Of a stretch of DNA of 64,000 nucleotides, positions 1 through 64,000 are shown one piece after another; position 1 is the stretch's first letter; the number at the start of each line of letters is the position of its first letter. Origin of the DNA: Pseudomonas arsenicoxydans (GTDB lineage: Bacteria; Pseudomonadota; Gammaproteobacteria; Pseudomonadales; Pseudomonadaceae). A program made the translations under genes and the position numbers. The notes beneath the pieces were generated by a model. It was given only the letters and a program-made list of their open reading frames with translations, had not been told where the DNA came from and searched no databases. The stretch is from NCBI RefSeq assembly GCF_900103875.1, contig NZ_LT629705.1, forward strand, positions 3,915,001 through 3,979,000, in the 5' to 3' direction.

Positions 1-558
1 GAAGTGCGCCATGATGAAATCGACGTTGGGGAATTCCTTGATCATCGGCACCCACTCCGACGGGATGCTGTAGGGGCCGTCGCCGGTGTGCAGCTTGACC
101 GGGATGCCCAGCTCGGCGCATTTCTCGAAGGCCGGACGGACCCAGTCCAGCGCCCGGTCCGGGCGATAGGCGTGCATGTTGGCCTGCATCTGGACCATCT
201 TGAAACCGTGTTCCTTGACGTAGCGCTCGATCGCCTCGACACCGTTTTCCACGCCGCAGCGCGGGTTGTAGACGAAGCAGCCGATGAAGCGATCCGGGTA
301 GGTCTGCACCATCTTCAGTGTGTAAGCCATGTAGGCATCGATGGATTCGCGCCCGGTGAGGTCGCCGTCGGTCCAGGTGTAAATGGTGTTGCCTTGTGGC
401 GGCTGGATGAAGGCTTTGTCGATGCGGCGAGGTTTGCCGTTGACCATGTACGGGCCATCCATCATCTCCAGCAGACGCTCGCCGGTGAACGGGTCACCGT
501 CATGCCTCCAGGCGAGGTCCACCAGATCGGTGGGATAGCAACTGATATCGATGATCAT
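1..558 (-). CDS. Amidohydrolase family protein (partial, C-terminus off the window)
   Basis: The first 186 codons of a minus-strand gene that runs off the left edge. The start ATG at 558 follows an AGGAG ribosome site. The translation begins MIIDISCYPTDLVDLAW and contains HTGDGPYSIPSEW and FIMAHF, typical of the amidohydrolase-2 family (metal-dependent TIM-barrel hydrolases and decarboxylases). It lacks an obvious N-terminal HxH metal pair, so the class within the family is unclear. The substrate cannot be told. About 300 bp separate it from the LysR gene at 864-1754, which reads in the same direction, so they are probably separate transcription units. Confidence 0.8.
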   Translation of the reverse strand, partial: MIIDISCYPTDLVDLAWRHDGDPFTGERLLEMMDGPYMVNGKPRRIDKAFIQPPQGNTIYTWTDGDLTGRESIDAYMAYTLKMVQTYPDRFIGCFVYNPRCGVENGVEAIERYVKEHGFKMVQMQANMHAYRPDRALDWVRPAFEKCAELGIPVKLHTGDGPYSIPSEWVPMIKEFPNVDFIMAHF

Positions 559-806
559 TGAAGTCGATCTCCTGATAGCGGGGAAGGGAACCTTGCGGTT
601 CGCAGCAGCCACGTCCCGGGCAATCGGCCATTTCTATGCGCATTGCTGCGCATTCCCTCGCCTGGTCGCATCCGGCTCGGGACGCTGTCTGCTTGGGGAG
701 GAGTATTGGAAGGGGGGATCGGGTTCGTACAATATTAATTGGGCGAGGGGTTGATACGTGTTCGATATCGGGCGGTTTTTTTGTGATGGGGATGTGGCCC
801 TTTTTG

Positions 807-857
807 CGAGCGGGCTCGCTCCCCACAGGCGATCTGTTGAGGGAGCGAGCCCGCTCG
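807..857. repeat. Perfect 17-bp inverted repeat in the 559-863 intergenic gap
   Basis: Arms CGAGCGGGCTCGCTCCC (807-823) and its exact complement (841-857) enclose 17 nt. It resembles the GAGCSSGCTCGC repeats common between Pseudomonas genes. It lies just past the LysR stop codon and could form a terminator-like hairpin. Nothing else is seen in the 559-863 gap. Confidence 0.7.
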
Positions 858-863
858 ATGGCG

Positions 864-1754
864 TCAGCTCAGCGTCTGCCGAGCCAGAGTCTTGATCACC
901 TCAACCACCGGCGCCACTCGCTCGGCTTGTCCCGGCGGCCACACCGCGTACAGGTTGTAATGCGCTGCAATCATCGTGTCGTTCAATGCCACCAAACGTC
1001 CCGAGCGCAATGCATCAGCGGCCAGCAAGCCGCGCACCAGGCCCGCGCCAACCCCGGCCTCGGCGGCGGCGATCAGGTTCGCCGCGTTATCAAAAATCAC
1101 ACGCGCGGCCGGCTCGCTCGGCGCCATTTCAGAGGCCTCCAGCCAGGGGATCCACGAACGGCGCGTATACCCCAACAACGGCAATTCCAACACTTGTGCA
1201 GGAGTCATGGGCACCTGTAAACCGTGTCGTTCCAGCAACGCGGGCGAAGCCACCGCGCGGACGCTGTCGCCACAAATCTGTGTCATCTCGCAGTCTTCCC
1301 AATCGCCATAGCCGTAGCGCAACGCCAGGTCGACCCGCTCGAACGAGCTGCGATCCGAGCGCGGCATCGACAGCAGGACCACTTCATGGTCGGGCAGCAA
1401 ATCAAGCAGTTGCGGTAGCCGCGGGTTGAGCCAGCTCTGCGCCAGTTCACTGTCGACATCCAGGGTCAGCCGTTGCGCGACGCTGCGGTTTTTCACCGAG
1501 GACAGCGCCCGGTCGATCTGCGCGAGGCCGTCGGACAGCACGCTGGCAAACAATTGACCGGCATCGGTCAGGTTGCTGCCGCCGCCTTCGCGAACGAACA
1601 GCGGCTGGCCAATGAAGTCTTCCAGGCTGCGGATCTGCTGGCTGATAGCGCTGTGGGTCAAGTCGAGTCTGCGCGCGGCGCTGGAGAAACTTCCGCTGCG
1701 AGCAGCCTGGATGAAGGCATTCATGGACTGCACCGACGGGTATCGCTTGTACAT
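864..1754 (-). CDS. LysR-family transcriptional regulator (GcvA-like)
   Basis: A 296-residue protein from the ATG at 1754, preferred over a longer reading that would run into the opposite gene. It begins [18 protein letters not shown]. An N-terminal winged HTH (about residues 8-65, including [20 protein letters not shown]) is followed by a LysR substrate domain of normal length. It is divergent from the molybdenum hydroxylase operon starting at 1873, with 118 bp between them, so it probably controls that operon. The HTH resembles the GcvA/AmpR branch. The effector is unknown. Confidence 0.88.
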
Positions 1755-1872
1755 GCTGTTAGTCCTACTTACACAGGATGGCAGAAATCGTCGCTGGCCC
1801 GTTTTTGTGCAGGCTTCCAATAATCGGCGACCAGGCCCGCACAAAGACGGGCCGCTCTCTTGGAGCCTGACA

Positions 1873-2337
1873 ATGATCGAATTCACGGTAAACGGCGAAC
1901 GACACGAGCTGGTAGAGCCATCGCCCTCCATGCCCTTGTTATGGGTGTTGCGAGATCACTTGAAACTCACCGGCACCAAGTTCGGATGCGGCATGGGCCT
2001 GTGCGGTGCCTGCACCGTGCACCTGGACGGTGTCGCGGTACGTTCCTGCCAACTGCCGGTTGCTGCCGTGGCGGGGCACCGCATCACCACCATCGAAGGC
2101 TTGTCGCCCACCGAACAGCATCCGCTGCAATTGGCCTGGGTTGCCGAAGATGTGCCGCAATGCGGTTACTGTCAATCCGGTCAGATCATGTCCGCCGCCG
2201 CGCTGCTCAACACCGGGGCGGCGGTCACCGATGAATCGATCCGCAATGCCATGTCCGGCAACCTGTGCCGCTGCGGCATTTACGGGCGAATCAACAAAGC
2301 CATCAAGCGCGCGGCCGCTGCGCCGAAGGAGGCGTGA
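1873..2337 (+). CDS. (2Fe-2S) subunit of a molybdenum hydroxylase, IorA-like
   Basis: A 154-residue electron-transfer subunit of the xanthine oxidase superfamily. A plant-type ferredoxin domain has Cys39, 44, 47 and 59, and the second cluster domain has Cys97, 100, 132 and 134, so all eight ligands are present. It matches the small alpha subunit of isoquinoline 1-oxidoreductase and related aldehyde or N-heterocycle hydroxylases. The start at 1873 replaces a long upstream extension of poor coding quality. The stop codon overlaps the next ATG by one base, so the two subunits are translationally coupled. The actual substrate is not deducible. Confidence 0.88.
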
Positions 2338-4550
2338 TGCCTTTTATCGACGACATTGACGTTGAACTGCCGCGGCGTATTTTCCTCAAGCAAGCGATTA
2401 CGCTCGCTTCAGGCCTGGCAGTTGCGCTGTATCTGCCCTCGGGCCTCACCGCGACCGAGCCCAAGGCGCCAATGACTGCCGGTGAATTCGAACCGAATGC
2501 CTGGGTTCGGGTGCTGCCCGACGGCACGGTGAAACTGGTGGTGCACAAGCACGATTCCGGCACTGGCACCCACACCGCGCTGGCCGCGTGCGTGGCCGAG
2601 GAACTGGACGTCAACCCGATGACCGTGCAGGTGATCTCTCCGGAAAATCCATTCTTCGAGGCCTACATCCACCCGGTCTGGAAGGTTTACTCCACCGGCG
2701 GCAGCACCAGCGTGTCGCTGGAATACGACCGGTTGCGCATGGCCGGCGCCACGGCCCGCGTGCTGTTGATGACGGCGGCCGCGCAGCAGTGGAACGTCAG
2801 CCTCGACAGTTGCACGACCGAAGACGGTCGAGTGCTGCATGCCGCCAGTCGACGCAGCCTCGGTTACGGTGAACTGGCGGGGCTTGCCGCGCAGTTGTCG
2901 GCACCGGCCAACGTCACACTGAAGGACCCGACGCAGTTCAGGTACATCGGTAAGTTGCGGCATAAACGGGATGCGGCGGCGAAGGTGTGCGGACGCTTCA
3001 AATACAGCATCGATGTCGTCTTGCCGCAGATGCTGGTGGCGGTGATTCAGCGCACACCCGTGATTGGCGCGACCGTGTTGAAAGTAGATTCCAGCGCCGC
3101 GTTGCAGGTGCCGGGCGTACGCAAGGTGATCACGATTCCCGGCCGGCCCGATGTCCTCGGCGGCAACCAGGCAGGCGTCGCCGTCCTGGCCGATAACTAC
3201 TGGGCCGCGCATCAAGGCCGCGAGTTACTGAACGTGCAATGGAGCGACTCGCCACTCGCCGGGTTCGACAGTGATCAGCTGGCAACGGCGCAAGCAGCGG
3301 CGATCAACGACAAGGCTGCGCAGCGGGTGTCTGCGATGGCAGCCGGGGATGTCGCCGCGCAATGGCCGATAGCCGCGAAGCTGCTCGAAGCCGACTATCG
3401 CATGCCGTACAAGGTGCAAAATCCATTGGAACCGGTGTGCATCACCGCGCAGGTGGCGGACAACGCCATCACGTATTGGGGCGGTGTGCAGGTGCCGTCG
3501 TCGGCGCTGGAGGCCGCCCAAACGGTGTGCAAGATCGCCAAGGATAAGGTCACCATCAATGAGATGGTGTCCGGCGGCAGTTTCGGCGCACGGGAGGCCA
3601 AATACTGGCTGTTCGAAGTGGCGTACCTGGCGCAACAGGCCAAGGTGCCGGTCAAGTTGATGAATAGCCGTGAAGACGAAATGCGTGCGTTGTTCATGCA
3701 CCCGGCCACGTTGCATCGGGCCAAAGGCGCTTTGGACGCACAGGGCCAATTGACCGCGTTGCAACTCAACGCGGTGTCGCCCGCGTCGCCGGAGCAGTGG
3801 GAGCCGGGCTATTTCGAGCGCCCGGACCATATGGATTACAGCACCACCGAAGCCATCACCGCGTGGGATTTCGCCTATCGCCCGGCGAATCTGGACCTGG
3901 CCTGGGTCAAGCACGAAAGCAACGTGCCCAGCGGCTGGTATCGTTCGGTGAGCTTCATTCCCAACGTGTTCGCCGTGGAAAGCTTCATGGATGAACTGGC
4001 CCACGGTGCCGGGCAGGATCCGTTGGCCTTTCGCCTGGCCAATATGCACGATCGCCCTCGGCACGTTGCGGTGCTCAAAAGCGCCGCCGAACGCGCCGGG
4101 TGGGGCCAGCCATTACCGCAAGACAGCGCATTGGGCATTGCCACCAATCAGGGTTACACCAGCTTCATCGCAGTGGTCGCCAGGCTGTCGAAAAAAGACG
4201 GTGTGATCAAGGTCGATAAGCTCACCTGCGTAGTCGATTGCGGCCTCGCCGTATCGCCGGGCGGTGTCGAAGAGCAGATCTACGGCGGCTTGATGTGGGG
4301 CCTGGGTCACGCGCTGTTCGACCGCATGGACATCAAGCAGGGCAGGGTGGTGCAGAGCAACTTCCATGACTATCGGGTGACGCGCATGTCCGACATGCCA
4401 GCGGTGGACATCCTGGTGCTGGACGGTGAGCCAAGCAAACCCGGTGGCGTCGGTGAACTGGGCAGCCCATCAGTGGCCCCGGCCATCGCCAATGCGCTGT
4501 TCAGCCTGACCGGAGTGCGCCAGCGCTCGACGCCACTGACCTTGGGGTAA
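2337..4550 (+). CDS. Molybdopterin-binding large subunit of a molybdenum hydroxylase, IorB-like
   Basis: A 737-residue catalytic subunit. The N-terminus has a twin-arginine signal (PRRIFLKQ, Arg13-Arg14, then a hydrophobic stretch), so the folded enzyme is probably exported to the periplasm with its small subunit. The rest is two aldehyde-oxidase/xanthine-dehydrogenase molybdopterin domains, with motifs SGGSFGAREAKYW and, near the C-terminus, GGVGELGSPS whose Glu707 is the expected catalytic base. The start is the ATG at 2337 that overlaps iorA. No FAD subunit, cytochrome or XdhC/MocA-type maturase is adjacent, so the electron acceptor is unknown. Confidence 0.88.
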   Translation: MPFIDDIDVELPRRIFLKQAITLASGLAVALYLPSGLTATEPKAPMTAGEFEPNAWVRVLPDGTVKLVVHKHDSGTGTHTALAACVAEELDVNPMTVQVISPENPFFEAYIHPVWKVYSTGGSTSVSLEYDRLRMAGATARVLLMTAAAQQWNVSLDSCTTEDGRVLHAASRRSLGYGELAGLAAQLSAPANVTLKDPTQFRYIGKLRHKRDAAAKVCGRFKYSIDVVLPQMLVAVIQRTPVIGATVLKVDSSAALQVPGVRKVITIPGRPDVLGGNQAGVAVLADNYWAAHQGRELLNVQWSDSPLAGFDSDQLATAQAAAINDKAAQRVSAMAAGDVAAQWPIAAKLLEADYRMPYKVQNPLEPVCITAQVADNAITYWGGVQVPSSALEAAQTVCKIAKDKVTINEMVSGGSFGAREAKYWLFEVAYLAQQAKVPVKLMNSREDEMRALFMHPATLHRAKGALDAQGQLTALQLNAVSPASPEQWEPGYFERPDHMDYSTTEAITAWDFAYRPANLDLAWVKHESNVPSGWYRSVSFIPNVFAVESFMDELAHGAGQDPLAFRLANMHDRPRHVAVLKSAAERAGWGQPLPQDSALGIATNQGYTSFIAVVARLSKKDGVIKVDKLTCVVDCGLAVSPGGVEEQIYGGLMWGLGHALFDRMDIKQGRVVQSNFHDYRVTRMSDMPAVDILVLDGEPSKPGGVGELGSPSVAPAIANALFSLTGVRQRSTPLTLG

Positions 4551-4556
4551 TCCGGC

Positions 4557-5486
4557 ATGGACCTGCGATTGCTGCGGTATTTCATGGCCCTTGCCGAAGA
4601 GTTGCACTTTGGCCGGGCTGCCACGCGCCTGCACATCTGCCAGCCGCCGTTGAGCCAGCAGATTCGTCTGCTGGAAGAAGAGCTGGGTACGCCGCTGTTC
4701 GAACGCAGTCATCACCGGGTCGAGCTGACAGCGGCCGGACACATGCTCAAGGAACAGGCACCACTGGTGTTCGAACAACTGAACCGCGCGCTGGACCTGA
4801 CTCGTCAGACCGGTCGGGGTCAGTTGGGTGAGCTGGAAATCGGCATGATCAGTTCGGTGATGGTGGGCGTGCTGCCACGGGCCCTGCACCTGTTTCGCGA
4901 GCGTTATCCTCAGGTGTCGTGGCGTCTGCATGAAATGACGCCGGCGGCGCAGGTCATGGCGTTGAAGGAAAAACGCATCGACGCCTGTGTGTTTCGGGTC
5001 GGCTATGACGATCCGCAATTACGCAATGAACTGCTGATCTACGAACCGATTCGCGTGGTCATGCCCGTTGATCATCCCTTGGCCCGACGCGAAAACCTGG
5101 CGCCAGCGGATCTGGCACAAGAGCCTTTTGTAGCGCTGGAACTCAAGCAGTCGCGGTTTGCCGATTTTCTCTTTCAGTGCTGCATCAAGGCCGGATTCAC
5201 CCCGCAAATCCGCCAGCAGGTGATCGAGGTTCAAACCTTGCTCAGCCTGGTGCGGGCCGGTTTCGGCGTGGCGTTATTGCCAGCCTCCATCGAGCAGATG
5301 GCGCCGGCCGGGCTGGTATTCCGCCGCCTGACGCCAGCATTGCCGGAAGTGCCGTTGTATGCCACTTACCGCGCCGACGATGACTCGCCGGTGCTCAAGC
5401 TGTTTCTCGATACGTTGCGAGAGTTGATCGTTCAAGAGCGTGTTGGCCCGAGCATGGACGGCATCGATGCCCATTCCGTTTCCTGA
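4557..5486 (+). CDS. LysR-family transcriptional regulator (CatR/BenM-like)
   Basis: A 309-residue LysR protein starting MDLRLLRYFMALAEELHFG, with a classic N-terminal HTH (GRAATRLHICQPPLSQQI) and an effector domain closest in style to the BenM/CatR group. It starts 6 nt after the iorB-like stop, so it is probably the last gene of that operon. Two LysR genes therefore bracket one enzyme. This one may respond to the oxidised product or to an aromatic acid; that is inference. Confidence 0.88.
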   Translation: MDLRLLRYFMALAEELHFGRAATRLHICQPPLSQQIRLLEEELGTPLFERSHHRVELTAAGHMLKEQAPLVFEQLNRALDLTRQTGRGQLGELEIGMISSVMVGVLPRALHLFRERYPQVSWRLHEMTPAAQVMALKEKRIDACVFRVGYDDPQLRNELLIYEPIRVVMPVDHPLARRENLAPADLAQEPFVALELKQSRFADFLFQCCIKAGFTPQIRQQVIEVQTLLSLVRAGFGVALLPASIEQMAPAGLVFRRLTPALPEVPLYATYRADDDSPVLKLFLDTLRELIVQERVGPSMDGIDAHSVS

Positions 5487-5541
5487 TCCAAGGCCAAAAG
5501 AAGATAGAAAGTCCCTCCCTCTGACCTCGGACGCCCTTAAA

Positions 5542-5568
5542 ATGTACGCTGATGTACATTCTATGTAC
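5542..5568. promoter_or_regulatory. Three helically phased ATGTAC repeats upstream of the TetR gene
   Basis: ATGTAC occurs at 5542-5547, 5552-5557 and 5563-5568, one helical turn apart. TGTAC (5543-5547) and GTACA (5554-5558) also form an inverted pair. It lies 60-86 bp upstream of the TetR start. The same TGTAC core ends the perfect inverted repeat at 9235-9272, which suggests one regulator binds both. Binding is inferred, not shown. Confidence 0.5.
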
Positions 5569-5627
5569 GTCGTGGAAGCTGCCGCGTACAGTGGACTGAT
5601 ATTTTTCGATAAAGGGGGATGTCTGGC

Positions 5628-6335
5628 ATGTCGCAGACTGGAAAAACGCGAATCAAGGCGCAGGATGCGGGCTGGCGTGGCTCCGTCAACGGCTGGCTGG
5701 ACGCGGCTTACGATGCGCTGAAGGAGTCCGGCGTAGATGCCGTGCGGGTAATGCCTTTGGCCAAGCGGCTGAATTTGTCTCGTACCAGTTTTTATTGGTT
5801 CTATGAAGACCGGGAGCAGTTGCTTGCAGCGCTGCTGGCCAGATGGCGGGACAAGAACACTGGCGGCTTGATCAGCCAGTGCGAGAGTTATTCGGAGAGT
5901 ATTTCGGAAGCGATCCTCAACGTTTTCGAATGCTGGCTGAACCCTGAACTGTTCGACTCGCAGTTTGAATTTGCCGTGCGCAGCTGGGCGCTGCAATCCA
6001 ATGAGGTGGCCGCTGAAATCGCGGTCGCGGATGAGGCGCGGATCAACGCCCTGGCAGGAATGTTCCGGCGGTTCGGTTATGAGGCAGAAGCTGCCGACGC
6101 CCGAGCCAGGACGATCTATCTCACGCAGATCGGCTACATCTCGATGAAAACCAGCGAGGATATCGTTGTGCGTTTCCGGCGAATCCCCCAGTACGTCACG
6201 GTGTTTACCGGCAAGGCGCCGAAGCGGCGCGAGCTCGACCGTTTTTTTGGAAAGTTCGGCTACGCGGAAAAAGAGCCCGGTGTTTTCGTGTCGTTGGTCG
6301 ACACCTTTGAGGAGTCGACTCCCGATGCACAATAG
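5628..6335 (+). CDS. TetR-family transcriptional regulator
   Basis: 235 residues from the second ATG (5628), which has a GGGGG ribosome site 9 nt upstream; the in-frame ATG at 5619 sits too close to it. The HTH is at about residues 40-60 (VMPLAKRLNLSRTSFYWFY), the signature TetR recognition helix. The C-terminal half would bind a ligand. It overlaps the next gene by 11 nt, so the two are co-transcribed. The ATGTAC repeats upstream suggest autoregulation. By context, the ligand is probably an N-methylated amino acid or its product. Confidence 0.9.
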   Translation: MSQTGKTRIKAQDAGWRGSVNGWLDAAYDALKESGVDAVRVMPLAKRLNLSRTSFYWFYEDREQLLAALLARWRDKNTGGLISQCESYSESISEAILNVFECWLNPELFDSQFEFAVRSWALQSNEVAAEIAVADEARINALAGMFRRFGYEAEAADARARTIYLTQIGYISMKTSEDIVVRFRRIPQYVTVFTGKAPKRRELDRFFGKFGYAEKEPGVFVSLVDTFEESTPDAQ

Positions 6336-7101
6336 AACCCTGGGCATTATCGGTGGCACCGGCTGGCTGGGCCGTGCGATTGCCGAGGCGCTGCTCGATA
6401 GCGGCTTCATCAGTCCTGATCGCCTATTGGTCTCCAACCGCTCTGGCACCCACACCTTCGAACCGCCGGTGCGGCTCCTGGCGGACAATCAGCAGCTGGT
6501 GGCGCTGAGTGACGTGGTGGTCCTGTCGATCCGGCCGGAGCAATTTCGCGAACTGCAGATCAACGCCAAAGGCAAATTAGTGATTTCCCTGATGGCTGGC
6601 GTCCCGGCGGCGACCATTCACGCTGCTACGGGAGCCGACGCATTGATACGGGCCATGCCCAATGCCGCGGTGGAAATCAGGCAATCCTTCACGCCCTGGT
6701 ACAGCGCTGACAGTCTGAGCGAACAGGACCGGGCGCTGGTGCAAGGGTTGTTCGAGTGTGTGGGCACGGCGGATGAAGTCCCGAAAGAGGACTGTATCGA
6801 TTACCTCAGTGCGCTCTCCGGCACCGGGCCTGCCTTGGCCGCCATGTTGCACCAAGCGCTGGTGAGCCAGGCAGTCGCGGCCGGTATTCCTCCGGCGATC
6901 GCTCAACACGCCGCACAGGGCGTGGTGGTGGGGGGCGGTCAATTACTTGCCCGCCACGATCCTCGGGAAATGATTAAAGCGTTGATGGCTTACCGTGGCG
7001 TGACGGCGGCCGTGTTGCAGTCGATGGCTGATCAGGGCATTGACGCCATGGTCGGACGGGCGGTGCAACAAGGCGCAGAAGTGGCACGGCGGGGTTTGTA
7101 G
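6325..7101 (+). CDS. Pyrroline-5-carboxylate reductase family protein (ProC-like)
   Basis: 258 residues with an N-terminal NAD(P)-binding Rossmann motif (GIIGGTGWLG, residues 7-16) and the helical ProC dimerisation domain (SALSGTGPALAAMLHQAL and later AYRGVTAAV). It is slightly shorter than housekeeping ProC (about 270 residues) and sits in a catabolic setting. It starts inside the TetR gene (11-nt overlap). With the StcD-like demethylase next door, it may reduce a cyclic imine formed during N-methylproline or related amino acid breakdown. It is probably a specialised paralogue, not the biosynthetic enzyme. Confidence 0.82.
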   Translation: MHNRTLGIIGGTGWLGRAIAEALLDSGFISPDRLLVSNRSGTHTFEPPVRLLADNQQLVALSDVVVLSIRPEQFRELQINAKGKLVISLMAGVPAATIHAATGADALIRAMPNAAVEIRQSFTPWYSADSLSEQDRALVQGLFECVGTADEVPKEDCIDYLSALSGTGPALAAMLHQALVSQAVAAGIPPAIAQHAAQGVVVGGGQLLARHDPREMIKALMAYRGVTAAVLQSMADQGIDAMVGRAVQQGAEVARRGL

Positions 7102-7103
7102 GC

Positions 7104-7137
7104 GTGGGCCTCCTTCCTGCCAGGGAAGGAGGCCCAC
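7104..7137. terminator. Hairpin between convergent genes
   Basis: A perfect 14-bp stem, GTGGGCCTCCTTCC (7104-7117) and its complement (7124-7137), with a 6-nt loop. It fills the 39-bp gap between the ProC-like stop and the StcD-like stop. There is no clear U-run, but it could end transcription from both sides. Confidence 0.65.
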
Positions 7138-7140
7138 GGG

Positions 7141-9177
7141 TTAAATGTCTTTCACCAGGCGCAAGGCGTCGTAGATCGCCGCGTGAGTATTACGCGCGGA
7201 CACCGCGTCACCAATCCTGAACAACTGGAAACGCCCCTGAGGGTTAGTGACGATGTTCTGTGCCTTGCCCGCGATGAGGTCGTGCTGTTCGACGGCGCCT
7301 TCATTGCTCGAATGAGGACGAAGGTCGAAATACAGATCGTCCAGGGGAATCGTGCCGTGGTTGACCACGACCTGATCGACGACGCGCTGCTTGTGGACCT
7401 TGCCGTAATCGCTGCCGAAAGTCGCAACGAGCTTGCCATCGCGTTTTTCAACCGCTTCGACCCGGTAGGTGACGGTGAAGGTGACGTTCAGGTCCTGCAG
7501 GCTGCGCATGTAGGGCACCAGGTTCATGGCCATCACTTCAGGCGCAAACGAACGGTCAGGGGTGACGATCTCCACGGTTGCACCGCTTTGCGCGATGACC
7601 TCGGCGGCTTGCAGGGCAGCATGGTCGCCAGCATCGTCAAAGATCAAGACGTTGCGCCCCGGCTTGATGTCGCCGGAAATGATGTCCCAGGTCGAAACCA
7701 CTAATTCATTGCCCTGCGACAGCACCTCCGTATGCGGCAGGCCGCCAGTGGCAACAATCACCACGTCCGGTTCATGGGCCAGCACCGTGTCGGCCTCGGC
7801 CCAAGTGTTGAAGTGGAACTTGACGCCCAGTCGCTCGCACTGGCTCATCCGCCAGTCGATGATGCCGATCATTTCGCGGCGCCGCTCGTTCAATGCCGTC
7901 AGGCGGATCTGTCCGCCGGGACGGTCCGCTGCCTCCAGTACGGTGACGTCGTGGCCACGCTCGCCGGCTACGCGCGCCGCCTCCAATCCGCCAGGACCAC
8001 TGCCGATGACCAGCACCTTGCGCTTCACCGTTGCTTTTGGAATGTCATGGGGCATGGTGGTTTCCCGGCCGGTTGCCGGGTTGTGGATGCAATAAGCGGC
8101 GCCACCCTGATAGATGCGATCCAGGCAGTAATTGGCGCCCACGCATGGGCGGATGTCTTCTTCGCGTTTCTCGATGATCTTGCGCACGATGTGCGGATCG
8201 GTCATGTGCGCGCGGGTCATGCCGACCATGTCCACCTTGCCTGAGGCGATGGCATAGCGCGCCGTGGCGACGTCGGGAATCTTCGCGGCGTGGAAGGTCG
8301 GAAAGCCTGTGGCGGAGCGAATCTCACCAGCGAAGTCCAGGTGCGGCGAGTTGCGCATTCCCTGGATCGGAATGACATCGGTCAGGCCTGCATCGGTGTC
8401 GATGTGGCCCCGCACCACGTTGAGGAAGTCGACCAGCCCGCTGTCCTTGAGCATGTGGGAAACCTGCATGCCCTCACTGGCGTTGAAGCCACCCGGCAGT
8501 GTTTCGTCACCGGTGTAGCGAACACCGAGCAAGAAGTCCTCGCCGACACGTTGGCGAATGCCCCTGAGGATGTCGAAGGTAAAGCGCATGCGGTTTTCCA
8601 GTGAGCCGCCGTACGGGCCTTCGAGGTCGTTGGTCAGCGGCGACCAGAACTGATCCATCAGATGTCCGTAAGCCTGCAGCTCCAGACCATCCAGACCCGC
8701 CGCCTTCATGCGTTCGGCCGCGTCCACGTAGTCCTTGATGATCCGCTCGATGTCCCAATCCTCCATCTTTTTCGGGAAGGAGCGATGGGACGCCTCGCGA
8801 CGGTGTGAGGGTGACACCACGGGGAGCCAGTCGGCTTTGTCCCAACGTGTACGGCGGCCCAGGTGGGTCAGTTGGATCATCACCGCGGCACCGTGTTCAT
8901 GGCATTCGTCGGTCAGGTCCTTCATCCATTTGACGACTTCGTCCTTGTAGGCGAGCACGTTGTTGAACACCGGAGGACTGTCCCGGGACACGGCTGCGGA
9001 GCCGGCGGTCATGGTCAAGGCCACGCCGGCCTTGGCGCGTTCGACGTGGTACGCGCGATACAACGCTTGCGGCATGCCATCGACCGGGTAGGCCGGTTCG
9101 TGCGCGGTGGTCATGATCCGGTTTTTCAGGGTCAGGTGCTTGATCTTGTACGGTTGCAGCAAGGGATCGCTGGACAT
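7141..9177 (-). CDS. FMN/FeS N-demethylase of the StcD/DgcA type (NADH:flavin oxidoreductase family)
   Basis: 678 residues from the ATG at 9177, chosen because GGAG lies 9 nt upstream; 9204 is an alternative. Residues 1-340 form an Old-Yellow-Enzyme-type FMN barrel. The FeS region follows with Cys345, Cys351 and Cys363, then a dinucleotide-binding half (GSGPGG, residues 392-397). This is the trimethylamine-dehydrogenase / dienoyl-CoA-reductase architecture used by StcD (N-methylproline demethylase) and DgcA (dimethylglycine demethylase). The position of the second cluster cysteine is Ala348. It converges on the ProC-like gene. The substrate is most likely a tertiary or secondary N-methyl amino acid. 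Confidence 0.85.
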   Translation of the reverse strand: MSSDPLLQPYKIKHLTLKNRIMTTAHEPAYPVDGMPQALYRAYHVERAKAGVALTMTAGSAAVSRDSPPVFNNVLAYKDEVVKWMKDLTDECHEHGAAVMIQLTHLGRRTRWDKADWLPVVSPSHRREASHRSFPKKMEDWDIERIIKDYVDAAERMKAAGLDGLELQAYGHLMDQFWSPLTNDLEGPYGGSLENRMRFTFDILRGIRQRVGEDFLLGVRYTGDETLPGGFNASEGMQVSHMLKDSGLVDFLNVVRGHIDTDAGLTDVIPIQGMRNSPHLDFAGEIRSATGFPTFHAAKIPDVATARYAIASGKVDMVGMTRAHMTDPHIVRKIIEKREEDIRPCVGANYCLDRIYQGGAAYCIHNPATGRETTMPHDIPKATVKRKVLVIGSGPGGLEAARVAGERGHDVTVLEAADRPGGQIRLTALNERRREMIGIIDWRMSQCERLGVKFHFNTWAEADTVLAHEPDVVIVATGGLPHTEVLSQGNELVVSTWDIISGDIKPGRNVLIFDDAGDHAALQAAEVIAQSGATVEIVTPDRSFAPEVMAMNLVPYMRSLQDLNVTFTVTYRVEAVEKRDGKLVATFGSDYGKVHKQRVVDQVVVNHGTIPLDDLYFDLRPHSSNEGAVEQHDLIAGKAQNIVTNPQGRFQLFRIGDAVSARNTHAAIYDALRLVKDI

Positions 9178-9234
9178 CGTGGTGAGCTCCGTCGTGGGCT
9201 TCATCAGGCTTGGGCGACTTGAAATTAGGATAAC

Positions 9235-9272
9235 TGTACACCTGTGTCAATCATCAATGACACAGGTGTACA
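9235..9272. promoter_or_regulatory. Perfect 15-bp inverted repeat, probable operator
   Basis: TGTACACCTGTGTCA (9235-9249) and its exact complement (9258-9272) surround an 8-nt centre. It sits 58 bp upstream of the StcD-like ATG, between that gene and the divergent binding-protein gene. The TGTACA ends match the ATGTAC repeats before the TetR gene, so the TetR protein is the best candidate binder. That assignment is inference. Confidence 0.7.
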
Positions 9273-9358
9273 TTTTTCTTGCGTGGGGCAAAACTCGTCG
9301 ATAAGATCAGGCTCGAAAGGGTGCAGAGACCCCGCCGTCAAATCGTGCCGATAGAAGA

Positions 9359-9373
9359 TGGGCAAAGGATTGC
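9359..9373 (+). promoter_or_regulatory. Candidate sigma-54 promoter for the binding-protein gene
   Basis: TGGGCAAAGGATTGC fits TGG-N8-TTGC, with GG and GC exactly 10 nt apart. It lacks the usual CAC after TGG. It lies 99 nt upstream of the ATG at 9473. The match is partial, so confidence is limited. Confidence 0.4.
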
Positions 9374-9472
9374 GTGCCCGGATTGAAAGCAGCGAAGACT
9401 GCACTGTTCACGACCGTAAGGCCGTTCAAACGAAGACAACCTGCCTATCCCACATCAATAGGAAGACGCCTG

Positions 9473-10381
9473 ATGAACGCTCATTCGCCGTATCGAAAAA
9501 CAGTCTGTGCCTGTCTGTTAGGTTTTGCGTTGGGGAGCAGCGCTGCGCTGACGCAGGCCGCTGAACCCGAGCCCGTACGCATTGGCTGGGTCAATTGGTC
9601 TGACACCGAAATCACCGTCAAGCTCGCCAGCACCGCGTTGCAGGAGCATCTCAAGCAACCGGTCAAACTGGTGATGGCCGACATTGGCATTCAGTTTCAA
9701 GCCCTGGCCAACGGCAATATCGACCTGATCCCGATGGTCTGGCTACCGAGCACCCACAAGGCGTTTTACGACAAGTACAAGGACAGGCTCGAAGACCTCG
9801 GCGTGCTATACGAAGGGCGGATCGGCATGGCAGTTCCCACCTCGATACCCGTCAGTGAAGTGTCGAGCGTCGAGGATTTGAACAAGCCGCAGGTCAGGGA
9901 AAAACTCGACGGCAAGATCCTCACCTCTGAAGTCGGCAATGGCCAATACAAGCTCACGGTAAAGGCCATCGATGAATACAAGCTCGACGGCTACAAGCTG
10001 GTGGCCTCTTCGGAATCCGGCATGCTCAATGAACTGGATCGCAACCTGAAACGAGGCAAATGGTCGTTGGTCAACGCCTGGAGTCCTCACTGGATGTTCT
10101 CCAAGTATCCACTGCGCTATCTGGATGATCCCAAGCAGATCTTTGGCGGCGCCGAGCAGATCCACGCCATGGCACGCAAAGGGTTTAGCCAGCAATATCC
10201 AGAGGTCGCCTATTTCTTCGCCCACTACTCGATTCCCCAGGCTGACCTCGAAGCGCTGATGATGCAGGCTCGCCAGACCTCCTCTGACCAGGCCGTGGCC
10301 GCTTACTACGCGGCCAACAAGCCGCGTTTCGAAGCGATGTTCGAGCAAGGCGGGCAGCAAGTCAGCAGTCGGCAGCCTTGA
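9473..10381 (+). CDS. Glycine betaine/choline-type ABC substrate-binding protein (solitary)
   Basis: 302 residues from the ATG at 9473, which has GGAAG 7 nt upstream; the longer reading from 9374 adds 33 residues ahead of the signal peptide. A Sec signal peptide (ACLLGFALGSSAALTQAA) precedes an OpuAC/ProX-type domain (VRIGWVNWSDTEITVKLAS, WLPSTHKAFYDKY). There are no permease or ATPase genes beside it. Pseudomonas uses orphan proteins of this family (CaiX, BetX) with a shared CbcWV core, so this one probably feeds an N-methylated substrate, such as a betaine, to the neighbouring demethylase. The pairing is inferred. Confidence 0.87.
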   Translation: MNAHSPYRKTVCACLLGFALGSSAALTQAAEPEPVRIGWVNWSDTEITVKLASTALQEHLKQPVKLVMADIGIQFQALANGNIDLIPMVWLPSTHKAFYDKYKDRLEDLGVLYEGRIGMAVPTSIPVSEVSSVEDLNKPQVREKLDGKILTSEVGNGQYKLTVKAIDEYKLDGYKLVASSESGMLNELDRNLKRGKWSLVNAWSPHWMFSKYPLRYLDDPKQIFGGAEQIHAMARKGFSQQYPEVAYFFAHYSIPQADLEALMMQARQTSSDQAVAAYYAANKPRFEAMFEQGGQQVSSRQP

Positions 10382-10487
10382 TGGCCGTATTCAGCCATTC
10401 AGGTTTCGCTACCTGTTGATCATCCCCCGTGCAGGCTTGAGAGCCGGGCGCCGACTCTCAGCCTGTCTGCTCGACGCAACCGCAGAA

Positions 10488-11084
10488 TCAGCGCATGAAC
10501 ATCGCCGATGTTCGCCCTGAATACTCCTGCATCGCATCCTCCAACGCACCCTGAAAATACGCCTTCGATGCCCGGTCACAGAGGATGTGAAAACTCGCCT
10601 GTTGCGCCGTGCCGGAGTTGATGATGATCACATTGATGCGTGCCGCCGACGTCTGGGCCACTGCGCCCGGGACGAAAGCTTGCGGACTCAGATCAACCCC
10701 GCAGAGCTTGGCCAGCACCTCGCTCAGGTAGTCCCCCGTCATCTGGAAGCAGGCATGACTGTCCTGGCGCGGCAGCAAGTAGTTGGCCTGATGATCGAGT
10801 TCCCAACGTGCTTCTTCATCGGCTATTCGCTGGCCCTGATCCTCGGGGTTGCCCAGCAGCAGGTATTCGGTTTGCGAAAGCCGCGCCACGTGGCTGCCAT
10901 CGGCTTGAATCACGGCGCGATTTGGCGCGTCCGGTAAAACGAAGGCGCGTCCCCGCAGGTAGTCGGCAGTGTGAGCGCCGCGAAAACCGACCCGTGGCAA
11001 GTCGGTCAAATCCGTCAGGCAGCAGCCGGTCATCGGCGCTGGCGTTTGGCGCACCTTGCTGTGTTGTTCTCTCAGGCTGGTCAT
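10488..11084 (-). CDS. mgdD: N-methylglutamate dehydrogenase / sarcosine oxidase gamma subunit (SoxG family)
   Basis: A 198-residue SoxG-family protein, the smallest-fold partner of the GcvT-like region in heterotetrameric sarcosine oxidases. Last gene of the purU-folD-SoxB-SoxD-SoxA-SoxG operon, starting 3 nt after the alpha-subunit stop. The usual automatic name is sarcosine oxidase gamma. The adjacent gmaS and mgsABC genes, which sarcosine breakdown does not need, make N-methylglutamate the more likely substrate. The downstream gap to the convergent binding-protein gene is 106 bp and holds only a weak GAGAG/CTCTC pairing. Confidence 0.82.
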   Translation of the reverse strand: MTSLREQHSKVRQTPAPMTGCCLTDLTDLPRVGFRGAHTADYLRGRAFVLPDAPNRAVIQADGSHVARLSQTEYLLLGNPEDQGQRIADEEARWELDHQANYLLPRQDSHACFQMTGDYLSEVLAKLCGVDLSPQAFVPGAVAQTSAARINVIIINSGTAQQASFHILCDRASKAYFQGALEDAMQEYSGRTSAMFMR

Positions 11085-11087
11085 GGC

Positions 11088-13985
11088 TCAAAGCTCCTGG
11101 CGTTGGTTGTCGGGATCGAAGAAAGGCAGCGGCACCACTTCGGCATGCACCACCTTTGCGCCTTCGACGCGGATCGGAATCCGTTGCCCCGGTGTGCTCT
11201 GGTCGATGCCGGCGTAGGCCAGGCCGATGATTTTGCCAAGGGTGGCGGAGTACTCGCACGACGTGACGTTGCCGCTGATGTCCGGGCCGTTGAGCACCAG
11301 GTGTCCTTCCAGCGGTTGCTCACTGCCCTTGGGCAAGGTGAAGCCCACCAGTTTGCGTTTCAGTGGCTGTGCTTCAAGGATGTCCACCGAGCGCCGGCCG
11401 ACGAAGAACGGCTTGTTGCGACTCACCGCCCAGCCCATGTCGATTTCCGCCGGGTGGGTCATGCCATCGGTGTCCTGGCTGATGATCACATGGCCTTTTT
11501 CCAGGCGCAGCAAGCGCTGGGTTTCGACGCCGAAGGGACGGATGTCGTGGGCCTTGCCGGCCTCGATCAGTGCATCCCAGAGCTTGAGGCCGTGGCGCGC
11601 CGGCACGTGGATTTCGTAGCCCAGTTCGCCGACAAAACCCACCCGCAGCAAACGGGCCTTGATCCCCGCGACCGTTCCCTGGCGGACACCCAGGTAGGGG
11701 AACGCCTCTGCGCTGAGGTCGAGATCACTGCAGACTTTTTCCAGCACTTTGCGTGAGTCGGGACCGGCGACGTTGACCGCGCAAATGGCTGCGGTGACGT
11801 TGGCGACGTCCACGTCCAGACGCCATTGTGCATTCCACTTGAGCATTTGCTGATAGATCCGGTCGACGCCGCTGGTAGTGGCGGTGACGTAGAAATGGTT
11901 CTCGGCAAAGCGTGCGCACACCCCGTCATCGATAACCACGCCATGCTCGTTGGTCATCAAGGCATAGCGGGAACGGCCGATCGGTTGCTTGAGAAAGGCG
12001 AAGGTGTACATCCGGTTGAGCAGCTCGGCGGCGTCTGGGCCGCGCACATCGAGACCGCCCAGGGTCGAGACATCGATGATGCCGACCTTGTTGCGCACGT
12101 GCAGGGCTTCGGCCTGCATGCACGCGTCGCGGTCCTTCGCGTTGCCGTAGTAGGCCGGGCGCTGCCAGATGCCGGCGGGCATCATCTTGGCGCCCGCTTG
12201 CAGATGCCGGGCGTGCATTGGTGTTTGCCGGTACGGGTCGAAAGCCCGGCCGGCGACATGGGCGAGTTTTTCCGCGACAAACGGTGGGCGTGCGGTGGTG
12301 ACACCGGTTTCGCTGATGTTGCGCTGGGTCGCCCAGGCAACCAGGCGCGCGGTCGGCAACGCCGAGTGGCGACCCTGGGACGGCCCCATGCCGACGGTGG
12401 AGTAGCGCTTGACCAGTTGCACGTCGCGATAGCCGATGCGGGTGGCGTTGACGATGTCGGCCACTTGCAGGTCTTCATCAAAGTCGACGAAGTCCTTGCC
12501 TTTAGGGTGCGGAAAGATCGGCCAATTGAAGTTGACCCGGATCTCGCTGGCGAAATGTGCGCGTTGCTCGCCCACCACGAACCCTAGCGCGGACGCGGCA
12601 TCGGCACCGGCATTCACGCCATCGGCGATTACATTTTCCAGGCGATGACGGCCATTGACCGACCCGGCCACGTCCAGGTTTCCAGGCAAGCCGCTGAGGG
12701 TGAATTCGGCACGCTGATCGTCGTAGGCCAGTTTTCCACCGGCCTGGCAGAGCAGTTGATAGACCGGCATGTAGCCAGCAGACATGCACAGCAAATCACA
12801 GTCCAGACGTTGCCCGTGCTCGGCGACCTGACCCTGCGCAGTGATCTTGCGCACGTCGACGCCGGTGATATGGCGCATGCCTTTTCCGTGCAGGGCTTCA
12901 TACACGGTGCTGTCGCGCTGGCAAGGAATCTTGCGCTGGGCCAGCGCCTGTAACAGCGATTCATCGCCAGGACCGTGACGCAGGTCCACCACCGCCGCGA
13001 CGTCCACGCCCTGATCGTGCAGATCAAGCGCCGCGAGGTAGCCGTCATCGTTGCCGGTCAGCACCACGGCGCGTTTGCCCGGTTTGACCGCGTACAGTTT
13101 CATCAGGCGTTGTGCGGCACTGGTCAGCATCACACCCGGGAGGTCGTTGTTGCGAAAGATCACCGGCTGGTCGAAGGCGCCGCTGCACACCAGGCATTGA
13201 CCGGCACGCACTTTGTACATCCGTTTGCCCTGAATGATCGGCAAGTAGTTGTCGGTGAACCAGGCGTTGCACGTGGCCTCGGTGAGGATGCGGATGTTGG
13301 CGTGGTTTTCCACCGCCGCGAGCAATTCGCGGCGCAGGGTTTCGGCTTTTAAACCTTCGATATCGAAACGGGCATAGGTCAGCGAACCACCGAGGATCGG
13401 TTGTTGCTCGATGAGCAACACCTTGGCGCCGGCGTTGGCCGCGGTCAGCGCCGCGTTCAGTCCAGCTGGCCCGGCACCGATCACCGCCACGTCGGTGAAC
13501 AGATAGGCCTTGTCGTAGTATTCCGGCTTAAACGTCAGGTCGAGCACGCCCAAACCGGCCTTCTTGCGAATGATCGGTTCCCAGACTTTCCACATCCCTT
13601 TGGGCTTGTAGAAGGAACGGTAGTAGAAACCGACGGGCATGAATTTCGAGAACTTGCCCAGGTAGGCATCGCGGTCGTTGTCCAGCGAGCCGTTGACGTT
13701 CTGCGCAGTGACCTGCAAACCGGCCGACAGTGCATGGGCGTCGGCCAGCACGTTCGGTTCCTGGGGCAGTTGCACCAGGCTGTTGGCGTCCTGCCCGGCC
13801 ATGGTCAGCGGGCCGCGCGGGCGGTGGTATTTGAAGGAGCGGGAGATCAGGAAGCGTCCGTTGGCCAACAGTGCGCTGGCGATGCTGTCGCCTTGCAAGC
13901 CTTGGTAGCGGTCACCGTCGAAGCTGAAATCCAGTGGCTGATCACGGTTGATCAGCAGGCCCATCGGGGCGGGTAGGCGGTTCAT
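11088..13985 (-). CDS. mgdC: N-methylglutamate dehydrogenase / sarcosine oxidase alpha subunit (SoxA family)
   Basis: A 965-residue protein with three parts. An N-terminal ferredoxin-like fold without cluster cysteines (about 1-110) is followed by an NAD(H)-binding region with GAGPAG (170-175) and later GNDDGYLAALDL. The C-terminal half is GcvT/aminomethyltransferase-like (about 590-960), which in this family takes the methyl carbon onto tetrahydrofolate to give 5,10-methylene-THF. Length fits SoxA/MgdC (about 970-1000). The ATG overlaps the delta-subunit stop by 4 nt. Sequence alone does not separate sarcosine from N-methylglutamate; the neighbours favour the latter. Confidence 0.87.
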   Translation of the reverse strand: MNRLPAPMGLLINRDQPLDFSFDGDRYQGLQGDSIASALLANGRFLISRSFKYHRPRGPLTMAGQDANSLVQLPQEPNVLADAHALSAGLQVTAQNVNGSLDNDRDAYLGKFSKFMPVGFYYRSFYKPKGMWKVWEPIIRKKAGLGVLDLTFKPEYYDKAYLFTDVAVIGAGPAGLNAALTAANAGAKVLLIEQQPILGGSLTYARFDIEGLKAETLRRELLAAVENHANIRILTEATCNAWFTDNYLPIIQGKRMYKVRAGQCLVCSGAFDQPVIFRNNDLPGVMLTSAAQRLMKLYAVKPGKRAVVLTGNDDGYLAALDLHDQGVDVAAVVDLRHGPGDESLLQALAQRKIPCQRDSTVYEALHGKGMRHITGVDVRKITAQGQVAEHGQRLDCDLLCMSAGYMPVYQLLCQAGGKLAYDDQRAEFTLSGLPGNLDVAGSVNGRHRLENVIADGVNAGADAASALGFVVGEQRAHFASEIRVNFNWPIFPHPKGKDFVDFDEDLQVADIVNATRIGYRDVQLVKRYSTVGMGPSQGRHSALPTARLVAWATQRNISETGVTTARPPFVAEKLAHVAGRAFDPYRQTPMHARHLQAGAKMMPAGIWQRPAYYGNAKDRDACMQAEALHVRNKVGIIDVSTLGGLDVRGPDAAELLNRMYTFAFLKQPIGRSRYALMTNEHGVVIDDGVCARFAENHFYVTATTSGVDRIYQQMLKWNAQWRLDVDVANVTAAICAVNVAGPDSRKVLEKVCSDLDLSAEAFPYLGVRQGTVAGIKARLLRVGFVGELGYEIHVPARHGLKLWDALIEAGKAHDIRPFGVETQRLLRLEKGHVIISQDTDGMTHPAEIDMGWAVSRNKPFFVGRRSVDILEAQPLKRKLVGFTLPKGSEQPLEGHLVLNGPDISGNVTSCEYSATLGKIIGLAYAGIDQSTPGQRIPIRVEGAKVVHAEVVPLPFFDPDNQRQEL

Positions 13986-14281
13986 CCTGCGATCTCCTGG
14001 GCGGCGCTGAAGTCGACGCGGGCGGTGAAAAGTTCTTTGGGGTCGAAGGTGCGCAGGATTTCATCGCTGACCGTGTGCCGTTCTGCGATAAACCAGTAGC
14101 TGGACGGCGTGTGCATCCACCATTCGCGCACCACACCGGCGAGGTTGTCGGTGTTGAACACGTAATCGGCCCATTCGGCATCGCTGCAACGGACGGGGTC
14201 GGGCATGGGTTTGAATTCGCCGCCATAGGTGAATTCGCTGATATTGCGCGGCCCGTTGAGCGGGCAATTGATGATTTTCAT
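13982..14281 (-). CDS. mgdB: N-methylglutamate dehydrogenase / sarcosine oxidase delta subunit (SoxD family)
   Basis: A 99-residue SoxD-family subunit starting MKIINCPLNGPRNISEFTYG at 14281; the longer reading from 14356 overlaps the beta-subunit gene. In sarcosine oxidases the delta subunit binds zinc through a short Cys/His set. Here Cys6 and Cys39 are visible in a typical layout. It is coupled to the alpha subunit by a 4-nt overlap and lies 13 nt after the beta subunit. The tryptophan-rich C-terminal half (REWWMHTPSSYWFIAER) is characteristic. Confidence 0.87.
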   Translation of the reverse strand: MKIINCPLNGPRNISEFTYGGEFKPMPDPVRCSDAEWADYVFNTDNLAGVVREWWMHTPSSYWFIAERHTVSDEILRTFDPKELFTARVDFSAAQEIAG

Positions 14282-14294
14282 GATCCGCTCTCCG

Positions 14295-15536
14295 TCAGTG
14301 ACTGGCCGCCGTGGCGCCCATTTCGTTGACTTGCTGAAAGGTCGAGAAACGCTCAAGACCGAAGGGTTTGATCAACTCGGGCACCTGGCCGCCGCTGGCC
14401 ACCAGTTCGGCCATGGTCTTGCCGCAGATCGGCGTCGCCTTGAACCCCCAGGTGCCCCAACCGGCGTCAAGGTAGTAATTTTTCACCGGCGACAGGCCCA
14501 TGATCGGGCTGTAGTCGGGGGTCATGTCGGTGATGCCGGCCCATTGGCGCATCAGCTTGGCGTTGGCCAGGAACGGGAACATCTCGATGGCGTGGGCCAG
14601 CAAGCTTTCCTTGAGGTCCAGGGTCGAGCGGGTGTTGAACAGCGGATACGGATCGGAACCGCCGCCGAAGACCACTTCGCCACGGCTGGTCTGTTGCACA
14701 TAGCAATGCAGCGCAGAGGAACTCACCAGCGGATCGAGGAACGGTTTGAACGGTTGGGTGACCATCGCTTGCAGAGGGAAGGTCTGGATCGGCGAGCGGA
14801 TCCCGGCCTTGGCCATCAGCAAGGAGCTGTGCCCGGCAATCGCCTGCACCGCGCAGCCGCACTGGATGGTGCCGCGATTGGTCTTGACCGCGGTGATCGC
14901 GCCATTTTCGATGACCAGGTCCTGGACTTCCGTGAGCTGGTGGATTTCAACGCCGCGTTTGGCCGCCTGTTTGGCGTAACCCCAGGCCACGGCGTCGTGG
15001 CGTGCGGTGGCGCCGTCCATGTGCCACAGGCCGGCGATGACCGGCAAGTGGCCCGGGTCGAGGTTGAGACTGGGCACCAGTTCGCGGATTTGCTGGCGGT
15101 CGATCATCTCGGTGCGCCCGCCAAAATGTTTATTGACCTCGGCACGCTGGCGGAAAGAACGCACCGTGGCGTCGGTATGGGCCAGGGTCAGTTGACCGCG
15201 CTCGGAGTACATGATGTTGAAATCGAATTCGTTGGACAGCCCCTGGAACATCCGCACGGACTCGGCGTAGAAACGCACGCCCTCGCTGGTCAGGTAGTTG
15301 GAGCGAATCACTGCCGTGTTGCGCGCGGTATTGCCGCCACCCAGGTAGGACTTCTCCAGCACCGCGATGTTGGTGATGCCGTGGTACTTGGCCAGGTAGT
15401 AGGCAATGGCCAGGCCATGACCGCCAGCGCCGATGATCACCACGTCATAGCTGCGCTTCAATTCTTTGGGCGGTGGCAGGTCCACTTCCACCGGGTACTC
15501 CGAACTCAGCCCGTATTTCAGTAGATTGAATGGCAT
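14295..15536 (-). CDS. mgdA: N-methylglutamate dehydrogenase / sarcosine oxidase beta subunit (SoxB family)
   Basis: A 413-residue flavoprotein of the D-amino-acid-oxidase (DAO) fold and the catalytic amine-oxidising subunit. The dinucleotide motif is [17 protein letters not shown] (residues 32-48). The [15 protein letters not shown] segment carries the His that binds covalent FMN in sarcosine oxidase. Its start lies 19 nt inside folD, so translation is coupled. With the alpha, gamma and delta subunits it should oxidise an N-methyl group and pass the carbon to THF. Substrate assignment as N-methylglutamate rests on gene context. Confidence 0.87.
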
Positions 15537-16423
15537 AGGGCCTCCGATTGGCTGCGTTGAACCTGGTGTTGCATAAGGGCTGCGGTGACGGTGTTTTTCA
15601 TCAAGAAGGCAATGGTCATCGGGCCGACTCCACCGGGGACCGGCGTGATTGCCGCGACGTGGGGCAGGGCACTGTCGAAATCGACATCACCCACCAGGCG
15701 GCTACGGCCCTGATCGTCAATGCGATTGATGCCGACGTCGATCACCACCGCTCCAGGCTTGAGCCAACTGGCGTCGATCATCTGAGGTTGGCCGACGGCG
15801 GCGACGACGATGTCCGCCTGACGGCACAAGGCTTGCGGATCGGCACTGCGCGAATGCAGCACGGTCACCGAGCAGTCGGCCTTGAGCAGCAGGGCGGCCA
15901 TGGGTTTGCCAACGATGTTCGAGCGTCCAATGACCACCGCGTGTTTGCCGCGCAAATCACCGCAGGTTTGTTCCAGCAAATACAGGCAACCGCTGGGCGT
16001 GCAGGGCGCAAGCACGGTGCGACCCTGACTGAGGCCACCGACGTTTTCACTGTGAAAACCGTCGACGTCCTTGCCGGGAGCAATGGCTTGCAACGCCCTC
16101 AGTTCGTCGATATGTGCCGGCAGTGGCAGTTGCAGCAGAATGCCGTTGATCGAGCGATCGGCATTCAGCGTGGCGATCAGGTTGAGCAGTTGTTCGGTGC
16201 TGGTGTCGGTGGACAGACGATGCTCCACGGAACGAATCCCCACCTCTTCGGCGCGCAGGACCTTGTTGCGCACATAGACCTGGCTGGCCGGATCGCTACC
16301 CACCAGAATTACCGCCAGGGCCGGTTGAATGTCTTGCTCGCGCAGGCTGTCCACGTCTTTGCGCACTTGAATGAGCACACGTGCTGCTGCGGCTTTGCCG
16401 TCGATCAATTTGAGCGTGTTCAC
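15518..16423 (-). CDS. folD: Methylene-THF dehydrogenase / methenyl-THF cyclohydrolase
   Basis: 301 residues with the FolD motifs [36 protein letters not shown] and [14 protein letters not shown], the last being the NADP-binding site. It oxidises 5,10-methylene-THF to 10-formyl-THF. The start is GTG (16423) and overlaps the purU stop by 4 nt. Its place between purU and the oxidase subunits shows its job here: to take the methyl-derived one-carbon unit from the oxidase toward formate. It is probably a second, catabolic folD copy. Confidence 0.95.
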
Positions 16424-17286
16424 CGGAAGATCACCGTTCTGTCCTGGTTGAGGAAAACCCTGTGTTCCAAGTGGTATTTGACCGCTTTGGACAGGGCAAC
16501 GGTTTCGGTGTCACGGCCGGTGGCGACCAGGTCGTCAGGCAGATAGACGTGATCGACGCGCTGGACTTCCTGCTCGATGATCGGCCCCTCGTCGAGGTCG
16601 CTGGTGACGTAGTGGGCGGTGGCACCGATCAGTTTCACGCCGCGCTGGTAGGCCTGGTGGTACGGCTTGGCGCCTTTGAAGCCGGGCAAGAATGAGTGGT
16701 GAATGTTGATCGCCCGGCCCGAGAGTTGCTTGCACAGGTCATCGGAGAGGATTTGCATGTAGCGCGCGAGCACCACCAGTTCGGTGCCGGTGTCATCGAC
16801 GACTTTCATCAACTCGGCTTCCTGCCGGGCCTTGGTGTCTTTGGTTACTGGCAAGTAGATGAAGCGAATGCCTTCGCGTTCGGCCATCGGTCGCAGGTCG
16901 AGGTGGTTGGAGACGATGGCGGTGATGGTCATGTCCATCTCGCCTTTGTGGTAGCGGTAGAGGAGGTCGGTCAGGCAGTGGTCGAATTTGCTGACCATCA
17001 GCAAGACGCGCATCGGTTCGCGGGTGTCGTGCAGTTCCCAGGACATGTCGAAGGCGTTGGCGACGTCGGCGAAGCCTTGTTTGATCTGTTGCAGGTCACC
17101 GGGGTGGCCGTCGTTGAAGCGGAATACCGCACGCATGAAAAACCGGCCGCTGAGGTCGTCGTCGAATTGCGCCATCTCCCCGATGTAGCAACCGTTGTCA
17201 GCCAGGTAGGTGGTCACGGCAGCGACGATGCCGGACACGGCGGGACAGGTGATTTTGATGATGAAATGGTTTTTTTCGTGTTGCAT
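16420..17286 (-). CDS. purU: Formyltetrahydrofolate deformylase
   Basis: 288 residues with an N-terminal ACT-like domain (about 5-85) and a formyltransferase-fold catalytic domain carrying [20 protein letters not shown] and [19 protein letters not shown]. These contain the Asn/His/Asp catalytic set. It releases formate and free THF from 10-formyl-THF, finishing the one-carbon branch started by the oxidase and FolD. First gene of the minus-strand operon, with a GAGGA ribosome site before the ATG at 17286. Confidence 0.95.
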
Positions 17287-17378
17287 GACACGTCCTCGGG
17301 AAGATGGCGGCAGCTCATCGCAAAGCGAAAATATGTCAGTAGAGAGGGTGGCTCTTCCTTGAGCGCTGTTTCTTGATG

Positions 17379-17393
17379 GGAATAAATTATTCC
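17379..17393. promoter_or_regulatory. Palindrome GGAATAAATTATTCC in the purU/mgd promoter region
   Basis: A perfect 7-bp inverted repeat around one central A, 93 bp upstream of the purU ATG. A partial copy of its left half (AGGAATAA) occurs before gmaS near 19156. It could be an operator for the XRE-cupin regulator at 18336. Only one full copy is seen, so this is a weak call. Confidence 0.35.
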
Positions 17394-17498
17394 TGTTTGT
17401 GGCTTTATACGGGGGATGGGGAGGCGGCGTCCAGACGTTTGTGAAAGTTTTTTAACTGGTGGGAATTTTTTGCGGCTTTTTGGGGTTTTGGTCGTGTG

Positions 17499-18315
17499 CA
17501 TATCCGTTTTTGTGGTCGCGGCGGATATTGGTTCCGCCCTGACGGCGGGTTACTTGGAAAAGCGCCAAGTAACCAAGCGCTTGCGCCCCTGACGTCCGGT
17601 GCCTCGCCTAGGCTCGGCATGCCCTCACTCCGGTCCTGCTCCGTGCGCCCGCCGCCATCGGCCATCCATGGCCGGGGGCGGCTAACCCGGCATCCATGCC
17701 GGGTTGCCCACTATGCAGAACCTGCGTTCGGCCTTCCGACGGAGCAGATCACGATCAAGATCAAAAGCGGAAGGCGAGCTAACGCTCGGCCTGATGAGTG
17801 GTGAGAAGCAACAGCGGTGCGCCGGTCTGCTTTAGGTGGGAGTGAGCCTGCTCGCGATGCTGTTGATCGTTCCCACGCTCTGCGTGGGAATGCCACCGGG
17901 GACGCTCTGCGTTCCGCTGTCGACACCAGGCTTGAGTCTTGCGCAAGGGTGACGCGGAGCGTCACGGGATGCAGTCCCACGCAGAGCATGGGAACGATCA
18001 GGACGCGCAAGCGTTGAAGAATCAGGCCGGCCCGTAGGCCGCCTCGCTTTGCTTTGGCGGTGCACGCCCCCTCGTGAGGCCGAGCGCAGGTTCTGCGCAG
18101 TGGGCAACCCGGCATGGATGCCGGGTTAGCCGCCCCCGGCCATGGATGGCCGATGGCGGCGGGCCCACGGAGCAGGACCGGAGCGAGGGCATGCCGAGCC
18201 TAAGCGAGGCACCGAACGTCAGGGGCAAAAGCGCTTTGGTTACTTTCGCGCTTTTCGAAAGTGACCCGCCGTCAGGGCGGAACCCTAAGCCGCCGTTACC
18301 GCAGAAACGGATATG
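17499..18315. repeat. Composite intergenic repeat 1: arm A, REP pair, inverted arm B
   Basis: Outer ends CATATCCG and CGGATATG mark an inverted structure of about 817 bp. Arm A (17499 to about 17865) and arm B (about 18003 to 18315, inverted) share a long GC-rich block with GGCCATCCATGGCC and ACCCGGCATCCATGCCGGGT palindromes. They differ in their inner parts. Between them, 17866-18002 holds two inverted REP palindromes (GATCGTTCCCACGC type). The same layout recurs at 28644 and 57246. Open frames inside it are repeat-derived and not genes. It fills the 1-kb gap between purU and the XRE gene. Confidence 0.85.
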
Positions 18316-18335
18316 CCCCCCAACTCAGAAAAACA

Positions 18336-18935
18336 TCACTCCTTGTCATTCCCATAATTCATGATCGACAACATCCGAATCGGCACCTGCACCAACTCCT
18401 CAGGCCCATGAGGAATCTCCCCCTCGAACGTCAGGCTGTCCCCAGCCTCCATCCGATACAGCTGATTCCCATGCCGATAAATCAACTCACCCTCAAGCAA
18501 ATGCAAGAACTCGGTCCCCGGGTGAGAGAAGGTCGGAAACTCTTCACTGGCGTCATCCATGCTCACCATGTACGCCTCGAAACTCTTCTTCGGCCCACGG
18601 GTATGGTTGAGCAGATGATAGGTATGGCCTTTTTCGGTCCCGCGGCGCACCACCTCCATACCCTGATCGGCCTTGACCAGCAGCGCGCTGCCGTCCTGCT
18701 GATCGTACTCGCTGAACAACTTCGACAGGGGCAGGCCGAGTACGTCGCACAGGCGGCTCAGGGTGTCGAGGCTGGTGGACACCTGCGCGTTTTCGATCTT
18801 GCTCAACATGCCCTGGCTGATATCGGCAATCTTGGCCACATCAGACAATTTCAGGTCCTGCGCCTGGCGCTGGCGTTTGATCTGCAACCCCAGGTATTGC
18901 TCAAGCTTGAGGCGCGGTGCGGTTTCGTTCGACAT
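18336..18935 (-). CDS. XRE-family regulator with C-terminal cupin domain
   Basis: 199 residues from the ATG at 18935; GTG 18953 and ATG 18941 are alternatives with poorer ribosome spacing. Residues about 17-72 form an HTH (LSDVAKIADISQGMLSKIEN). The C-terminal half is a small cupin (HPGTEFLHLLEGELIYRHGN, GDSLTFEGEIPHGPEEL), the design of PuuR-type sensors. It sits between the divergent purU-mgd and gmaS-mgs operons and points toward composite repeat 1. It is the natural local regulator of methylamine or N-methylglutamate use; the ligand is not known. Confidence 0.9.
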   Translation of the reverse strand: MSNETAPRLKLEQYLGLQIKRQRQAQDLKLSDVAKIADISQGMLSKIENAQVSTSLDTLSRLCDVLGLPLSKLFSEYDQQDGSALLVKADQGMEVVRRGTEKGHTYHLLNHTRGPKKSFEAYMVSMDDASEEFPTFSHPGTEFLHLLEGELIYRHGNQLYRMEAGDSLTFEGEIPHGPEELVQVPIRMLSIMNYGNDKE

Positions 18936-18979
18936 AGTCATCAGCTTCTGCACACTTTCCGTTCAGTAATATTAGTTTC

Positions 18980-18994
18980 GCACTGAGAAAGTGC
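18980..18994. promoter_or_regulatory. Short inverted repeat near the XRE gene start
   Basis: GCACT and AGTGC flank GAGAA, and ACTTTC (18954-18959) mirrors GAAAGT (18987-18992). It lies 45 bp upstream of the chosen XRE start, in the region divergent from gmaS. A possible autoregulatory site, but the arms are short. Confidence 0.3.
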
Positions 18995-19110
18995 AAATCA
19001 ACACATTCGCGTCTTGTTCCGGCGTGAATATTCCCACGGGGAAAAGATTTTTCCCATATATACAGCACAAAAACGCTTCTCACCTCACGCGGACGCCTTC
19101 CTGGCAAATG

Positions 19111-19126
19111 TGGCAAGGGCCTTGCA
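19111..19126 (+). promoter_or_regulatory. Sigma-54 (-24/-12) promoter for gmaS
   Basis: TGGCAAGGGCCTTGCA matches TGGCA-N6-TTGCA, with GG and GC exactly 10 nt apart. The predicted start of transcription is near 19137, about 80 nt before the gmaS ATG. It implies control by RpoN and an enhancer-binding activator such as NtrC, which suits use of methylamine as a nitrogen source. No clear NtrC site was found. Confidence 0.75.
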
Positions 19127-19217
19127 TTCCTATTGGGAAACAAACTTTCTTTTTAGGAATAAAAAGTCAGTTAAGGCCTATCCATCATGTTTTGCCTTTC
19201 GCGAGGAGTGACGAGCA

Positions 19218-20552
19218 ATGTTGCCAGCAGAAACCCAGCACATTATCGACAAGCACGGCATCAAGTACGTGCTTGCACAGTTTGTCGATATCCATGGCGC
19301 GGCAAAAACCAAATCGGTGCCGATCTGCGGGCTCAAGGCCGTGGCTGAGGACGGCGCCGGTTTTGCCGGTTTCGCCATCAGCGGCATGGGCATGGAGCCG
19401 CACGGGCCGGACTTCATGGCTCGCGGCGATTTGTCGACGCTGACACCAGTGCCTTGGCAACCGGGTTATGGCCGGGTCGTGTGCATTGGCCATGTCGACG
19501 GCAAGCCGCATCCCTATGACAGCCGCTACGTGCTGCAGCAGCAGATCCGTCGCCTGGAAGACAAGGGCTGGACGCTCAACACCGGCCTGGAACCCGAATT
19601 CAACCTGATGCGCCGTGACGAGCAGGGCAAGCTGCAACTGGTCGATCTGAGCGATAACCTGGACAAGCCTTGCTACGACTACAAAGGTCTGTCGCGCTCC
19701 CGGGTGTTTCTTGAGCGTTTGACTGAAGCGCTGCAAGCGGTGGATTTCGAGGTCTATCAAATCGATCACGAAGACGCCAATGGCCAATTCGAAATCAACT
19801 ACACCTACAGCGATGCCATGACCTCGGCGGATCGCTTCACTTTCTTCCGCATGGCCGCCGGCGAGATTGCCAATGACTTGGGCATGATCTGCTCGTTCAT
19901 GCCCAAGCCCGACCCGAAACGTGCCGGCAACGGCATGCACTTTCACCTGTCGATCAGCAGTGCCGAGAACAAGAACCTGTTCCACGACGCCAGCGATCCG
20001 AGCGGCATGGGCCTGTCGAAAATGGCCTATCACTTCGCCGCCGGCCTGTTGGCACACGGCCCGGCGCTGTGTGCCTTTGCCGCACCGACGGTCAACTCCT
20101 ACAAGCGTCTGGTGGTGGGCAATTCGTTGTCCGGTGCGACCTGGGCGCCGGCCTTTATTGCCTTTGGTGCCAACAACCGCTCCGCGATGGTCCGTGTGCC
20201 TTACGGACGCCTGGAATTTCGCCTGCCGGACGCCGGTTGCAATCCCTATCTGGTCAGCGCGGCCATCATCGCTGCGGGTCTGGACGGCATCGACCGTCAG
20301 TTGGAAATCGACCACGTCTGCAACGAAAACCTCTACAGCCTGAGCCTGGAGCAGATCGCCGCGCGCGGCATCAAGACCCTGCCGCAGTCGCTCAAGGAAG
20401 CCTGCGATGCGCTCGAAGCCGACCCGCTGTTCGCCGAAGTGCTGGGCCCGCAGATCGTGGGCGAGTTCATCAAGCTCAAGCGTATGGAGTGGGTCGAGTA
20501 CAGCCGCCATGTCAGTGACTGGGAAGTCGCGCGCTACACCGAATTTTTCTGA
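19218..20552 (+). CDS. gmaS: Gamma-glutamylmethylamide synthetase / type III glutamine synthetase (GlnT family)
   Basis: 444 residues of the glutamine synthetase fold, starting [19 protein letters not shown] after a GAGG-type site. It has an N-terminal beta-grasp domain ([16 protein letters not shown]) and a C-terminal catalytic domain ([31 protein letters not shown]). Often labelled GlnT or GS type III. In methylamine users this family joins methylamine to glutamate with ATP. The mgsABC genes directly downstream and SoxBDAG-like genes across the regulator support the GMAS role. Length and motifs are complete. Confidence 0.85.
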
Positions 20553-20573
20553 GCCCGCTGGCGGCAGCTACGA

Positions 20574-20668
20574 GCTGCAAGCTTCAAGCCGCAAGTAAAA
20601 GCGGTTTGGCGGTGTGTCACTGCAATTTCTATCAATGTGGATTGCTTGCAGCTTGCAGCTTGCAGCTT
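20574..20668. repeat. Imperfect inverted repeat with GCTTGCA tandem copies between gmaS and mgsA
   Basis: AGCTGCAAGCTTCAAGC (20574-20590) pairs with 20652-20668 with one mismatch. The right side is three tandem GCTTGCA units (20645-20665). This AGCTTGCAGCTT type of repeat is common in Pseudomonas intergenic DNA. It fills the 140-bp gmaS-mgsA gap and could form an mRNA hairpin that tunes downstream expression. Confidence 0.6.
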
Positions 20669-20692
20669 CCGAACGAAGTGAGGACTGTTGTC

Positions 20693-21598
20693 ATGTGTGG
20701 AATCGTAGGTCTTTACCTGAAAAATCCGCAGCTGGAATCCCGGCTGGGGCAGCTCTTCGAACCAATGTTGCAGGCCATGACCGATCGTGGCCCGGACAGT
20801 GCCGGCTTTGCCATCTACGGCGATGAAGTCGCCGATGGCTGGGTCAAGCTGACCCTGCAGGCCACCACCGAAGGCTTCGACTGGAAAACCCTGATGGGCG
20901 AACTGGAAGGGCGCCTGGGCTGTTCACTGGACTGGTTCCAGAACGCCAGTGCGGCGGTGCTGAAGATCCACGCGGACGAGGCGCCGGTCCGTCTGGCCCT
21001 TGCTGAATTGGCACCCAGCGTCCGCATCATGAGCGCCGGGCAGAGCATTGAAATCCTCAAAGGCATGGGGCTGCCCCAGGAAATTTCCCAACGCTTCGGC
21101 CTGGCCGGCATGAAAGGCAGTCACATCATCGGCCACACCCGCATGGCGACTGAAAGCGCGGTGACCATGGAAGGCAGCCACCCGTTTTCCACTGGAGCGG
21201 ACCTGTGCCTGGTGCACAACGGCTCGCTGTCCAACCACTTCCGCCTGCGTCAGGAACTCAAGCGCGAAGGCATCCAGTTTGAAACCGACAACGACACCGA
21301 GGTGGCCGCCGGTTACCTGACCTGGCGTCTGCAGCAGGGCGACTCGTTGAAGGAGGCGCTGGATCATGCGCTGGAAGATCTCGACGGTTTCTTCACTTTC
21401 GCCATCGGCACCCGTAACGGTTTCGCGGTGATTCGCGACCCGATCGCCTGCAAGCCGGCGATCCTCGCCGAGACCGACGACTACGTCGCCATGGCCTCGG
21501 AGTATCAGGCGCTGTCGAGCCTGCCGGGCATTGAAAACGCCAGGATCTGGGAGCCGGCACCGGCCACCTTGTACATCTGGGAACGCGAGTCAGCTTAA
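20693..21598 (+). CDS. mgsA: N-methylglutamate synthase subunit A / class II glutamine amidotransferase (GlxB-like)
   Basis: 301 residues from the ATG at 20693, which places Cys2 (MCGIVGLY) as the N-terminal nucleophile of class II amidotransferases. The longer reading from 20606 would bury it. Motifs DRGPDSAGFAIYGD, GHTRMATESAVT and LVHNGSLSNHF complete the Ntn-hydrolase site. It is homologous to the amidotransferase domain of glutamate synthase. In the N-methylglutamate pathway it acts on the gamma-glutamylmethylamide made by GmaS and passes methylamine to the synthase core. Start of a tight three-gene run. Confidence 0.87.
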   Translation: MCGIVGLYLKNPQLESRLGQLFEPMLQAMTDRGPDSAGFAIYGDEVADGWVKLTLQATTEGFDWKTLMGELEGRLGCSLDWFQNASAAVLKIHADEAPVRLALAELAPSVRIMSAGQSIEILKGMGLPQEISQRFGLAGMKGSHIIGHTRMATESAVTMEGSHPFSTGADLCLVHNGSLSNHFRLRQELKREGIQFETDNDTEVAAGYLTWRLQQGDSLKEALDHALEDLDGFFTFAIGTRNGFAVIRDPIACKPAILAETDDYVAMASEYQALSSLPGIENARIWEPAPATLYIWERESA

Positions 21599-21609
21599 GG
21601 AGCACACAC

Positions 21610-22293
21610 ATGAAAACCATCGATCTTTCCATTGCCACCGTGCGTGACCTCAATCAGGCGCTGCATGACCAGGTCCACAGCGTAGAAGACCGCGAGTGGG
21701 TCGTGACTCACTCCAACGGCAAGCACAATCTCGCCGTCGGGGTGAACCAGGCCGTTTCCATCGATATCCAGGGCCACGCCGGTTACTACTGCGCCGGCAT
21801 GAACCAGAAGGCTTCGATCACCGTTCATGGCAATGCCGGTGTCGGCTGCGCCGAGAACATGATGTCCGGTTATGTGCGGATCAAGGGCAGCGCCTCCCAG
21901 GCCGCCGGCGCCACCGCCCATGGCGGATTGCTGGTGATCGAAGGCGATGCCGGAGCCCGTTGCGGGATTTCCATGAAAGGCATCGACATCGTGGTCGGCG
22001 GCAGCATTGGTCACATGAGCTGTTTCATGGGCCAGGCCGGACGACTGGTGGTGTGCGGTGATGCCGGCGATGCGCTGGGCGATTCGTTGTACGAAACCCA
22101 CATTTATGTGAAGGGCAGCGTTGCCTCCCTGGGCTCGGATTGCATCGAGAAAGAGATGCGCGCCGAGCACCTGGAAGAGCTGCAGGTCCTGCTCAACCGT
22201 GCCGGTTTCGAGCACAAGGCCGCTGACTTCAAGCGCTACGGCTCGGCCCGTCAGTTGTACAACTTCAAAGTCGATAACGCGTCCGCGTATTGA
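21610..22293 (+). CDS. mgsB: N-methylglutamate synthase subunit B (GltB C-terminal beta-helix-like, GlxC)
   Basis: 227 residues matching the GXGXG repeat domain at the C-terminus of the glutamate synthase large subunit. Glycine-rich rungs are visible (HAGYYCAGMNQKASITVHGN, GYVRIKGSASQAAG, GGLLVIEGDAGARCG), as expected for a right-handed beta-helix. It has no catalytic site and acts as a structural bridge between the amidotransferase and FMN subunits. It lies 11 nt after mgsA with a strong AAGGAG site. Confidence 0.87.
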   Translation: MKTIDLSIATVRDLNQALHDQVHSVEDREWVVTHSNGKHNLAVGVNQAVSIDIQGHAGYYCAGMNQKASITVHGNAGVGCAENMMSGYVRIKGSASQAAGATAHGGLLVIEGDAGARCGISMKGIDIVVGGSIGHMSCFMGQAGRLVVCGDAGDALGDSLYETHIYVKGSVASLGSDCIEKEMRAEHLEELQVLLNRAGFEHKAADFKRYGSARQLYNFKVDNASAY

Positions 22294-22313
22294 TTCACGC
22301 CAGGAGAACAGAC

Positions 22314-23648
22314 ATGAGCGACCCTACCAGCCCAAAAGCAGCCCCGGTATTGCGTGAATCCGCGACCTTCGACCGCCTGACCATCCAGGAAATCCAGCGT
22401 GCCGCCGAGACCGGCATCTACGACATTCGCGGTGGCGGCACCAAGCGCAAAGTGCCGCACTTCGATGACTTGCTGCTGCTCGGCGCCAGCGTGTCGCGCT
22501 ACCCGCTGGAAGGTTATCGGGAGAAGTGCGGCACCGATGTGATCCTCGGCAACCGTTTCGCCAAGAAGCCGATCCATCTGAAGATTCCGGTGACCATTGC
22601 CGGCATGAGTTTCGGTGCGTTGTCCGCCAATGCCAAGGAAGCGCTCGGTCGTGGGGCAACCATCGCCGGCACCAGCACCACCACCGGTGACGGCGGCATG
22701 ACGCCGGAGGAACGCGGGCAATCGCAGCACCTGGTCTATCAATATCTGCCGTCGCGTTACGGCATGAACCCGGATGACCTGCGCAAGGCCGATGCCATCG
22801 AAATCGTCCTGGGGCAGGGCGCCAAACCGGGTGGTGGCGGCATGTTGCTGGGCATGAAAGTCACCGAGCGGGTAGCGGGTATGCGCACCTTGCCGATTGG
22901 CGTCGATCAGCGCAGCGCCTGCCGCCACCCGGACTGGACCGGCCCGGATGACTTGGCGATCAAGATTGCCGAACTGCGTGAAATCACCGATTGGGAAAAA
23001 CCGATCTACGTGAAGATCGGCGCCAGCCGGCCTTACTACGACGTCAAGCTGGCGGTGAAGGCCGGCGCGGATGTGATCGTGCTCGATGGTATGCAAGGCG
23101 GCACCGCGGCGACCCAGGAGGTGTTTATCGAACATGTGGGCATCCCGATTTTGCCGGCCATTCCACAAGCGGTACAGGCTTTGCAGGAAATGGGCATGCA
23201 CCGCAAGGTCCAGTTGATCGTTTCGGGAGGGATTCGCAACGGTGCCGACGTGGCCAAGGCCATGGCGCTGGGCGCGGACGCCGTGGCCATCGGCACGGCG
23301 GCGCTGATTGCGCTGGGCGACAACCACCCGCGACTGAATGACGAACTGCAGAAGATCGGCTCAGCCGCAGGCTTTTATGACGACTGGCAGAACGGCCGCG
23401 ATCCGGCCGGGATCACCACGCAGGATCCGGAACTGTCCAAGCGTCTGGATCCGGTGGAGGGCGGACGCCGTCTGGCCAACTACCTGCGGGTGCTGGTGCT
23501 GGAAGCCCAGACCATGGCGCGGGCATGCGGCAAGTCGCACCTGCACAACCTCGATCCGGAGGATCTGGTGGCGCTGACAGTGGAATCGGCCGCGATGGCC
23601 AGGGTGCCACTGGCCGGGACTAGCTGGATTCCGGGCTCCGGTTATTGA
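22314..23648 (+). CDS. mgsC: N-methylglutamate synthase subunit C / FMN glutamate-synthase-like protein (GlxD)
   Basis: 444 residues from the ATG at 22314, which has AGGAG upstream. It matches the FMN-binding synthase domain of glutamate synthase: GMSFGALSANAKEALGRGA, TGDGGMTPEERGQS, QGAKPGGGGMLLG and GGIRNGADVAKAMALGADA. In the pathway this subunit condenses methylamine with 2-oxoglutarate, reductively, to N-methylglutamate. A REP pair follows, then amt. Paralogous glxD naming is common in automatic annotation. Confidence 0.88.
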   Translation: MSDPTSPKAAPVLRESATFDRLTIQEIQRAAETGIYDIRGGGTKRKVPHFDDLLLLGASVSRYPLEGYREKCGTDVILGNRFAKKPIHLKIPVTIAGMSFGALSANAKEALGRGATIAGTSTTTGDGGMTPEERGQSQHLVYQYLPSRYGMNPDDLRKADAIEIVLGQGAKPGGGGMLLGMKVTERVAGMRTLPIGVDQRSACRHPDWTGPDDLAIKIAELREITDWEKPIYVKIGASRPYYDVKLAVKAGADVIVLDGMQGGTAATQEVFIEHVGIPILPAIPQAVQALQEMGMHRKVQLIVSGGIRNGADVAKAMALGADAVAIGTAALIALGDNHPRLNDELQKIGSAAGFYDDWQNGRDPAGITTQDPELSKRLDPVEGGRRLANYLRVLVLEAQTMARACGKSHLHNLDPEDLVALTVESAAMARVPLAGTSWIPGSGY

Positions 23649-23655
23649 GTGACAG

Positions 23656-23765
23656 GATCGTTCCTACGCTCTGCGTGGGAATGCCTCATGGGACGCTCTG
23701 CGTCCCGATTCTGTGACGCAGAGCGTCACGGGCTGCATTCCAACGCAGGAGCGTGGGAACGATCA
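23656..23765. repeat. REP palindrome pair
   Basis: Two inverted Pseudomonas REP units: GATCGTTCCTACGCTCTGCG at the left edge and the mirrored GTGGGAACGATC at the right. Between them is a second hairpin, GGGACGCTCTGCGTCCC. It fills the gap between mgsC and amt and may weaken or protect transcript ends there. Confidence 0.85.
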
Positions 23766-23848
23766 GATCAGGGGGCCCACCAAGAGGCCCATGAAATCCA
23801 ATTGCTCACTGCCCGGCACTTCCCATTTCTTTTGCAGGAGCTTTGAAC

Positions 23849-25174
23849 ATGGTCAATCGTCTTCTTGGCAAATCCCTTCTTGGCCTGTTAGCCAGTGGTG
23901 CACTGGTGCCGTTGGCTCAGGCGGCCGACGCACCCACCTTGAACACCGGCAGCACCGCGTGGATGGTCACCGCCGCCGTGCTGGTGTTGTTCATGTGTCT
24001 GCCGGGCCTGGCCCTGTTTTATGGCGGCCTGGTGCGGGCGAAAAACATGTTGTCGTTGTTCACCCAGTGCTTTGGCGTCGCCGGACTGGTGGGTGTTTTA
24101 TGGGTGATCTACGGCTACAGCATGGTGGTCGACACCACGGGCATGGTCGAGGGGCAAGTGACCTTCAACAGCTTTGTCGGAGGCTTGAACCGAGCCTTTC
24201 TGGCGGGAATGACCCCGCAGAGCCTGGTCGGCGATATACCGGAAGGCGTGTTCGTGACCTTCCAGATGACCTTCGCCATCATCACTCCGGCGCTGATTGC
24301 CGGGGCGTTTGCCGAGCGCATGAAGTTTTCGGCAGCGCTGTGGTTCATGGCGCTGTGGTTCACCCTGGTGTATGCCCCGGTGGCCCATATGGTATGGGGC
24401 GGTTCGGGCGCCTTGATGCATAACTGGGGCGTCCTCGATTTTGCCGGCGGTACGGCGGTGCATATCAACGCCGGCGTCGCGGCTTTGGCTGCGTGTCTGA
24501 TTCTCGGCAAGCGCAAGGGCTACCAGAACACGCCGATGCCGGCGCACAACTTGAGCCTGACCATGGCGGGGGCGGCCATGCTCTGGGTCGGCTGGTTTGG
24601 TTTCAATATCGGCTCCGGTGGCGGCCTAAACGGCACTTCCGGGATTGTCATGCTCAACACTCAATTGGGTGCTTGCGCCGGGATTCTCGGCTGGATGTTC
24701 ACCGAGTGGTTCAAGGTCGGCAAGCCAAGTGCCTTGGGCCTTGCCAGTGGTGCGCTGGCCGGCCTGGTGGGCATCACACCGGCGTGCGCCTATGTGGGCG
24801 TCGGTGGTGCGCTGGCGATCGGTCTGCTGTGCGGGGTGTTCTGCTATTTGAGCGTCACCGTCCTCAAGCGCCGCTTCGGCTATGACGACAGCCTTGATGT
24901 ATTCGGCTTGCACGGAATCGGCGGGATGATCGGCGCGGTACTGACCGGGGTGTTCTGCGTGCCGTCGCTGGGCGGGATGGTCGAAGGCGTGACCATGGGC
25001 GCGCAAGTGGTGGCGCAAATCAAGGGTGTGCTGCTGACAACGGTGTATTGCTTCGCCGTCAGCTGGATCATTCTTAAGGTAATCAATGCCGTGATCGGCT
25101 TGCGTGCCGATGAGTCGGTGGAGGAGATGGGACTGGATCTGGCCGAGCACAACGAGCGTGCCTATAACCATTGA
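23849..25174 (+). CDS. amt: Ammonium/methylammonium transporter (Amt family)
   Basis: 441 residues from the ATG at 23849, with GGAG 8 nt before it. A signal peptide-like start (LLGLLASGALVPLAQAAD) precedes eleven predicted membrane spans. Family motifs include PGLALFYGGLVRAKNM, FGFNIGSGGG and DVFGLHGIGGMIGAVLTGVF. It conducts ammonium and also methylammonium. At the end of gmaS-mgsABC it is the likely methylamine entry route, or recovers released ammonia. No GlnK gene is adjacent. Confidence 0.93.
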   Translation: MVNRLLGKSLLGLLASGALVPLAQAADAPTLNTGSTAWMVTAAVLVLFMCLPGLALFYGGLVRAKNMLSLFTQCFGVAGLVGVLWVIYGYSMVVDTTGMVEGQVTFNSFVGGLNRAFLAGMTPQSLVGDIPEGVFVTFQMTFAIITPALIAGAFAERMKFSAALWFMALWFTLVYAPVAHMVWGGSGALMHNWGVLDFAGGTAVHINAGVAALAACLILGKRKGYQNTPMPAHNLSLTMAGAAMLWVGWFGFNIGSGGGLNGTSGIVMLNTQLGACAGILGWMFTEWFKVGKPSALGLASGALAGLVGITPACAYVGVGGALAIGLLCGVFCYLSVTVLKRRFGYDDSLDVFGLHGIGGMIGAVLTGVFCVPSLGGMVEGVTMGAQVVAQIKGVLLTTVYCFAVSWIILKVINAVIGLRADESVEEMGLDLAEHNERAYNH

Positions 25175-25190
25175 TGGCTGCGCTGACAAC

Positions 25191-25222
25191 ACAACGCCGG
25201 CCATGAGCCGGCGTTGTACTTT
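25191..25222. terminator. Rho-independent terminator after amt
   Basis: An 11-bp perfect stem (ACAACGCCGGC at 25191-25201 with 25207-25217), a 5-nt loop and ACTTTTT after it. It separates amt from the convergent LLM oxidoreductase gene and can serve the plus strand well. Confidence 0.85.
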
Positions 25223-25226
25223 TTAA

Positions 25227-26270
25227 TCAGCGGAACGCTGGGACCACGTGTTTGATGAACAGCTCCAGGGACTTTTTCTTTTCCGCATGGGGCAGGCTGT
25301 TGTCGCACCAGAAGCTGAATTCGTCGACGCCCAGTTCCTGGTAATACTTGATGCGCGGAATGATTTCTTCCGGCGTGCCGATCATGGCGGTCTTGTGCAG
25401 GCTCTCCAGTTGGAACTCCGGACGCTCGGCGAATTTTTCTTCCGGGCTCGGTGCGAGGAAACCGTTGACCGGTGTTTGCTTGTTGCCGAACCAGGCGTCG
25501 AAAGTGCGGTAGAACTTCGAGATCGCCTTGGCGCCGACTTTCCAGCCCTCGGGGTCATCGACGGCGTGGACGTGGGTGTGACGCAGCACCATCAATTGCG
25601 GGCGGGGCACGTCGGGGTTGTTGTCCAGCGCGGTCTGGAACTTGTTCTTCAGGTCGAGGACTTCTTCGTCGCCTTTCATCAGCGGCGTGACCATGACGTT
25701 GCAACCGTTGGCCACGGCGAAGTTGTGGGAGTCAGGGTCGCGAGCGGCAATCCACATCGGCGGGTTGGGCTTCTGGATCGGCTTTGGCACGCTGGTGGAG
25801 GTCGGGAATTTCCAGATATCACCGTCGTGGGCGTAGTCGCCTTGCCACAATGCCCGGACCACTGGAACCATTTCGCGCAGTGCCTGACCGCCGGACGAAG
25901 CAGGCATGCCGCCGGCCATCCGGTCGAACTCAACCTGGTAAGCGCCACGGGCCAGGCCGACTTCCATGCGTCCGTTGCTGATCACATCGAGCAACGCGCA
26001 TTCACCGGCGACCCGCAACGGGTGCCAGAACGGGGCGATGATGGTGCCGGCGCCCAGATGAATGGTGGTGGTCTTGGCTGCCAGGTAGGCCAGCAGCGGC
26101 ATAGGGCTTGGCGAGATGGTGTATTCCATGGCGTGGTGTTCGCCGATCCAGACAGTGCTGAAACCACCGGCCTCGGCCATCAGGGTCAGTTCGGTCAAGT
26201 CTTCGAACAGCTGGCGATGGCTGACGCTCTCGTCCCAACGTTCCATGTGCACGAACAGCGAAAATTTCAT
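25227..26270 (-). CDS. LLM-class flavin-dependent monooxygenase
   Basis: 347 residues of the bacterial luciferase-like fold (MKFSLFVHMERWDESVSHRQ; WIGEHHAMEY; HLGAGTIIAPFWHPLRVAGE; GRMEVGLARGAYQVEF). It uses reduced FMN and oxygen. It lies 100 nt downstream of a flavin reductase gene on the same strand, giving a two-component oxygenase. It is shorter than, and not closely like, RutA, so uracil is not assumed. It belongs to the group of genes with TGGTATACC-type operators. The substrate is unknown. Confidence 0.88.
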   Translation of the reverse strand: MKFSLFVHMERWDESVSHRQLFEDLTELTLMAEAGGFSTVWIGEHHAMEYTISPSPMPLLAYLAAKTTTIHLGAGTIIAPFWHPLRVAGECALLDVISNGRMEVGLARGAYQVEFDRMAGGMPASSGGQALREMVPVVRALWQGDYAHDGDIWKFPTSTSVPKPIQKPNPPMWIAARDPDSHNFAVANGCNVMVTPLMKGDEEVLDLKNKFQTALDNNPDVPRPQLMVLRHTHVHAVDDPEGWKVGAKAISKFYRTFDAWFGNKQTPVNGFLAPSPEEKFAERPEFQLESLHKTAMIGTPEEIIPRIKYYQELGVDEFSFWCDNSLPHAEKKKSLELFIKHVVPAFR

Positions 26271-26370
26271 GACACTTACCTCGGATTCTTTTGTTGTCGG
26301 CCTGTCGACAGGCTGTTTATTGGAGTCTCGGAATTCGCAATCTACGCAACATATTCTGAGTATTGTCTAA

Positions 26371-26856
26371 TCAGGCGAGCACGGGCAGGGCGCCCATCTT
26401 GCCGTGGCAATACACCAGTGGCCCGGCGTTCTGCTGAGGCACGATCAGGTTCTTCACGGCGCCAACCATGATCGCGTGGTCGCCGCCTTCATATTCGCGC
26501 CACAGTTCGCATTCGATCACGGCCGTGGCGTTCGCCAGAATCGGATTGCCCAGCTCGCTCAAGGTCCATTCGATGCCTTGCGCCTTGTCTTTGCCTTTAC
26601 GGGCGAACGCATAGGCTTCGCTTTGCTGGCCGCCGGACAGCACGTGAATGGCAAAGCGTTTGTTCTTGATCAGTACCGGATACGAGTCGGAGCTGTAGTT
26701 GGGGCAGAACAGCACCAGGGCCGGGTCCATGGACAGCGAGCTGAAGGCGCTGGCGGTCAGGCCGACGATCTGGCCGTCGTCATCGAGTGTAGTGATGACA
26801 GTCACCCCGGACGGAAACGAACCCATTACTTGTTTGTAGATGGCGGCATCGATCAT
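26371..26856 (-). CDS. Flavin reductase of a two-component monooxygenase (RutF/HpaC-like)
   Basis: 161 residues of the flavin-reductase-like split barrel: FPSGVTVITTLDDDGQIVGLTASAFSS binds FMN, and CHGKMGAL is near the C-terminus. It would supply FMNH2 to the LLM monooxygenase encoded just downstream. The operator at 26908-26926 lies 52 bp before its ATG. First gene of a two-gene operon. Confidence 0.9.
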   Translation of the reverse strand: MIDAAIYKQVMGSFPSGVTVITTLDDDGQIVGLTASAFSSLSMDPALVLFCPNYSSDSYPVLIKNKRFAIHVLSGGQQSEAYAFARKGKDKAQGIEWTLSELGNPILANATAVIECELWREYEGGDHAIMVGAVKNLIVPQQNAGPLVYCHGKMGALPVLA

Positions 26857-26907
26857 GGGACGGTCCTCTGGCGGTGTGGTACGGGTTTTTATGTGTTTGT
26901 AGGTCTG

Positions 26908-26926
26908 ATGGTATACCGTAATACAT
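26908..26926 (-). promoter_or_regulatory. TGGTATACC-type operator 1 (flavin reductase/LLM operon)
   Basis: ATGGTATACCGTAATACAT, centred on the GGTATACC palindrome. Three closely similar sequences lie at 27081, 33637 and 34889, each before a gene of the same putative regulon. The shape suits a GntR (FadR-type) dimer. Confidence 0.7.
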
Positions 26927-27080
26927 AGTTTGCAAGGGCTTTTTTTGTCGCCCGATAAACGTATGGAATTGGTGTTTCGTCCAATGATTGCTGGGGCTTT
27001 AACGATTAAGTGCGATCTTGTGTGGCTCAGAAAAGCGGGGCAGATCGTCGCAAAAAAACCGGATCAGTCTTGTGAAAATG

Positions 27081-27099
27081 TTGGAATACCATAATATGG
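27081..27099 (+). promoter_or_regulatory. TGGTATACC-type operator 2 (permease gene)
   Basis: TTGGAATACCATAATATGG, 77 bp upstream of the permease start. Its first 18 bases are identical to the operator before the ABC transporter (33637-33663, other strand). The rest of the 26857-27175 gap shows no gene. Confidence 0.7.
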
Positions 27100-27175
27100 C
27101 CAGCCTCTGAGGGGCGGTCCAAGAGCTCCCCCGGTTTGGCTTCATACAAATATAAGATCAGACAAACTCGAGTTC

Positions 27176-28587
27176 ATGCACATGTCCCAGATGTCCCGGC
27201 AAGACCCCCTGATCGAGAATCATACGGTCGATTACGTCCCTCTCGCGGAACGCCACGGGAAGGCCCGCGATCTTTTCACCTTGTGGTTCAGCACCAACAT
27301 TGCGCCGCTGCCCATCGTCACCGGTGCGATGGTGGTGCAAGTGTTCCACCTCAATCTTTTCTGGGGGTTGCTGGCCATTGCGCTTGGGCACATGGTGGGC
27401 GGCCTGGTGATCGCCCTGGCCTCGGCGCAAGGCCGCGCATGGGCATTCCGCAGATGGTCCAGAGTCGCGGCCAGTTCGGTCGTTATGGTGCGCTGCTGAT
27501 CGTGTTCTTTGCCGCGCTCATCTACGTCGGCTTTTTCATCTCCAACATCGTGTTGGCCGGCAAATCCATCGTCGGCCTTGCGCCATCGGTTCCGGTTCCG
27601 GCGAGCATCCTTATCGGTGCGTTGAGCGCCACCGCGATCGGGGTGATCGGCTACCGCTTCATTCATACGCTCAACCGCATCGGGACCTGGGTGATGGGCA
27701 GTGCCTTGCTGGCCGGTTTCCTCTATATCTTTGCTCATGACTTGCCGGCTGACTTTTTCACTCGCGGCAGTTTCAATGTATCCGGCTGGCTGGCGACGGT
27801 GTCGCTGGGCATTATCTGGCAGATCAGCTTTTCGCCTTACGTGTCGGACTATTCGCGTTACCTGCCAGCCGATATCGGAATTGCCCGTCCGTTTTTCGCT
27901 ACTTACCTGGGCGCAACGCTGGGTACCATTTTGTCTTTTACCTTTGGTGCGGTCGCGGTGCTGGCGACGCCGGAAGGCACTGAAGCGATGGCGGCGGTGA
28001 AGCAATCGACCGGTTGGTTGGGGCCGATTTTGATGGTGTTGTTTTTGCTCAATATCATCAGCCACAACGCCTTGAATCTGTATGGCGCGGTGCTGTCGAT
28101 CATTACGTCGATCCAGACGTTTGCCAGTCAATGGACGCCGAGCATCAAGGTGCGTGTGGTTTTGTCGAGTGGGGTGCTGGCGGGCTGCTGTGTGGTGGCG
28201 TTGGGGGCTTCGGCGGATTTCATTTCGCAGTTCATCGGGTTGATTCTGGCGTTGTTGCTGGTGTTGGTGCCTTGGGCTTCGATCAACTTGATCGACTTTT
28301 ATCTGATCAAGCGTGGGTGTTATGACATTGCTTCGATTTTCCGCGCGGATGGCGGGATTTACGGGCGGTTCAATTGGCATGCGATTGTGGCGTATTTCAT
28401 CGGGATTATTGTGCAGCTGCCGTTTGCCAATACGTCGTTGTATGTCGGGCCTTATGCCAATCTGGTGGACGGTGCGGATTTGTCCTGGTTGGTGGGGTTG
28501 GTGGTGACGTGTCCGCTTTACTATTGCCTGGCGACGCGGGGGCAGGTGCAGGAGGGCAGGGTTTCGCGGTTGGGGTTTGCTGACTGA
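27176..28587 (+). pseudogene. NCS1-family permease (cytosine/purine permease type), frameshifted
   Basis: The N-terminal 85 or so codons (ATG at 27176; LFTLWFSTNIAPLPIVTGAM, ALGHMVGGLVIALASAQG) are in one frame. The rest (PRMGIPQMVQSRGQFGRYG onward, ending LGFAD at 28587) is in another. The switch is at 27431-27437, where GGCCGCGC seems to have lost one C from GGCCCGCGC. Restoring it gives a normal, complete NCS1 permease of about 470 residues with 12 spans. Such proteins import nucleobases, hydantoins or related heterocycles. Either a real inactivation or a sequencing error. Operator 2 lies upstream. Confidence 0.85.
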
Positions 28588-28643
28588 TTACGTTGTTTGT
28601 GTGGTTTGGGGTGCCCGGCTTTGGTCGGGCGTTTTTTTGTGTG

Positions 28644-29431
28644 TATATCCGTTATTTGGGTGATGGCGGCTATTGGTTCCGCCTTTACGGCGGGTCACTT
28701 GGAAGAGCGCCAAGTAACCAAGCGCCAGCGCCCCTGACGTACGGTGCCTCGCCTAGGCTCGGCATTCCCTCACTCCGGTCCTGCTCCGTGGGCCCGCCGC
28801 CATCGGCCATCCATGGCCGGGGGCGGCTAACCCGGCATCCATGCCGGGTTGCCCACTACGCAGAACCTGCGTTCGGCCTCCCGACGGGGCAGATCAAGAT
28901 CAAGATCAAAAGCGGAAGGCGAGCTAACGCTCGACCTGATGAGTGGTGAGGAGCAACAGCGGTGCGCCGTTCCGCTTAATGTTGATCGTTCCCACGCTCC
29001 GCGTGGGAATGCATCCCGTGACGCTCCGCGTCACCCTTGCGCAAGACTCAAGCCTGCTGTCGACAGCGGAACGCAGAGCGTCCCCGGCGGCATTCCCACG
29101 CGGAGCATGGGAACGATCAGCACGCGCAAGCGTTGAGCAAACAGGCCGGCCGGCAGGCCGCCTCGTTTTGCTTTGGCGGTGCACGCCCCCTCGAGAGGCC
29201 GAGTGGAGGTTCTGCGCAGTGGGCACCGCGGCAAGGATGCCGCGGTAGCCGCCCCCGGCCATGGATGGCCGATGGCGGCGGGCCCACGGAGCAGGACCGG
29301 AGCGAGGGCATGCCGAGCCTAGGCGAGGCACCGAACGTCAGGGGCAAAAGCGCTTGGTTACTTGGCGCTTCTCCAAGTGACCCGCCGTCAGGGCGGAACC
29401 AATATCCGCCATCACCAAAAAAACGGATATG
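28644..29431. repeat. Composite intergenic repeat 2: arm A, REP pair, inverted arm B
   Basis: Same build and orientation as the element at 17499. Arm A (28644 to about 28979) ends in CTGATGAGTGGTGAGGAGCA. The REP core is about 28980-29120. Inverted arm B (29121-29431) contains AGGCCGCCTCGTTTTGCTTT and closes with CGGATATG. It fills the gap between the permease pseudogene and the ABC operon. The predicted frames within it are not genes. Confidence 0.85.
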
Positions 29432-29530
29432 CCCCCAACCAAAAACCAAAAACCCAAAAAAAAGGGCCACCACAACCCGACGTTGCAGCGACCCGAGGGT
29501 GACGCTATGTAAATACGGCCCAGCCGAAAA

Positions 29531-30685
29531 TCAATGCGCCCCGGCAGCCTTGTTCAAATCACTCTCAGCCCACTCGGTATACACACAAGCATCCGCAGTA
29601 GCCCAACGCACACGAACCGGATCCCCCGTCTTGAGCGGCATACCCGCAGCAGACAGCGCCTTCACAGTCATCGAAGTCCCGCCCAGCGTCTTGACGGTGC
29701 ACGTCTGGCTCTCACCCAGAAACAACACCTCACCGACAATCGCCGATACCTCATTCCAGCCCGCCGCCAGAGGCTCACGAGCCGCCTGCTCTACACTCAA
29801 CGCCAACGCCTTCTCCGGACGCACCATCAGCAGCACATCCTGATCGATCTGCAACCCGGCAGTCAGACGAATCGACAGCGACTGCCCTTCAAACGAAGCC
29901 ACCGCGTTGCCCTGAGCCTTGAGCTTGAGGAAGTTCGAGTTACCCAGGAACGACGCGACAAACGCATTCGGCGGGTTCTGATACAGATCAAAACCACTGC
30001 CCAGCCCGACGATTTTCCCATGGCTGAAAATGGCGATGCGCTGAGACAAACGCATGGCTTCTTCCTGATCGTGGGTCACGTAGACAATGGTGATGCCCAG
30101 GCGACGGTGCAGCTGGCGCAGCTCGTCCTGCAAATCTTCACGCAGTTTCTTGTCGAGCGCGCCGAGCGGTTCGTCCATCAGCAAAATACGTGGCTCATAC
30201 ACCAGCGCTCGCGCAATGGCGACCCGTTGCTGCTGGCCGCCGGAGAGTTGCGAAGGGCGGCGATGGGCGAACTGTTCCAGTTGCACCAACTTGAGCATCG
30301 CATCGACCCGACGCTCGCGCTCGGCGGCGGGCAGTTTGCGGATCGCCAGTGGGAACGCGATGTTGTCGCGGACCGACAAGTGCGGGAACAGCGAGTAACG
30401 CTGGAACACCATGCCAATGTCGCGCTTGTGCGGCGGCACGTTGACCAGCGATTGGCCATTGACCAGGATCTCGCCGCTGCTCGGGGTTTCGAAGCCGGCG
30501 AGCATCGACAGCGTTGTACTTTTACCGGATCCGCTGGAGCCGAGGAAGGTCAGGAATTCACCGTCCTTGATGTCCAGCGAGATGTCGTCCACGGCGGCAA
30601 ATTCGCCGTAGTACTTGTTCAGGTTGCGCAGGCTTACCAGGGGTTGGTCACTGTGTTGCGCGGAATCTTTGATCACTGCACTCAT
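29531..30685 (-). CDS. ABC transporter ATP-binding protein (PotA-like)
   Basis: 384 residues with Walker A GSSGSGKST (about 49-57), signature LSGGQQQRVAIARAL, Walker B ILLMDEPLGALD and a C-terminal TOBE-type domain (about 290-375). This is the polyamine/opine/iron-type (PotA/FbpC) importer ATPase. Last gene of an operon ordered binding protein, permease, permease, ATPase, with the ATG at 30685 after AGGAG. The operator upstream of the operon links it to the LLM monooxygenase. The transported compound is unknown. Confidence 0.92.
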   Translation of the reverse strand: MSAVIKDSAQHSDQPLVSLRNLNKYYGEFAAVDDISLDIKDGEFLTFLGSSGSGKSTTLSMLAGFETPSSGEILVNGQSLVNVPPHKRDIGMVFQRYSLFPHLSVRDNIAFPLAIRKLPAAERERRVDAMLKLVQLEQFAHRRPSQLSGGQQQRVAIARALVYEPRILLMDEPLGALDKKLREDLQDELRQLHRRLGITIVYVTHDQEEAMRLSQRIAIFSHGKIVGLGSGFDLYQNPPNAFVASFLGNSNFLKLKAQGNAVASFEGQSLSIRLTAGLQIDQDVLLMVRPEKALALSVEQAAREPLAAGWNEVSAIVGEVLFLGESQTCTVKTLGGTSMTVKALSAAGMPLKTGDPVRVRWATADACVYTEWAESDLNKAAGAH

Positions 30686-30702
30686 GTCGTACTCCTGGGC
30701 GC

Positions 30703-31512
30703 TCAGGCGCTGATTTCATTGCGCCGGCGAACGGCGGCGGCGATCACCATGACCAATACCGAGAGGCCGATCAGCAACGTCGAAGCGACGGCGATCACAG
30801 GCGTCAGGTCCTGGCGCAGGGTGGTCCACATTTTCACGGGAAGGGTTTGCAGGGTCGGGCTGGCCATCATCACGCTCAGCACCACTTCATCCCACGAGAC
30901 AAGGAAGGCGAAGAGGGCGCCGGCCACCATGCCCGGACGAATGGCCGGGAAGGTCACCTTGAATACCGCTTGCAGGCGCGAGGCGCCGCAGATTACCGCC
31001 GCATCTTCAATCGACTGATCGAACAGCTTCAGCGAGTTGATGATCGAGATGATGGTGAACGGCAACGCGACGATCACGTGGCTGACGACGAAGGCAAACA
31101 TCGTGCCGGTATAGCCGAGCTTGAGGAACAGCGCGTACACCGCCACCGCAATGATCACCAGTGGCACGATCATCGGCAGGGTGAATAGGCCGTAAAGCAT
31201 TTCCCGACCCGGGAAGCGTCCGCGCACCAATGCAAACGCGGTGGGCAAGCCCAGCGCAACGGCGAAGAAGGTGGTCAGGACCGCGACCTTGAGACTGGCC
31301 ACGGCGGCGTTCATCCAGTCGGCATTGGAGAAGAACTGGCCGTACCACTTCAGCGTCCAGCCCGGTGGCGGGAACACCAGCCACTGGGAGGAGCCGAAGG
31401 ACAGCAACACGATGAACACGATCGGCAGCAACAGGAACAGCGCGATCAGCCCGGTCGTGAAATACAGGCCGAAGCGCATGCGCCGGCTCATGGCATTGGG
31501 AGTCAGTAGCAT
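30703..31512 (-). CDS. ABC transporter permease (PotC-like)
   Basis: 269 residues with six membrane spans and the permease EAA loop (SIEDAAVICGASRLQAVFKVTFPAIRPG). Second permease of the PotABCD-type importer. It starts at 31512, 6 nt after the preceding permease stop, with GAGG 9 nt before the ATG. Confidence 0.92.
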   Translation of the reverse strand: MLLTPNAMSRRMRFGLYFTTGLIALFLLLPIVFIVLLSFGSSQWLVFPPPGWTLKWYGQFFSNADWMNAAVASLKVAVLTTFFAVALGLPTAFALVRGRFPGREMLYGLFTLPMIVPLVIIAVAVYALFLKLGYTGTMFAFVVSHVIVALPFTIISIINSLKLFDQSIEDAAVICGASRLQAVFKVTFPAIRPGMVAGALFAFLVSWDEVVLSVMMASPTLQTLPVKMWTTLRQDLTPVIAVASTLLIGLSVLVMVIAAAVRRRNEISA

Positions 31513-31518
31513 GATGGC

Positions 31519-32463
31519 TTACCTCGCGTTGCTGGCGCCAACCGGGGATTCCGGCTGAAGCTTCAGGTAGAAGTAGAACAACACCAGCGTGATCACGATC
31601 AGCAACGCGGCGCCGGCGCTCGCCAGGCCCCAGTTGAGGAAGGACTGCACCTGTTGAATGATGAACTCGGGCAACATCATGTTCTGCGCGCCACCGAGCA
31701 AGGCCGGGGTGACGTAGTACCCGAGCGACATCACGAACACCATCAGCCCACCGGAAAACAGGCCCGGCCGGCACAGCGGCAGGAACACCCGGAAGAAGTT
31801 GGTCCAGGGACTGGCACCGCAGATCGAGCCGGCTTGCAGGATCATCGGATCGATGGCCTGCATGGTCGCCTGCAGCGGCAGGACGATGAACGGGATCATG
31901 ATGTAGCTCATGCCGATCACCACGCCGGTGAGGTTATGCACCATCTCCAGCGGTTGATCGATGATGCCCATCGCCATCAGCGCCTTGTTGATCACCCCGG
32001 AGGCTTGCAGCAACACCAGCCAGGAATAGGTGCGGGCGAGGAGGCTGGTCCACATCGACAGCAGCACGATGTTGAGGATCCAGCGCCCCCAGCCACGTGG
32101 CACCAGGGTGATGGCCCAGGCCAGCGGAAAACCCAGCAGCAGGCTGAACAGCGTCACCAGGCCGGCCACGGAGAAGGTGTTGAGCAAGACCCGGGCATAC
32201 GCCGAGTTGGCGAACAGCTGCTCGTAGTTGCCAAGGCCCGGAACGGGTTCCAGCACACCACGCAGCAGCAGGCCGATCAGCGGCGCCAGGAAGAACAGGC
32301 CCAGAAACAGCAGGGCCGGAATCAGGTTGCTCGCACCGCGCCAGCGCTGCGCCATCGACGCAGGTTGTTTAGGCACTGCTGCCTTGGCGGGAACCGCCCC
32401 GGCAGCGCCAGCGGCGCTCCCGGTCTTGGTTGCTGGAGAGGAAGCTGTTGCCGCCATTTTCAT
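31519..32463 (-). CDS. ABC transporter permease (PotB-like)
   Basis: 314 residues from the ATG at 32463, whose ATGA overlaps the binding-protein stop; a reading from 32484 is also open. An Ala/Pro-rich N-terminal tail (about 1-40) precedes six spans. The EAA loop is QAGSICGASPWTNFFRVFLPLCRPG. First permease of the importer. Confidence 0.92.
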   Translation of the reverse strand: MKMAATASSPATKTGSAAGAAGAVPAKAAVPKQPASMAQRWRGASNLIPALLFLGLFFLAPLIGLLLRGVLEPVPGLGNYEQLFANSAYARVLLNTFSVAGLVTLFSLLLGFPLAWAITLVPRGWGRWILNIVLLSMWTSLLARTYSWLVLLQASGVINKALMAMGIIDQPLEMVHNLTGVVIGMSYIMIPFIVLPLQATMQAIDPMILQAGSICGASPWTNFFRVFLPLCRPGLFSGGLMVFVMSLGYYVTPALLGGAQNMMLPEFIIQQVQSFLNWGLASAGAALLIVITLVLFYFYLKLQPESPVGASNAR

Positions 32464-33485
32464 TTGACCAGCCATTCGTTCCACCGTGTCGCGATGGCCG
32501 GACCGTTCTTGGCCCAGTACGCGAAATCAAGAGTGATTTGATCCTTGGCGTAGGCGGTCGGCAGGTTAGGCGCCAGCACTGAATCCAGGCGTGCAACGCT
32601 GTCGACGTTGACCGGCGCATAGGCGGTCAGGTTGGAGAAGTCGGCCTGTCCTTTGGCGCTGCTCGCGTTGGCCAGGAACTTCATGGCCGCTGCCTTGTTT
32701 TTCGTGCCTTTAGGGATGACCAGGATGTCGGCCATGACCAGGTTCTGTTTCCAGCTCACACCCACCGGCGCGCCATCTTCTTGCAGGGCGTGGATCCGGC
32801 CGTTCCAGAACTGGCCCATGCTCGCTTCACCCGAGGCCAGCAGCTGTTGCGACTGTGCACCACCGCCCCACCAGACGATGTCTTTCTTGATGGTGTCGAG
32901 TTTCTTGAAGGCGCGATCCAGGTCCAGCGGATAGAGCTTGTCGGCAGCCACGCCATCGGCCAGCAGTGCCAGTTCGAGCACGCCAGGGCTTGGCCATTTG
33001 TAGAGGGCGCGTTTGCCGGGGTAGGTCTTGGTGTCGAACAGTGCGGACCAGTCCTGAGGTTTGCTGGCGCCGAGCTTGCTTTCGTTGTAACCCAGGACAA
33101 AGGAGAAGAAGAACGAACCGACGCCGTAATCGGAAACAAACCGCGGGTCGATTTTGTCGCGCTGGATTACCGAGAAATCGAGGGGTTCGAGCAAGCCTTC
33201 GGAGGCGGCGCGCAGGGCGAAGTCGGCTTCGACGTCAACCACGTCCCATTGCACGTTGCCGCTTTCGACCATGGCTTTGAGTTTGCCGTAGTCGGTTGGA
33301 CCGTCCTGGACCACCGTGACGCCGCTGGCTTTGCTGAACGGATCGGCCCAGGCCTGCTTCTGTGCATCCTGGGTGCTACCGCCCCAACTGACGAAGTTGA
33401 CGCTTTCAGCCGCAATGGCCGCGTGACTGACCGTGGCCAGTAAACCCGCGAACAGTACTGCGGTTGCACGTTTGTTCAACACCAT
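32460..33485 (-). CDS. ABC transporter substrate-binding protein (PotD/spermidine-type family)
   Basis: 341 residues from the ATG at 33485 (GAGGG 7 nt upstream; a GTG at 33491 is the alternative). A Sec signal peptide (ATAVLFAGLLATVSHAAIAA) is followed by VNFVSWGGSTQDAQKQAWAD, typical of the PotD/opine-binding group. First gene of the importer, with operator 3 about 150 bp upstream. The ligand cannot be read from the sequence. By regulon it should be the substrate, or a precursor, of the LLM monooxygenase. Confidence 0.9.
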   Translation of the reverse strand: MVLNKRATAVLFAGLLATVSHAAIAAESVNFVSWGGSTQDAQKQAWADPFSKASGVTVVQDGPTDYGKLKAMVESGNVQWDVVDVEADFALRAASEGLLEPLDFSVIQRDKIDPRFVSDYGVGSFFFSFVLGYNESKLGASKPQDWSALFDTKTYPGKRALYKWPSPGVLELALLADGVAADKLYPLDLDRAFKKLDTIKKDIVWWGGGAQSQQLLASGEASMGQFWNGRIHALQEDGAPVGVSWKQNLVMADILVIPKGTKNKAAAMKFLANASSAKGQADFSNLTAYAPVNVDSVARLDSVLAPNLPTAYAKDQITLDFAYWAKNGPAIATRWNEWLVK

Positions 33486-33636
33486 TTTCACGCCCTCATT
33501 GTTGTGTTTTTGAGCGGGCTTGGTAATGCCCGCCTATCGGGAGCAGTAGGTCCATCTGGCCTCTAACGGCGACCGTGCCAAGGGCTGTTATTGGTGCTTT
33601 CCCTGTCGGGGGCACTTGGCTGAAGCGTCCGGTCTA

Positions 33637-33663
33637 TGGAATATCATATTATGGTATTCCAAA
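33637..33663 (-). promoter_or_regulatory. TGGTATACC-type operator 3 (ABC importer operon)
   Basis: On the minus strand it reads TTTGGAATACCATAATATG, matching operator 2. Here it is extended into a near-palindrome, TGGAATA (33637-33643) to TATTCCA (33655-33661). It lies about 150 bp upstream of the binding-protein gene and past the ribBA stop, so the importer has its own promoter. Confidence 0.7.
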
Positions 33664-33746
33664 CTTTGTGCAAGCACTTTGCCTTACCGGCCATCAGCCA
33701 AAAGCGGGTTTTTTTTCCGTCAGGCCACCCTGCGGCGCGTCTGCGC

Positions 33747-34856
33747 TTATCCAGTGAACGGAATGCTCTCGACGACTTCCAGGTCGTAACCGGTCAAGCC
33801 TGCGTATTTGAGCGGCGGGCCAAGGTGACGCAGCTTGCCCACGCCGAGATCCTGCAGAATCTGTGCCCCGGTCCCTACTTCAGAATAGATCCGCGATTGC
33901 GAACGGCTGAACTGTCGGGGTGCCTGGGTTAATTGTGGCACTCGTTCGAGCAAGGCCTGGGACGATTCATGATTGGCCAGCACCACCACCACGCCGCAGC
34001 CTTCGGCCGCCACCCGTTGCAAGGCTGCCCATAATGTCCAGTTGGAAGGACCGCTGTATTCGGCGCCCACCAGGTCCCGCAACGGGTCGATTACGTGCAC
34101 GCGCACCAGTGTCGGTTCGTTGCGTTGCGGGTTGCCCATGACCATTGCCATGTGAACGCCGCCTTCGATGCGGTCTTCAAACGTAATCAGGCGGAAAGTG
34201 CCGTGCACCGTGGGCAGTTCACGCTCGCCGATACGCACCACGGTGTGTTCAGTGCTGAGGCGATAGTGGATCAGGTCGGCGATGGTGCCGATCTTGATCC
34301 CGTGCTTGCGCGCGAAGATTTCCAGGTCGGGACGTCGCGCCATGGTGCCGTCGTCGTTCATGACTTCGACGATCACCGAGGCTGGCGTGAAGCCGGCCAG
34401 GCGGGCGAGGTCGCAGCCGGCCTCGGTGTGCCCGGCGCGGGTCAGCACGCCGCCTTCCTTGGCGCGCAATGGAAAGATGTGGCCAGGTTGCACCAGGTCC
34501 GCCGGAACGGCGTCGACGGCAACGGCCGCGGCCACCGTGCGTGCGCGGTCGGCGGCGGAAATGCCGGTGGTCACGCCGACGGCGGCCTCGATGGAAACGG
34601 TAAACGCGGTGCTGAACACGCTGCCGTTGCTCGGCACCATTTGTTCCAGTCCGAGCCGCTGGCAGTGGTCGTCGGTCAAGGTCAGGCAGATCAGGCCGCG
34701 GGCTTCTCGTGCCATGAAGCTGATTGCTTGCGGCGTGCAGCAGTCGGCGGCGAGCAGCAGGTCGCCTTCGTTTTCGCGGTCTTCATCGTCAACCAGCAGC
34801 ACCATTTTGCCGAGTCGATAGTCTTCGATGATTTCTTCGATGCTGTTGAAGGCCAT
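33747..34856 (-). CDS. ribBA: RibBA-type protein: DHBP synthase with degenerate GTP cyclohydrolase II domain
   Basis: 369 residues. The first domain (about 1-200) is a complete 3,4-dihydroxy-2-butanone-4-phosphate synthase, with DDEDRENEGDL (23-33) and RAGHTEAGCDLARLAG. The second aligns with GTP cyclohydrolase II, but where the zinc motif HSECLTGD and later RQEGRGIG are expected it has VHVIDPLRDLVGAEY and LANHESSQALL. The zinc cysteines are missing, so it should make only the ribulose-derived riboflavin precursor. Operator 4 lies 33 bp upstream, so it probably boosts flavin supply for the monooxygenase pair. Likely a second copy. Confidence 0.88.
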   Translation of the reverse strand: MAFNSIEEIIEDYRLGKMVLLVDDEDRENEGDLLLAADCCTPQAISFMAREARGLICLTLTDDHCQRLGLEQMVPSNGSVFSTAFTVSIEAAVGVTTGISAADRARTVAAAVAVDAVPADLVQPGHIFPLRAKEGGVLTRAGHTEAGCDLARLAGFTPASVIVEVMNDDGTMARRPDLEIFARKHGIKIGTIADLIHYRLSTEHTVVRIGERELPTVHGTFRLITFEDRIEGGVHMAMVMGNPQRNEPTLVRVHVIDPLRDLVGAEYSGPSNWTLWAALQRVAAEGCGVVVVLANHESSQALLERVPQLTQAPRQFSRSQSRIYSEVGTGAQILQDLGVGKLRHLGPPLKYAGLTGYDLEVVESIPFTG

Positions 34857-34888
34857 GTTGGGTTCTCAGTGTTTGGTGGGAATGTAAT

Positions 34889-34907
34889 GTGGTATACCAT
34901 AATACAA
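34889..34907. promoter_or_regulatory. TGGTATACC-type operator 4 (ribBA / DUF1330 divergent promoters)
   Basis: GTGGTATACCATAATACAA between the divergent ribBA (start 34856) and DUF1330 (start 34927) genes, so one site may serve both. It contains the full GGTATACC palindrome, as operator 1 does. Confidence 0.7.
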
Positions 34908-34926
34908 AATAAACCGAGAGGTCACT

Positions 34927-35223
34927 ATGAAGGCGTACTGGATTGCTCATGTTGATGTCACCGATCCCGATCAATACAGCCAATACACCCAGCGGGCGCC
35001 GGCGGCTTTTGCGTTGTACGGTGGGCGGATGCTGGCCAGGGGCGGGCGCAGCGAAGCGATGGAAGGCCGGCCGACGCCGCAACGCAGTGTGGTGATTGAA
35101 TTTGATTCGTATGAGCAGGCGCTGGCTTGCTATCACAGCGAGCAGTATCAGGAGGCGAAACGGCACCGTGAGGGTGTGGCGCGGGCTGAGGTCATTATTG
35201 TTGAGGGTGTGGTGCCGGTTTGA
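34927..35223 (+). CDS. DUF1330 family protein
   Basis: 98 residues of the DUF1330 fold, a small dimeric ferredoxin-like (ABM-type) protein (KAYWIAHVDVTDPDQYSQYT, GGRMLARGG, VVIEFDSYEQALACYHSEQY). No catalytic role is firmly known. The start at 34927 follows CGAGAGG. It shares operator 4 with ribBA, which ties it to the monooxygenase regulon. It may act on or shield an unstable intermediate of that pathway, which is speculation. Confidence 0.88.
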   Translation: MKAYWIAHVDVTDPDQYSQYTQRAPAAFALYGGRMLARGGRSEAMEGRPTPQRSVVIEFDSYEQALACYHSEQYQEAKRHREGVARAEVIIVEGVVPV

Positions 35224-35290
35224 GGACCATTGTGGGGGTGAGCCTGCTCGCGATGGCGGCCTGGTAGCCGACCATTTTCTTTTGGGTGTA

Positions 35291-35651
35291 CATATCCGTT
35301 GCTGCGGTAACGGCGGCTATTGGTTCCGCCTTTACGGCGGGTCACTTGGAGAAGCGCCAATTAACCAAGCGCTTTTGCCCCTGACGTTCGGTGCCTCGCC
35401 TAGGCTCGGCATGCCCTCGCTCCGGTCCTGCTCCGTGGGCCCGCCGCCATCGGCCATCCATGGCCGGGGGCGGCTAACCCGGCATCCATGCCGGGTTGCC
35501 CACTGCGCAGAACCTCCACTCGGCCTCTCGAGGCGGCGTGTGCATCAAGATCAAGAGCTGCAAGCGAGCTACCGCTCGGCTTGTTGAGTGGTGAGGAGCA
35601 AGAGCGTTGCGTCGATCTGCTTTGTGTAGGAGTGAGCCTGCTCGCGATGGC
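35291..35651. repeat. Solo arm A of the composite intergenic repeat
   Basis: It begins CATATCCG and follows arm A of the elements at 17499 and 28644 through the GGCCATCCATGGCC block to GTTGAGTGGTGAGGAGCA. There is no REP core and no inverted arm B. The 20-mer GTGAGCCTGCTCGCGATGGC occurs just before it (35238-35257) and at its right end (35632-35651) as a direct repeat. The rest of the 35224-35785 gap has only the hairpin at 35756. Confidence 0.8.
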
Positions 35652-35755
35652 GTACTGACAGGCGACAGAGAGCTCGGAGGGGGCGCTTTCGGCAAATCAA
35701 ACCGCCGCAGCCTCTTGAAAAGGCAATTGCGGCAGCTTGTCAGTTCGTTGGTGGT

Positions 35756-35779
35756 CGTTCCCGCGCGAGGGCGGGAACG
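35756..35779 (-). terminator. Hairpin downstream of ppnN
   Basis: A 9-bp perfect stem, CGTTCCCGC with GCGGGAACG, and a 6-nt loop, 7 bp past the ppnN stop. It lacks a U-run on the ppnN strand, so it is a candidate only. Confidence 0.45.
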
Positions 35780-35785
35780 GGGGGG

Positions 35786-37159
35786 TTAAGCGACTACTTG
35801 ATAGCACGGCACATAGGCCGCGCCACCCGGGAGTTTCATCCGGTGTTGGGCCACAAACGCTTTGAGCAGTTGGTCCAGCGGTTTCATTACGCCGGCATCG
35901 CCACGGATCTGGTAAGGCCCGTGTTTTTCGATCAAGCGGATGCCTTTGTCCTTGACGTTGCCGGCGACGATGCCGGAGAAGGCGCGGCGCAGGTTGGCCG
36001 CCAGTTCGTGGGCTGGCAGGTCGCGGCTGAGTTTGAGGTTGGCCATGTTTTCGTGGGTCGGGTCGAACGGGCGCTGGAAGCCTTCGTCGATTTTCAGCAG
36101 CCAGTTGAAATGGAAGGCGTCATTGCGCTCGCGGCGGAATTGTTTGACCGCTTTGAGGCCTTGAGTCATGTTCCGGGCGACTTCAGCCGGGTCGTCGATG
36201 ATGATTTGGTAGTGTTGCTTGGCCGCTTCACCCAACGTTGCGCCGACGAACGCGTCCAGTTGCTCCAGATATGGCGCCGCATGTTTGGGCCCGGTGAGGA
36301 TCACGGGGAAGGGCAGGCCAGCGTTGTCCGGGTGCATCAGGATGCCCAGCAGGTACAGGAACTCTTCGGCCGTGCCGGCGCCGCCCGGGAAAATGATGAT
36401 GCCGTGGCCGACACGGACGAACGCTTCCAGGCGTTTTTCGATGTCCGGCAGAATCACCAGTTCGTTGACGATCGGGTTTGGCGCTTCGGCGGCGATGATG
36501 CCCGGCTCGGTCAGGCCCAGGTAGCGACCGCCGTGGATGCGCTGCTTGGCGTGGGCGATGGTTGCGCCCTTCATCGGGCCTTTCATCACGCCGGGACCGC
36601 AACCGGTGCAGATGTCGAGGCTGCGCAGGCCCAGTTCATGGCCGACTTTCTTGGTGTATTTGTATTCTTCGGTGTTGATCGAGTGGCCGCCCCAGCACAC
36701 CACGATCTTGGGCTCGACACCGGGGCGCAGGGTGCGGGCGTTGCGCAGCAGGTGGAATACGTAATCGCTGATGCCCTGGGAGTTGCTCAGGTCGATGCGC
36801 TGGCTGTCGAGTTCGTTTTCGGTGTAGACGATATCGCGCAGGGCGCTGAACAGCATTTCCCGGGTGCTGGCGATCATTTCGCCGTCGACGAAGGCGTCGG
36901 CCGGGGCGTTCAGCAGTTCCAGGCGGACGCCGCGGTCTTGCTGGTGAATGCGGATTTCGAAGTCTTTATAGGCTTCAAGGATGGTCTTGGCGTTATCAAC
37001 ATGGGCGCCGGTATTGAGAATGGCCAGGGCGCACTGGCGGAAGAGGGTGTAGATGCTGCCGGATCCGGCTTCACTCAGTTGCTGAACTTCACGTTGAGAG
37101 AGGGTTTCCAGGCTGCCTTTAGGGCTGACGGAGGCGTTGATTACATGGCGTTGGGTCAT
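35786..37159 (-). CDS. ppnN: Pyrimidine/purine nucleotide 5'-monophosphate nucleosidase (PpnN/YgdH)
   Basis: 457 residues, the usual PpnN length (about 454). An N-terminal regulatory domain (about 1-140) precedes the LOG-type Rossmann core with PGGAGTAEEFLYLLG and CTGCGPGVMKGPMKGA, the nucleotide-cleaving site. It hydrolyses nucleoside monophosphates to base and ribose-5-phosphate and is a (p)ppGpp target in E. coli. Housekeeping gene, no operon partners. Confidence 0.93.
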   Translation of the reverse strand: MTQRHVINASVSPKGSLETLSQREVQQLSEAGSGSIYTLFRQCALAILNTGAHVDNAKTILEAYKDFEIRIHQQDRGVRLELLNAPADAFVDGEMIASTREMLFSALRDIVYTENELDSQRIDLSNSQGISDYVFHLLRNARTLRPGVEPKIVVCWGGHSINTEEYKYTKKVGHELGLRSLDICTGCGPGVMKGPMKGATIAHAKQRIHGGRYLGLTEPGIIAAEAPNPIVNELVILPDIEKRLEAFVRVGHGIIIFPGGAGTAEEFLYLLGILMHPDNAGLPFPVILTGPKHAAPYLEQLDAFVGATLGEAAKQHYQIIIDDPAEVARNMTQGLKAVKQFRRERNDAFHFNWLLKIDEGFQRPFDPTHENMANLKLSRDLPAHELAANLRRAFSGIVAGNVKDKGIRLIEKHGPYQIRGDAGVMKPLDQLLKAFVAQHRMKLPGGAAYVPCYQVVA

Positions 37160-37370
37160 TCAATGATCCTTAAAACGATGCCATCCATACAGGCGAATGG
37201 CATCCGAATAGTATGTATCCATGAAAGAAGATGGCACGAACTGCGCTGTATCGCCATTTCCCCGTTTGACGATGAAAAGATGAAAAGGAGCCTCAGCATA
37301 GCTAAATCCTGTGCAGGGGCGATAATGCCCCGCAGTCTTTTTGCCCACCGACCCAAGGAAACCCGACGCA

Positions 37371-37898
37371 ATGTTCGAAATCCAGCCGATGAACGCCGAA
37401 CGCTTTCGTCAACAGACACGGCGCAGCACGGTGATTATTGCCCTGATTTTCCTGGCGCTGGCGATGGTGCTGTCCACGGCGGCGGTGGCGCTGTTCGGTG
37501 AACCCGGCGGCGACAATCTGCGGTTTAACGTCGGCGGGGTGTTTGTCGCGGTGCTGCTGATGGTGGCGCTGATGCGCGGCAAGTTCTGGAGCCAGGACTG
37601 GATGGCGCCTGCGGTCTACGGCTGGCGGCTCAAGCGCAGCCTGATGAGCATCACCAACATCATGCATCAGGTCACGGCGGCGGTGGAGCAGGGCGATCCG
37701 ACGGCCATGAAGCTGTTGCGCTTCTACCACCTTGGCCTGAGCCAGATGCACGAACTGGACGGCAACTCCAGCGACCACAGCCAGTTGACCCGCGAAATGG
37801 ATCAACACAAAGCGCGGATGGAAGCGCTGGGTATCGACACTCAACAAACGCAGTTGGATCCGGCCTGGCTTGAGGCAATGAAGCCGCTGTCGCGGTAA
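37371..37898 (+). CDS. DUF3087 family membrane protein
   Basis: 175 residues from the ATG at 37371 (AAGGAA upstream). Two membrane spans near the N-terminus (STVIIALIFLALAMVLSTAAVALFG and FNVGGVFVAVLLMVALMRG) precede a soluble helical tail rich in charged residues. It matches DUF3087, a family found mainly in Pseudomonas and relatives. Function unknown. Divergent from ppnN. Confidence 0.85.
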   Translation: MFEIQPMNAERFRQQTRRSTVIIALIFLALAMVLSTAAVALFGEPGGDNLRFNVGGVFVAVLLMVALMRGKFWSQDWMAPAVYGWRLKRSLMSITNIMHQVTAAVEQGDPTAMKLLRFYHLGLSQMHELDGNSSDHSQLTREMDQHKARMEALGIDTQQTQLDPAWLEAMKPLSR

Positions 37899-38025
37899 AT
37901 CGGTTGTCTAGGCCCATCATTACGATACAAACCCGGCATGAGCCGGCAAATCACCTATCTTGTTGAGATGCCGTTGAACGGGCGAACAGGAACATTCACC
38001 CTGTCATAAGGAGCCAGGGAACGTC

Positions 38026-39603
38026 ATGGGGCATCCGTCCATTAAAGACCGAATTGAAAACACCATCGTCGCCGCGCCTTGGCTGCCCGATCTGGTTGAG
38101 TCCCGATTCAGGGTCCGACACGCCGTGCTGCTGCTCGTGGCGGTGTGTCTGTCGATGACCGCGATTGCGACCTGGGAAGCCTGGAACTCGCGCCAGTACC
38201 ATTTGCATGACAAAGAAGTGGCGATGTCCAACCTTGCACAGACGTTGGCCTCACAAGCGCGAGCGTCGATCAAGCAGGCTGATACGCTGCTGTTCACCTT
38301 GGTCGATCGTCTCGAAAACGACGGCATGGACCCCGCTCGAATTCCCAGGTTACAACGTTTACTCAGGGATCAGCGCAGTGAATTGCCGCAGCTCCATGGC
38401 CTATTCGTGTTTGACGAACAAGGGCGCTGGGTGGCCAATTCCAATGGCGCCGATGTGCCGGGTGCCAACAATTCCGACCGCGAATATTTCGCCTTCCACC
38501 GCGATCATCCTGACCGTGGTCCGCATATCGGGCCGTCGATCAAAAGCCGGTCGAGCGGCGAGTGGATCATGACCGTGTCGCGCCGGATCAACCACCCGGA
38601 TGGCCGTTTCGCCGGTGTGGCGCTGGCGTCGATCTATCTCAGCCATTTCCTTGAGCTTTACGACAGTATCGACATGGGTAGCAATGGCGTGATCAACCTG
38701 ATTGCCGACGATGCCAGCATCATTGTTCGTCGGCCGTTCAAAGAGTCAGAGGTCGGTACCAGCCTCGCCAATGGCCCGCTGTTTACCCAACTGTTGCCCA
38801 GCGCCAGTTACGGCACGGCAACGGTCAAGTCCTATCTGGACGGTGTTGAACGGGTCGTCGGGTATCGACGGGTCGAGGGTTATCCGCTGATCGTTTTTGT
38901 AGCGCTCGACAAGGAAGATGTCCTGGCGGACTGGCGTCAGGAGACAGCGTTGAGCGCGGGCATCTTGCTCTTGCTGCTGATGTTTCTGGGAGGGCTGGGT
39001 TATCGCCTCATTCGTTTCATGAAACAGCAGAGTCATATTCAGAGCGTCTTGCTCGATGCTCGGGAAAAACTGATCGAGGTCAATCGCAGCCTTGAACTGT
39101 TGGCGCTTGAAGACGCCTTGACCGGTCTTTCCAATCGACGTCAGTTCGACCTGTTTATCCTGGCGGAAATGGGTCGCGCCCGACGCACCCAGACCCACCT
39201 CGCCCTGTTGATGATCGATGTCGATCACTTCAAGAATTTCAATGATCGTTACGGTCATGTGGCCGGTGATGAGTGTCTGCGCAACATCAGCGCAATCATC
39301 CAGGACAACATCAAGCGTCCCGGGGATCTTCCCGCCCGTTATGGCGGCGAGGAATTTACCGTCGTGCTGCCCGGCACCGACTACGTCGGGGCGTTTCTGG
39401 TGGCCGAAAAAATCCGCCGCGCGGTTCAGCAAGCCAACATCGAACACAAGGAAAGCCCGGAGGGGATGGTGACGGTCAGTGTGGGGGTTTGTGCCTATGA
39501 CATGGCTTCGCAAGATTCGCCCGACGACCTCATCGGCGCGGCGGACAAGGCCTTGTATGTGGCCAAGGCCAGCGGGCGCAACATGAGTGTGATTGCCAAC
39601 TGA
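38026..39603 (+). CDS. Diguanylate cyclase with periplasmic dCACHE-type sensor domain
   Basis: 525 residues. A membrane span at about 32-50 is followed by a periplasmic Cache domain (about 55-300; SDREYFAFHRDHPDRGPHIG), a second span at about 312-330, and a C-terminal GGDEF domain. The active site is GGEEF (440-444). The inhibitory site RPGD (431-434) is intact, 5 residues upstream. It should make cyclic-di-GMP in response to a small external ligand and be product-inhibited. Stand-alone gene. Confidence 0.93.
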   Translation: MGHPSIKDRIENTIVAAPWLPDLVESRFRVRHAVLLLVAVCLSMTAIATWEAWNSRQYHLHDKEVAMSNLAQTLASQARASIKQADTLLFTLVDRLENDGMDPARIPRLQRLLRDQRSELPQLHGLFVFDEQGRWVANSNGADVPGANNSDREYFAFHRDHPDRGPHIGPSIKSRSSGEWIMTVSRRINHPDGRFAGVALASIYLSHFLELYDSIDMGSNGVINLIADDASIIVRRPFKESEVGTSLANGPLFTQLLPSASYGTATVKSYLDGVERVVGYRRVEGYPLIVFVALDKEDVLADWRQETALSAGILLLLLMFLGGLGYRLIRFMKQQSHIQSVLLDAREKLIEVNRSLELLALEDALTGLSNRRQFDLFILAEMGRARRTQTHLALLMIDVDHFKNFNDRYGHVAGDECLRNISAIIQDNIKRPGDLPARYGGEEFTVVLPGTDYVGAFLVAEKIRRAVQQANIEHKESPEGMVTVSVGVCAYDMASQDSPDDLIGAADKALYVAKASGRNMSVIAN

Positions 39604-39649
39604 TTTCAAAGGCTGGGGACGGCCGGCGGTTCGTTGGTGACGCCGATAA

Positions 39650-40051
39650 TCAAGTTCGCGCGCCCCTCGCGCGGGGCTTCCCATACCGGCGTAACTTCCA
39701 CAACTTGAACAACCGAAGATAGACCAACACGTTGACCGCCAGCACCACGCTGCCCAGCGCCAGTTGAATCGCCGGTGTCAGCCCGGCGGGATAGATCACC
39801 GGCCACACGTAGTGCTCGATGAATCCACCGCCGTAACCGGTTTGTCCGGCGGCGAGGCGCATGCGGTTTTCCCACTCGGTCAGCGGACACGCCAGGTGCA
39901 GGACTTCCACGCTTACCCCCCACGCCGCGGCGGGTAGATGCAACCAGATCAGCGCGCGCCACTTGAGCACCAGCAGCCCGCCGAACAGCACGAAGAGTAT
40001 GAACAACAGGTGAAACAGCACCAGCCCATCGGCGGCTATCCGGTAAAGCAT
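39650..40051 (-). CDS. DUF2784 family membrane protein
   Basis: 133 residues with about four membrane spans (DGLVLFHLLFILFVLFGGLLV; LALGSVVLAVNVLVYLRLF) and the DUF2784 motif CPLTEWENRMRLAAGQTGY with GGFIEHYVWPVIYP. Function unknown. The C-terminal tail is short and basic. It converges with the diguanylate cyclase gene. Confidence 0.88.
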   Translation of the reverse strand: MLYRIAADGLVLFHLLFILFVLFGGLLVLKWRALIWLHLPAAAWGVSVEVLHLACPLTEWENRMRLAAGQTGYGGGFIEHYVWPVIYPAGLTPAIQLALGSVVLAVNVLVYLRLFKLWKLRRYGKPRARGART

Positions 40052-40198
40052 GTCGACTCCCTGATGCGCAATGCCAATGACTCCATGCTACTCGGTTCCA
40101 TGAATGACAGCGGCTACCCCGCAAGTGCGCAAGATTGTTCAAGCTTTCGGGCGTAACGGCTGGCACAGTTGCAGGTCTTCCCCAGGCTGTAGAGCGTT

Positions 40199-40897
40199 AT
40201 GTCGAACTCACTCATGCCACGCAGCGCCTTTCTTCGCGGCGCCGTAGCGATCATGCCGTTGTCCTTGGCGACCGCGCCCTGGGGACTGTTGGCCGGCTCC
40301 ATGGCCATCGAGGCCAATCTCACTCCCCTACAAGGCCAGGGATTGTCGAGCATCGTGTTCGCCGGTGCCGCGCAACTGGTTGCCATCGGCATGCTCAAGG
40401 GCGGTGCCGGGATTTTTTCGATTCTGCTGACCACGCTGTTACTCACCTCGCAGCATTTGCTGTACGGCATGAGCATGCGTTCAGTGATTTCCCCGCTGCC
40501 GGGTCGCTGGCGTGTGGGCCTGGGCTTTTTGCTCACCGATGAATTGTTCGCCCTGACCAGTCAACATGACCGACAACAGTTCAATCGCTGGTACGCCCTG
40601 GGCGTGGGCCTGACGTTTTATGTCGCCTGGAACCTGTTCACCCTGGCTGGCATCGTGCTGGGCAGCAGCATTCCGGGGCTGGAGCACCTGGGGCTGGACT
40701 TCTCCATCGCAGCGACCTTCATTGCCTTGATCACCCCGGTGGTACGCAATGTTCCGACGGTGGTCTGCGTGGCGGTTTCGTTGTTTTGTTCGGTGTTGTT
40801 CAGCTATTGGCAGTGGGGATCGGCGCTGGTGCTGTCGGGATTGGCGGGCATGACGGCAGGCTTTGTCTGCAACAAACTCTACGGGGGGCGCACATGA
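40199..40897 (+). CDS. azlC: AzlC family branched-chain amino acid exporter, large subunit
   Basis: 232 residues with seven or more membrane spans, starting RSAFLRGAVAIMPLSLATAPWG and including FAGAAQLVAIGMLKGG and TDELFALTSQHD, as in AzlC/YgaZ proteins. It forms an export pair with AzlD. Its stop overlaps the azlD start (ATGA). Confidence 0.92.
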   Translation: MSNSLMPRSAFLRGAVAIMPLSLATAPWGLLAGSMAIEANLTPLQGQGLSSIVFAGAAQLVAIGMLKGGAGIFSILLTTLLLTSQHLLYGMSMRSVISPLPGRWRVGLGFLLTDELFALTSQHDRQQFNRWYALGVGLTFYVAWNLFTLAGIVLGSSIPGLEHLGLDFSIAATFIALITPVVRNVPTVVCVAVSLFCSVLFSYWQWGSALVLSGLAGMTAGFVCNKLYGGRT

Positions 40898-41208
40898 TGG
40901 TCTGGGCGGTGATTATCGGAATGGGCGTGCTGGTCTTTCTCAACCGTTACGTGTTCCTCGAACCGCGACTGCCGGTGCGCCTGAGCAGTAATGCCCGGCA
41001 GTTTCTCGGGTTCGCCGTGCCGGGGATGTTGACCGCGATTTGCGGGCCCATCGTGTTCATGCCGGACAAACAGCTGAATCTGCAGTGGGACAATCCCTAC
41101 CTGATCAGTTCGCTGGTGGCGGTGGGTCTGGTGCTGTACACCCGCAATACGTTGCTCAGCATGCTGTTGAGCATGGGCTTCTTCTTTTTGCTGCGCTGGT
41201 GGCTCTGA
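40894..41208 (+). CDS. azlD: AzlD family transporter, small subunit
   Basis: 104 residues from the ATG at 40894, overlapping azlC by 4 nt; the longer frame from 40786 lies inside azlC. Four spans and the AzlD pattern NRYVFLEPRLPVRLSSNARQF. Partner of AzlC in export of branched-chain or related amino acids. Confidence 0.9.
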   Translation: MMVWAVIIGMGVLVFLNRYVFLEPRLPVRLSSNARQFLGFAVPGMLTAICGPIVFMPDKQLNLQWDNPYLISSLVAVGLVLYTRNTLLSMLLSMGFFFLLRWWL

Positions 41209-41268
41209 GTCGGAATCTGGAATTTGTTCTACGCTTAAAGATAGATCCCTTCAGGCAGCGAGGTGAGC

Positions 41269-41424
41269 ATGACCAATGACCCTAAGCGTACAGACCTGGA
41301 TGAAGAGGAAGATGAACCCACGGAGGAAGAGATCAAGCGTCAGGAGCGTGCGAGGCAGGATTGGAAGCATGATGACAGTCGAGACCTGTCAGACCGCGAC
41401 GAAGAGCGTCCGCTGAAGCCCTGA
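41269..41424 (+). CDS. Small acidic protein (51 residues)
   Basis: A 51-residue frame with a good AGGTGAGC ribosome site, starting MTNDPKRTDLDEEEDEPTEE. It is almost wholly charged and likely disordered. A strong terminator follows at 41450, as for a real single gene. Too short for standard ORF cut-offs. Function unknown. Confidence 0.6.
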   Translation: MTNDPKRTDLDEEEDEPTEEEIKRQERARQDWKHDDSRDLSDRDEERPLKP

Positions 41425-41449
41425 CCGATCATCTGCTCCTCCCAAAAGC

Positions 41450-41477
41450 AAAAGCCCCGCGTAATAGCGGGGCTTTT
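41450..41477. terminator. Rho-independent terminator
   Basis: AAAAGCCCCGC (41450-41460) pairs with 41467-41477 around a GTAATA loop. A-rich and T-rich flanks allow it to work on both strands, between the small acidic gene and the convergent ORF at 41499. Confidence 0.88.
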
Positions 41478-41498
41478 CATGCGTGCAGTGTCAGTCAA

Positions 41499-41726
41499 TC
41501 AAATCGCTTCATTCCAGCGTATATGCGTAATGCCCAATTGCTGGGCTTTCAAACGTGCAACTTCGAGTGTGGCGTGTGCCGCGATTTTTTGGTCACCGTG
41601 CGGATAGGCATGAGCGGAGGCCGAATGGATCGCGTCCACATCCGAGAACTGCTCGGCCAGTTTGAAAAAGTGCTGACGAACGCCGTCGAGTAAATAGTGC
41701 ACTGCATAGGGAACGAGTTCGCTCAT
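41499..41726 (-). CDS. Hypothetical protein (75 residues)
   Basis: It starts MSELVPYAVHYLLDGVRQHF at 41726 with AAAAGGA 6 nt before the ATG; the frame can be read from 41861 but without a good site. No known domain recognised. The surrounding DNA is more AT-rich than the neighbours. The terminator at 41450-41477 closes it. Confidence 0.55.
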   Translation of the reverse strand: MSELVPYAVHYLLDGVRQHFFKLAEQFSDVDAIHSASAHAYPHGDQKIAAHATLEVARLKAQQLGITHIRWNEAI

Positions 41727-41908
41727 GTATTCCTTTTGATATCCGCCAAGGCTCTGGCGCAGAAGTCGAATTGAGAACTCAAGGCGTCTGCGGCAGACGT
41801 GCCGTATCGTTTTGAGAACTGAAAAAAACAGGCCGTGATAGGCCTGTTCTTCAGAGTGCAACGATGTCGCGTTCGTTCAGTTTATTAATCAGCCAAATGA
41901 ACATTCAT

Positions 41909-42181
41909 TCAAAGATCGTCCATTGCCGCAAAGTCTGGATGAAACGCCCGATAGCCCAATGTCTTATCGATCCACGCGTTCAATTCATTGACCATGATCG
42001 GTGGCGTGCCGCAGTAGGCCCCGAGGGTTGAACGAAGGACGTCGCTGATATCGGGCACTGAGTGAAGGTTTCGGGTGTTTATGTATTGCCCGATGAAACA
42101 GTCGATTTGAAAGCGTTCTGTCAGCGACAGATACACGCACTCCACACCGAAAAGTTGGTTATTGGCAAGATCGTCGCGCAA
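41909..42181 (-). CDS. Hypothetical protein or gene remnant (up to 90 residues)
   Basis: An open frame with a TTG start, no clear ribosome site, and an in-frame stop just upstream. It contains FGVECVYLSLTERFQIDCFI and ends HPDFAAMDDL. Base composition is low in GC for this window. A second frame (42159-42404) overlaps its start, which could mean a 5' part in another frame of a decayed gene. Not recognised. Confidence 0.35.
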   Translation of the reverse strand: MRDDLANNQLFGVECVYLSLTERFQIDCFIGQYINTRNLHSVPDISDVLRSTLGAYCGTPPIMVNELNAWIDKTLGYRAFHPDFAAMDDL

Positions 42182-42520
42182 CTGGGTTCTCTACAAGGTT
42201 TGTTGATATTAGGGGGTTTCCTTGTTTGTTGACTCTTTGGTCAACTGGTGTTGCAAGGGGGAATGCGGCGCGCATCCTATCCGTAGTGTTATTAAATGTA
42301 TGCACGACGCTGAAAGTGTCAGACAAGCGGTTGGCGTCACTGTATTCGTGCATCGGCAGGCGTTTCAAACATGAAACACTTGTTTTAACGTTACTGTCTT
42401 TCAATGACTTTGCATCGAGTGCCCTTGTATAGACAGGTCTGTCTTTTCCATCGATTTTAAAACAAGTTTATTAATCAACACCTTGTCCTGATTCCTGGCA
42501 TGCAAGGGCCCGCTGAGTCT
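42182..42520. other. AT-rich intergenic stretch with no clear gene
   Basis: Between the remnant at 41909 and the sulfonate ATPase gene. Markedly AT-richer than the rest of the window. One open frame (42159-42404, minus) is present but lacks family signals. No repeat, RNA or operator was recognised. Confidence 0.5.
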
Positions 42521-43234
42521 TCAAATTACATGGGCACGCTGCAACTCGGTCAACGACAACGCCTTCAGACGCGCCAGCAGCGGGTCTCGCCGATCACGCG
42601 GATGAGGCAGCTCCACGGCCAGTTCCTGACGAATACTGCTGGGGCGGTTGTCCATCACCAGGACGCGATCGCTGAGGTACAAGGCTTCATCGACATCGTG
42701 AGTCACCAGTAGCAGGGCGATGGCATGACGTTCGGCCAGTTGCAGCAGCAAGTCCTGGAGCCTCATCCGAGTGAAAGCGTCCACGGCACTGAAGGGTTCA
42801 TCCAGGAGCAACACCTGCGGTCTCGAGTAAAGACCTCGGGCAATCGCCACCCGTTGCGCCATGCCCCCGGACAAGGCTTTTGGCAGCGCCTGCGCGAATC
42901 CGCCGAGGCCGACTTCCTCAATCAATTGCGCGACCCAGGCCTTGTCGTAATGGCTGTCGGCGCTGAAGCCAACGTTTTGTTCGACCGTCAGCCACGGCAT
43001 CAGCCGGGCTTCCTGAAACACGAAGGCGACTTCCCCCGCGGTGTTGCGCAGCTCGCCCTGAAAGTCTTTTTCCAGACCGGCGATGATCCGCAGCAAGGTG
43101 CTTTTACCGCAGCCGCTGGGGCCGAGCAGGCTGACGGTTTCTCGGGGCTGCAGCTGCAAGTGGATGTTCTTGAGGACGGTGGTGGCGGCGAAGGTTTTGC
43201 GCTCGACGCGAATGTCCAGCAGGTGTTCAGGCAT
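42521..43234 (-). CDS. ABC transporter ATP-binding protein (SsuB/TauB-like)
   Basis: 237 residues with Walker A GPSGCGKST, signature LSGGMAQRVAIARGL and Walker B VLLLDEPFSAVDAFTR. The AVDAFTR stretch is typical of the nitrate/sulfonate/taurine importer ATPases. It starts 3 nt after the permease stop. With the permease and binding protein upstream it forms a three-gene importer for an organosulfur compound or sulfate ester. No desulfonating oxygenase is adjacent. Confidence 0.9.
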   Translation of the reverse strand: MPEHLLDIRVERKTFAATTVLKNIHLQLQPRETVSLLGPSGCGKSTLLRIIAGLEKDFQGELRNTAGEVAFVFQEARLMPWLTVEQNVGFSADSHYDKAWVAQLIEEVGLGGFAQALPKALSGGMAQRVAIARGLYSRPQVLLLDEPFSAVDAFTRMRLQDLLLQLAERHAIALLLVTHDVDEALYLSDRVLVMDNRPSSIRQELAVELPHPRDRRDPLLARLKALSLTELQRAHVI

Positions 43235-43237
43235 GGC

Positions 43238-44074
43238 TCAATCCTCTGCGCTTTGGCCGTTGAAAGTGTCGCGCCAGGCCAGGAAGCGTTTTTCCAGTGC
43301 GGCGAGAATGCCGTCGCTCAGTTTGCCCAGCAGCGCCAATACGATAATCGCGGCCAGGACGATGTCCGGGCGTGACGTCTCGCGACCGTCACTGAGCAGA
43401 TAACCCAGGCCTTTGGTCGCTGCGATCAGCTCGGCCGCCACCAGAAACATCCAGGCCAGGCTCATGCCGCTGCGCAACCCGGTGAACAGGCCGGGCAGGG
43501 CGGCTGGCAACAGGATCCGCCGGACCAGCCGACGGCGGCTGAAGCCGTACATCTGTCCGACTTCCACCAGTTTGCGATCAATGTCGCGAATCGCCGCGAC
43601 GCCGTTGAGGTACACCGGAAAGAACGCGCCGATGGCGATCAGGACAATTTTCGAGGTCTCGTCGATGCCTAACCACAACAGCAAGAGTGGCACCCAGGCC
43701 AGGCTCGGAATCGAGCGCAGACCGGCGAATGTCGGCTCCAGATAGGCTTCAGCTTCGCGGCTCAAACCGACCCACGCGGCGAACACCAAGGCCAGGCTGG
43801 CGCCAATGGCAAAGCCCAGCAGCACTCGCAGCAGGCTGGCACTGATGTGTTTCCACAGCGCACCCTCGGCCAGATCACCGAGTGTCAACGCGACCTCGCT
43901 CGGCGCCGGCATTTGATACGACGGCAACCAGCCGATGCGCACGACCAATTCCAGTAGCAGGATGATCAACACCGGCAGGGCGAGGCCCTTGAGGCGCAGT
44001 TGCCAGGCACTGCTCAGGCGACGCGGTGTGGGTAATGCCAAGGGAGCGGGCAGGTCTTTGCTTTTGCTGGTCAT
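43238..44074 (-). CDS. ABC transporter permease (SsuC-like)
   Basis: 278 residues with six spans and the EAA-type loop VEVGQMYGFSRRRLVRRILLPAALPGLFTG. It matches the nitrate/sulfonate/taurine permease group. The upstream neighbour is the binding-protein gene, separated by a repeat fragment at 44108. Confidence 0.9.
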   Translation of the reverse strand: MTSKSKDLPAPLALPTPRRLSSAWQLRLKGLALPVLIILLLELVVRIGWLPSYQMPAPSEVALTLGDLAEGALWKHISASLLRVLLGFAIGASLALVFAAWVGLSREAEAYLEPTFAGLRSIPSLAWVPLLLLWLGIDETSKIVLIAIGAFFPVYLNGVAAIRDIDRKLVEVGQMYGFSRRRLVRRILLPAALPGLFTGLRSGMSLAWMFLVAAELIAATKGLGYLLSDGRETSRPDIVLAAIIVLALLGKLSDGILAALEKRFLAWRDTFNGQSAED

Positions 44075-44107
44075 GGAGGGCTCCGGTGACGATGAATCAA
44101 GATCAAG

Positions 44108-44141
44108 AGATCGCAGCCTCGTTTCACTCGACAGCTCCTAC
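44108..44141. repeat. Copy of the GATCGCAGCCTCGTTTCACTCGACAGCTCCTAC repeat overlapping a gene end
   Basis: A single arm of the same sequence that forms the 43-bp inverted repeat at 47792-47899. It overlaps the last codons and stop (44124-44126) of the binding-protein gene, so the repeat supplies the final residues VGAVE. Confidence 0.75.
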
Positions 44142-45122
44142 ATGCGCCACGGTTTGCCTGGAACCGGTGTCGAGCAACTGATCGATTACCTGGTCGACAT
44201 TGACCCCGCGACGAACCAGTTCTTCGGAAACCAGAATCGGCGCGGCCGCTTTGGAAGCGAGGACATCCTTGGCGGTCAATTGCGGGCTGCTCAGGTCGGT
44301 GCGCGACAGTTGCAGCTTGGCCACTTCCAGTGGCAGCCCGGATTCAGCGGCGAGCAATTTCGCCAGTTCGTCCGGGTTTTTCACCGCCCATTCACGGGCC
44401 TTTTCATAGGCACTCAGCACGGTTTCGATGGTGTGCGGGTGTTCTTTGGCATAGGTGTCGGTGACGCTGATCACGCCGTAGCTGTTGAAGTGGGTGTTGC
44501 GATACAGCAGGCGCGAACCGGCCTGGACTTCACTGGCTGCCATGTGCGGATCAAGGCCGGCCCAGGCGTCCACGTCACCTTTCTCCAGCGCGGTGCGACC
44601 GTCCGGGTGCTGCAAGTGCACCAGTTCGACATCGTCCTTGGTCAGGCCAGCCTGTTGCAGGCTGCGCAAGGTGAACAGGTATGGATCAGTGCCTTTGGTC
44701 GCGGCGATTTTCTTGCCTTTGAGGTCGGCCACGGTTTTGTAAGGGGAATCCTTGCGCACCACCAACGCGGTCCATTCGGCGCGGCTGTACACGTAGACCG
44801 ATTTGATCGGGCTGCCGTTGGCACGGCTGAGCACGGCGGCCAGGCTGGCGGATGAAGCGAAGTCGACGCCGCCGCTGTTGAGGTATTCCAGCGAGCGGTT
44901 GCTGCCCTGGCTCAACACCCAGCTGACCTTGGTCTGCGGCAGGGCCTGCTCGAGGAAACCGAAGTGTTTGAGGACCAGGCTCACCGGTGAGTAATAGGCG
45001 TAATCCAGATGCACTTCGGCCGGTGGTGTTTCGGCTGCCTGTGCCACGGGTTGCAGGCTCAGGGCCAGTGCGCAGGCGCTGAGCAAATACCTGAGGTTGG
45101 GAAAGCGGAAGGTCGGTTTCAT
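44124..45122 (-). CDS. Sulfonate/sulfate-ester ABC substrate-binding protein
   Basis: 332 residues with a signal peptide (YLLSACALALSLQPVAQAA) and the SsuA/AtsR-type fold (VHLDYAYYSPVSLVLKHFGF, GGVDFASSASLAAVLSRANG, KGKKIAATKGTDPYLFTL). It heads the three-gene importer. The last few codons lie in an intergenic repeat, so the natural C-terminus may once have differed. Ligand likely an organosulfur compound. Confidence 0.88.
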   Translation of the reverse strand: MKPTFRFPNLRYLLSACALALSLQPVAQAAETPPAEVHLDYAYYSPVSLVLKHFGFLEQALPQTKVSWVLSQGSNRSLEYLNSGGVDFASSASLAAVLSRANGSPIKSVYVYSRAEWTALVVRKDSPYKTVADLKGKKIAATKGTDPYLFTLRSLQQAGLTKDDVELVHLQHPDGRTALEKGDVDAWAGLDPHMAASEVQAGSRLLYRNTHFNSYGVISVTDTYAKEHPHTIETVLSAYEKAREWAVKNPDELAKLLAAESGLPLEVAKLQLSRTDLSSPQLTAKDVLASKAAAPILVSEELVRRGVNVDQVIDQLLDTGSRQTVAHVGAVE

Positions 45123-45418
45123 GGCGCGGCTCCGGGCAAGGCGGCGAGATTCTTATGTTCAGAAAATTATTTTTTACGGCTGCTTCCTGCATAAAAGGAA
45201 TATTGCAGGCTCTGTGCCATGTCGGGACATTGCAGGTTTTTCGGGGTATTGGCGGGGCGGGCAATGTCTGGGAATGTCGCGTTGAAAACAGTCTGTTGGC
45301 TTGCTGTTGCTGGGTGAACACTGCCTGTTTCCGGTCATGAGCTTATGCTGAAATCGAATTTACGAAGGCTGCTTTAAGAGCGTTAGGGTCTATAAAAATA
45401 TCGTCCCTGGAGTCTTCG

Positions 45419-46366
45419 ATGAACCTGTCCCGATTCGTGCGCGGTCTGCTGACCAGCGCCTTGTTTGCCGCGCCATTGAGTTACGCCGCAGAACCCGTCG
45501 TATTGCATGTCGGTGATCAGAACTACTACAACGTCCGCGCCTCGGTGGAAGCGTCGGGTGTGCTGGAAGGCGCGTCCTATACCGTCGACTGGAAACACTT
45601 CCAGGCCGCTGCGCCGCTGGCTGAAGCGCTGAGCACCGGGGCGCTGGATGTGGGTTTTCTCGGTGATTCCGGCTTCCTGTTCCTGGCCGCCAAACAGGCG
45701 CCAGTGAAGTTGATCGGTGTATCGCGGCAGAACCCCGACACCATCGCCTTGCTGGTGCCCAAGGATTCACCGGTCAAAACCATTGCCGACCTCAAGGGTA
45801 AAAAAGTCGCTTACTGGCCTGGCGCCTGGAGCCAGCAACTGACTTTGCGCGCGCTGGAGAAAGCCGATCTGCCGGAGGACTATGTCGACTTCATCAAACT
45901 GATGCCCATCGACGCCGCTGCCGCGTTGCCACAGGGCAGCATCGACGCGTTCCCGGTGTGGGAACCGTACATTTCCCAGCAGATCCTGTTTTCCGGCGCT
46001 CGGCCGATTCTCACGGCGAAAAACCTCATGCCCGGCCTGAGTGCGATTGCGGCGTCGACGCCATCTATCGATAGCAAGCGCGAAGCCATTGCCGACTTCC
46101 TCGTGCGCCTGAAAAAAGCCCGGGCCTGGGTCGACAACCACACCGATGAATATGCTGACCTGTGGGCGAAAAAGGCCAACCTCGACCAGAACGTGTCCCG
46201 CCATTGGTTGCGCCAGGCACACATGACCGTGGGCCCGGTGGATGCGCAGGCCGCCACGGACCTGCAGAGCACCGCGGACTTCCTGTTCAAGGTCAAGGCG
46301 TTGCCAACGGCATTGGCCACCGCGCCGATTATCGACCACTCGTTCCAACAGTCGCTGACGCAGTAA
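45419..46366 (+). CDS. Second sulfonate-type ABC substrate-binding protein
   Basis: 315 residues with a signal peptide (RGLLTSALFAAPLSYAA) and a periplasmic-binding domain of the same superfamily (VGDQNYYNVRASVEASGVLE, GALDVGFLGDSGFLFLAAKQ, GKKVAYWPGAWSQQLTLRA). It is divergent from the importer operon by 296 bp, a region with no recognised operator. It has no permease of its own and probably docks on the SsuBC-like pair, widening its range. Confidence 0.87.
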   Translation: MNLSRFVRGLLTSALFAAPLSYAAEPVVLHVGDQNYYNVRASVEASGVLEGASYTVDWKHFQAAAPLAEALSTGALDVGFLGDSGFLFLAAKQAPVKLIGVSRQNPDTIALLVPKDSPVKTIADLKGKKVAYWPGAWSQQLTLRALEKADLPEDYVDFIKLMPIDAAAALPQGSIDAFPVWEPYISQQILFSGARPILTAKNLMPGLSAIAASTPSIDSKREAIADFLVRLKKARAWVDNHTDEYADLWAKKANLDQNVSRHWLRQAHMTVGPVDAQAATDLQSTADFLFKVKALPTALATAPIIDHSFQQSLTQ

Positions 46367-46512
46367 CCAACGGGGGTGGGCGCTGGAACCAAACACTGTG
46401 TACCCTGATCCAACCTCGGCCTGCAGCAACCTGCGGGACGACAATGGATGAATGGGCGAAGGGTTTTTGCCAATTAACGTGATGACCGTAACGGTCTGGC
46501 CCAAGGCAAAAC

Positions 46513-47412
46513 ATGAAACAGCTGTTCAAGGTTCTCTGCGCACTCACCCTTGCTGTCGGGCTGGTTGGCTGCATCTCTTCACCCATCGAACTGACCCCGC
46601 AGACCGAGCAGCGTTTGCGCGAGCAGGCGCCGATCCGCTTCCTGGTGACGTTCGACGACGGTCCCAGTGCATCGAGTTTCTGGAACCCGAGCATGACCGT
46701 GCTCGACAGCCTCGCCTGGAACCCGGTGCTGCCCGGGATCAAAGCGGTGTTTTTCGTGCAGACCGGCGCACCTCGGGCCGGCGACAGCGACATCGGCCGT
46801 GGGGTCATGCGCCGCGAACAAGCGGAAGGGCATGTGCTGGGCTTCCACACCGCGACCCATTCGCACACCAATCACCGCTCGTTGAGTCCGGAACAGTTGG
46901 AGCAGTCACTGAGCAAAGGCAGTGCCGATATTGCCGCGATCACCGGCGCGCCGCCGACCCTGGTGCGCCCGCCATTCTGGAATTACGACAAACGTGTGTT
47001 CGCGGCCTACCAGCGCCACGGGATGCACGTATTGCTGACCGACCTGAGCGCCAATGACGGCAAGATCTGGGGCTTCAATGCCAGCCCACGGCGCCGGGCG
47101 AACATGTTGCGGCAGTTGTCCGAAGTCCGTGAGCGGATTGCCCGGGGCGAACTGCCGACGGTGGACGGTGTGATTCCGGTGGTGGTGACGTTCCATGACC
47201 TGAATCGTTATACCGCCCGGCATACCCGCGAATACCTGCAAATCCTGCTCGACAGTGCCAATGCCACCGGCGTGCCGTTGGCGCAGAAACCGTTTTATGA
47301 CGACACCGAAGCGCTGCAACGGGCGGCCATGGCGCGCACCATTACCGACAGTTCCCAGGACGTGAAACTACCGGGGATCTGGAACTGGATCTGGGATGGG
47401 GATTCGCACTAA
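46513..47412 (+). CDS. Polysaccharide deacetylase family lipoprotein
   Basis: 299 residues with a lipoprotein signal (LAVGLVGC, lipid Cys20) and the NodB-type catalytic motifs TFDDGP (46-51), HTATHSH and RPPFWNYD. These form the metal triad for removing acetyl groups from a polysaccharide. It should be anchored in an envelope membrane. The target polymer is unknown and no glycan cluster is adjacent. Confidence 0.87.
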   Translation: MKQLFKVLCALTLAVGLVGCISSPIELTPQTEQRLREQAPIRFLVTFDDGPSASSFWNPSMTVLDSLAWNPVLPGIKAVFFVQTGAPRAGDSDIGRGVMRREQAEGHVLGFHTATHSHTNHRSLSPEQLEQSLSKGSADIAAITGAPPTLVRPPFWNYDKRVFAAYQRHGMHVLLTDLSANDGKIWGFNASPRRRANMLRQLSEVRERIARGELPTVDGVIPVVVTFHDLNRYTARHTREYLQILLDSANATGVPLAQKPFYDDTEALQRAAMARTITDSSQDVKLPGIWNWIWDGDSH

Positions 47413-47531
47413 AACTTCGCCAAAACGAGAAGCAGCTAACACATCGTGCGGGTGGTCGCTGGCGCAGGCGCGTGAAAGGGGGTCTATGCTGATCGAGTTG
47501 AATTTGATCATCAGCCACGGAGGCGTTAGTC

Positions 47532-47774
47532 ATGGTGCCCATTTCAGTCCTTTGCAGCATTGTGGAGTCCGGTTTCAAGCCGCTGGCCTGCGAATGCACC
47601 GAGAATTCCAGCGGGTTGCTGCGGATCAAAGTGTACGACCCGGCAACCGGGCGTATCGACTTGCTGATCCCCTGCGTATCGCCGACACGGCTGACCAGCA
47701 TTCGCGCGATCTCTGACTTCGTTGGCGAGTTGCGCGTCGAGATGCGCGCCGGACGCCGGGCCTTCGCCGGCTGA
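47532..47774 (+). CDS. DUF1652 family protein
   Basis: 80 residues matching the Pseudomonas DUF1652 family (CSIVESGFKPLACECTENSS, LLRIKVYDPATGRIDLLI, SIRAISDFVGELRVEM). GGAGG lies upstream of the ATG. Unknown function. Followed by the long inverted repeat. Confidence 0.85.
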   Translation: MVPISVLCSIVESGFKPLACECTENSSGLLRIKVYDPATGRIDLLIPCVSPTRLTSIRAISDFVGELRVEMRAGRRAFAG

Positions 47775-47791
47775 GATGCCAGGCGTAGAGG

Positions 47792-47899
47792 CTGTGTAGG
47801 AGCTGTCGAGTGAAACGAGGCTGCGATCTTTTGATCTTGATCTTGAAAAAACAAAGTCAAAAGATCGCAGCCTCGTTTCACTCGACAGCTCCTACACAG
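47792..47899. repeat. Perfect 43-bp inverted repeat, bidirectional terminator candidate
   Basis: 47792-47834 and 47857-47899 are exact complements around a 22-nt centre that contains GATCTTGATCTTG. The stem holds GATCGCAGCCTCGTTTCACT. After it, ACAGCTCCTAC-like units repeat three times up to about 47927. It lies between the convergent DUF1652 and catR genes. Confidence 0.9.
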
Positions 47900-47934
47900 C
47901 TCCTACACAGCTCCTACATAGCTCCTGCGTGGAT

Positions 47935-48819
47935 CTAGGCTGTTGGCAGCAGTTCATCAATCATCTTCAAACAATGATTCAACCCTGGCGTCACATCGCC
48001 CACGCGCCGGCTGAGGATGATCGGCGAGGTCGCGTTGTCTTCCAGCAACGGGGTGAAGCCAATGTCGTCGCGGTGCAGCAACTGCACCGAGGCTGGCACC
48101 AGCGTGACCCCGATTCCCGCACCGACCAACCCGATCGCCGTTTGCAGCTCGTTGGTCCATTGCGCCACGTGGATGCTCACGCCATAGGATTCGAACAGCG
48201 CAATCACATGATCGGCATAGCTGGGGCGCGGGTTGCCGGGGTACAGCACAAAGGGTTCCTTGGCCAGTTCGCGAAGGCTGATCGGTCCGGCCAGCAGTGG
48301 ATGGCCGGCGGGCAGGGCGGCGACCAGCCGGTCTTCAGTCAACACGGTCTGAATGATCGCCGGATCGTCGATGCGAATCCGCCCGAAACCGATGTCGATG
48401 CGCCCGGCCTTGAGCGCCTGCACCTGTTGCAGGGTGGTCATTTCCGAAAGCCCGAGTTCAAGCTCCAGAGGCTCGCCGCTGCGCAGCCGACGAATCAGTT
48501 CCGGGAGTACGCCGTACAGCGTCGACGGCGCAAAACCGATGCCCAGCCAGGTCTTTTCCCCCAGGCCGATGCGTCGGGTGTTGTCGCATGTCTTGGCCAG
48601 TTGCTCGAGCAGGGCGCTGGAGTGCTCATGGAAGAAACGCCCAGCATCGGTCAGCTTCAGCGGGCGACCACGCTCAAGCAATAACACCCCGAGTTCATCT
48701 TCCAGCTGCTGGATCTGCCGGCTCAGGGGCGGCTGGGCAATGTGCAGCAGTTCGGCTGCGCGGGTGAAGTTGAGGGTTTGAGCCAACACCTGAAAATAGC
48801 GCAGGTGACGCAGTTCCAT
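47935..48819 (-). CDS. catR: CatR, LysR-type activator of catechol degradation
   Basis: 294 residues starting MELRHLRYFQVLAQTLNFTR, with HTH AAELLHIAQPPLSRQIQQLE and a CatR/BenM-type muconate-binding domain. Divergent from catBCA, with the ATACC-N5-GGTAT site at 48846 in between. By family it activates catBCA in the presence of cis,cis-muconate and represses itself. Confidence 0.93.
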   Translation of the reverse strand: MELRHLRYFQVLAQTLNFTRAAELLHIAQPPLSRQIQQLEDELGVLLLERGRPLKLTDAGRFFHEHSSALLEQLAKTCDNTRRIGLGEKTWLGIGFAPSTLYGVLPELIRRLRSGEPLELELGLSEMTTLQQVQALKAGRIDIGFGRIRIDDPAIIQTVLTEDRLVAALPAGHPLLAGPISLRELAKEPFVLYPGNPRPSYADHVIALFESYGVSIHVAQWTNELQTAIGLVGAGIGVTLVPASVQLLHRDDIGFTPLLEDNATSPIILSRRVGDVTPGLNHCLKMIDELLPTA

Positions 48820-48845
48820 GGGGCCTCCAGGCGTTGATCAGTTGA

Positions 48846-48860
48846 ATACCTTTAAGGTAT
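48846..48860. promoter_or_regulatory. CatR binding site
   Basis: ATACCTTTAAGGTAT, a perfect dyad with the LysR T-N11-A pattern. It lies 27 bp from the catR start and 87 bp before catB, the classic position for the CatR recognition site. Confidence 0.85.
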
Positions 48861-48946
48861 CGAGCCAGACCAATTCTATATTGGCCGCCAGCAAAAAGCC
48901 GTATGAGAATCCGTTCCAGAACTTCAAAAACCTGACGGGTATCGAA

Positions 48947-50095
48947 ATGCGTGCTACAGCCATTGAATCGATCGAGACGATCATCGTCGATCTGCCGACC
49001 ATCCGCCCGCACAAACTGGCCATGCACACCATGCAACACCAGACCCTGGTGATCATCCGTGTGCGCTGCGCCGACGGCATTGAAGGGATCGGCGAGTCCA
49101 CCACCATCGGTGGCCTGGCGTACGGCAACGAAAGCCCGGACAGCATCAAGACCAACATCGACACGCACTTCGCGCCGCTGTTGATCGGCGAGGATAGCGC
49201 CAATGTGAATGCCGCCATGTTGCGCCTGGAGCGCAGCATCCGTGGCAATACCTTCGCCAAGTCAGGTATCGAAACCGCGTTGCTCGATGCCCAGGGCAAG
49301 CGCCTCGGCCTGCCGGTCAGCGAGTTGCTTGGCGGTCGCGTTCGTGACGCGCTGCCAGTGGCCTGGACCCTGGCCAGCGGCGACACCGACAAGGACATCG
49401 CCGAAGCGGAAAAAATGCTCGACCTGCGCCGCCACCGCATTTTCAAACTGAAGATCGGGGCCGGCGAAGTCAATCGCGACCTGGCCCACGTCATTGCGAT
49501 CAAGAAAGCCCTGGGCGATCGCGCCAGTGTGCGGGTCGATGTCAATCAGGCTTGGGACGAAGCGGTCGCCTTGCGCGCCTGCCGGATTCTGGGCAGCAAC
49601 GGCATCGACCTGATCGAGCAACCGATCTCGCGCAATAATCGTGCGGGCATGGTGCGCCTGAATGCCATGAGCCCGGCGCCGATCATGGCCGATGAATCCA
49701 TCGAATGCGTGGAAGACGCCTTCAATCTGGCGCGCGACGGTGCTGCGTCGGTGTTTGCCTTGAAGATCGCCAAGAACGGCGGGCCACGCGCCGTGTTGCG
49801 TACGGCCGCCATCGCCGAAGCCGCCGGTATCGGCCTGTACGGCGGCACTATGCTTGAAGGAGGCATCGGCACGCTGGCCTCGGCCCACGCCTTCGTCACC
49901 CTGAATAAACTGGCCTGGGACACTGAGCTGTTCGGCCCGTTGCTGTTGACCGAAGACATACTCAGCGAGCCGCTGGTCTACCGCGATTTCGAGCTGCATG
50001 TGCCGAACACGCCGGGCCTGGGCCTGAGTCTGGATGAAGAACGCCTGGCATTTTTCCGTCGCGACAAGACATCTACTTCCATTCATCAAGCCTGA
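48947..50095 (+). CDS. catB: Muconate cycloisomerase
   Basis: 382 residues from the ATG at 48947; the longer frame runs back across the promoter. An enolase-superfamily protein with the KLKIGAGE catalytic lysine motif, metal ligands in VRVDVNQAWDE and the LIEQPISR region, and the MADESIE segment. It converts cis,cis-muconate to muconolactone. First gene of catBCA. Confidence 0.95.
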   Translation: MRATAIESIETIIVDLPTIRPHKLAMHTMQHQTLVIIRVRCADGIEGIGESTTIGGLAYGNESPDSIKTNIDTHFAPLLIGEDSANVNAAMLRLERSIRGNTFAKSGIETALLDAQGKRLGLPVSELLGGRVRDALPVAWTLASGDTDKDIAEAEKMLDLRRHRIFKLKIGAGEVNRDLAHVIAIKKALGDRASVRVDVNQAWDEAVALRACRILGSNGIDLIEQPISRNNRAGMVRLNAMSPAPIMADESIECVEDAFNLARDGAASVFALKIAKNGGPRAVLRTAAIAEAAGIGLYGGTMLEGGIGTLASAHAFVTLNKLAWDTELFGPLLLTEDILSEPLVYRDFELHVPNTPGLGLSLDEERLAFFRRDKTSTSIHQA

Positions 50096-50105
50096 GGAGA
50101 GCATC

Positions 50106-50396
50106 ATGTTGTTCCACGTCAAAATGACCGTGAATCTGCCGGTCGACATGAATCCGGAAGCGGCTGCCAAGCTGAAGTCCGACGAGAAAGCCCTGGCCCA
50201 GCGCCTGCAGGAGCAAGGCAAATGGCGTCACCTGTGGCGTATCGCCGGGCACTATGCCAATTACAGCGTATTCGACGTCGAGAGTGTCCAGGAGCTGCAC
50301 GACCTACTGATGCAATTACCGCTGTTCCCGTACATGGCGATCGAGGTCGACGCGATGTGCCAGCATCCTTCTTCCATTCGAGAAAATGACCGCTGA
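50106..50396 (+). CDS. catC: Muconolactone delta-isomerase
   Basis: 96 residues (MLFHVKMTVNLPVDMNPEAA), the family's usual size, 10 nt after catB with GAGGAG. It turns muconolactone into beta-ketoadipate enol-lactone. Confidence 0.95.
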   Translation: MLFHVKMTVNLPVDMNPEAAAKLKSDEKALAQRLQEQGKWRHLWRIAGHYANYSVFDVESVQELHDLLMQLPLFPYMAIEVDAMCQHPSSIRENDR

Positions 50397-50447
50397 GCCC
50401 AGCCTGCTTGGTTTGCTACGCCAATAATTACAAGATGAGGATCCCCC

Positions 50448-51377
50448 ATGAACGTGAAGATTTCCCACACTGCCAGTGCCCAGAAGTTCCTCGAAGACGC
50501 CAGCGGCTTGCTCAACGAGGCCGGTAACCCACGGGTCAAAGAACTGGTTTATCGCATCCTGCGTGACTCGGTGAACATCATCGAAGACCTGGCCGTGACC
50601 CCGGAAGAATTCTGGAAAGCGGTCAATTACCTCAACGTGCTGGGCGCGCGTCAGGAAGCCGGATTGCTGGTGGCCGGGCTTGGTCTGGAACATTACCTGG
50701 ACCTGCTGATGGACGCCGAAGACGCACAGGCCGGCAAGGCCGGTGGCACGCCGCGGACCATCGAAGGCCCGCTGTATGTAGCCGGTGCGCCGCTGTCTGA
50801 AGGCGAAGCGCGACTCGATGATGGCGTCGATCCGGGCGTGGTCCTGTTCATGCAGGGCCAAGTGCGCAACACCGCTGGCGAGCCATTGGCCGGCGCGGTG
50901 GTCGATGTCTGGCATGCCAACACGGGCGGCACGTATTCGTACTTCGACACCACTCAGTCCGAGTTCAACCTGCGTCGCCGTATCGTCACCGATGCCGAGG
51001 GCCGTTATCGTTTCCGCAGCATCGTGCCGTCGGGTTATGGCTGCCCGCCGGACGGTCCGACCCAGCAATTGCTCGATCAATTGGGCCGTCATGGCCAGCG
51101 TCCGGCGCACATCCACTTCTTCATCTCTGCGCCGGATCATCGTCACCTGACCACCCAGATCAACCTAGACGGTGATAAGTACCTGCACGACGATTTCGCC
51201 TACGCCACCCGCGACGAGCTGATTGCCCACATCACCTTCAGCGACGACCCGCAGCGTGCAGCGGTGCATGGCGTCAGCGGCCGGTTTGCCGAAATCGACT
51301 TCGATTTCACGCTGCAATCATCCGCCCAGCCGCAAGAGCAACAGCGTCTTGAGCGGGTTCACGCACTCGAGGACTGA
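50448..51377 (+). CDS. catA: Catechol 1,2-dioxygenase
   Basis: 309 residues of the intradiol dioxygenase family. An N-terminal helical dimer domain precedes the iron centre with Tyr163 (GTYSYFD), Tyr197 (SGYGCP), His221 and His223 (RPAHIHFF). It cleaves catechol to cis,cis-muconate. Third gene of catBCA, ended by the hairpin at 51400. Confidence 0.96.
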   Translation: MNVKISHTASAQKFLEDASGLLNEAGNPRVKELVYRILRDSVNIIEDLAVTPEEFWKAVNYLNVLGARQEAGLLVAGLGLEHYLDLLMDAEDAQAGKAGGTPRTIEGPLYVAGAPLSEGEARLDDGVDPGVVLFMQGQVRNTAGEPLAGAVVDVWHANTGGTYSYFDTTQSEFNLRRRIVTDAEGRYRFRSIVPSGYGCPPDGPTQQLLDQLGRHGQRPAHIHFFISAPDHRHLTTQINLDGDKYLHDDFAYATRDELIAHITFSDDPQRAAVHGVSGRFAEIDFDFTLQSSAQPQEQQRLERVHALED

Positions 51378-51399
51378 TCCTTTCGCGCCGCCGAACCGG

Positions 51400-51434
51400 G
51401 CCACGAGATAACGACCGTTTATCTCGTGGCTTTC
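51400..51434 (+). terminator. Terminator after catBCA
   Basis: GCCACGAGATAA (51400-51411) pairs with 51419-51430, followed by TTTCTG. A 12-bp stem with a short T-rich tail. Confidence 0.82.
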
Positions 51435-51498
51435 TGCGTTCCGCACGTGCGACCTAGAATGGCCCGACGCAATCGATAACAACAACGAGAGTAACCCG

Positions 51499-52458
51499 AT
51501 GATGCACGCGCAACTGTTAAGTCAGCGCAGCAGAATTTTCGACCACGCCGACCCGTACGCAGTGTCGGGTTACGTCAATCAGCATGTCGGCAACCATTGC
51601 ATCCTGATGCCCAGGGTCGGCCGGCCCCTGGCCAGCCTGGATCACCGCAAATTCGCCAGCCTCGACCTGTGCCGCATCAGCTACGGCGCCAGCGTTCGGG
51701 TCACTTCGGGTGCGCTCGAAAGCATTTATCACTTGCAAGTGTTGCTGCGCGGCAACTGCCTGTGGCGTGGTCACGGTCAGGAACACTACTTTGCGCCGGG
51801 TGAGTTGCTGCTGATCAATCCCGACGATCCGGTCGACCTGACGTACTCCGACGATTGCGAGAAATTCATCCTCAAAGTGCCCACCCGCCTGTTTGAGGCG
51901 GTGTGCGAGGAGCAACGCTGGCGCTATCCGGGGCAGGGCGTGCGGTTTCTGGAGAACCGTTATCAGCTCGATGAGCTGGAAGGGTTCGTCAGCTTGCTGG
52001 CGATGATTTGCCAGGAAGCCGAAGCCACCGAGCAGATCCCCCGGGTGCAGGAGCATTACGCGCAGATCATCGTCAGCAAGATGCTGAGCCTGATGAAGAC
52101 CAACGTCATGCGCAGCGGTCTCGGCTCGCCGTCGGCCACGTTCGAGGTGATTGCCGATTACATCGCACGCCACCTCAAACAGGACATCGACAGCGAAGAG
52201 CTGGCGCGCCAGGCGCAAATGAGCCTGCGTTCGCTGTACGGATTGTTCGAGCGCAACGCTGGAACCTCGCCGAAAAACTACATTCGGCAGAAGAAACTCG
52301 AGCGCATCCACCTGTGCCTGAGCGACCCGACCTGCAACGTGCGCAACGTCACGGAAGTGGCCATGGATTACGGCTTCCTGCACCTGGGACGGTTCTCCGA
52401 CAGCTACCGCAAACAGTTCGGCGAACTGCCCTCCGACACCCTCAAACGCCGACACTGA
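51499..52458 (+). CDS. benR: BenR, AraC-family activator of benzoate genes
   Basis: 319 residues of the XylS/BenR group. An N-terminal ligand-binding half precedes a C-terminal AraC double HTH (SEELARQAQMSLRSLYGLFE and NVTEVAMDYGFLHLGRFSDSYR). Upstream of benABCD and in the same direction, separated by a REP pair. Two XylS-type sites at 52604 are its expected targets, and benzoate the expected effector. Confidence 0.93.
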   Translation: MMHAQLLSQRSRIFDHADPYAVSGYVNQHVGNHCILMPRVGRPLASLDHRKFASLDLCRISYGASVRVTSGALESIYHLQVLLRGNCLWRGHGQEHYFAPGELLLINPDDPVDLTYSDDCEKFILKVPTRLFEAVCEEQRWRYPGQGVRFLENRYQLDELEGFVSLLAMICQEAEATEQIPRVQEHYAQIIVSKMLSLMKTNVMRSGLGSPSATFEVIADYIARHLKQDIDSEELARQAQMSLRSLYGLFERNAGTSPKNYIRQKKLERIHLCLSDPTCNVRNVTEVAMDYGFLHLGRFSDSYRKQFGELPSDTLKRRH

Positions 52459-52480
52459 CCTCAGGCCCGCCCAACCCCTG

Positions 52481-52590
52481 TTGATCGTTCCCACGCTCCG
52501 CGTGGGAATGCAGCCCGGGACGCTCCGCGTCCCACGAGCGGACGCAGAGCGTCGATTGAGGCATTCCCACGCAGAGCGTGGGAACGATCA
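52481..52590. repeat. REP palindrome pair between benR and benA
   Basis: Two inverted REP units (GATCGTTCCCACGCTCCGCG at the left, the mirrored GTGGGAACGATC at the right) around a further hairpin. It insulates benR from the benABCD promoter. Confidence 0.85.
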
Positions 52591-52603
52591 TGAACACCTC
52601 CAT

Positions 52604-52639
52604 TGCAGTAAACGGATACAGGTCTGCACCTAGCGGATA
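52604..52639 (+). promoter_or_regulatory. Two tandem BenR/XylS-type binding sites before benA
   Basis: TGCAGTAAACGGATA (52604-52618) and TGCACCTAGCGGATA (52625-52639) both fit TGCA-N6-GGATA and are spaced 21 bp, two helical turns, as in XylS-dependent promoters. The benA ATG is 64 bp downstream of the second site. Confidence 0.9.
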
Positions 52640-52702
52640 GTCCGCCCCATCCCTCCGTCCTAGCATGGCGCTGCCTGAATAAAAACAATGGAGGCGGCGG
52701 CC

Positions 52703-54067
52703 ATGTCCCTGCGACCCGAATACCTTCACTCCCTGCTTGAAGATGACAAAGAGCAGGGCATCTATCGCTGCAAGCGCGAGATGTTCACCGACCCGCGTTT
52801 GTTCGATCTGGAGATGGAACACATCTTCGAAGGCAACTGGCTGTACCTGGCGCACGAAAGCCAGATCCCCAACATCAACGATTTCTACACCACGACCATG
52901 GGGCGCCAGTCGATCTTCATCGCCCGCAACAAGGACGGCGTGCTCAACGCATTCATCAACGCCTGCAGCCATCGCGGTGCGACGCTGTGCCGGCACAAGA
53001 CCGGCAACAAAAGCTCCTACACCTGCCCGTTCCACGGTTGGACCTTCAATAACTCCGGCAAGCTGCTCAAGGTCAAAGACCCGGCAGCGGCGGGCTACCC
53101 GGCGAGTTTCAACTGCGAAGGCTCCCACGACCTGACCAAAGTCGCGCGGTTTGAATCCTATCGCGGCTTCCTCTTTGGCAGCCTCAAGGCCGACGTGGTG
53201 CCGCTGGTAGAACACCTGGGCGAGTCGGCCAAGATCATCGACATGATCGTCGATCAGTCCACCGACGGCCTGGAAGTGCTGCGCGGATCTTCCAGCTATA
53301 TCTACGAAGGCAACTGGAAGCTCACCGCTGAAAACGGCGCCGACGGCTATCACGTCAGCTCCGTGCACTGGAACTACGCCGCCACCCAGAACCAGCGCAA
53401 ACAGCGCGAGGCCGGTGACGCCAATCCGACCATGAGTGCGGGCACCTGGGCCAAGCAGGGCGGCGGTTTCTACTCTTTCGACAAGGGCCACATGCTGCTC
53501 TGGACCCGCTGGTCCAACCCCGAGGATCGTCCGCTGTACGAGCGCCGCGACGAGCTGGCCCGGGACTTCGGCAAGGCCCGCGCCGACTGGATGATCGAGA
53601 ACTCGCGCAACCTGTGCCTGTACCCCAACGTGTACTTGATGGATCAGTTCAGCTCGCAGATCCGCATCGCCCGGCCGATCTCGGTCAACCGTACGGAAAT
53701 CACCATCTACTGCATCGCCCCCAAAGGCGAAAGCGACGCCGCGCGATCGAGCCGGATTCGTCAGTACGAGGATTTCTTCAACGTCAGCGGCATGGCCACC
53801 CCGGACGATCTGGAAGAGTTTCGTTCCTGCCAGACCAGTTATCAGGGCAGCGTCACGACGTGGAATGACATGTCCCGTGGCGCCGAGCACTGGGTCGAGG
53901 GCGCCGATGAAGCGGCCAAAGAGATCGACTTGCATCCGCTGCTCAGCGGCGTGCGCACCGAAGATGAAGGCCTGTTCGTGCTGCAACACAAGTATTGGCA
54001 GCAAACCATGCTTAAGGCACTGGCTGCTGAACAGTCCGAATTGATCGCTGTGGAGGCCGTGCAATGA
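52703..54067 (+). CDS. benA: Benzoate 1,2-dioxygenase large subunit
   Basis: 454 residues from the ATG at 52703, with GGAGG 8 nt before it. Rieske ligands Cys88, His90, Cys108 and His111 ([11 protein letters not shown] to CPFHGW) precede the catalytic iron domain ([16 protein letters not shown]). The stop overlaps benB by 4 nt. With BenB and BenC it dihydroxylates benzoate. Confidence 0.96.
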
Positions 54068-54552
54068 CCATCACCTATGACGCCGTGCGCGATTTTCTCT
54101 ACCGCGAAGCACGCTACCTCGACGACAAGCAGTGGGACGACTGGCTGGAAATGTACGCCGCCGATGCCTCGTTCTGGATGCCGTCCTGGGACGACAACGA
54201 CGAATTGACCGAAGACCCGCAGGGCGAGATTTCGCTGATCTGGTACGGCAATCGCACCGGCCTGGAAGACCGCATCTTCCGCATCAAGACCGAGCGCTCC
54301 AGCGCGAGCATTCCGGACACCCGGACCTCGCACAACCTGAGCAACATCGAGCTGCTCGAACAGGCCGACGGACTGTGCAAGGTGCGCTTCAACTGGCACA
54401 CCCTGAGCTTTCGCTACAAGACCGTCGACAGCTATTTCGGCAGCAGTTTCTACACCCTCGATGTGCGCGGTGAAAACCCGCTGATCAAGGCCAAGAAAGT
54501 GATCCTGAAGAACGATTACGTTCGTCAGGTCATCGATGTCTACCACCTGTGA
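54064..54552 (+). CDS. benB: Benzoate 1,2-dioxygenase small subunit
   Basis: 162 residues of the ring-hydroxylating dioxygenase beta family ([39 protein letters not shown]). Structural partner of BenA; overlaps benA by ATGA. Confidence 0.95.
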
Positions 54553-54562
54553 GGCGACCGTC

Positions 54563-55576
54563 ATGACTCATTCCATCGCATTCAATTTTGAAGACGGCGT
54601 CACCCGGTTCATCGACGCTAATGTCGGCGAAACCGTGGCCGATGCTGCGTATCGCCAGGGCATCAACATTCCGCTGGATTGCCGCGACGGCGCCTGCGGC
54701 ACGTGCAAATGCTTCGCCGAGGCCGGCCGTTATGACTTGGGCGAGGAGTACATCGAAGACGCGCTGAGCGCCGAAGAAGCCGAACAAGGTTTTGTCCTGA
54801 CCTGCCAGATGCGCGCCCAGAGCGATTGCGTGGTGCGCGTGCCGACGTCATCGCAGGTTTGCCGTACGCAGCAGGCCAGTTACGACGCCACCATCAGCGC
54901 CGTGCGGCAGCTGTCGGACAGCACCATCGCGCTGTCGATCAAGGGCGAAGCCTTGAGCAAACTGGCGTTCCTGCCGGGGCAATACGTCAACCTCGGTGTC
55001 CCGGGCAGCGAGCAGACCCGCGCGTATTCGTTCAGCTCGTTGCAGCGTGACGGCGAGGTCAGTTTCCTGATTCGTAATGTGCCTGGCGGCTTGATGAGCA
55101 GCTTCCTCACCGGCATGGCCAAGGCGGGGGACAGCATGCGCCTGGCCGGGCCGTTGGGCAGTTTTTATCTGCGCGACATCCGCCGGCCGTTGCTGCTGTT
55201 GGCAGGCGGAACCGGTTTGGCTCCGTTCACCGCCATGCTGGAAAAAATCGCAGAGCAGGGCAGTGAGCACCCATTGCATCTGATCTACGGCGTGACCAAC
55301 GATTTCGACCTGGTGGAACTTGACCGACTCGAAGCCTTTGCCGCGCGTATCCCGAATTTCAGCTTCAGTGCCTGCGTTGCCAACCCCGACAGCCGGCACC
55401 CGCTCAAAGGGTACGTAACCCAGCACATCGAGCCACGGCATCTGAACGATGGCGACGTCGACGTCTATCTGTGCGGCCCGCCGCCGATGGTCGAGGCGGT
55501 CAGTCAGTTCATTCGCGAGCAAGGCGTTGCGCCGGCGAACTTCTACTACGAGAAATTTGCCGCCAGCGCCGCTTGA
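54563..55576 (+). CDS. benC: Benzoate 1,2-dioxygenase electron transfer component
   Basis: 337 residues from the ATG at 54563. A ferredoxin domain with Cys40, 45, 48 and 81 is followed by FAD- and NADH-binding domains (RAYSFSS, LLLLAGGTGLAPFTAML, YLCGPPPMVE). It carries electrons from NADH to BenAB. Confidence 0.95.
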   Translation: MTHSIAFNFEDGVTRFIDANVGETVADAAYRQGINIPLDCRDGACGTCKCFAEAGRYDLGEEYIEDALSAEEAEQGFVLTCQMRAQSDCVVRVPTSSQVCRTQQASYDATISAVRQLSDSTIALSIKGEALSKLAFLPGQYVNLGVPGSEQTRAYSFSSLQRDGEVSFLIRNVPGGLMSSFLTGMAKAGDSMRLAGPLGSFYLRDIRRPLLLLAGGTGLAPFTAMLEKIAEQGSEHPLHLIYGVTNDFDLVELDRLEAFAARIPNFSFSACVANPDSRHPLKGYVTQHIEPRHLNDGDVDVYLCGPPPMVEAVSQFIREQGVAPANFYYEKFAASAA

Positions 55577-55635
55577 GTCATGCGTCACAGGGGCAGCGCC
55601 GCTCCCACAGATCAGTGTTTTTCCATGAGGTACAC

Positions 55636-56409
55636 ATGAACAGATTTCACGAAAAAGTCGCGCTGATCACCGGCGCTGCGCAAGGCATTGGCCGGCGGGT
55701 GGCCGAGCGCATGGCCGCCGAAGGTGCGCGGTTGATTCTGGTGGACCGGTCGGATCTGGTGTTCGAGGTTCAGCAACAACTGGGGCAGGCCAGCCAGGTG
55801 CTCGCACTGACGGCCGACCTCGAACAATACGAGGAATGCAGCCGCGTGATGCGCACTGCCGTCGAGCGCTTTGGGCGCCTCGATGTGCTGGTCAACAACG
55901 TCGGCGGGACGATTTGGGCCAAGCCGTTCGAGCACTACGAAGCACCGCAGATTGAAGCTGAAGTGCGTCGCTCACTGTTCCCGACGTTATGGTGCTGTCA
56001 CGCCGCGCTGCCGTTCATGCTTGAACAAGGCAGCGGCGCCATCGTCAACGTATCGTCCATTGCCACCCGCAGCATCAATCGTGTGCCGTACGGTGCGGCG
56101 AAGGGAGGGGTGAATGCGCTGACCGCTTGCTTGGCGTTCGAAACCGCCGGTCGTGGCGTGCGGGTCAACGCGACGGCCCCGGGCGGAACCGAAGCGCCGC
56201 CACGGGTGATTCCACGCAATAGTGCGCAACAGAGCGCCGAGGAACAGGTGTGGTATCAGCAGATTGTCGACCAGACGCTCGACAGCAGTTTGATGAAGCG
56301 CTATGGCACGCTGGATGAGCAGGCCAACGCTATTCTGTTTCTGGCCAGCGACGAAGCCTCGTACATCACCGGCATGATCATGCCAGTGGGCGGTGGCGAC
56401 CAAGGCTGA
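55636..56409 (+). CDS. benD: Benzoate cis-diol dehydrogenase
   Basis: 257-residue short-chain dehydrogenase with GAAQGIG (13-19), the NNVGG motif, and the YGAAK catalytic pair. It oxidises the diol to catechol with loss of CO2. Last gene of benABCD; no benK or benE follows in this window. Confidence 0.94.
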   Translation: MNRFHEKVALITGAAQGIGRRVAERMAAEGARLILVDRSDLVFEVQQQLGQASQVLALTADLEQYEECSRVMRTAVERFGRLDVLVNNVGGTIWAKPFEHYEAPQIEAEVRRSLFPTLWCCHAALPFMLEQGSGAIVNVSSIATRSINRVPYGAAKGGVNALTACLAFETAGRGVRVNATAPGGTEAPPRVIPRNSAQQSAEEQVWYQQIVDQTLDSSLMKRYGTLDEQANAILFLASDEASYITGMIMPVGGGDQG

Positions 56410-56424
56410 CACGACAACGCACGC

Positions 56425-56787
56425 TCACAGGCGACGTTGAAACGCTTTGATGATTCTCAGCGTCGCGTCGCTTGTGTTCAGGTTCTGCACCGCGTCCAGC
56501 GGATACCACATGCAATCGAAAATTTCATTGAGTGGTCGGGCCTCGTCTGAGTTGAGCACTGACGCTTCATAGACGTGGTGACGGGTGCTACTCGTTTCCA
56601 GCTCCATCAGGTACAGCAAACCGTCAACGCCCAGTCCGGTTTCTTCGTGAAGTTCTCGCATGGCCGCGCCCGCGATGGTTTCGCCGCGCTCGACTTTTCC
56701 GCCGGGCAGCGTCCAGCGACACCTGGGCTTACGCACCAGGAGAACATGCCGATCCTGCTCGCAAATAACGGTTGCGCGTACTTTCAT
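56425..56787 (-). CDS. Nudix hydrolase
   Basis: 120 residues with a full Nudix box, [24 protein letters not shown] in pattern (GX5EX7REXXEEXG). It begins [20 protein letters not shown]. Hydrolyses a nucleoside-diphosphate-type compound; which one is unknown. Converges on benD. Confidence 0.9.
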
Positions 56788-56998
56788 CTGTTACTAAACC
56801 GCCGCTTGTCATAAAACAGTCATAAAAATGCAATATTCAGGCCCGAGCCCGTGTTTCAAGGGTTGGAACCCTGGTGGAGGTAAAAAGTGCAACGCAATGA
56901 CAAAGCAGTGGCGCGACGTCTGGTCGGCACCTGAGTGTAGGGCGGGTGTAAGGTAAGCCCGTCAATTGCGGCGTATCACTGCCGAAAAGGAGGTGACT

Positions 56999-57190
56999 AT
57001 GAGCGTTCCGATGCTGAATAAAATGCACATGAATGGTTATGACGTACTCAGCGTAAATAACGGCCCCTGGCGGGTATGCACCAAAGGTGACCGCCTGGGT
57101 GCATTTGCCAGCAGAGAAGAAGCACTGGCGTTTGCGGCAGCACTTCCAGCCTACAGAGCCCGAGCGACTCAACGTCAGAAATCAGAATGA
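56999..57190 (+). CDS. Small hypothetical protein (63 residues)
   Basis: An ATG at 56999 with a very strong AAAGGAGGTGACT site. Contains MHMNGYDVLSVNNGPWRVCT and GAFASREEALAFAAAL, loosely like DUF2188-type small proteins. Single gene ahead of composite repeat 3. Function unknown. Confidence 0.6.
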   Translation: MSVPMLNKMHMNGYDVLSVNNGPWRVCTKGDRLGAFASREEALAFAAALPAYRARATQRQKSE

Positions 57191-57245
57191 GCCCGCACTA
57201 AAAGCCCCGGTAAACCGGTTTTGGGGTTGGGGTTGGGGTTGGGTA

Positions 57246-58083
<838 letters not shown>

Positions 58084-58220
58084 TACCCAACCCCAAAACT
58101 TTCTTAAGTGAACAGCATCACCGCTAAACCGAGATTTTTTTGTCGAAAACCCCGTCTCAGAAGGATTTTAAACCCACGATTCAGATGATAGGGTGGCGCT
58201 TTTTTTCCAAGGACGAATTC

Positions 58221-58568
58221 ATGTTTAAAGTGCAATGGACTGTTCTGGCGATCATGTCGGCTATTTCTTTTGCTGGCGTGAGTCAGGCGCAAGCTCAGAC
58301 GCAAGGTGAGATCCAGACCAATCAAACGGTTTGCAATGCCTTCCGTACATTGGCCGGCTCGATCATGCAGTCTCGCCAGAATGGCGAATCCAAGGCCAGT
58401 CTGCTGGCCGTGAAATCGGGTAATCCTGACCATGACAAGCTAGGCGCCATGCTGATCGAAGAAGCGTACAGCCAGCCAATCCTCGATTCACCTGAGCTCA
58501 AGAGCAGCGCCATCAATACATTCGCGGATAAATGGCGGAACACGTGCAACCATCCCGTTTCCAGTTAA
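58221..58568 (+). CDS. Secreted hypothetical protein
   Basis: 115 residues from the ATG at 58221 with AAGGAC upstream. A signal peptide (WTVLAIMSAISFAGVSQAQAQ) leaves a mature part of about 90 residues with two Cys (TVCNAFRT and RNTCNHP) likely forming a disulfide. No family recognised. First of a run of small envelope or hypothetical genes. Confidence 0.7.
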   Translation: MFKVQWTVLAIMSAISFAGVSQAQAQTQGEIQTNQTVCNAFRTLAGSIMQSRQNGESKASLLAVKSGNPDHDKLGAMLIEEAYSQPILDSPELKSSAINTFADKWRNTCNHPVSS

Positions 58569-58588
58569 CGGGCAAGCGCAGCGAGCGT

Positions 58589-58942
58589 TCAGTAACCCCC
58601 ACCGCCGGTACTGTGCGAGGGCTCCCTGGCTCTCTCCTGAGCATTGCTCCACTCAGCACAGGTCATGAAACCTGTGTGGTCGACCTTGCCCCGGTCATCG
58701 AAGCTGATGTTGTACGGCTTTTGTTGGCCGGCCTGCTTCAACTTGTAGTCAAAGCAGGTGCCAGGCACCACGGTGCGTTCGCTTATCGCTGAAGGCTGGC
58801 CACCAATCTGCTCGACCTGATCCTTGCTCATGCCGGTCTCGACCTTGGCGACCAGCGGCTGATCGCCATAGACGTGTGAATCACTGCTGCAGCCAGCCGT
58901 CGCCGCCAGGACGACGACGAGCGCGAATAGAGGCGTGTTCAT
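58589..58942 (-). CDS. OsmE-like outer-membrane lipoprotein (SmpA/OmlA fold)
   Basis: 117 residues with a lipobox (VLAATAGC) and the BamE/OsmE-type pattern VETGMSKDQVEQIGGQPS, then SGY-like TGFMTCAEW. Similar in layout to Pseudomonas OsmE, an osmotically induced lipoprotein. The C-terminus is Ser/Gly-rich (STGGGGY). Converges on the secreted protein gene. Confidence 0.75.
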   Translation of the reverse strand: MNTPLFALVVVLAATAGCSSDSHVYGDQPLVAKVETGMSKDQVEQIGGQPSAISERTVVPGTCFDYKLKQAGQQKPYNISFDDRGKVDHTGFMTCAEWSNAQERAREPSHSTGGGGY

Positions 58943-58955
58943 CGCAACGCTCCCG

Positions 58956-59195
58956 TCAGTGGGCTTTCGTTCGTCTGATCACCTTTGCTTTGACTTCTTC
59001 GGCATAGCCCGCCAGTCGCTCTTCATCACCCTGAAACAGTTCGCACAGCTTCTGCGTTGCTTGTGCATCCACATCATTACCGGCCAGGCGCAACTGCTCT
59101 GCTATGCGCAAGAGTTCCACTGCCGACCATCTCAAGTCCGACGCAACGCTTTGCAGGTCACGCCGAAGTTGGTTCTCATCTTCGCTAAGCCACAT
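58956..59195 (-). CDS. Small hypothetical protein (79 residues)
   Basis: An ATG at 59195 with AGGAG 6 nt before it. Predicted all-helical (LSEDENQLRRDLQSVASDLR, VDAQATQKLCELFQGDEERL). Thirteen nt upstream of the OsmE-like gene, so likely co-transcribed. No family recognised. Confidence 0.6.
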   Translation of the reverse strand: MWLSEDENQLRRDLQSVASDLRWSAVELLRIAEQLRLAGNDVDAQATQKLCELFQGDEERLAGYAEEVKAKVIRRTKAH

Positions 59196-59374
59196 GATGA
59201 TCTCCTGCAATACTCCGCTAAGAAAAGCGTAGTCCCATTTGGCTGCGGCGAATGTGTGTTCGTCTGATCCACGGGAAAGGGTAGGGCTTCCATTGGTCGG
59301 GAAGATGAGTGGGTTTGAACCTGCGTGATGTCGTAGTGAGGGAGTGAATTTTCGCTAGGGTGAGGCCATATCAA

Positions 59375-59593
59375 ATGACGAATACCGATGATTTCAGATT
59401 TCATGCGCATGAGTTGATTGTTGATCTGGACGCTGCAACCACGGAAATGATGAAGCTGATTTCTGCCCATCAATTAAGCGGCCCGGAGTGGGAACGGGTC
59501 ACTCAATGGCAACATGAAGCGTATGAACGATGGATGACGTATTTGAATAAAAGGTCCTATCCCGACTCGGGTGAGAACAACATCAACTCCTGA
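59375..59593 (+). CDS. Small hypothetical protein (72 residues)
   Basis: A frame from the ATG at 59375 with GAGG about 10 nt before it: MTNTDDFRFHAHELIVDLDA, then EWERVTQWQHEAYERWMTYL. Soluble and helical. No family recognised. Sixty-seven nt before the lipoprotein gene. Confidence 0.5.
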   Translation: MTNTDDFRFHAHELIVDLDAATTEMMKLISAHQLSGPEWERVTQWQHEAYERWMTYLNKRSYPDSGENNINS

Positions 59594-59660
59594 CGTTATT
59601 CAGATGGATGTCTGGACCGCTACGCGCTACATTTCCCGTTTTTCGGGATAAGGAAGCGTC

Positions 59661-59996
59661 ATGCGGATGTTGATTGGGGGAATAGCGGTGACGATGCTGG
59701 CAGGTTGTTCGTTGCCGGCATCCCTGGTGCCAGGCGAGCCTAACATCAGCAAATACAGTAACAAGATACCCAAGGATTACGCGGCCTGCGTTCTGCCGCT
59801 GTGGCAGCAGCAAATCCCCAAAACGACTCAGACCCCGATTTCCAATGGTTACCGGATCAAAGCGCCGAGCATCATCACGGCTGACGAGATTCTGGACATT
59901 GTGAAATACAAGGACGGTAGTCACATTTCGTTGTACCAGGGACCACCGTGGGCCAAGTCTGACGCCATGCGCAAGGCGGTTCGCAGTTGCTTGTAG
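59661..59996 (+). CDS. Small lipoprotein
   Basis: 111 residues with a lipobox (GIAVTMLAGC), so membrane-anchored. The mature part has a Cys near ACVLPLWQQQ and a C-terminal RSCL. AAGGAAG lies upstream. No family recognised. Confidence 0.7.
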   Translation: MRMLIGGIAVTMLAGCSLPASLVPGEPNISKYSNKIPKDYAACVLPLWQQQIPKTTQTPISNGYRIKAPSIITADEILDIVKYKDGSHISLYQGPPWAKSDAMRKAVRSCL

Positions 59997-60101
59997 AGAT
60001 CGCTCAAGGAGAGTTTCATTTTTCAGTGCCGTATGTCGGAGTCGAGGAACACTGATCGGTCAGGCACCTTCCAAGAGAAGACTGTCCTTGGAAGTTTGGC
60101 C

Positions 60102-60323
60102 ATGAACGACGATTTGAAAAAAGAAGCCCTGGATACCTGGTACAAACTCTTGAACGAGCCGCAACTTCGTATGGATTGCGAAGAACAGTACGACGAGTTG
60201 CTCAAGGCTGCTGATGAGATGGAACGCACCGGGCTGATTAATAGCGCGGAATGGCGCGAGTTGGTGCGGCAAGCGGGGACGGCATTTTCAAAAGCGATAG
60301 AAGGCGTGGACGGCGGCACGTAG
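60102..60323 (+). CDS. Small hypothetical protein (73 residues)
   Basis: Start chosen at 60102 (MNDDLKKEALDTWYKLLNEP) for its GGAAG site 7 nt upstream; the frame is open from 60033. Helical, acidic. No known domain. Confidence 0.5.
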   Translation: MNDDLKKEALDTWYKLLNEPQLRMDCEEQYDELLKAADEMERTGLINSAEWRELVRQAGTAFSKAIEGVDGGT

Positions 60324-60340
60324 GTTGTTCGTGCCTGTCT

Positions 60341-60571
60341 TTATGGCAACTCCTCCCAATTGACCTGCATCAACCCTGACGCCTGGGCGTGGACTCGAAG
60401 CGCGTCTTCGTTTTGCTGATCGTGGTTTTCCCCATACGAAAGCCCGATTCCCGAGTGAAGGCATGCGTAATACCACGCGTCGGCATCGGTCATGTGAGAG
60501 TCGGGCTGAACAAAAATATGACGACTCTTTTTGAGGCTGTAAGTAATTTGAAAATGTCGACGGCGGATCAT
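60341..60571 (-). CDS. Small protein, possibly DUF6555 family
   Basis: 76 residues with AGGAG before the ATG. The pattern FQITYSLKKSRHIFVQPDSH, then DADAWYYACLHSGIG, resembles small Pseudomonas proteins placed in DUF6555; this is from memory of the pattern. Function unknown. Confidence 0.55.
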   Translation of the reverse strand: MIRRRHFQITYSLKKSRHIFVQPDSHMTDADAWYYACLHSGIGLSYGENHDQQNEDALRVHAQASGLMQVNWEELP

Positions 60572-60675
60572 CCGATTCTCCTGGTGCTGCCACTACGACA
60601 TTAGTGGCGTAGTGCCAGTTCCCTCTGATTTCGGACTTTTATCAGCTTCCTCAAAACCCGATCTTTTTTATCCCG

Positions 60676-60927
60676 TCATGCTCGATATTTTGTCGACGTA
60701 ACTTCAGGGCGCTCAACCAGCGTGCGTTGAAGGCACTCGTCGTTGAGCTGCACGCATTCTTTGTCGGCCTCTTCCCGGCTCGCATAGTGCGTGGGTAGCC
60801 GCCGCTTTTCTTCATTGTCATAAAGGTTGAATCCGATCGATGCAGTTTTGCAGTAGAAGCGCGATCCGTTGCGCGTCGATCCCGTTTCCGTGGGGATTGC
60901 AGGAACAACAGCGAATCTTGGAATCAT
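60676..60927 (-). CDS. Small hypothetical protein (83 residues)
   Basis: From the ATG at 60927 with GGAG 9 nt before (a GTG at 60933 is possible). Contains RNGSRFYCKTASIGFNLYDN and HYASREEADKECVQLNDECL. No family recognised. Same strand as the gene at 60341. Confidence 0.5.
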   Translation of the reverse strand: MIPRFAVVPAIPTETGSTRNGSRFYCKTASIGFNLYDNEEKRRLPTHYASREEADKECVQLNDECLQRTLVERPEVTSTKYRA

Positions 60928-61061
60928 CTTCACGTACTCCTTCCGAATTCACCTTAACGGTGTAGCGGCTACTTGCCACTACCGCAAGGGTGCACTTGAA
61001 GTATCCGATGAACAGGCCACCCGTAGAAATGGGCGGGTTGATGCCCGTCGGTGGACTGCTG

Positions 61062-61250
61062 TCAGGGGGTTGTATGGCGCCGATCAGGGCCAGAAGGGTT
61101 GCCGCTGTTTATCAGCCTTCTCTCGATCAGGATATTTTGCAGTGCCTGGCGCGCGACAGGGTCTAGCTGATGCTCTCGGGCCTTGAGTTCAAGCAGTATT
61201 GGGCTGGACCAGGTGCGATAGGTTTTTTCGGCTTGATGAATGGACGTCAT
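61062..61250 (-). CDS. Small hypothetical protein (62 residues)
   Basis: MTSIHQAEKTYRTWSSPILL, with a clear AGGAGAGATAG site before the ATG. It ends in a polar tail. No family recognised. The 61251-61432 gap after it shows nothing. Confidence 0.45.
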   Translation of the reverse strand: MTSIHQAEKTYRTWSSPILLELKAREHQLDPVARQALQNILIERRLINSGNPSGPDRRHTTP

Positions 61251-61432
61251 CTATCTCTCCTTGATCAGGCGACCGCCAATGAATCAGGCAGTTTGGGTTC
61301 GGTAGATACCCTAGTCGAGGAAACAGATTTTTGCCAAGAATTTGCACTGCAATGGTGCGTATGGTTGAGAGGGGTGTCGCCAGGATCTGCCGCTACGGAA
61401 TGGCTCTATCTACGTCAGACAAAAGCGTTGAT

Positions 61433-61810
61433 TCACCTTTGCTCAAGCCTCGTGTTCCAGGCAACCGCACACAGGGCCAATCCCGCCACATTCAAGGTGA
61501 CGGGATTGAAAGCCTCCCTGAGCATGGCTGGATTGAAAATTGCGACATCCAGCAGCAGGCCGGCCAGCGCCGTTGCCGCAACGATCAGCGGCAAGGCACA
61601 GCGTCGTGCCAGTAATAACCACAGAGCCAGGCCAATCTCCGCAGCGCCCGCAGCGTAGGCAAACATCTCCACCTGCGGGATGCCGTGCGCCTGGATCATG
61701 GTCCGCTCGCCTTGACTCAGCCACAGCAGCTTGGGCACCAAGCCGTGGTAGGCAAACATGAAAACCAGGCTGCCTCGGGCGATCCAGTGGAGGCGTTTGA
61801 GGGCGCTCAT
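61433..61810 (-). CDS. DoxX-like family membrane protein
   Basis: 125 residues with four predicted spans (WIARGSLVFMFAYHGLVPKL; FAYAAGAAEIGLALWLLLA), matching DoxX-like proteins. It overlaps the DCC-family gene by ATGA, so the two are one operon. A role in thiol or redox balance is inferred from the pair. Confidence 0.8.
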   Translation of the reverse strand: MSALKRLHWIARGSLVFMFAYHGLVPKLLWLSQGERTMIQAHGIPQVEMFAYAAGAAEIGLALWLLLARRCALPLIVAATALAGLLLDVAIFNPAMLREAFNPVTLNVAGLALCAVAWNTRLEQR

Positions 61811-62259
61811 CTTGGCGCTTTCAAGAAACGGTTTTCATGGTCGGGATTGGGTAGAAGGCATGTGTCGTATTTTCCAAAGAGCCAATACCGATTCAATGCA
61901 ATACGGTCGTAGGCCCAGTCGCGTAACCAACGCGGGCAGCCGCGCAAAAGCATCACTGCACGCCAACGGCCGGGCAGCAGGGCGGCGACTTCGAAGAAGG
62001 CATCGGAACGTGTCCAGTAATGCCGGTCGCGGATCACCGCCATGGTATCGAATTGATCCAGGGGTAAATCCGCCCAAGCCAGCAACGCCTGACCTTCGGG
62101 TGACTGCACTGAGGCCAGCCGCACACGTCGCTGAAGGTCGTGGCGGATCAGGAACTTTGCCCACCCATTGCACAACTTGCATACGCCGTCGAACAGGACA
62201 ACGGTCTCACCCTGTTTGAGTAACGGAGCGGGTGAGGGGCGGGTTTGACGCGTTGGCAT
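61807..62259 (-). CDS. DCC-family thiol-disulfide oxidoreductase (DUF393/YuxK)
   Basis: 150 residues with the DxxCxxC-type motif LFDGVCKLCNGWAKFL near the N-terminus and the conserved RYWLFGKYDTCLLP at the end. A thioredoxin-like family often beside DoxX-type membrane proteins, as here (4-nt overlap). Target not known. Confidence 0.88.
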   Translation of the reverse strand: MPTRQTRPSPAPLLKQGETVVLFDGVCKLCNGWAKFLIRHDLQRRVRLASVQSPEGQALLAWADLPLDQFDTMAVIRDRHYWTRSDAFFEVAALLPGRWRAVMLLRGCPRWLRDWAYDRIALNRYWLFGKYDTCLLPNPDHENRFLKAPR

Positions 62260-62417
62260 AGGGAGGGTCCGTTGGGAGCTGATTGATCAATTTTCACAGC
62301 GATAGGGGCCAAGCGTTTCAACCATACATTCCTTGCAGGAATACGGCGCATAAAATTAATGAATTTTTATTATTTGAACGCGTGGCGTAGCTTGATTTCA
62401 GGACATGGAGAACCGCC

Positions 62418-63134
62418 TTGAAAACATCCTCTCGCAACGCTGCTGAAAAATTTGATACCTCCCGGGCCAACGAGTACGGCCGGCAGAGCCGTATTGCACT
62501 CGCCGGATACGACGCCTGCCAGGACTTGGCGGCCTGCATGCTGGCGGCAAGCCTTGGCCCTGCAGACTCGGCGAACATACTGGTGGTGGGCGCTGGTGGT
62601 ACGGCGCAGGAAATTATCGCCATGGCCAGGCTTGAGCCGGGTTGGCGCTTCACCGCGGTTGATCCATCCGAGCCGATGCTGGAGGCCGCGAAGCAGCAGC
62701 TGGACGCCAACAACTTGCTTGAACGAACGGCCCTGCATCTAGGGCATGTTGAAGACTTGGCCGCAGACGAATCATACGACGCAGCCACCCTGATCGGCGT
62801 GCTGCATCATTTGGAAGGGGAGGACGCCAAGCGACAAATTCTACGATCCATTCGGGCTCATCTGAAGCCGGGTGCGCCACTGATTGTCGCCGGCAATCAG
62901 TACGCTTATGCAAGCCAGCCGTTACTGCTGGCCGCTTGGGGTCAGCGTTGGCGGCAGCATGGCGCCAGCCCGGACGAGGTGAAGGCCAAGCTCGGGAAAA
63001 TTCTTCAAGGCGCCGATCCTCCGCACTCCGAAGCGGCGGTTCAAAAGCTGTTACATGACGCCGGATTTGGCGACGCTACCCGTTTCTTCAGCAGCCTTTT
63101 CTGGGGGGCATGGTTGACGTGCAAAGTGGCTTGA
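62418..63134 (+). CDS. Class I SAM-dependent methyltransferase
   Basis: 238 residues with the SAM motif ILVVGAGGTAQEIIAMARL and the acidic loop VDPSEPMLEAAKQQL, plus LIGVLHHLEGEDAKRQIL. Methyl acceptor unknown. Divergent from the DCC gene. Confidence 0.9.
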   Translation: MKTSSRNAAEKFDTSRANEYGRQSRIALAGYDACQDLAACMLAASLGPADSANILVVGAGGTAQEIIAMARLEPGWRFTAVDPSEPMLEAAKQQLDANNLLERTALHLGHVEDLAADESYDAATLIGVLHHLEGEDAKRQILRSIRAHLKPGAPLIVAGNQYAYASQPLLLAAWGQRWRQHGASPDEVKAKLGKILQGADPPHSEAAVQKLLHDAGFGDATRFFSSLFWGAWLTCKVA

Positions 63135-63158
63135 GCAACGCAGGCGGCTGATGTCTGG

Positions 63159-63899
63159 CTATCGACCCAGTAGCGGAGCCAGCAGTGCGCACATGCCGCG
63201 CCAGTGCGAGCCCTCCCAGTAAATCCGTTGGCAAGCGTCGCAGCGCAGGAAGTGCGAATAGAGGGCGCCAACGCGCGGTGGCACTTGCGCTCGGGCCAGT
63301 TCCGGGCTGATCTCGTGCAGCGGCAGGTTGCAATGAAGGCACAGGCTGAATGGTCGCGCGCTTCGCGCCAGGTCGAGGCGCTCGTAGATTTCGCGCAGTT
63401 GCAGGGACGGTTTCAGTGCATGCACATAGCAGCCGTGGCTGATGATGCGCCGCTTGAGCAGATCGCGATCGCGGGTCAGCACGATGCGTCCTTGCCGGGC
63501 AGCGATCTCGGCGATCTGGCCATCCTCGAAGCCGTTGTCGTAGAGAGTGTCGAAGCCGCTCATGCGCAGCAGGCTGGCCAGTCCGCCCAGGTGTGCATCA
63601 GCAACGAAGCGCAGCACCCGTAGCGGTTGCGCGCGGACCTTTAGCAACGGGCTGATATCCAGCGCTTCGAACTTGGGGTACACCGCCAGCCGGTCACCGT
63701 CGAAGATCAACCGTTCGAAGCCCACCGACTCGCCGTTGAGCAACACCAGTTCGACCTCCGTGTGCGGTATCCCGAGCGCCTCGATCATGTGCTTGACCGT
63801 CGCCCCTCGCGCGCACTCGCAGGTGAATGACTGCCGCCGCCGTTCGGCCGGCAGGAAATCGTTGAGCTCCTCGTAGAAGCGGAAGGTTGCACGAGTCAT
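63159..63899 (-). CDS. Mut7-C RNase domain protein with N-terminal ubiquitin-like domain
   Basis: 246 residues from 63899 (the frame opens at 63926). Residues about 1-85 are a ubiquitin-like Ub-Mut7C domain. The rest is Mut7-C: a PIN-like nuclease part (FVADAHLGGLASLLRMSGFD, LTRDRDLLKRR) and a four-Cys zinc ribbon (CLHCNLPL, CDACQRIYW). Likely an RNA-processing enzyme; the target is unknown. Confidence 0.88.
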   Translation of the reverse strand: MTRATFRFYEELNDFLPAERRRQSFTCECARGATVKHMIEALGIPHTEVELVLLNGESVGFERLIFDGDRLAVYPKFEALDISPLLKVRAQPLRVLRFVADAHLGGLASLLRMSGFDTLYDNGFEDGQIAEIAARQGRIVLTRDRDLLKRRIISHGCYVHALKPSLQLREIYERLDLARSARPFSLCLHCNLPLHEISPELARAQVPPRVGALYSHFLRCDACQRIYWEGSHWRGMCALLAPLLGR

Positions 63900-63947
63900 G
63901 CGCAACAGTATGGCAGGGCTGCTCAATAGCCGCCCCGCCTGCTGTCA

Positions 63948-64000
63948 CTATTGGCTGGAGCGAATGGCTCCACCATCGATCAGCAAGTTCTGCCCGGTCA
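63948..64000 (-). CDS. Short-chain dehydrogenase, C-terminal end only
   Basis: The last 16 codons of a minus-strand gene entering from the right edge: TGQNLLIDGGAIRSSQ then TAG. The TGQNLLIDGG pattern is the typical C-terminus of SDR enzymes. Nothing more can be said from 53 bases. Confidence 0.65.
   Translation of the reverse strand, partial: TGQNLLIDGGAIRSSQ

Follow-up and report, generated by a model that had tools for sequence, protein, structure and literature searches.

We demonstrate here that the four motif sites in the window (the whole 64,000-nucleotide stretch of Pseudomonas arsenicoxydans DNA that was analysed; Table 1) are genuine operators belonging to a conserved gene set, and we hold it to be very probable that they mark a regulon for the catabolism of trigonelline with a GntR repressor, import, ring opening, flavin supply and methylamine assimilation. 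Trigonelline (N-methylnicotinate) is a plant alkaloid, known from coffee and legumes. The first-pass annotation had called the pathway uncharacterised, a description that most likely no longer applies, since the gene set matches a cluster of Acinetobacter baylyi that we take to be the tgn cluster. The assignment rests on the presence of the core genes and operator in A. baylyi and in rhizobia, and on methylamine-type genes that track the LLM monooxygenase; the substrate and every reaction in this strain are what we infer from this.

In particular, we suggest that a GntR/FCD repressor akin to TgnR and GtsR would bind the 20-bp palindrome TATTATGGTATACCATAATA and come off the DNA once trigonelline or a product of the pathway appears, both the repressor action and the identity of the inducer being presumed. 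The ABC importer, and the NCS1 permease too where intact, would take in trigonelline, flavin reductase and LLM (TgnA/TgnB) would open its ring, and aldehyde dehydrogenase (TgnC) and alpha/beta hydrolase (TgnD) would process the ring-opened compound further, yielding succinic semialdehyde, formate, CO2 and methylamine. Flavin supply may be supported by a RibB-type enzyme, and the methylamine may be assimilated through the adjacent genes of N-methylglutamate type, which have no operator.

Table 1. Operator sites and genes of the window
Feature	Position	Strand	Basis and remarks
Candidate N-methylglutamate dehydrogenase (heterotetrameric sarcosine-oxidase-like genes)	10488..15536	-	Not operator-controlled
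FolD and PurU, one-carbon handling	15518..17286	-	Models; not operator-controlled
Type III glutamine synthetase-like, candidate gamma-glutamylmethylamide synthetase	19218..20552	+	TIGR03105 above cut-off; not operator-controlled
GlxBCD, candidate N-methylglutamate synthase (MgsABC)	20606..23648	+	Domain models; not operator-controlled
Ammonium transporter family protein	23843..25174	+	TIGR00836 above cut-off; not operator-controlled
LLM flavin monooxygenase, probable TgnB ortholog	25227..26270	-	PF00296
Flavin reductase, putative TgnA role	26371..26856	-	PF01613
Operator 1, TGGTATACCGTAATA core	26908..26926	+	Motif scan; precedes flavin reductase/LLM
Operator 2, TGGAATACCATAATA	27081..27099	+	Motif scan; precedes NCS1 permease
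NCS1 permease, two reading frames	27176..28587	+	PF02133
ABC importer ATPase, PotA-like	29531..30685	-	Domain models
ABC importer permease, PotC-like	30703..31512	-	Domain models
ABC importer permease, PotB-like	31519..32484	-	Domain models
ABC substrate-binding protein, Pf622/Gts type	32460..33491	-	PDB alignments; start codon tentative
Operator 3	33637..33663	-	Two overlapping cores, inverted orientation; precedes ABC importer
RibB with RibA-like tail, annotated RibBA	33747..34856	-	Profile models
Operator 4	34884..34907	+	Overlapping cores, both strands; between divergent ribBA and DUF1330
DUF1330 protein	34927..35223	+	PF07045

Operator sites and the GntR regulator

A search of the window with TGGWATACCATAATAY at up to three mismatches finds seven matches against 0.24 expected, all at the four places named by the first-pass annotation, and none of 100 shuffles reached seven. 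In operator 3 the 18-mer seen at site 2 recurs on the minus strand; the match within operator 4 runs from 34889 to 34907 (+), and ribBA and DUF1330 diverge from the single 70-bp gap that holds it. Across the genome (6.50 Mb), TGGWATACCATAATA at up to two mismatches gives ten matches, eight in five intergenic places and two, at 347052 and 748775 and with two mismatches each, within long ORFs; the backward pattern gives two. The proposal of a regulon had been staked on the motif not lying at random positions, and the five intergenic places leave it standing.

The fifth of these places lies 1.15 Mb from the window sites, and behind it stands an operon of AA_synth, alpha/beta hydrolase, aldehyde dehydrogenase, a second flavin reductase, CMD and, at its end, a GntR/FCD regulator. 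A FadR-type GntR gene at another place, carrying a motif copy of its own, had been anticipated, and this is where it is found: the regulator belongs to the FadR subfamily, with PF00392 (GntR winged helix) and PF07729 (FCD) above cut-off, as in the A. baylyi and Rhizobium johnstonii regulators, and its segment LGVSRTxVRE is near-identical in 14 proteins of alpha-, beta- and gammaproteobacteria. Among 119 genomes of the genus, 64 have both regulator and motif, none the regulator alone, two the motif alone and 53 neither. The GntR protein is predicted to bind the TGGTATACCA palindrome, for which this co-occurrence is indirect evidence. Among the open-licence matches listed, none was a bacterial TgnR study by title, which is weak evidence of absence.

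Placement in relatives was counted in 22 sources (including 18 genomes, picked for having LLM or motif), with the distant loci L122–L127 and the remnant L121 omitted from the upstream counts. A site lies within 400 bp before the flavin reductase in 16/16 copies counted, and upstream of 11/13 NCS1 copies, 14/17 binding-protein genes, 16/16 ribBA copies and 16/16 DUF1330 copies counted. At up to one mismatch these sources hold 85 sites, none inside probe-matched genes; at up to two, sites precede first genes and none of the internal operon genes counted, with a backward-pattern control of zero. Further, of 80 loci with AA_synth (79 genome contigs and one plasmid), 78 carry a site, two mismatches being allowed, in the 250 bp upstream, against a control of zero. 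The named loci are the best 80 among 237 confirmed ones, and none has more than 9 kb of flank, so counts of linked genes are lower bounds.

Chance matches do exist, since two of the ten genome-wide matches at up to two mismatches fall within ORFs and one genome (G114) has a single match with neither LLM nor GntR. Considering the near-zero controls, the placement before first genes and the conservation over classes, however, it is scarcely credible that we are dealing with a repeat or a chance match rather than an operator. A sigma-70 promoter scan found no match in one stretch and, in the other, one 9-of-12 match overlapping operator 3, which is near the shuffle mean and uninformative.

Genes under the operators and their counterparts

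The downstream genes of the first-pass annotation were recovered as flavin reductase/LLM, NCS1, a four-gene PotABCD-like importer and ribBA/DUF1330, with two amendments. The NCS1 frames break near 27433 (12 other loci, of 13 compared, have a single frame; one search used the C-terminal 373 residues as probe), so that of the two import routes put forward the ABC importer stands and the other is frameshifted in this assembly. Additionally, we read 'ribBA' as RibB with a RibA-like tail, because its RibA half is weak (TIGR00505, 30.6 bits versus a cut-off of 205.85) and the cysteine cluster usual in RibA is absent from the product on inspection of its sequence; a second copy, 58% identical, lies at G000:C1:1822047-1823126. 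The expectation of one shared operator over a probably dedicated N-heterocyclic pathway agrees with the genome-wide motif and the fifth-site operon, whereas the evidence points away from the pyrimidines, hydantoins and cyclic imides suggested as substrates. A Rut-type pyrimidine pathway was rejected (RutF model, 69.1 bits versus a cut-off of 254.75).

Trigonelline catabolism has reportedly been worked out in A. baylyi; Perchat is said to have described the pathway, its organism and the release of methylamine in 2018. In strain DSM 14961 the core set is accompanied by the operator with one mismatch, and the tgn cluster there shares with our loci AA_synth, alpha/beta hydrolase, flavin reductase, LLM, aldehyde dehydrogenase, NCS1, CMD, DUF1330, GntR and operator; sarcosine-oxidase-like genes adjoin it, and GlxD lies about 13 kb away. 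Here, in contrast, the set is divided between two regions 1.15 Mb from each other and has five operator places; instead of a single flavin reductase of 310 aa there are two short ones (161 aa), and the set is extended by an ABC importer and a RibB-type gene. The flavin reductase of the window is 72% identical to its fifth-site paralog and, as in the tgn system, flavin reductase, aldehyde dehydrogenase and hydrolase all stand behind the same operator. The two loci here also lack a succinic semialdehyde dehydrogenase (SSADH) of the relatives' kind: a probe with the relatives' second aldehyde dehydrogenase, present in at least 43 of 81 related loci, had no match in the window and only the first aldehyde dehydrogenase (41%) in L011.

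The LLM protein has 172 of 346 residues identical to its A. baylyi counterpart (50%), and the two are reciprocal best matches: the A. baylyi protein matches only this LLM in the genome (E<=1e-20), and this LLM a single A. baylyi protein (G653, E<=1e-60). The characterised A. baylyi protein is UniProt Q6F9F6, for which the A. baylyi LLM compared here is a candidate. Four of 120 listed relatives, at 77–82%, are named trigonelline monooxygenase by JGI. Against trigonelline stand the missing SSADH, the NCS1 frameshift, the 36 of 63 LLM-positive genomes without the GlxD marker at the threshold used, and the closer likeness (79.5%) to an LLM encoded on an Arthrobacter plasmid. On a rival reading the regulon would serve pyridine or another non-methylated pyridine, with ring cleavage by the chemistry of the Arthrobacter pyridine pathway and a tgn likeness that is only mechanistic. 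We consider this improbable, given the same accessory genes and operator in A. baylyi, the methylamine-type genes that track LLM, BCCT carriers (PF02028) in some clusters (at least 5 of 81 loci) and a binding protein from a group with established zwitterion binding. The operator was not found in the Arthrobacter plasmid cluster at up to three mismatches.

The gts operon of Rhizobium johnstonii/leguminosarum 3841 likewise has GntR, AA_synth, hydrolase, flavin reductase, LLM, aldehyde dehydrogenase, binding protein, permeases and ATPase, together with SSADH, and a perfect 20-bp palindrome ends 25 bp before its AA_synth gene; it forms one operon versus several units here, and has a NIPSNAP gene. 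White is said to have reported in 2009 that GtsR controls pRL100242-252, with GtsABCD as pRL100248-251. The literature describes gts as a GABA transport system, and PMC7105596 gives pRL100242 as an amino acid synthesis family protein and pRL100245 as an LLM protein; the gene order suggests that these belong to the gts locus compared here.

Among the open-licence matches listed we met no description of the palindrome TATTATGGTATACCATAATA, of its cross-class conservation or of the wider set of regulon members (RibB-type enzyme, DUF1330 and ABC importer; in relatives also a chemoreceptor and a BCCT carrier), nor of a Pseudomonas trigonelline regulon, which is weak evidence of absence.

Co-occurrence and the methylamine-type genes

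All 63 LLM-positive genomes among the 119 of the genus also have the regulator, the motif and the importer binding protein. The motif occurs without LLM in three genomes and 53 have neither (Fisher 1e-30); for GntR the corresponding numbers are one and 55. These Fisher values are overstated, because genomes of one genus are not independent. At E<=1e-100, just one of the 56 genomes without LLM, G076, has the binding protein, and there a contig end has probably cut LLM off. Rhizobial plasmids carry the same core genes and operator, and in one case ("S.") noeB and nifT flank the cluster.

Candidates for GmaS, MgsABC and MgdABCD all lie within 10488-23648, where the models name other functions: soxA, soxB and soxD match the sarcosine-oxidase-like genes below cut-off, and 10488-11084 is assigned as a subunit by position, with no model match. 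The SoxB protein is 85% identical to that of the gene beside the A. baylyi cluster, and the neighbours of the glutamine synthetase-like gene suggest that it may act as gamma-glutamylmethylamide synthetase. In the 119 genomes GlxD and LLM occur together in 27, LLM alone in 36 (of 63, at the marker threshold used), GlxD alone in one and neither in 55 (Fisher 3e-8); 27 of 28 GlxD genomes thus have LLM.

The binding protein and GABA

The binding protein belongs by sequence to the Pf622/Gts/Atu4243 family, with 297 of 317 aligned residues identical (94%) to Pf622 (PDB 6dgv) and 187 of 309 to Atu4243 (4eq7). Pf622 is the scaffold of iGABASnFR, a popular brain GABA sensor, and both proteins were studied as GABA binders, whereas we predict trigonelline, a rigid zwitterion with a GABA-like charge spacing, as the natural ligand of the protein here. 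The word trigonelline does not occur in the main texts of the three papers searched, and among the open-licence matches listed no study joined trigonelline to binding proteins by title and abstract start.

The near identity to Pf622 could instead be taken to mean that the regulon serves GABA or a plant GABA derivative, with the monooxygenase acting on a GABA precursor, a reading suggested by published work on Gts, Atu4243 and Pf622. In agreement, related systems bind or import GABA, and the closest solved structure to the chemoreceptor is 6mni, which we take to be PscC, and receptors of this type bind GABA and proline. GABA, however, needs no ring-opening monooxygenase, aldehyde dehydrogenase, hydrolase or methylamine genes, and the near-absence of the binding protein from LLM-negative genomes also tells against this explanation, to which we give little credence.

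Returning to trigonelline, we incline slightly towards a wider proposal, in which Pf622, Atu4243 and GtsA would be trigonelline importers, the unexplained gts enzymes would form a trigonelline pathway, one GntR/operator pair would unite import, catabolism, flavin supply and, in some species, chemotaxis across Proteobacteria, and iGABASnFR would respond to trigonelline. With the trigonelline assignment of the regulon, three literatures, on Acinetobacter trigonelline catabolism, the rhizobial gts operon and the GABA sensors of neuroscience, are joined, and a vague regulon becomes a named, testable plant-alkaloid pathway with an operator and a likely regulator. Should proteins of the Pf622 family bind trigonelline, GABA sensors derived from them would call for a control with this compound, and published accounts of GABA uptake by bacteria via Gts-type importers would have to be reread.

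Operator sites and a candidate regulator

All four operators that the first-pass annotation had placed ahead of the flavin-monooxygenase genes and their companions lie at the positions claimed, according to a motif search of the window in which TGGWATACCATAATAY (≤3 mismatches) gave seven matches, every one inside these sites, with 0.24 expected from shuffles. Across the 6.5-Mb genome the 15-bp core (≤2 mismatches) matched ten times, at five intergenic places (eight matches) and within ORFs (two); the backward-pattern control matched twice. At many sites overlapping cores form a 20-bp palindrome, TATTATGGTATACCATAATA, both halves of which are perfect in an Acinetobacter (L154) and on pRL10 of Rhizobium johnstonii 3841, and its centre, TGGTATACCA, resembles the operators of FadR-type GntR regulators.

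The same annotation had predicted a GntR gene elsewhere with its own motif copy. A GntR/FCD gene was found in the operon headed by the fifth site, and therefore the predicted regulator exists. We suggest that its product may bind the shared motif; the segment LGVSRTxVRE, nearly invariant across 14 regulators of three classes, would by its position be the recognition helix. At L121 a copy of this operon is in decay, with operator and GntR retained and AA_synth and reductase cut; the hydrolase and aldehyde dehydrogenase (ALDH) were looked for there and not found.

Features in the window and elsewhere in the genome (G000)
Feature	Location	Remarks
LLM monooxygenase	25227-26270 (-)	
Operator 1	26908-26926	
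Operator 2	27081-27099	
NCS1 permease	27176-28587	two reading frames, break near 27433
Binding protein	32460-33491 (-)	ABC importer subunit
Operator 3	33637-33663	
'ribBA'	33747-34856	RibB + degenerate RibA half
Operator 4	34884-34907	
Intergenic repeat (gcggctattggttccgcctttacggcgggt + flanks)	28666, 35313; near 29380	first two same strand, third inverted; close to NCS1, DUF1330 genes
Second ribBA-type gene	G000:C1:1822047-1823126	58% identical
Fifth site	G000:C1:5090253-5090272	cores overlap, both strands; 1.15 Mb away from window sites
Fifth-site operon	L011 9310-14052	AA_synth, alpha/beta hydrolase, aldehyde dehydrogenase, flavin reductase, carboxymuconolactone-decarboxylase-like (CMD), GntR/FCD
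AA_synth (DUF1185, PF06684)	L011 9310-9900	

Co-occurrence and extent of the regulon

Among 119 same-genus genomes (120 asked; a phylogenetically dependent sample), LLM is present in 63, GntR in 64 and the motif (≤1 mismatch) in 66, namely all 63 LLM-positive genomes and three LLM-negative ones. Of the latter, G058 retains a decayed operon, GntR included, and G114 has a single match; the LLM gene of G076 was probably cut off by the contig end, since its motif sites sit where the contig begins (C29:576-763). Matches numbered 353 across the LLM-positive genomes versus nine across the remainder, and the ABC binding protein occurs in all 63 and in G076. LLM is rare across the order (11/390 genomes, E≤1e-100) and occurs in 21/199 genomes of one family (E≤1e-60).

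Upstream sites (≤2 mismatches, ≤400 bp) were counted in 22 sources from 18 genomes, picked for having LLM or the motif. They precede flavin reductase, ribBA and DUF1330 (16/16 each), chemoreceptor (4/4), BCCT (1/1), AA_synth (12/13), NCS1 (11/13), binding protein (14/17) and LLM (11/18); in these sources none precedes the internal operon genes (permeases, ATPase, hydrolase, ALDH, second reductase, CMD, GntR), and the backward-pattern control gave 0. The chemoreceptor (dCache, HAMP, MCPsignal; closest solved structure 6mni) is an addition seen in some relatives and has an operator in L105, L111, L119 and L128, and the BCCT carrier, with sites upstream, is in G042; a genome-wide search found no motif match near the G000 chemoreceptor paralogue (73%). 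The break in the NCS1 gene, which is a single frame in the 12 other loci compared, may reflect genuine loss or a mistake in the assembly. Flavin-supply genes recur, as RibB-type here and as riboflavin kinase in a related Arthrobacter cluster (L235, Arthrobacter dokdonellae pDCT5), where NUDIX, tautomerase and a pair of AA_synth genes are also present; it therefore seems that flavin supply joined such clusters more than once.

Candidate trigonelline genes and methylamine-type neighbours

In Acinetobacter baylyi DSM 14961 one stretch holds DUF1330, GntR, operator (one mismatch), AA_synth, hydrolase, flavin reductase, LLM, ALDH, NCS1, an ORF without Pfam match, a second ALDH and CMD. A. baylyi is the organism in which the trigonelline pathway, ending in succinic semialdehyde, formate, CO2 and methylamine, was demonstrated, and this locus appears to be the characterized tgn genes of ADP1. 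The G653 query protein is 100% identical to that of DSM 14961; its search confirmed 237 loci, the best 80 being kept. AA_synth is in at least 80 of 81 related loci (a set including those best 80 of 237), and its structures, 2qtp and 3byq, are both named uncharacterised. JGI labels four of the 120 LLM relatives listed, at 77-82% identity, as 'flavin-dependent trigonelline monooxygenase, oxygenase component'.

Next to LLM, the window carries a gene resembling type III glutamine synthetase, GlxBCD, a member of the ammonium transporter family and a set of sarcosine-oxidase-like genes (scoring below sarcosine oxidase cut-offs); together these are candidates for an N-methylglutamate pathway. The motif search found no operator ahead of them. 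GlxD (E≤1e-150) occurs in 28 of the 119 genomes, 27 of them LLM-positive, and 36 LLM-positive genomes are without it. In A. baylyi GlxD is 92% identical and lies ~13 kb off the cluster; among six further genomes of the order that bear LLM, it is present in four and missing from two. The methylamine-type genes favour, without proving, an N-methyl substrate rather than pyridine or nicotinate.

Rhizobial clusters and the importer's predicted ligand

LLM relatives (E≤1e-60) occur in 325 plasmid records, 153 named Rhizobium and 72 Sinorhizobium; they need not all be one enzyme, judging by sequence, because 57 of 326 plasmid matches to the S. meliloti LLM are <60% identical to it. On pSymA of S. meliloti ABS7 noeB lies on one side of the cluster, with its ABC importer, and nifT on the other; the interval also contains an IS element. 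In R. johnstonii 3841 this same operon includes importer and SSADH; it is reportedly a GABA transport operon under GtsR, with a proposed role in degrading a more complex precursor.

The window's binding protein shares 297 of 317 aligned residues with 6dgv, the iGABASnFR precursor, and 187 of 309 with 4eq7, against which the S. meliloti cluster protein scores 613.8 bits; 4eq7 is identical in sequence to 4euo, given as Atu4243 in PMC6829864. The eLife iGABASnFR2 paper names Pseudomonas fluorescens as the source of its scaffold Pf622, and 'trigonelline' is absent from its main text. From gene context and shape, we predict that trigonelline is the natural ligand of this binding protein.
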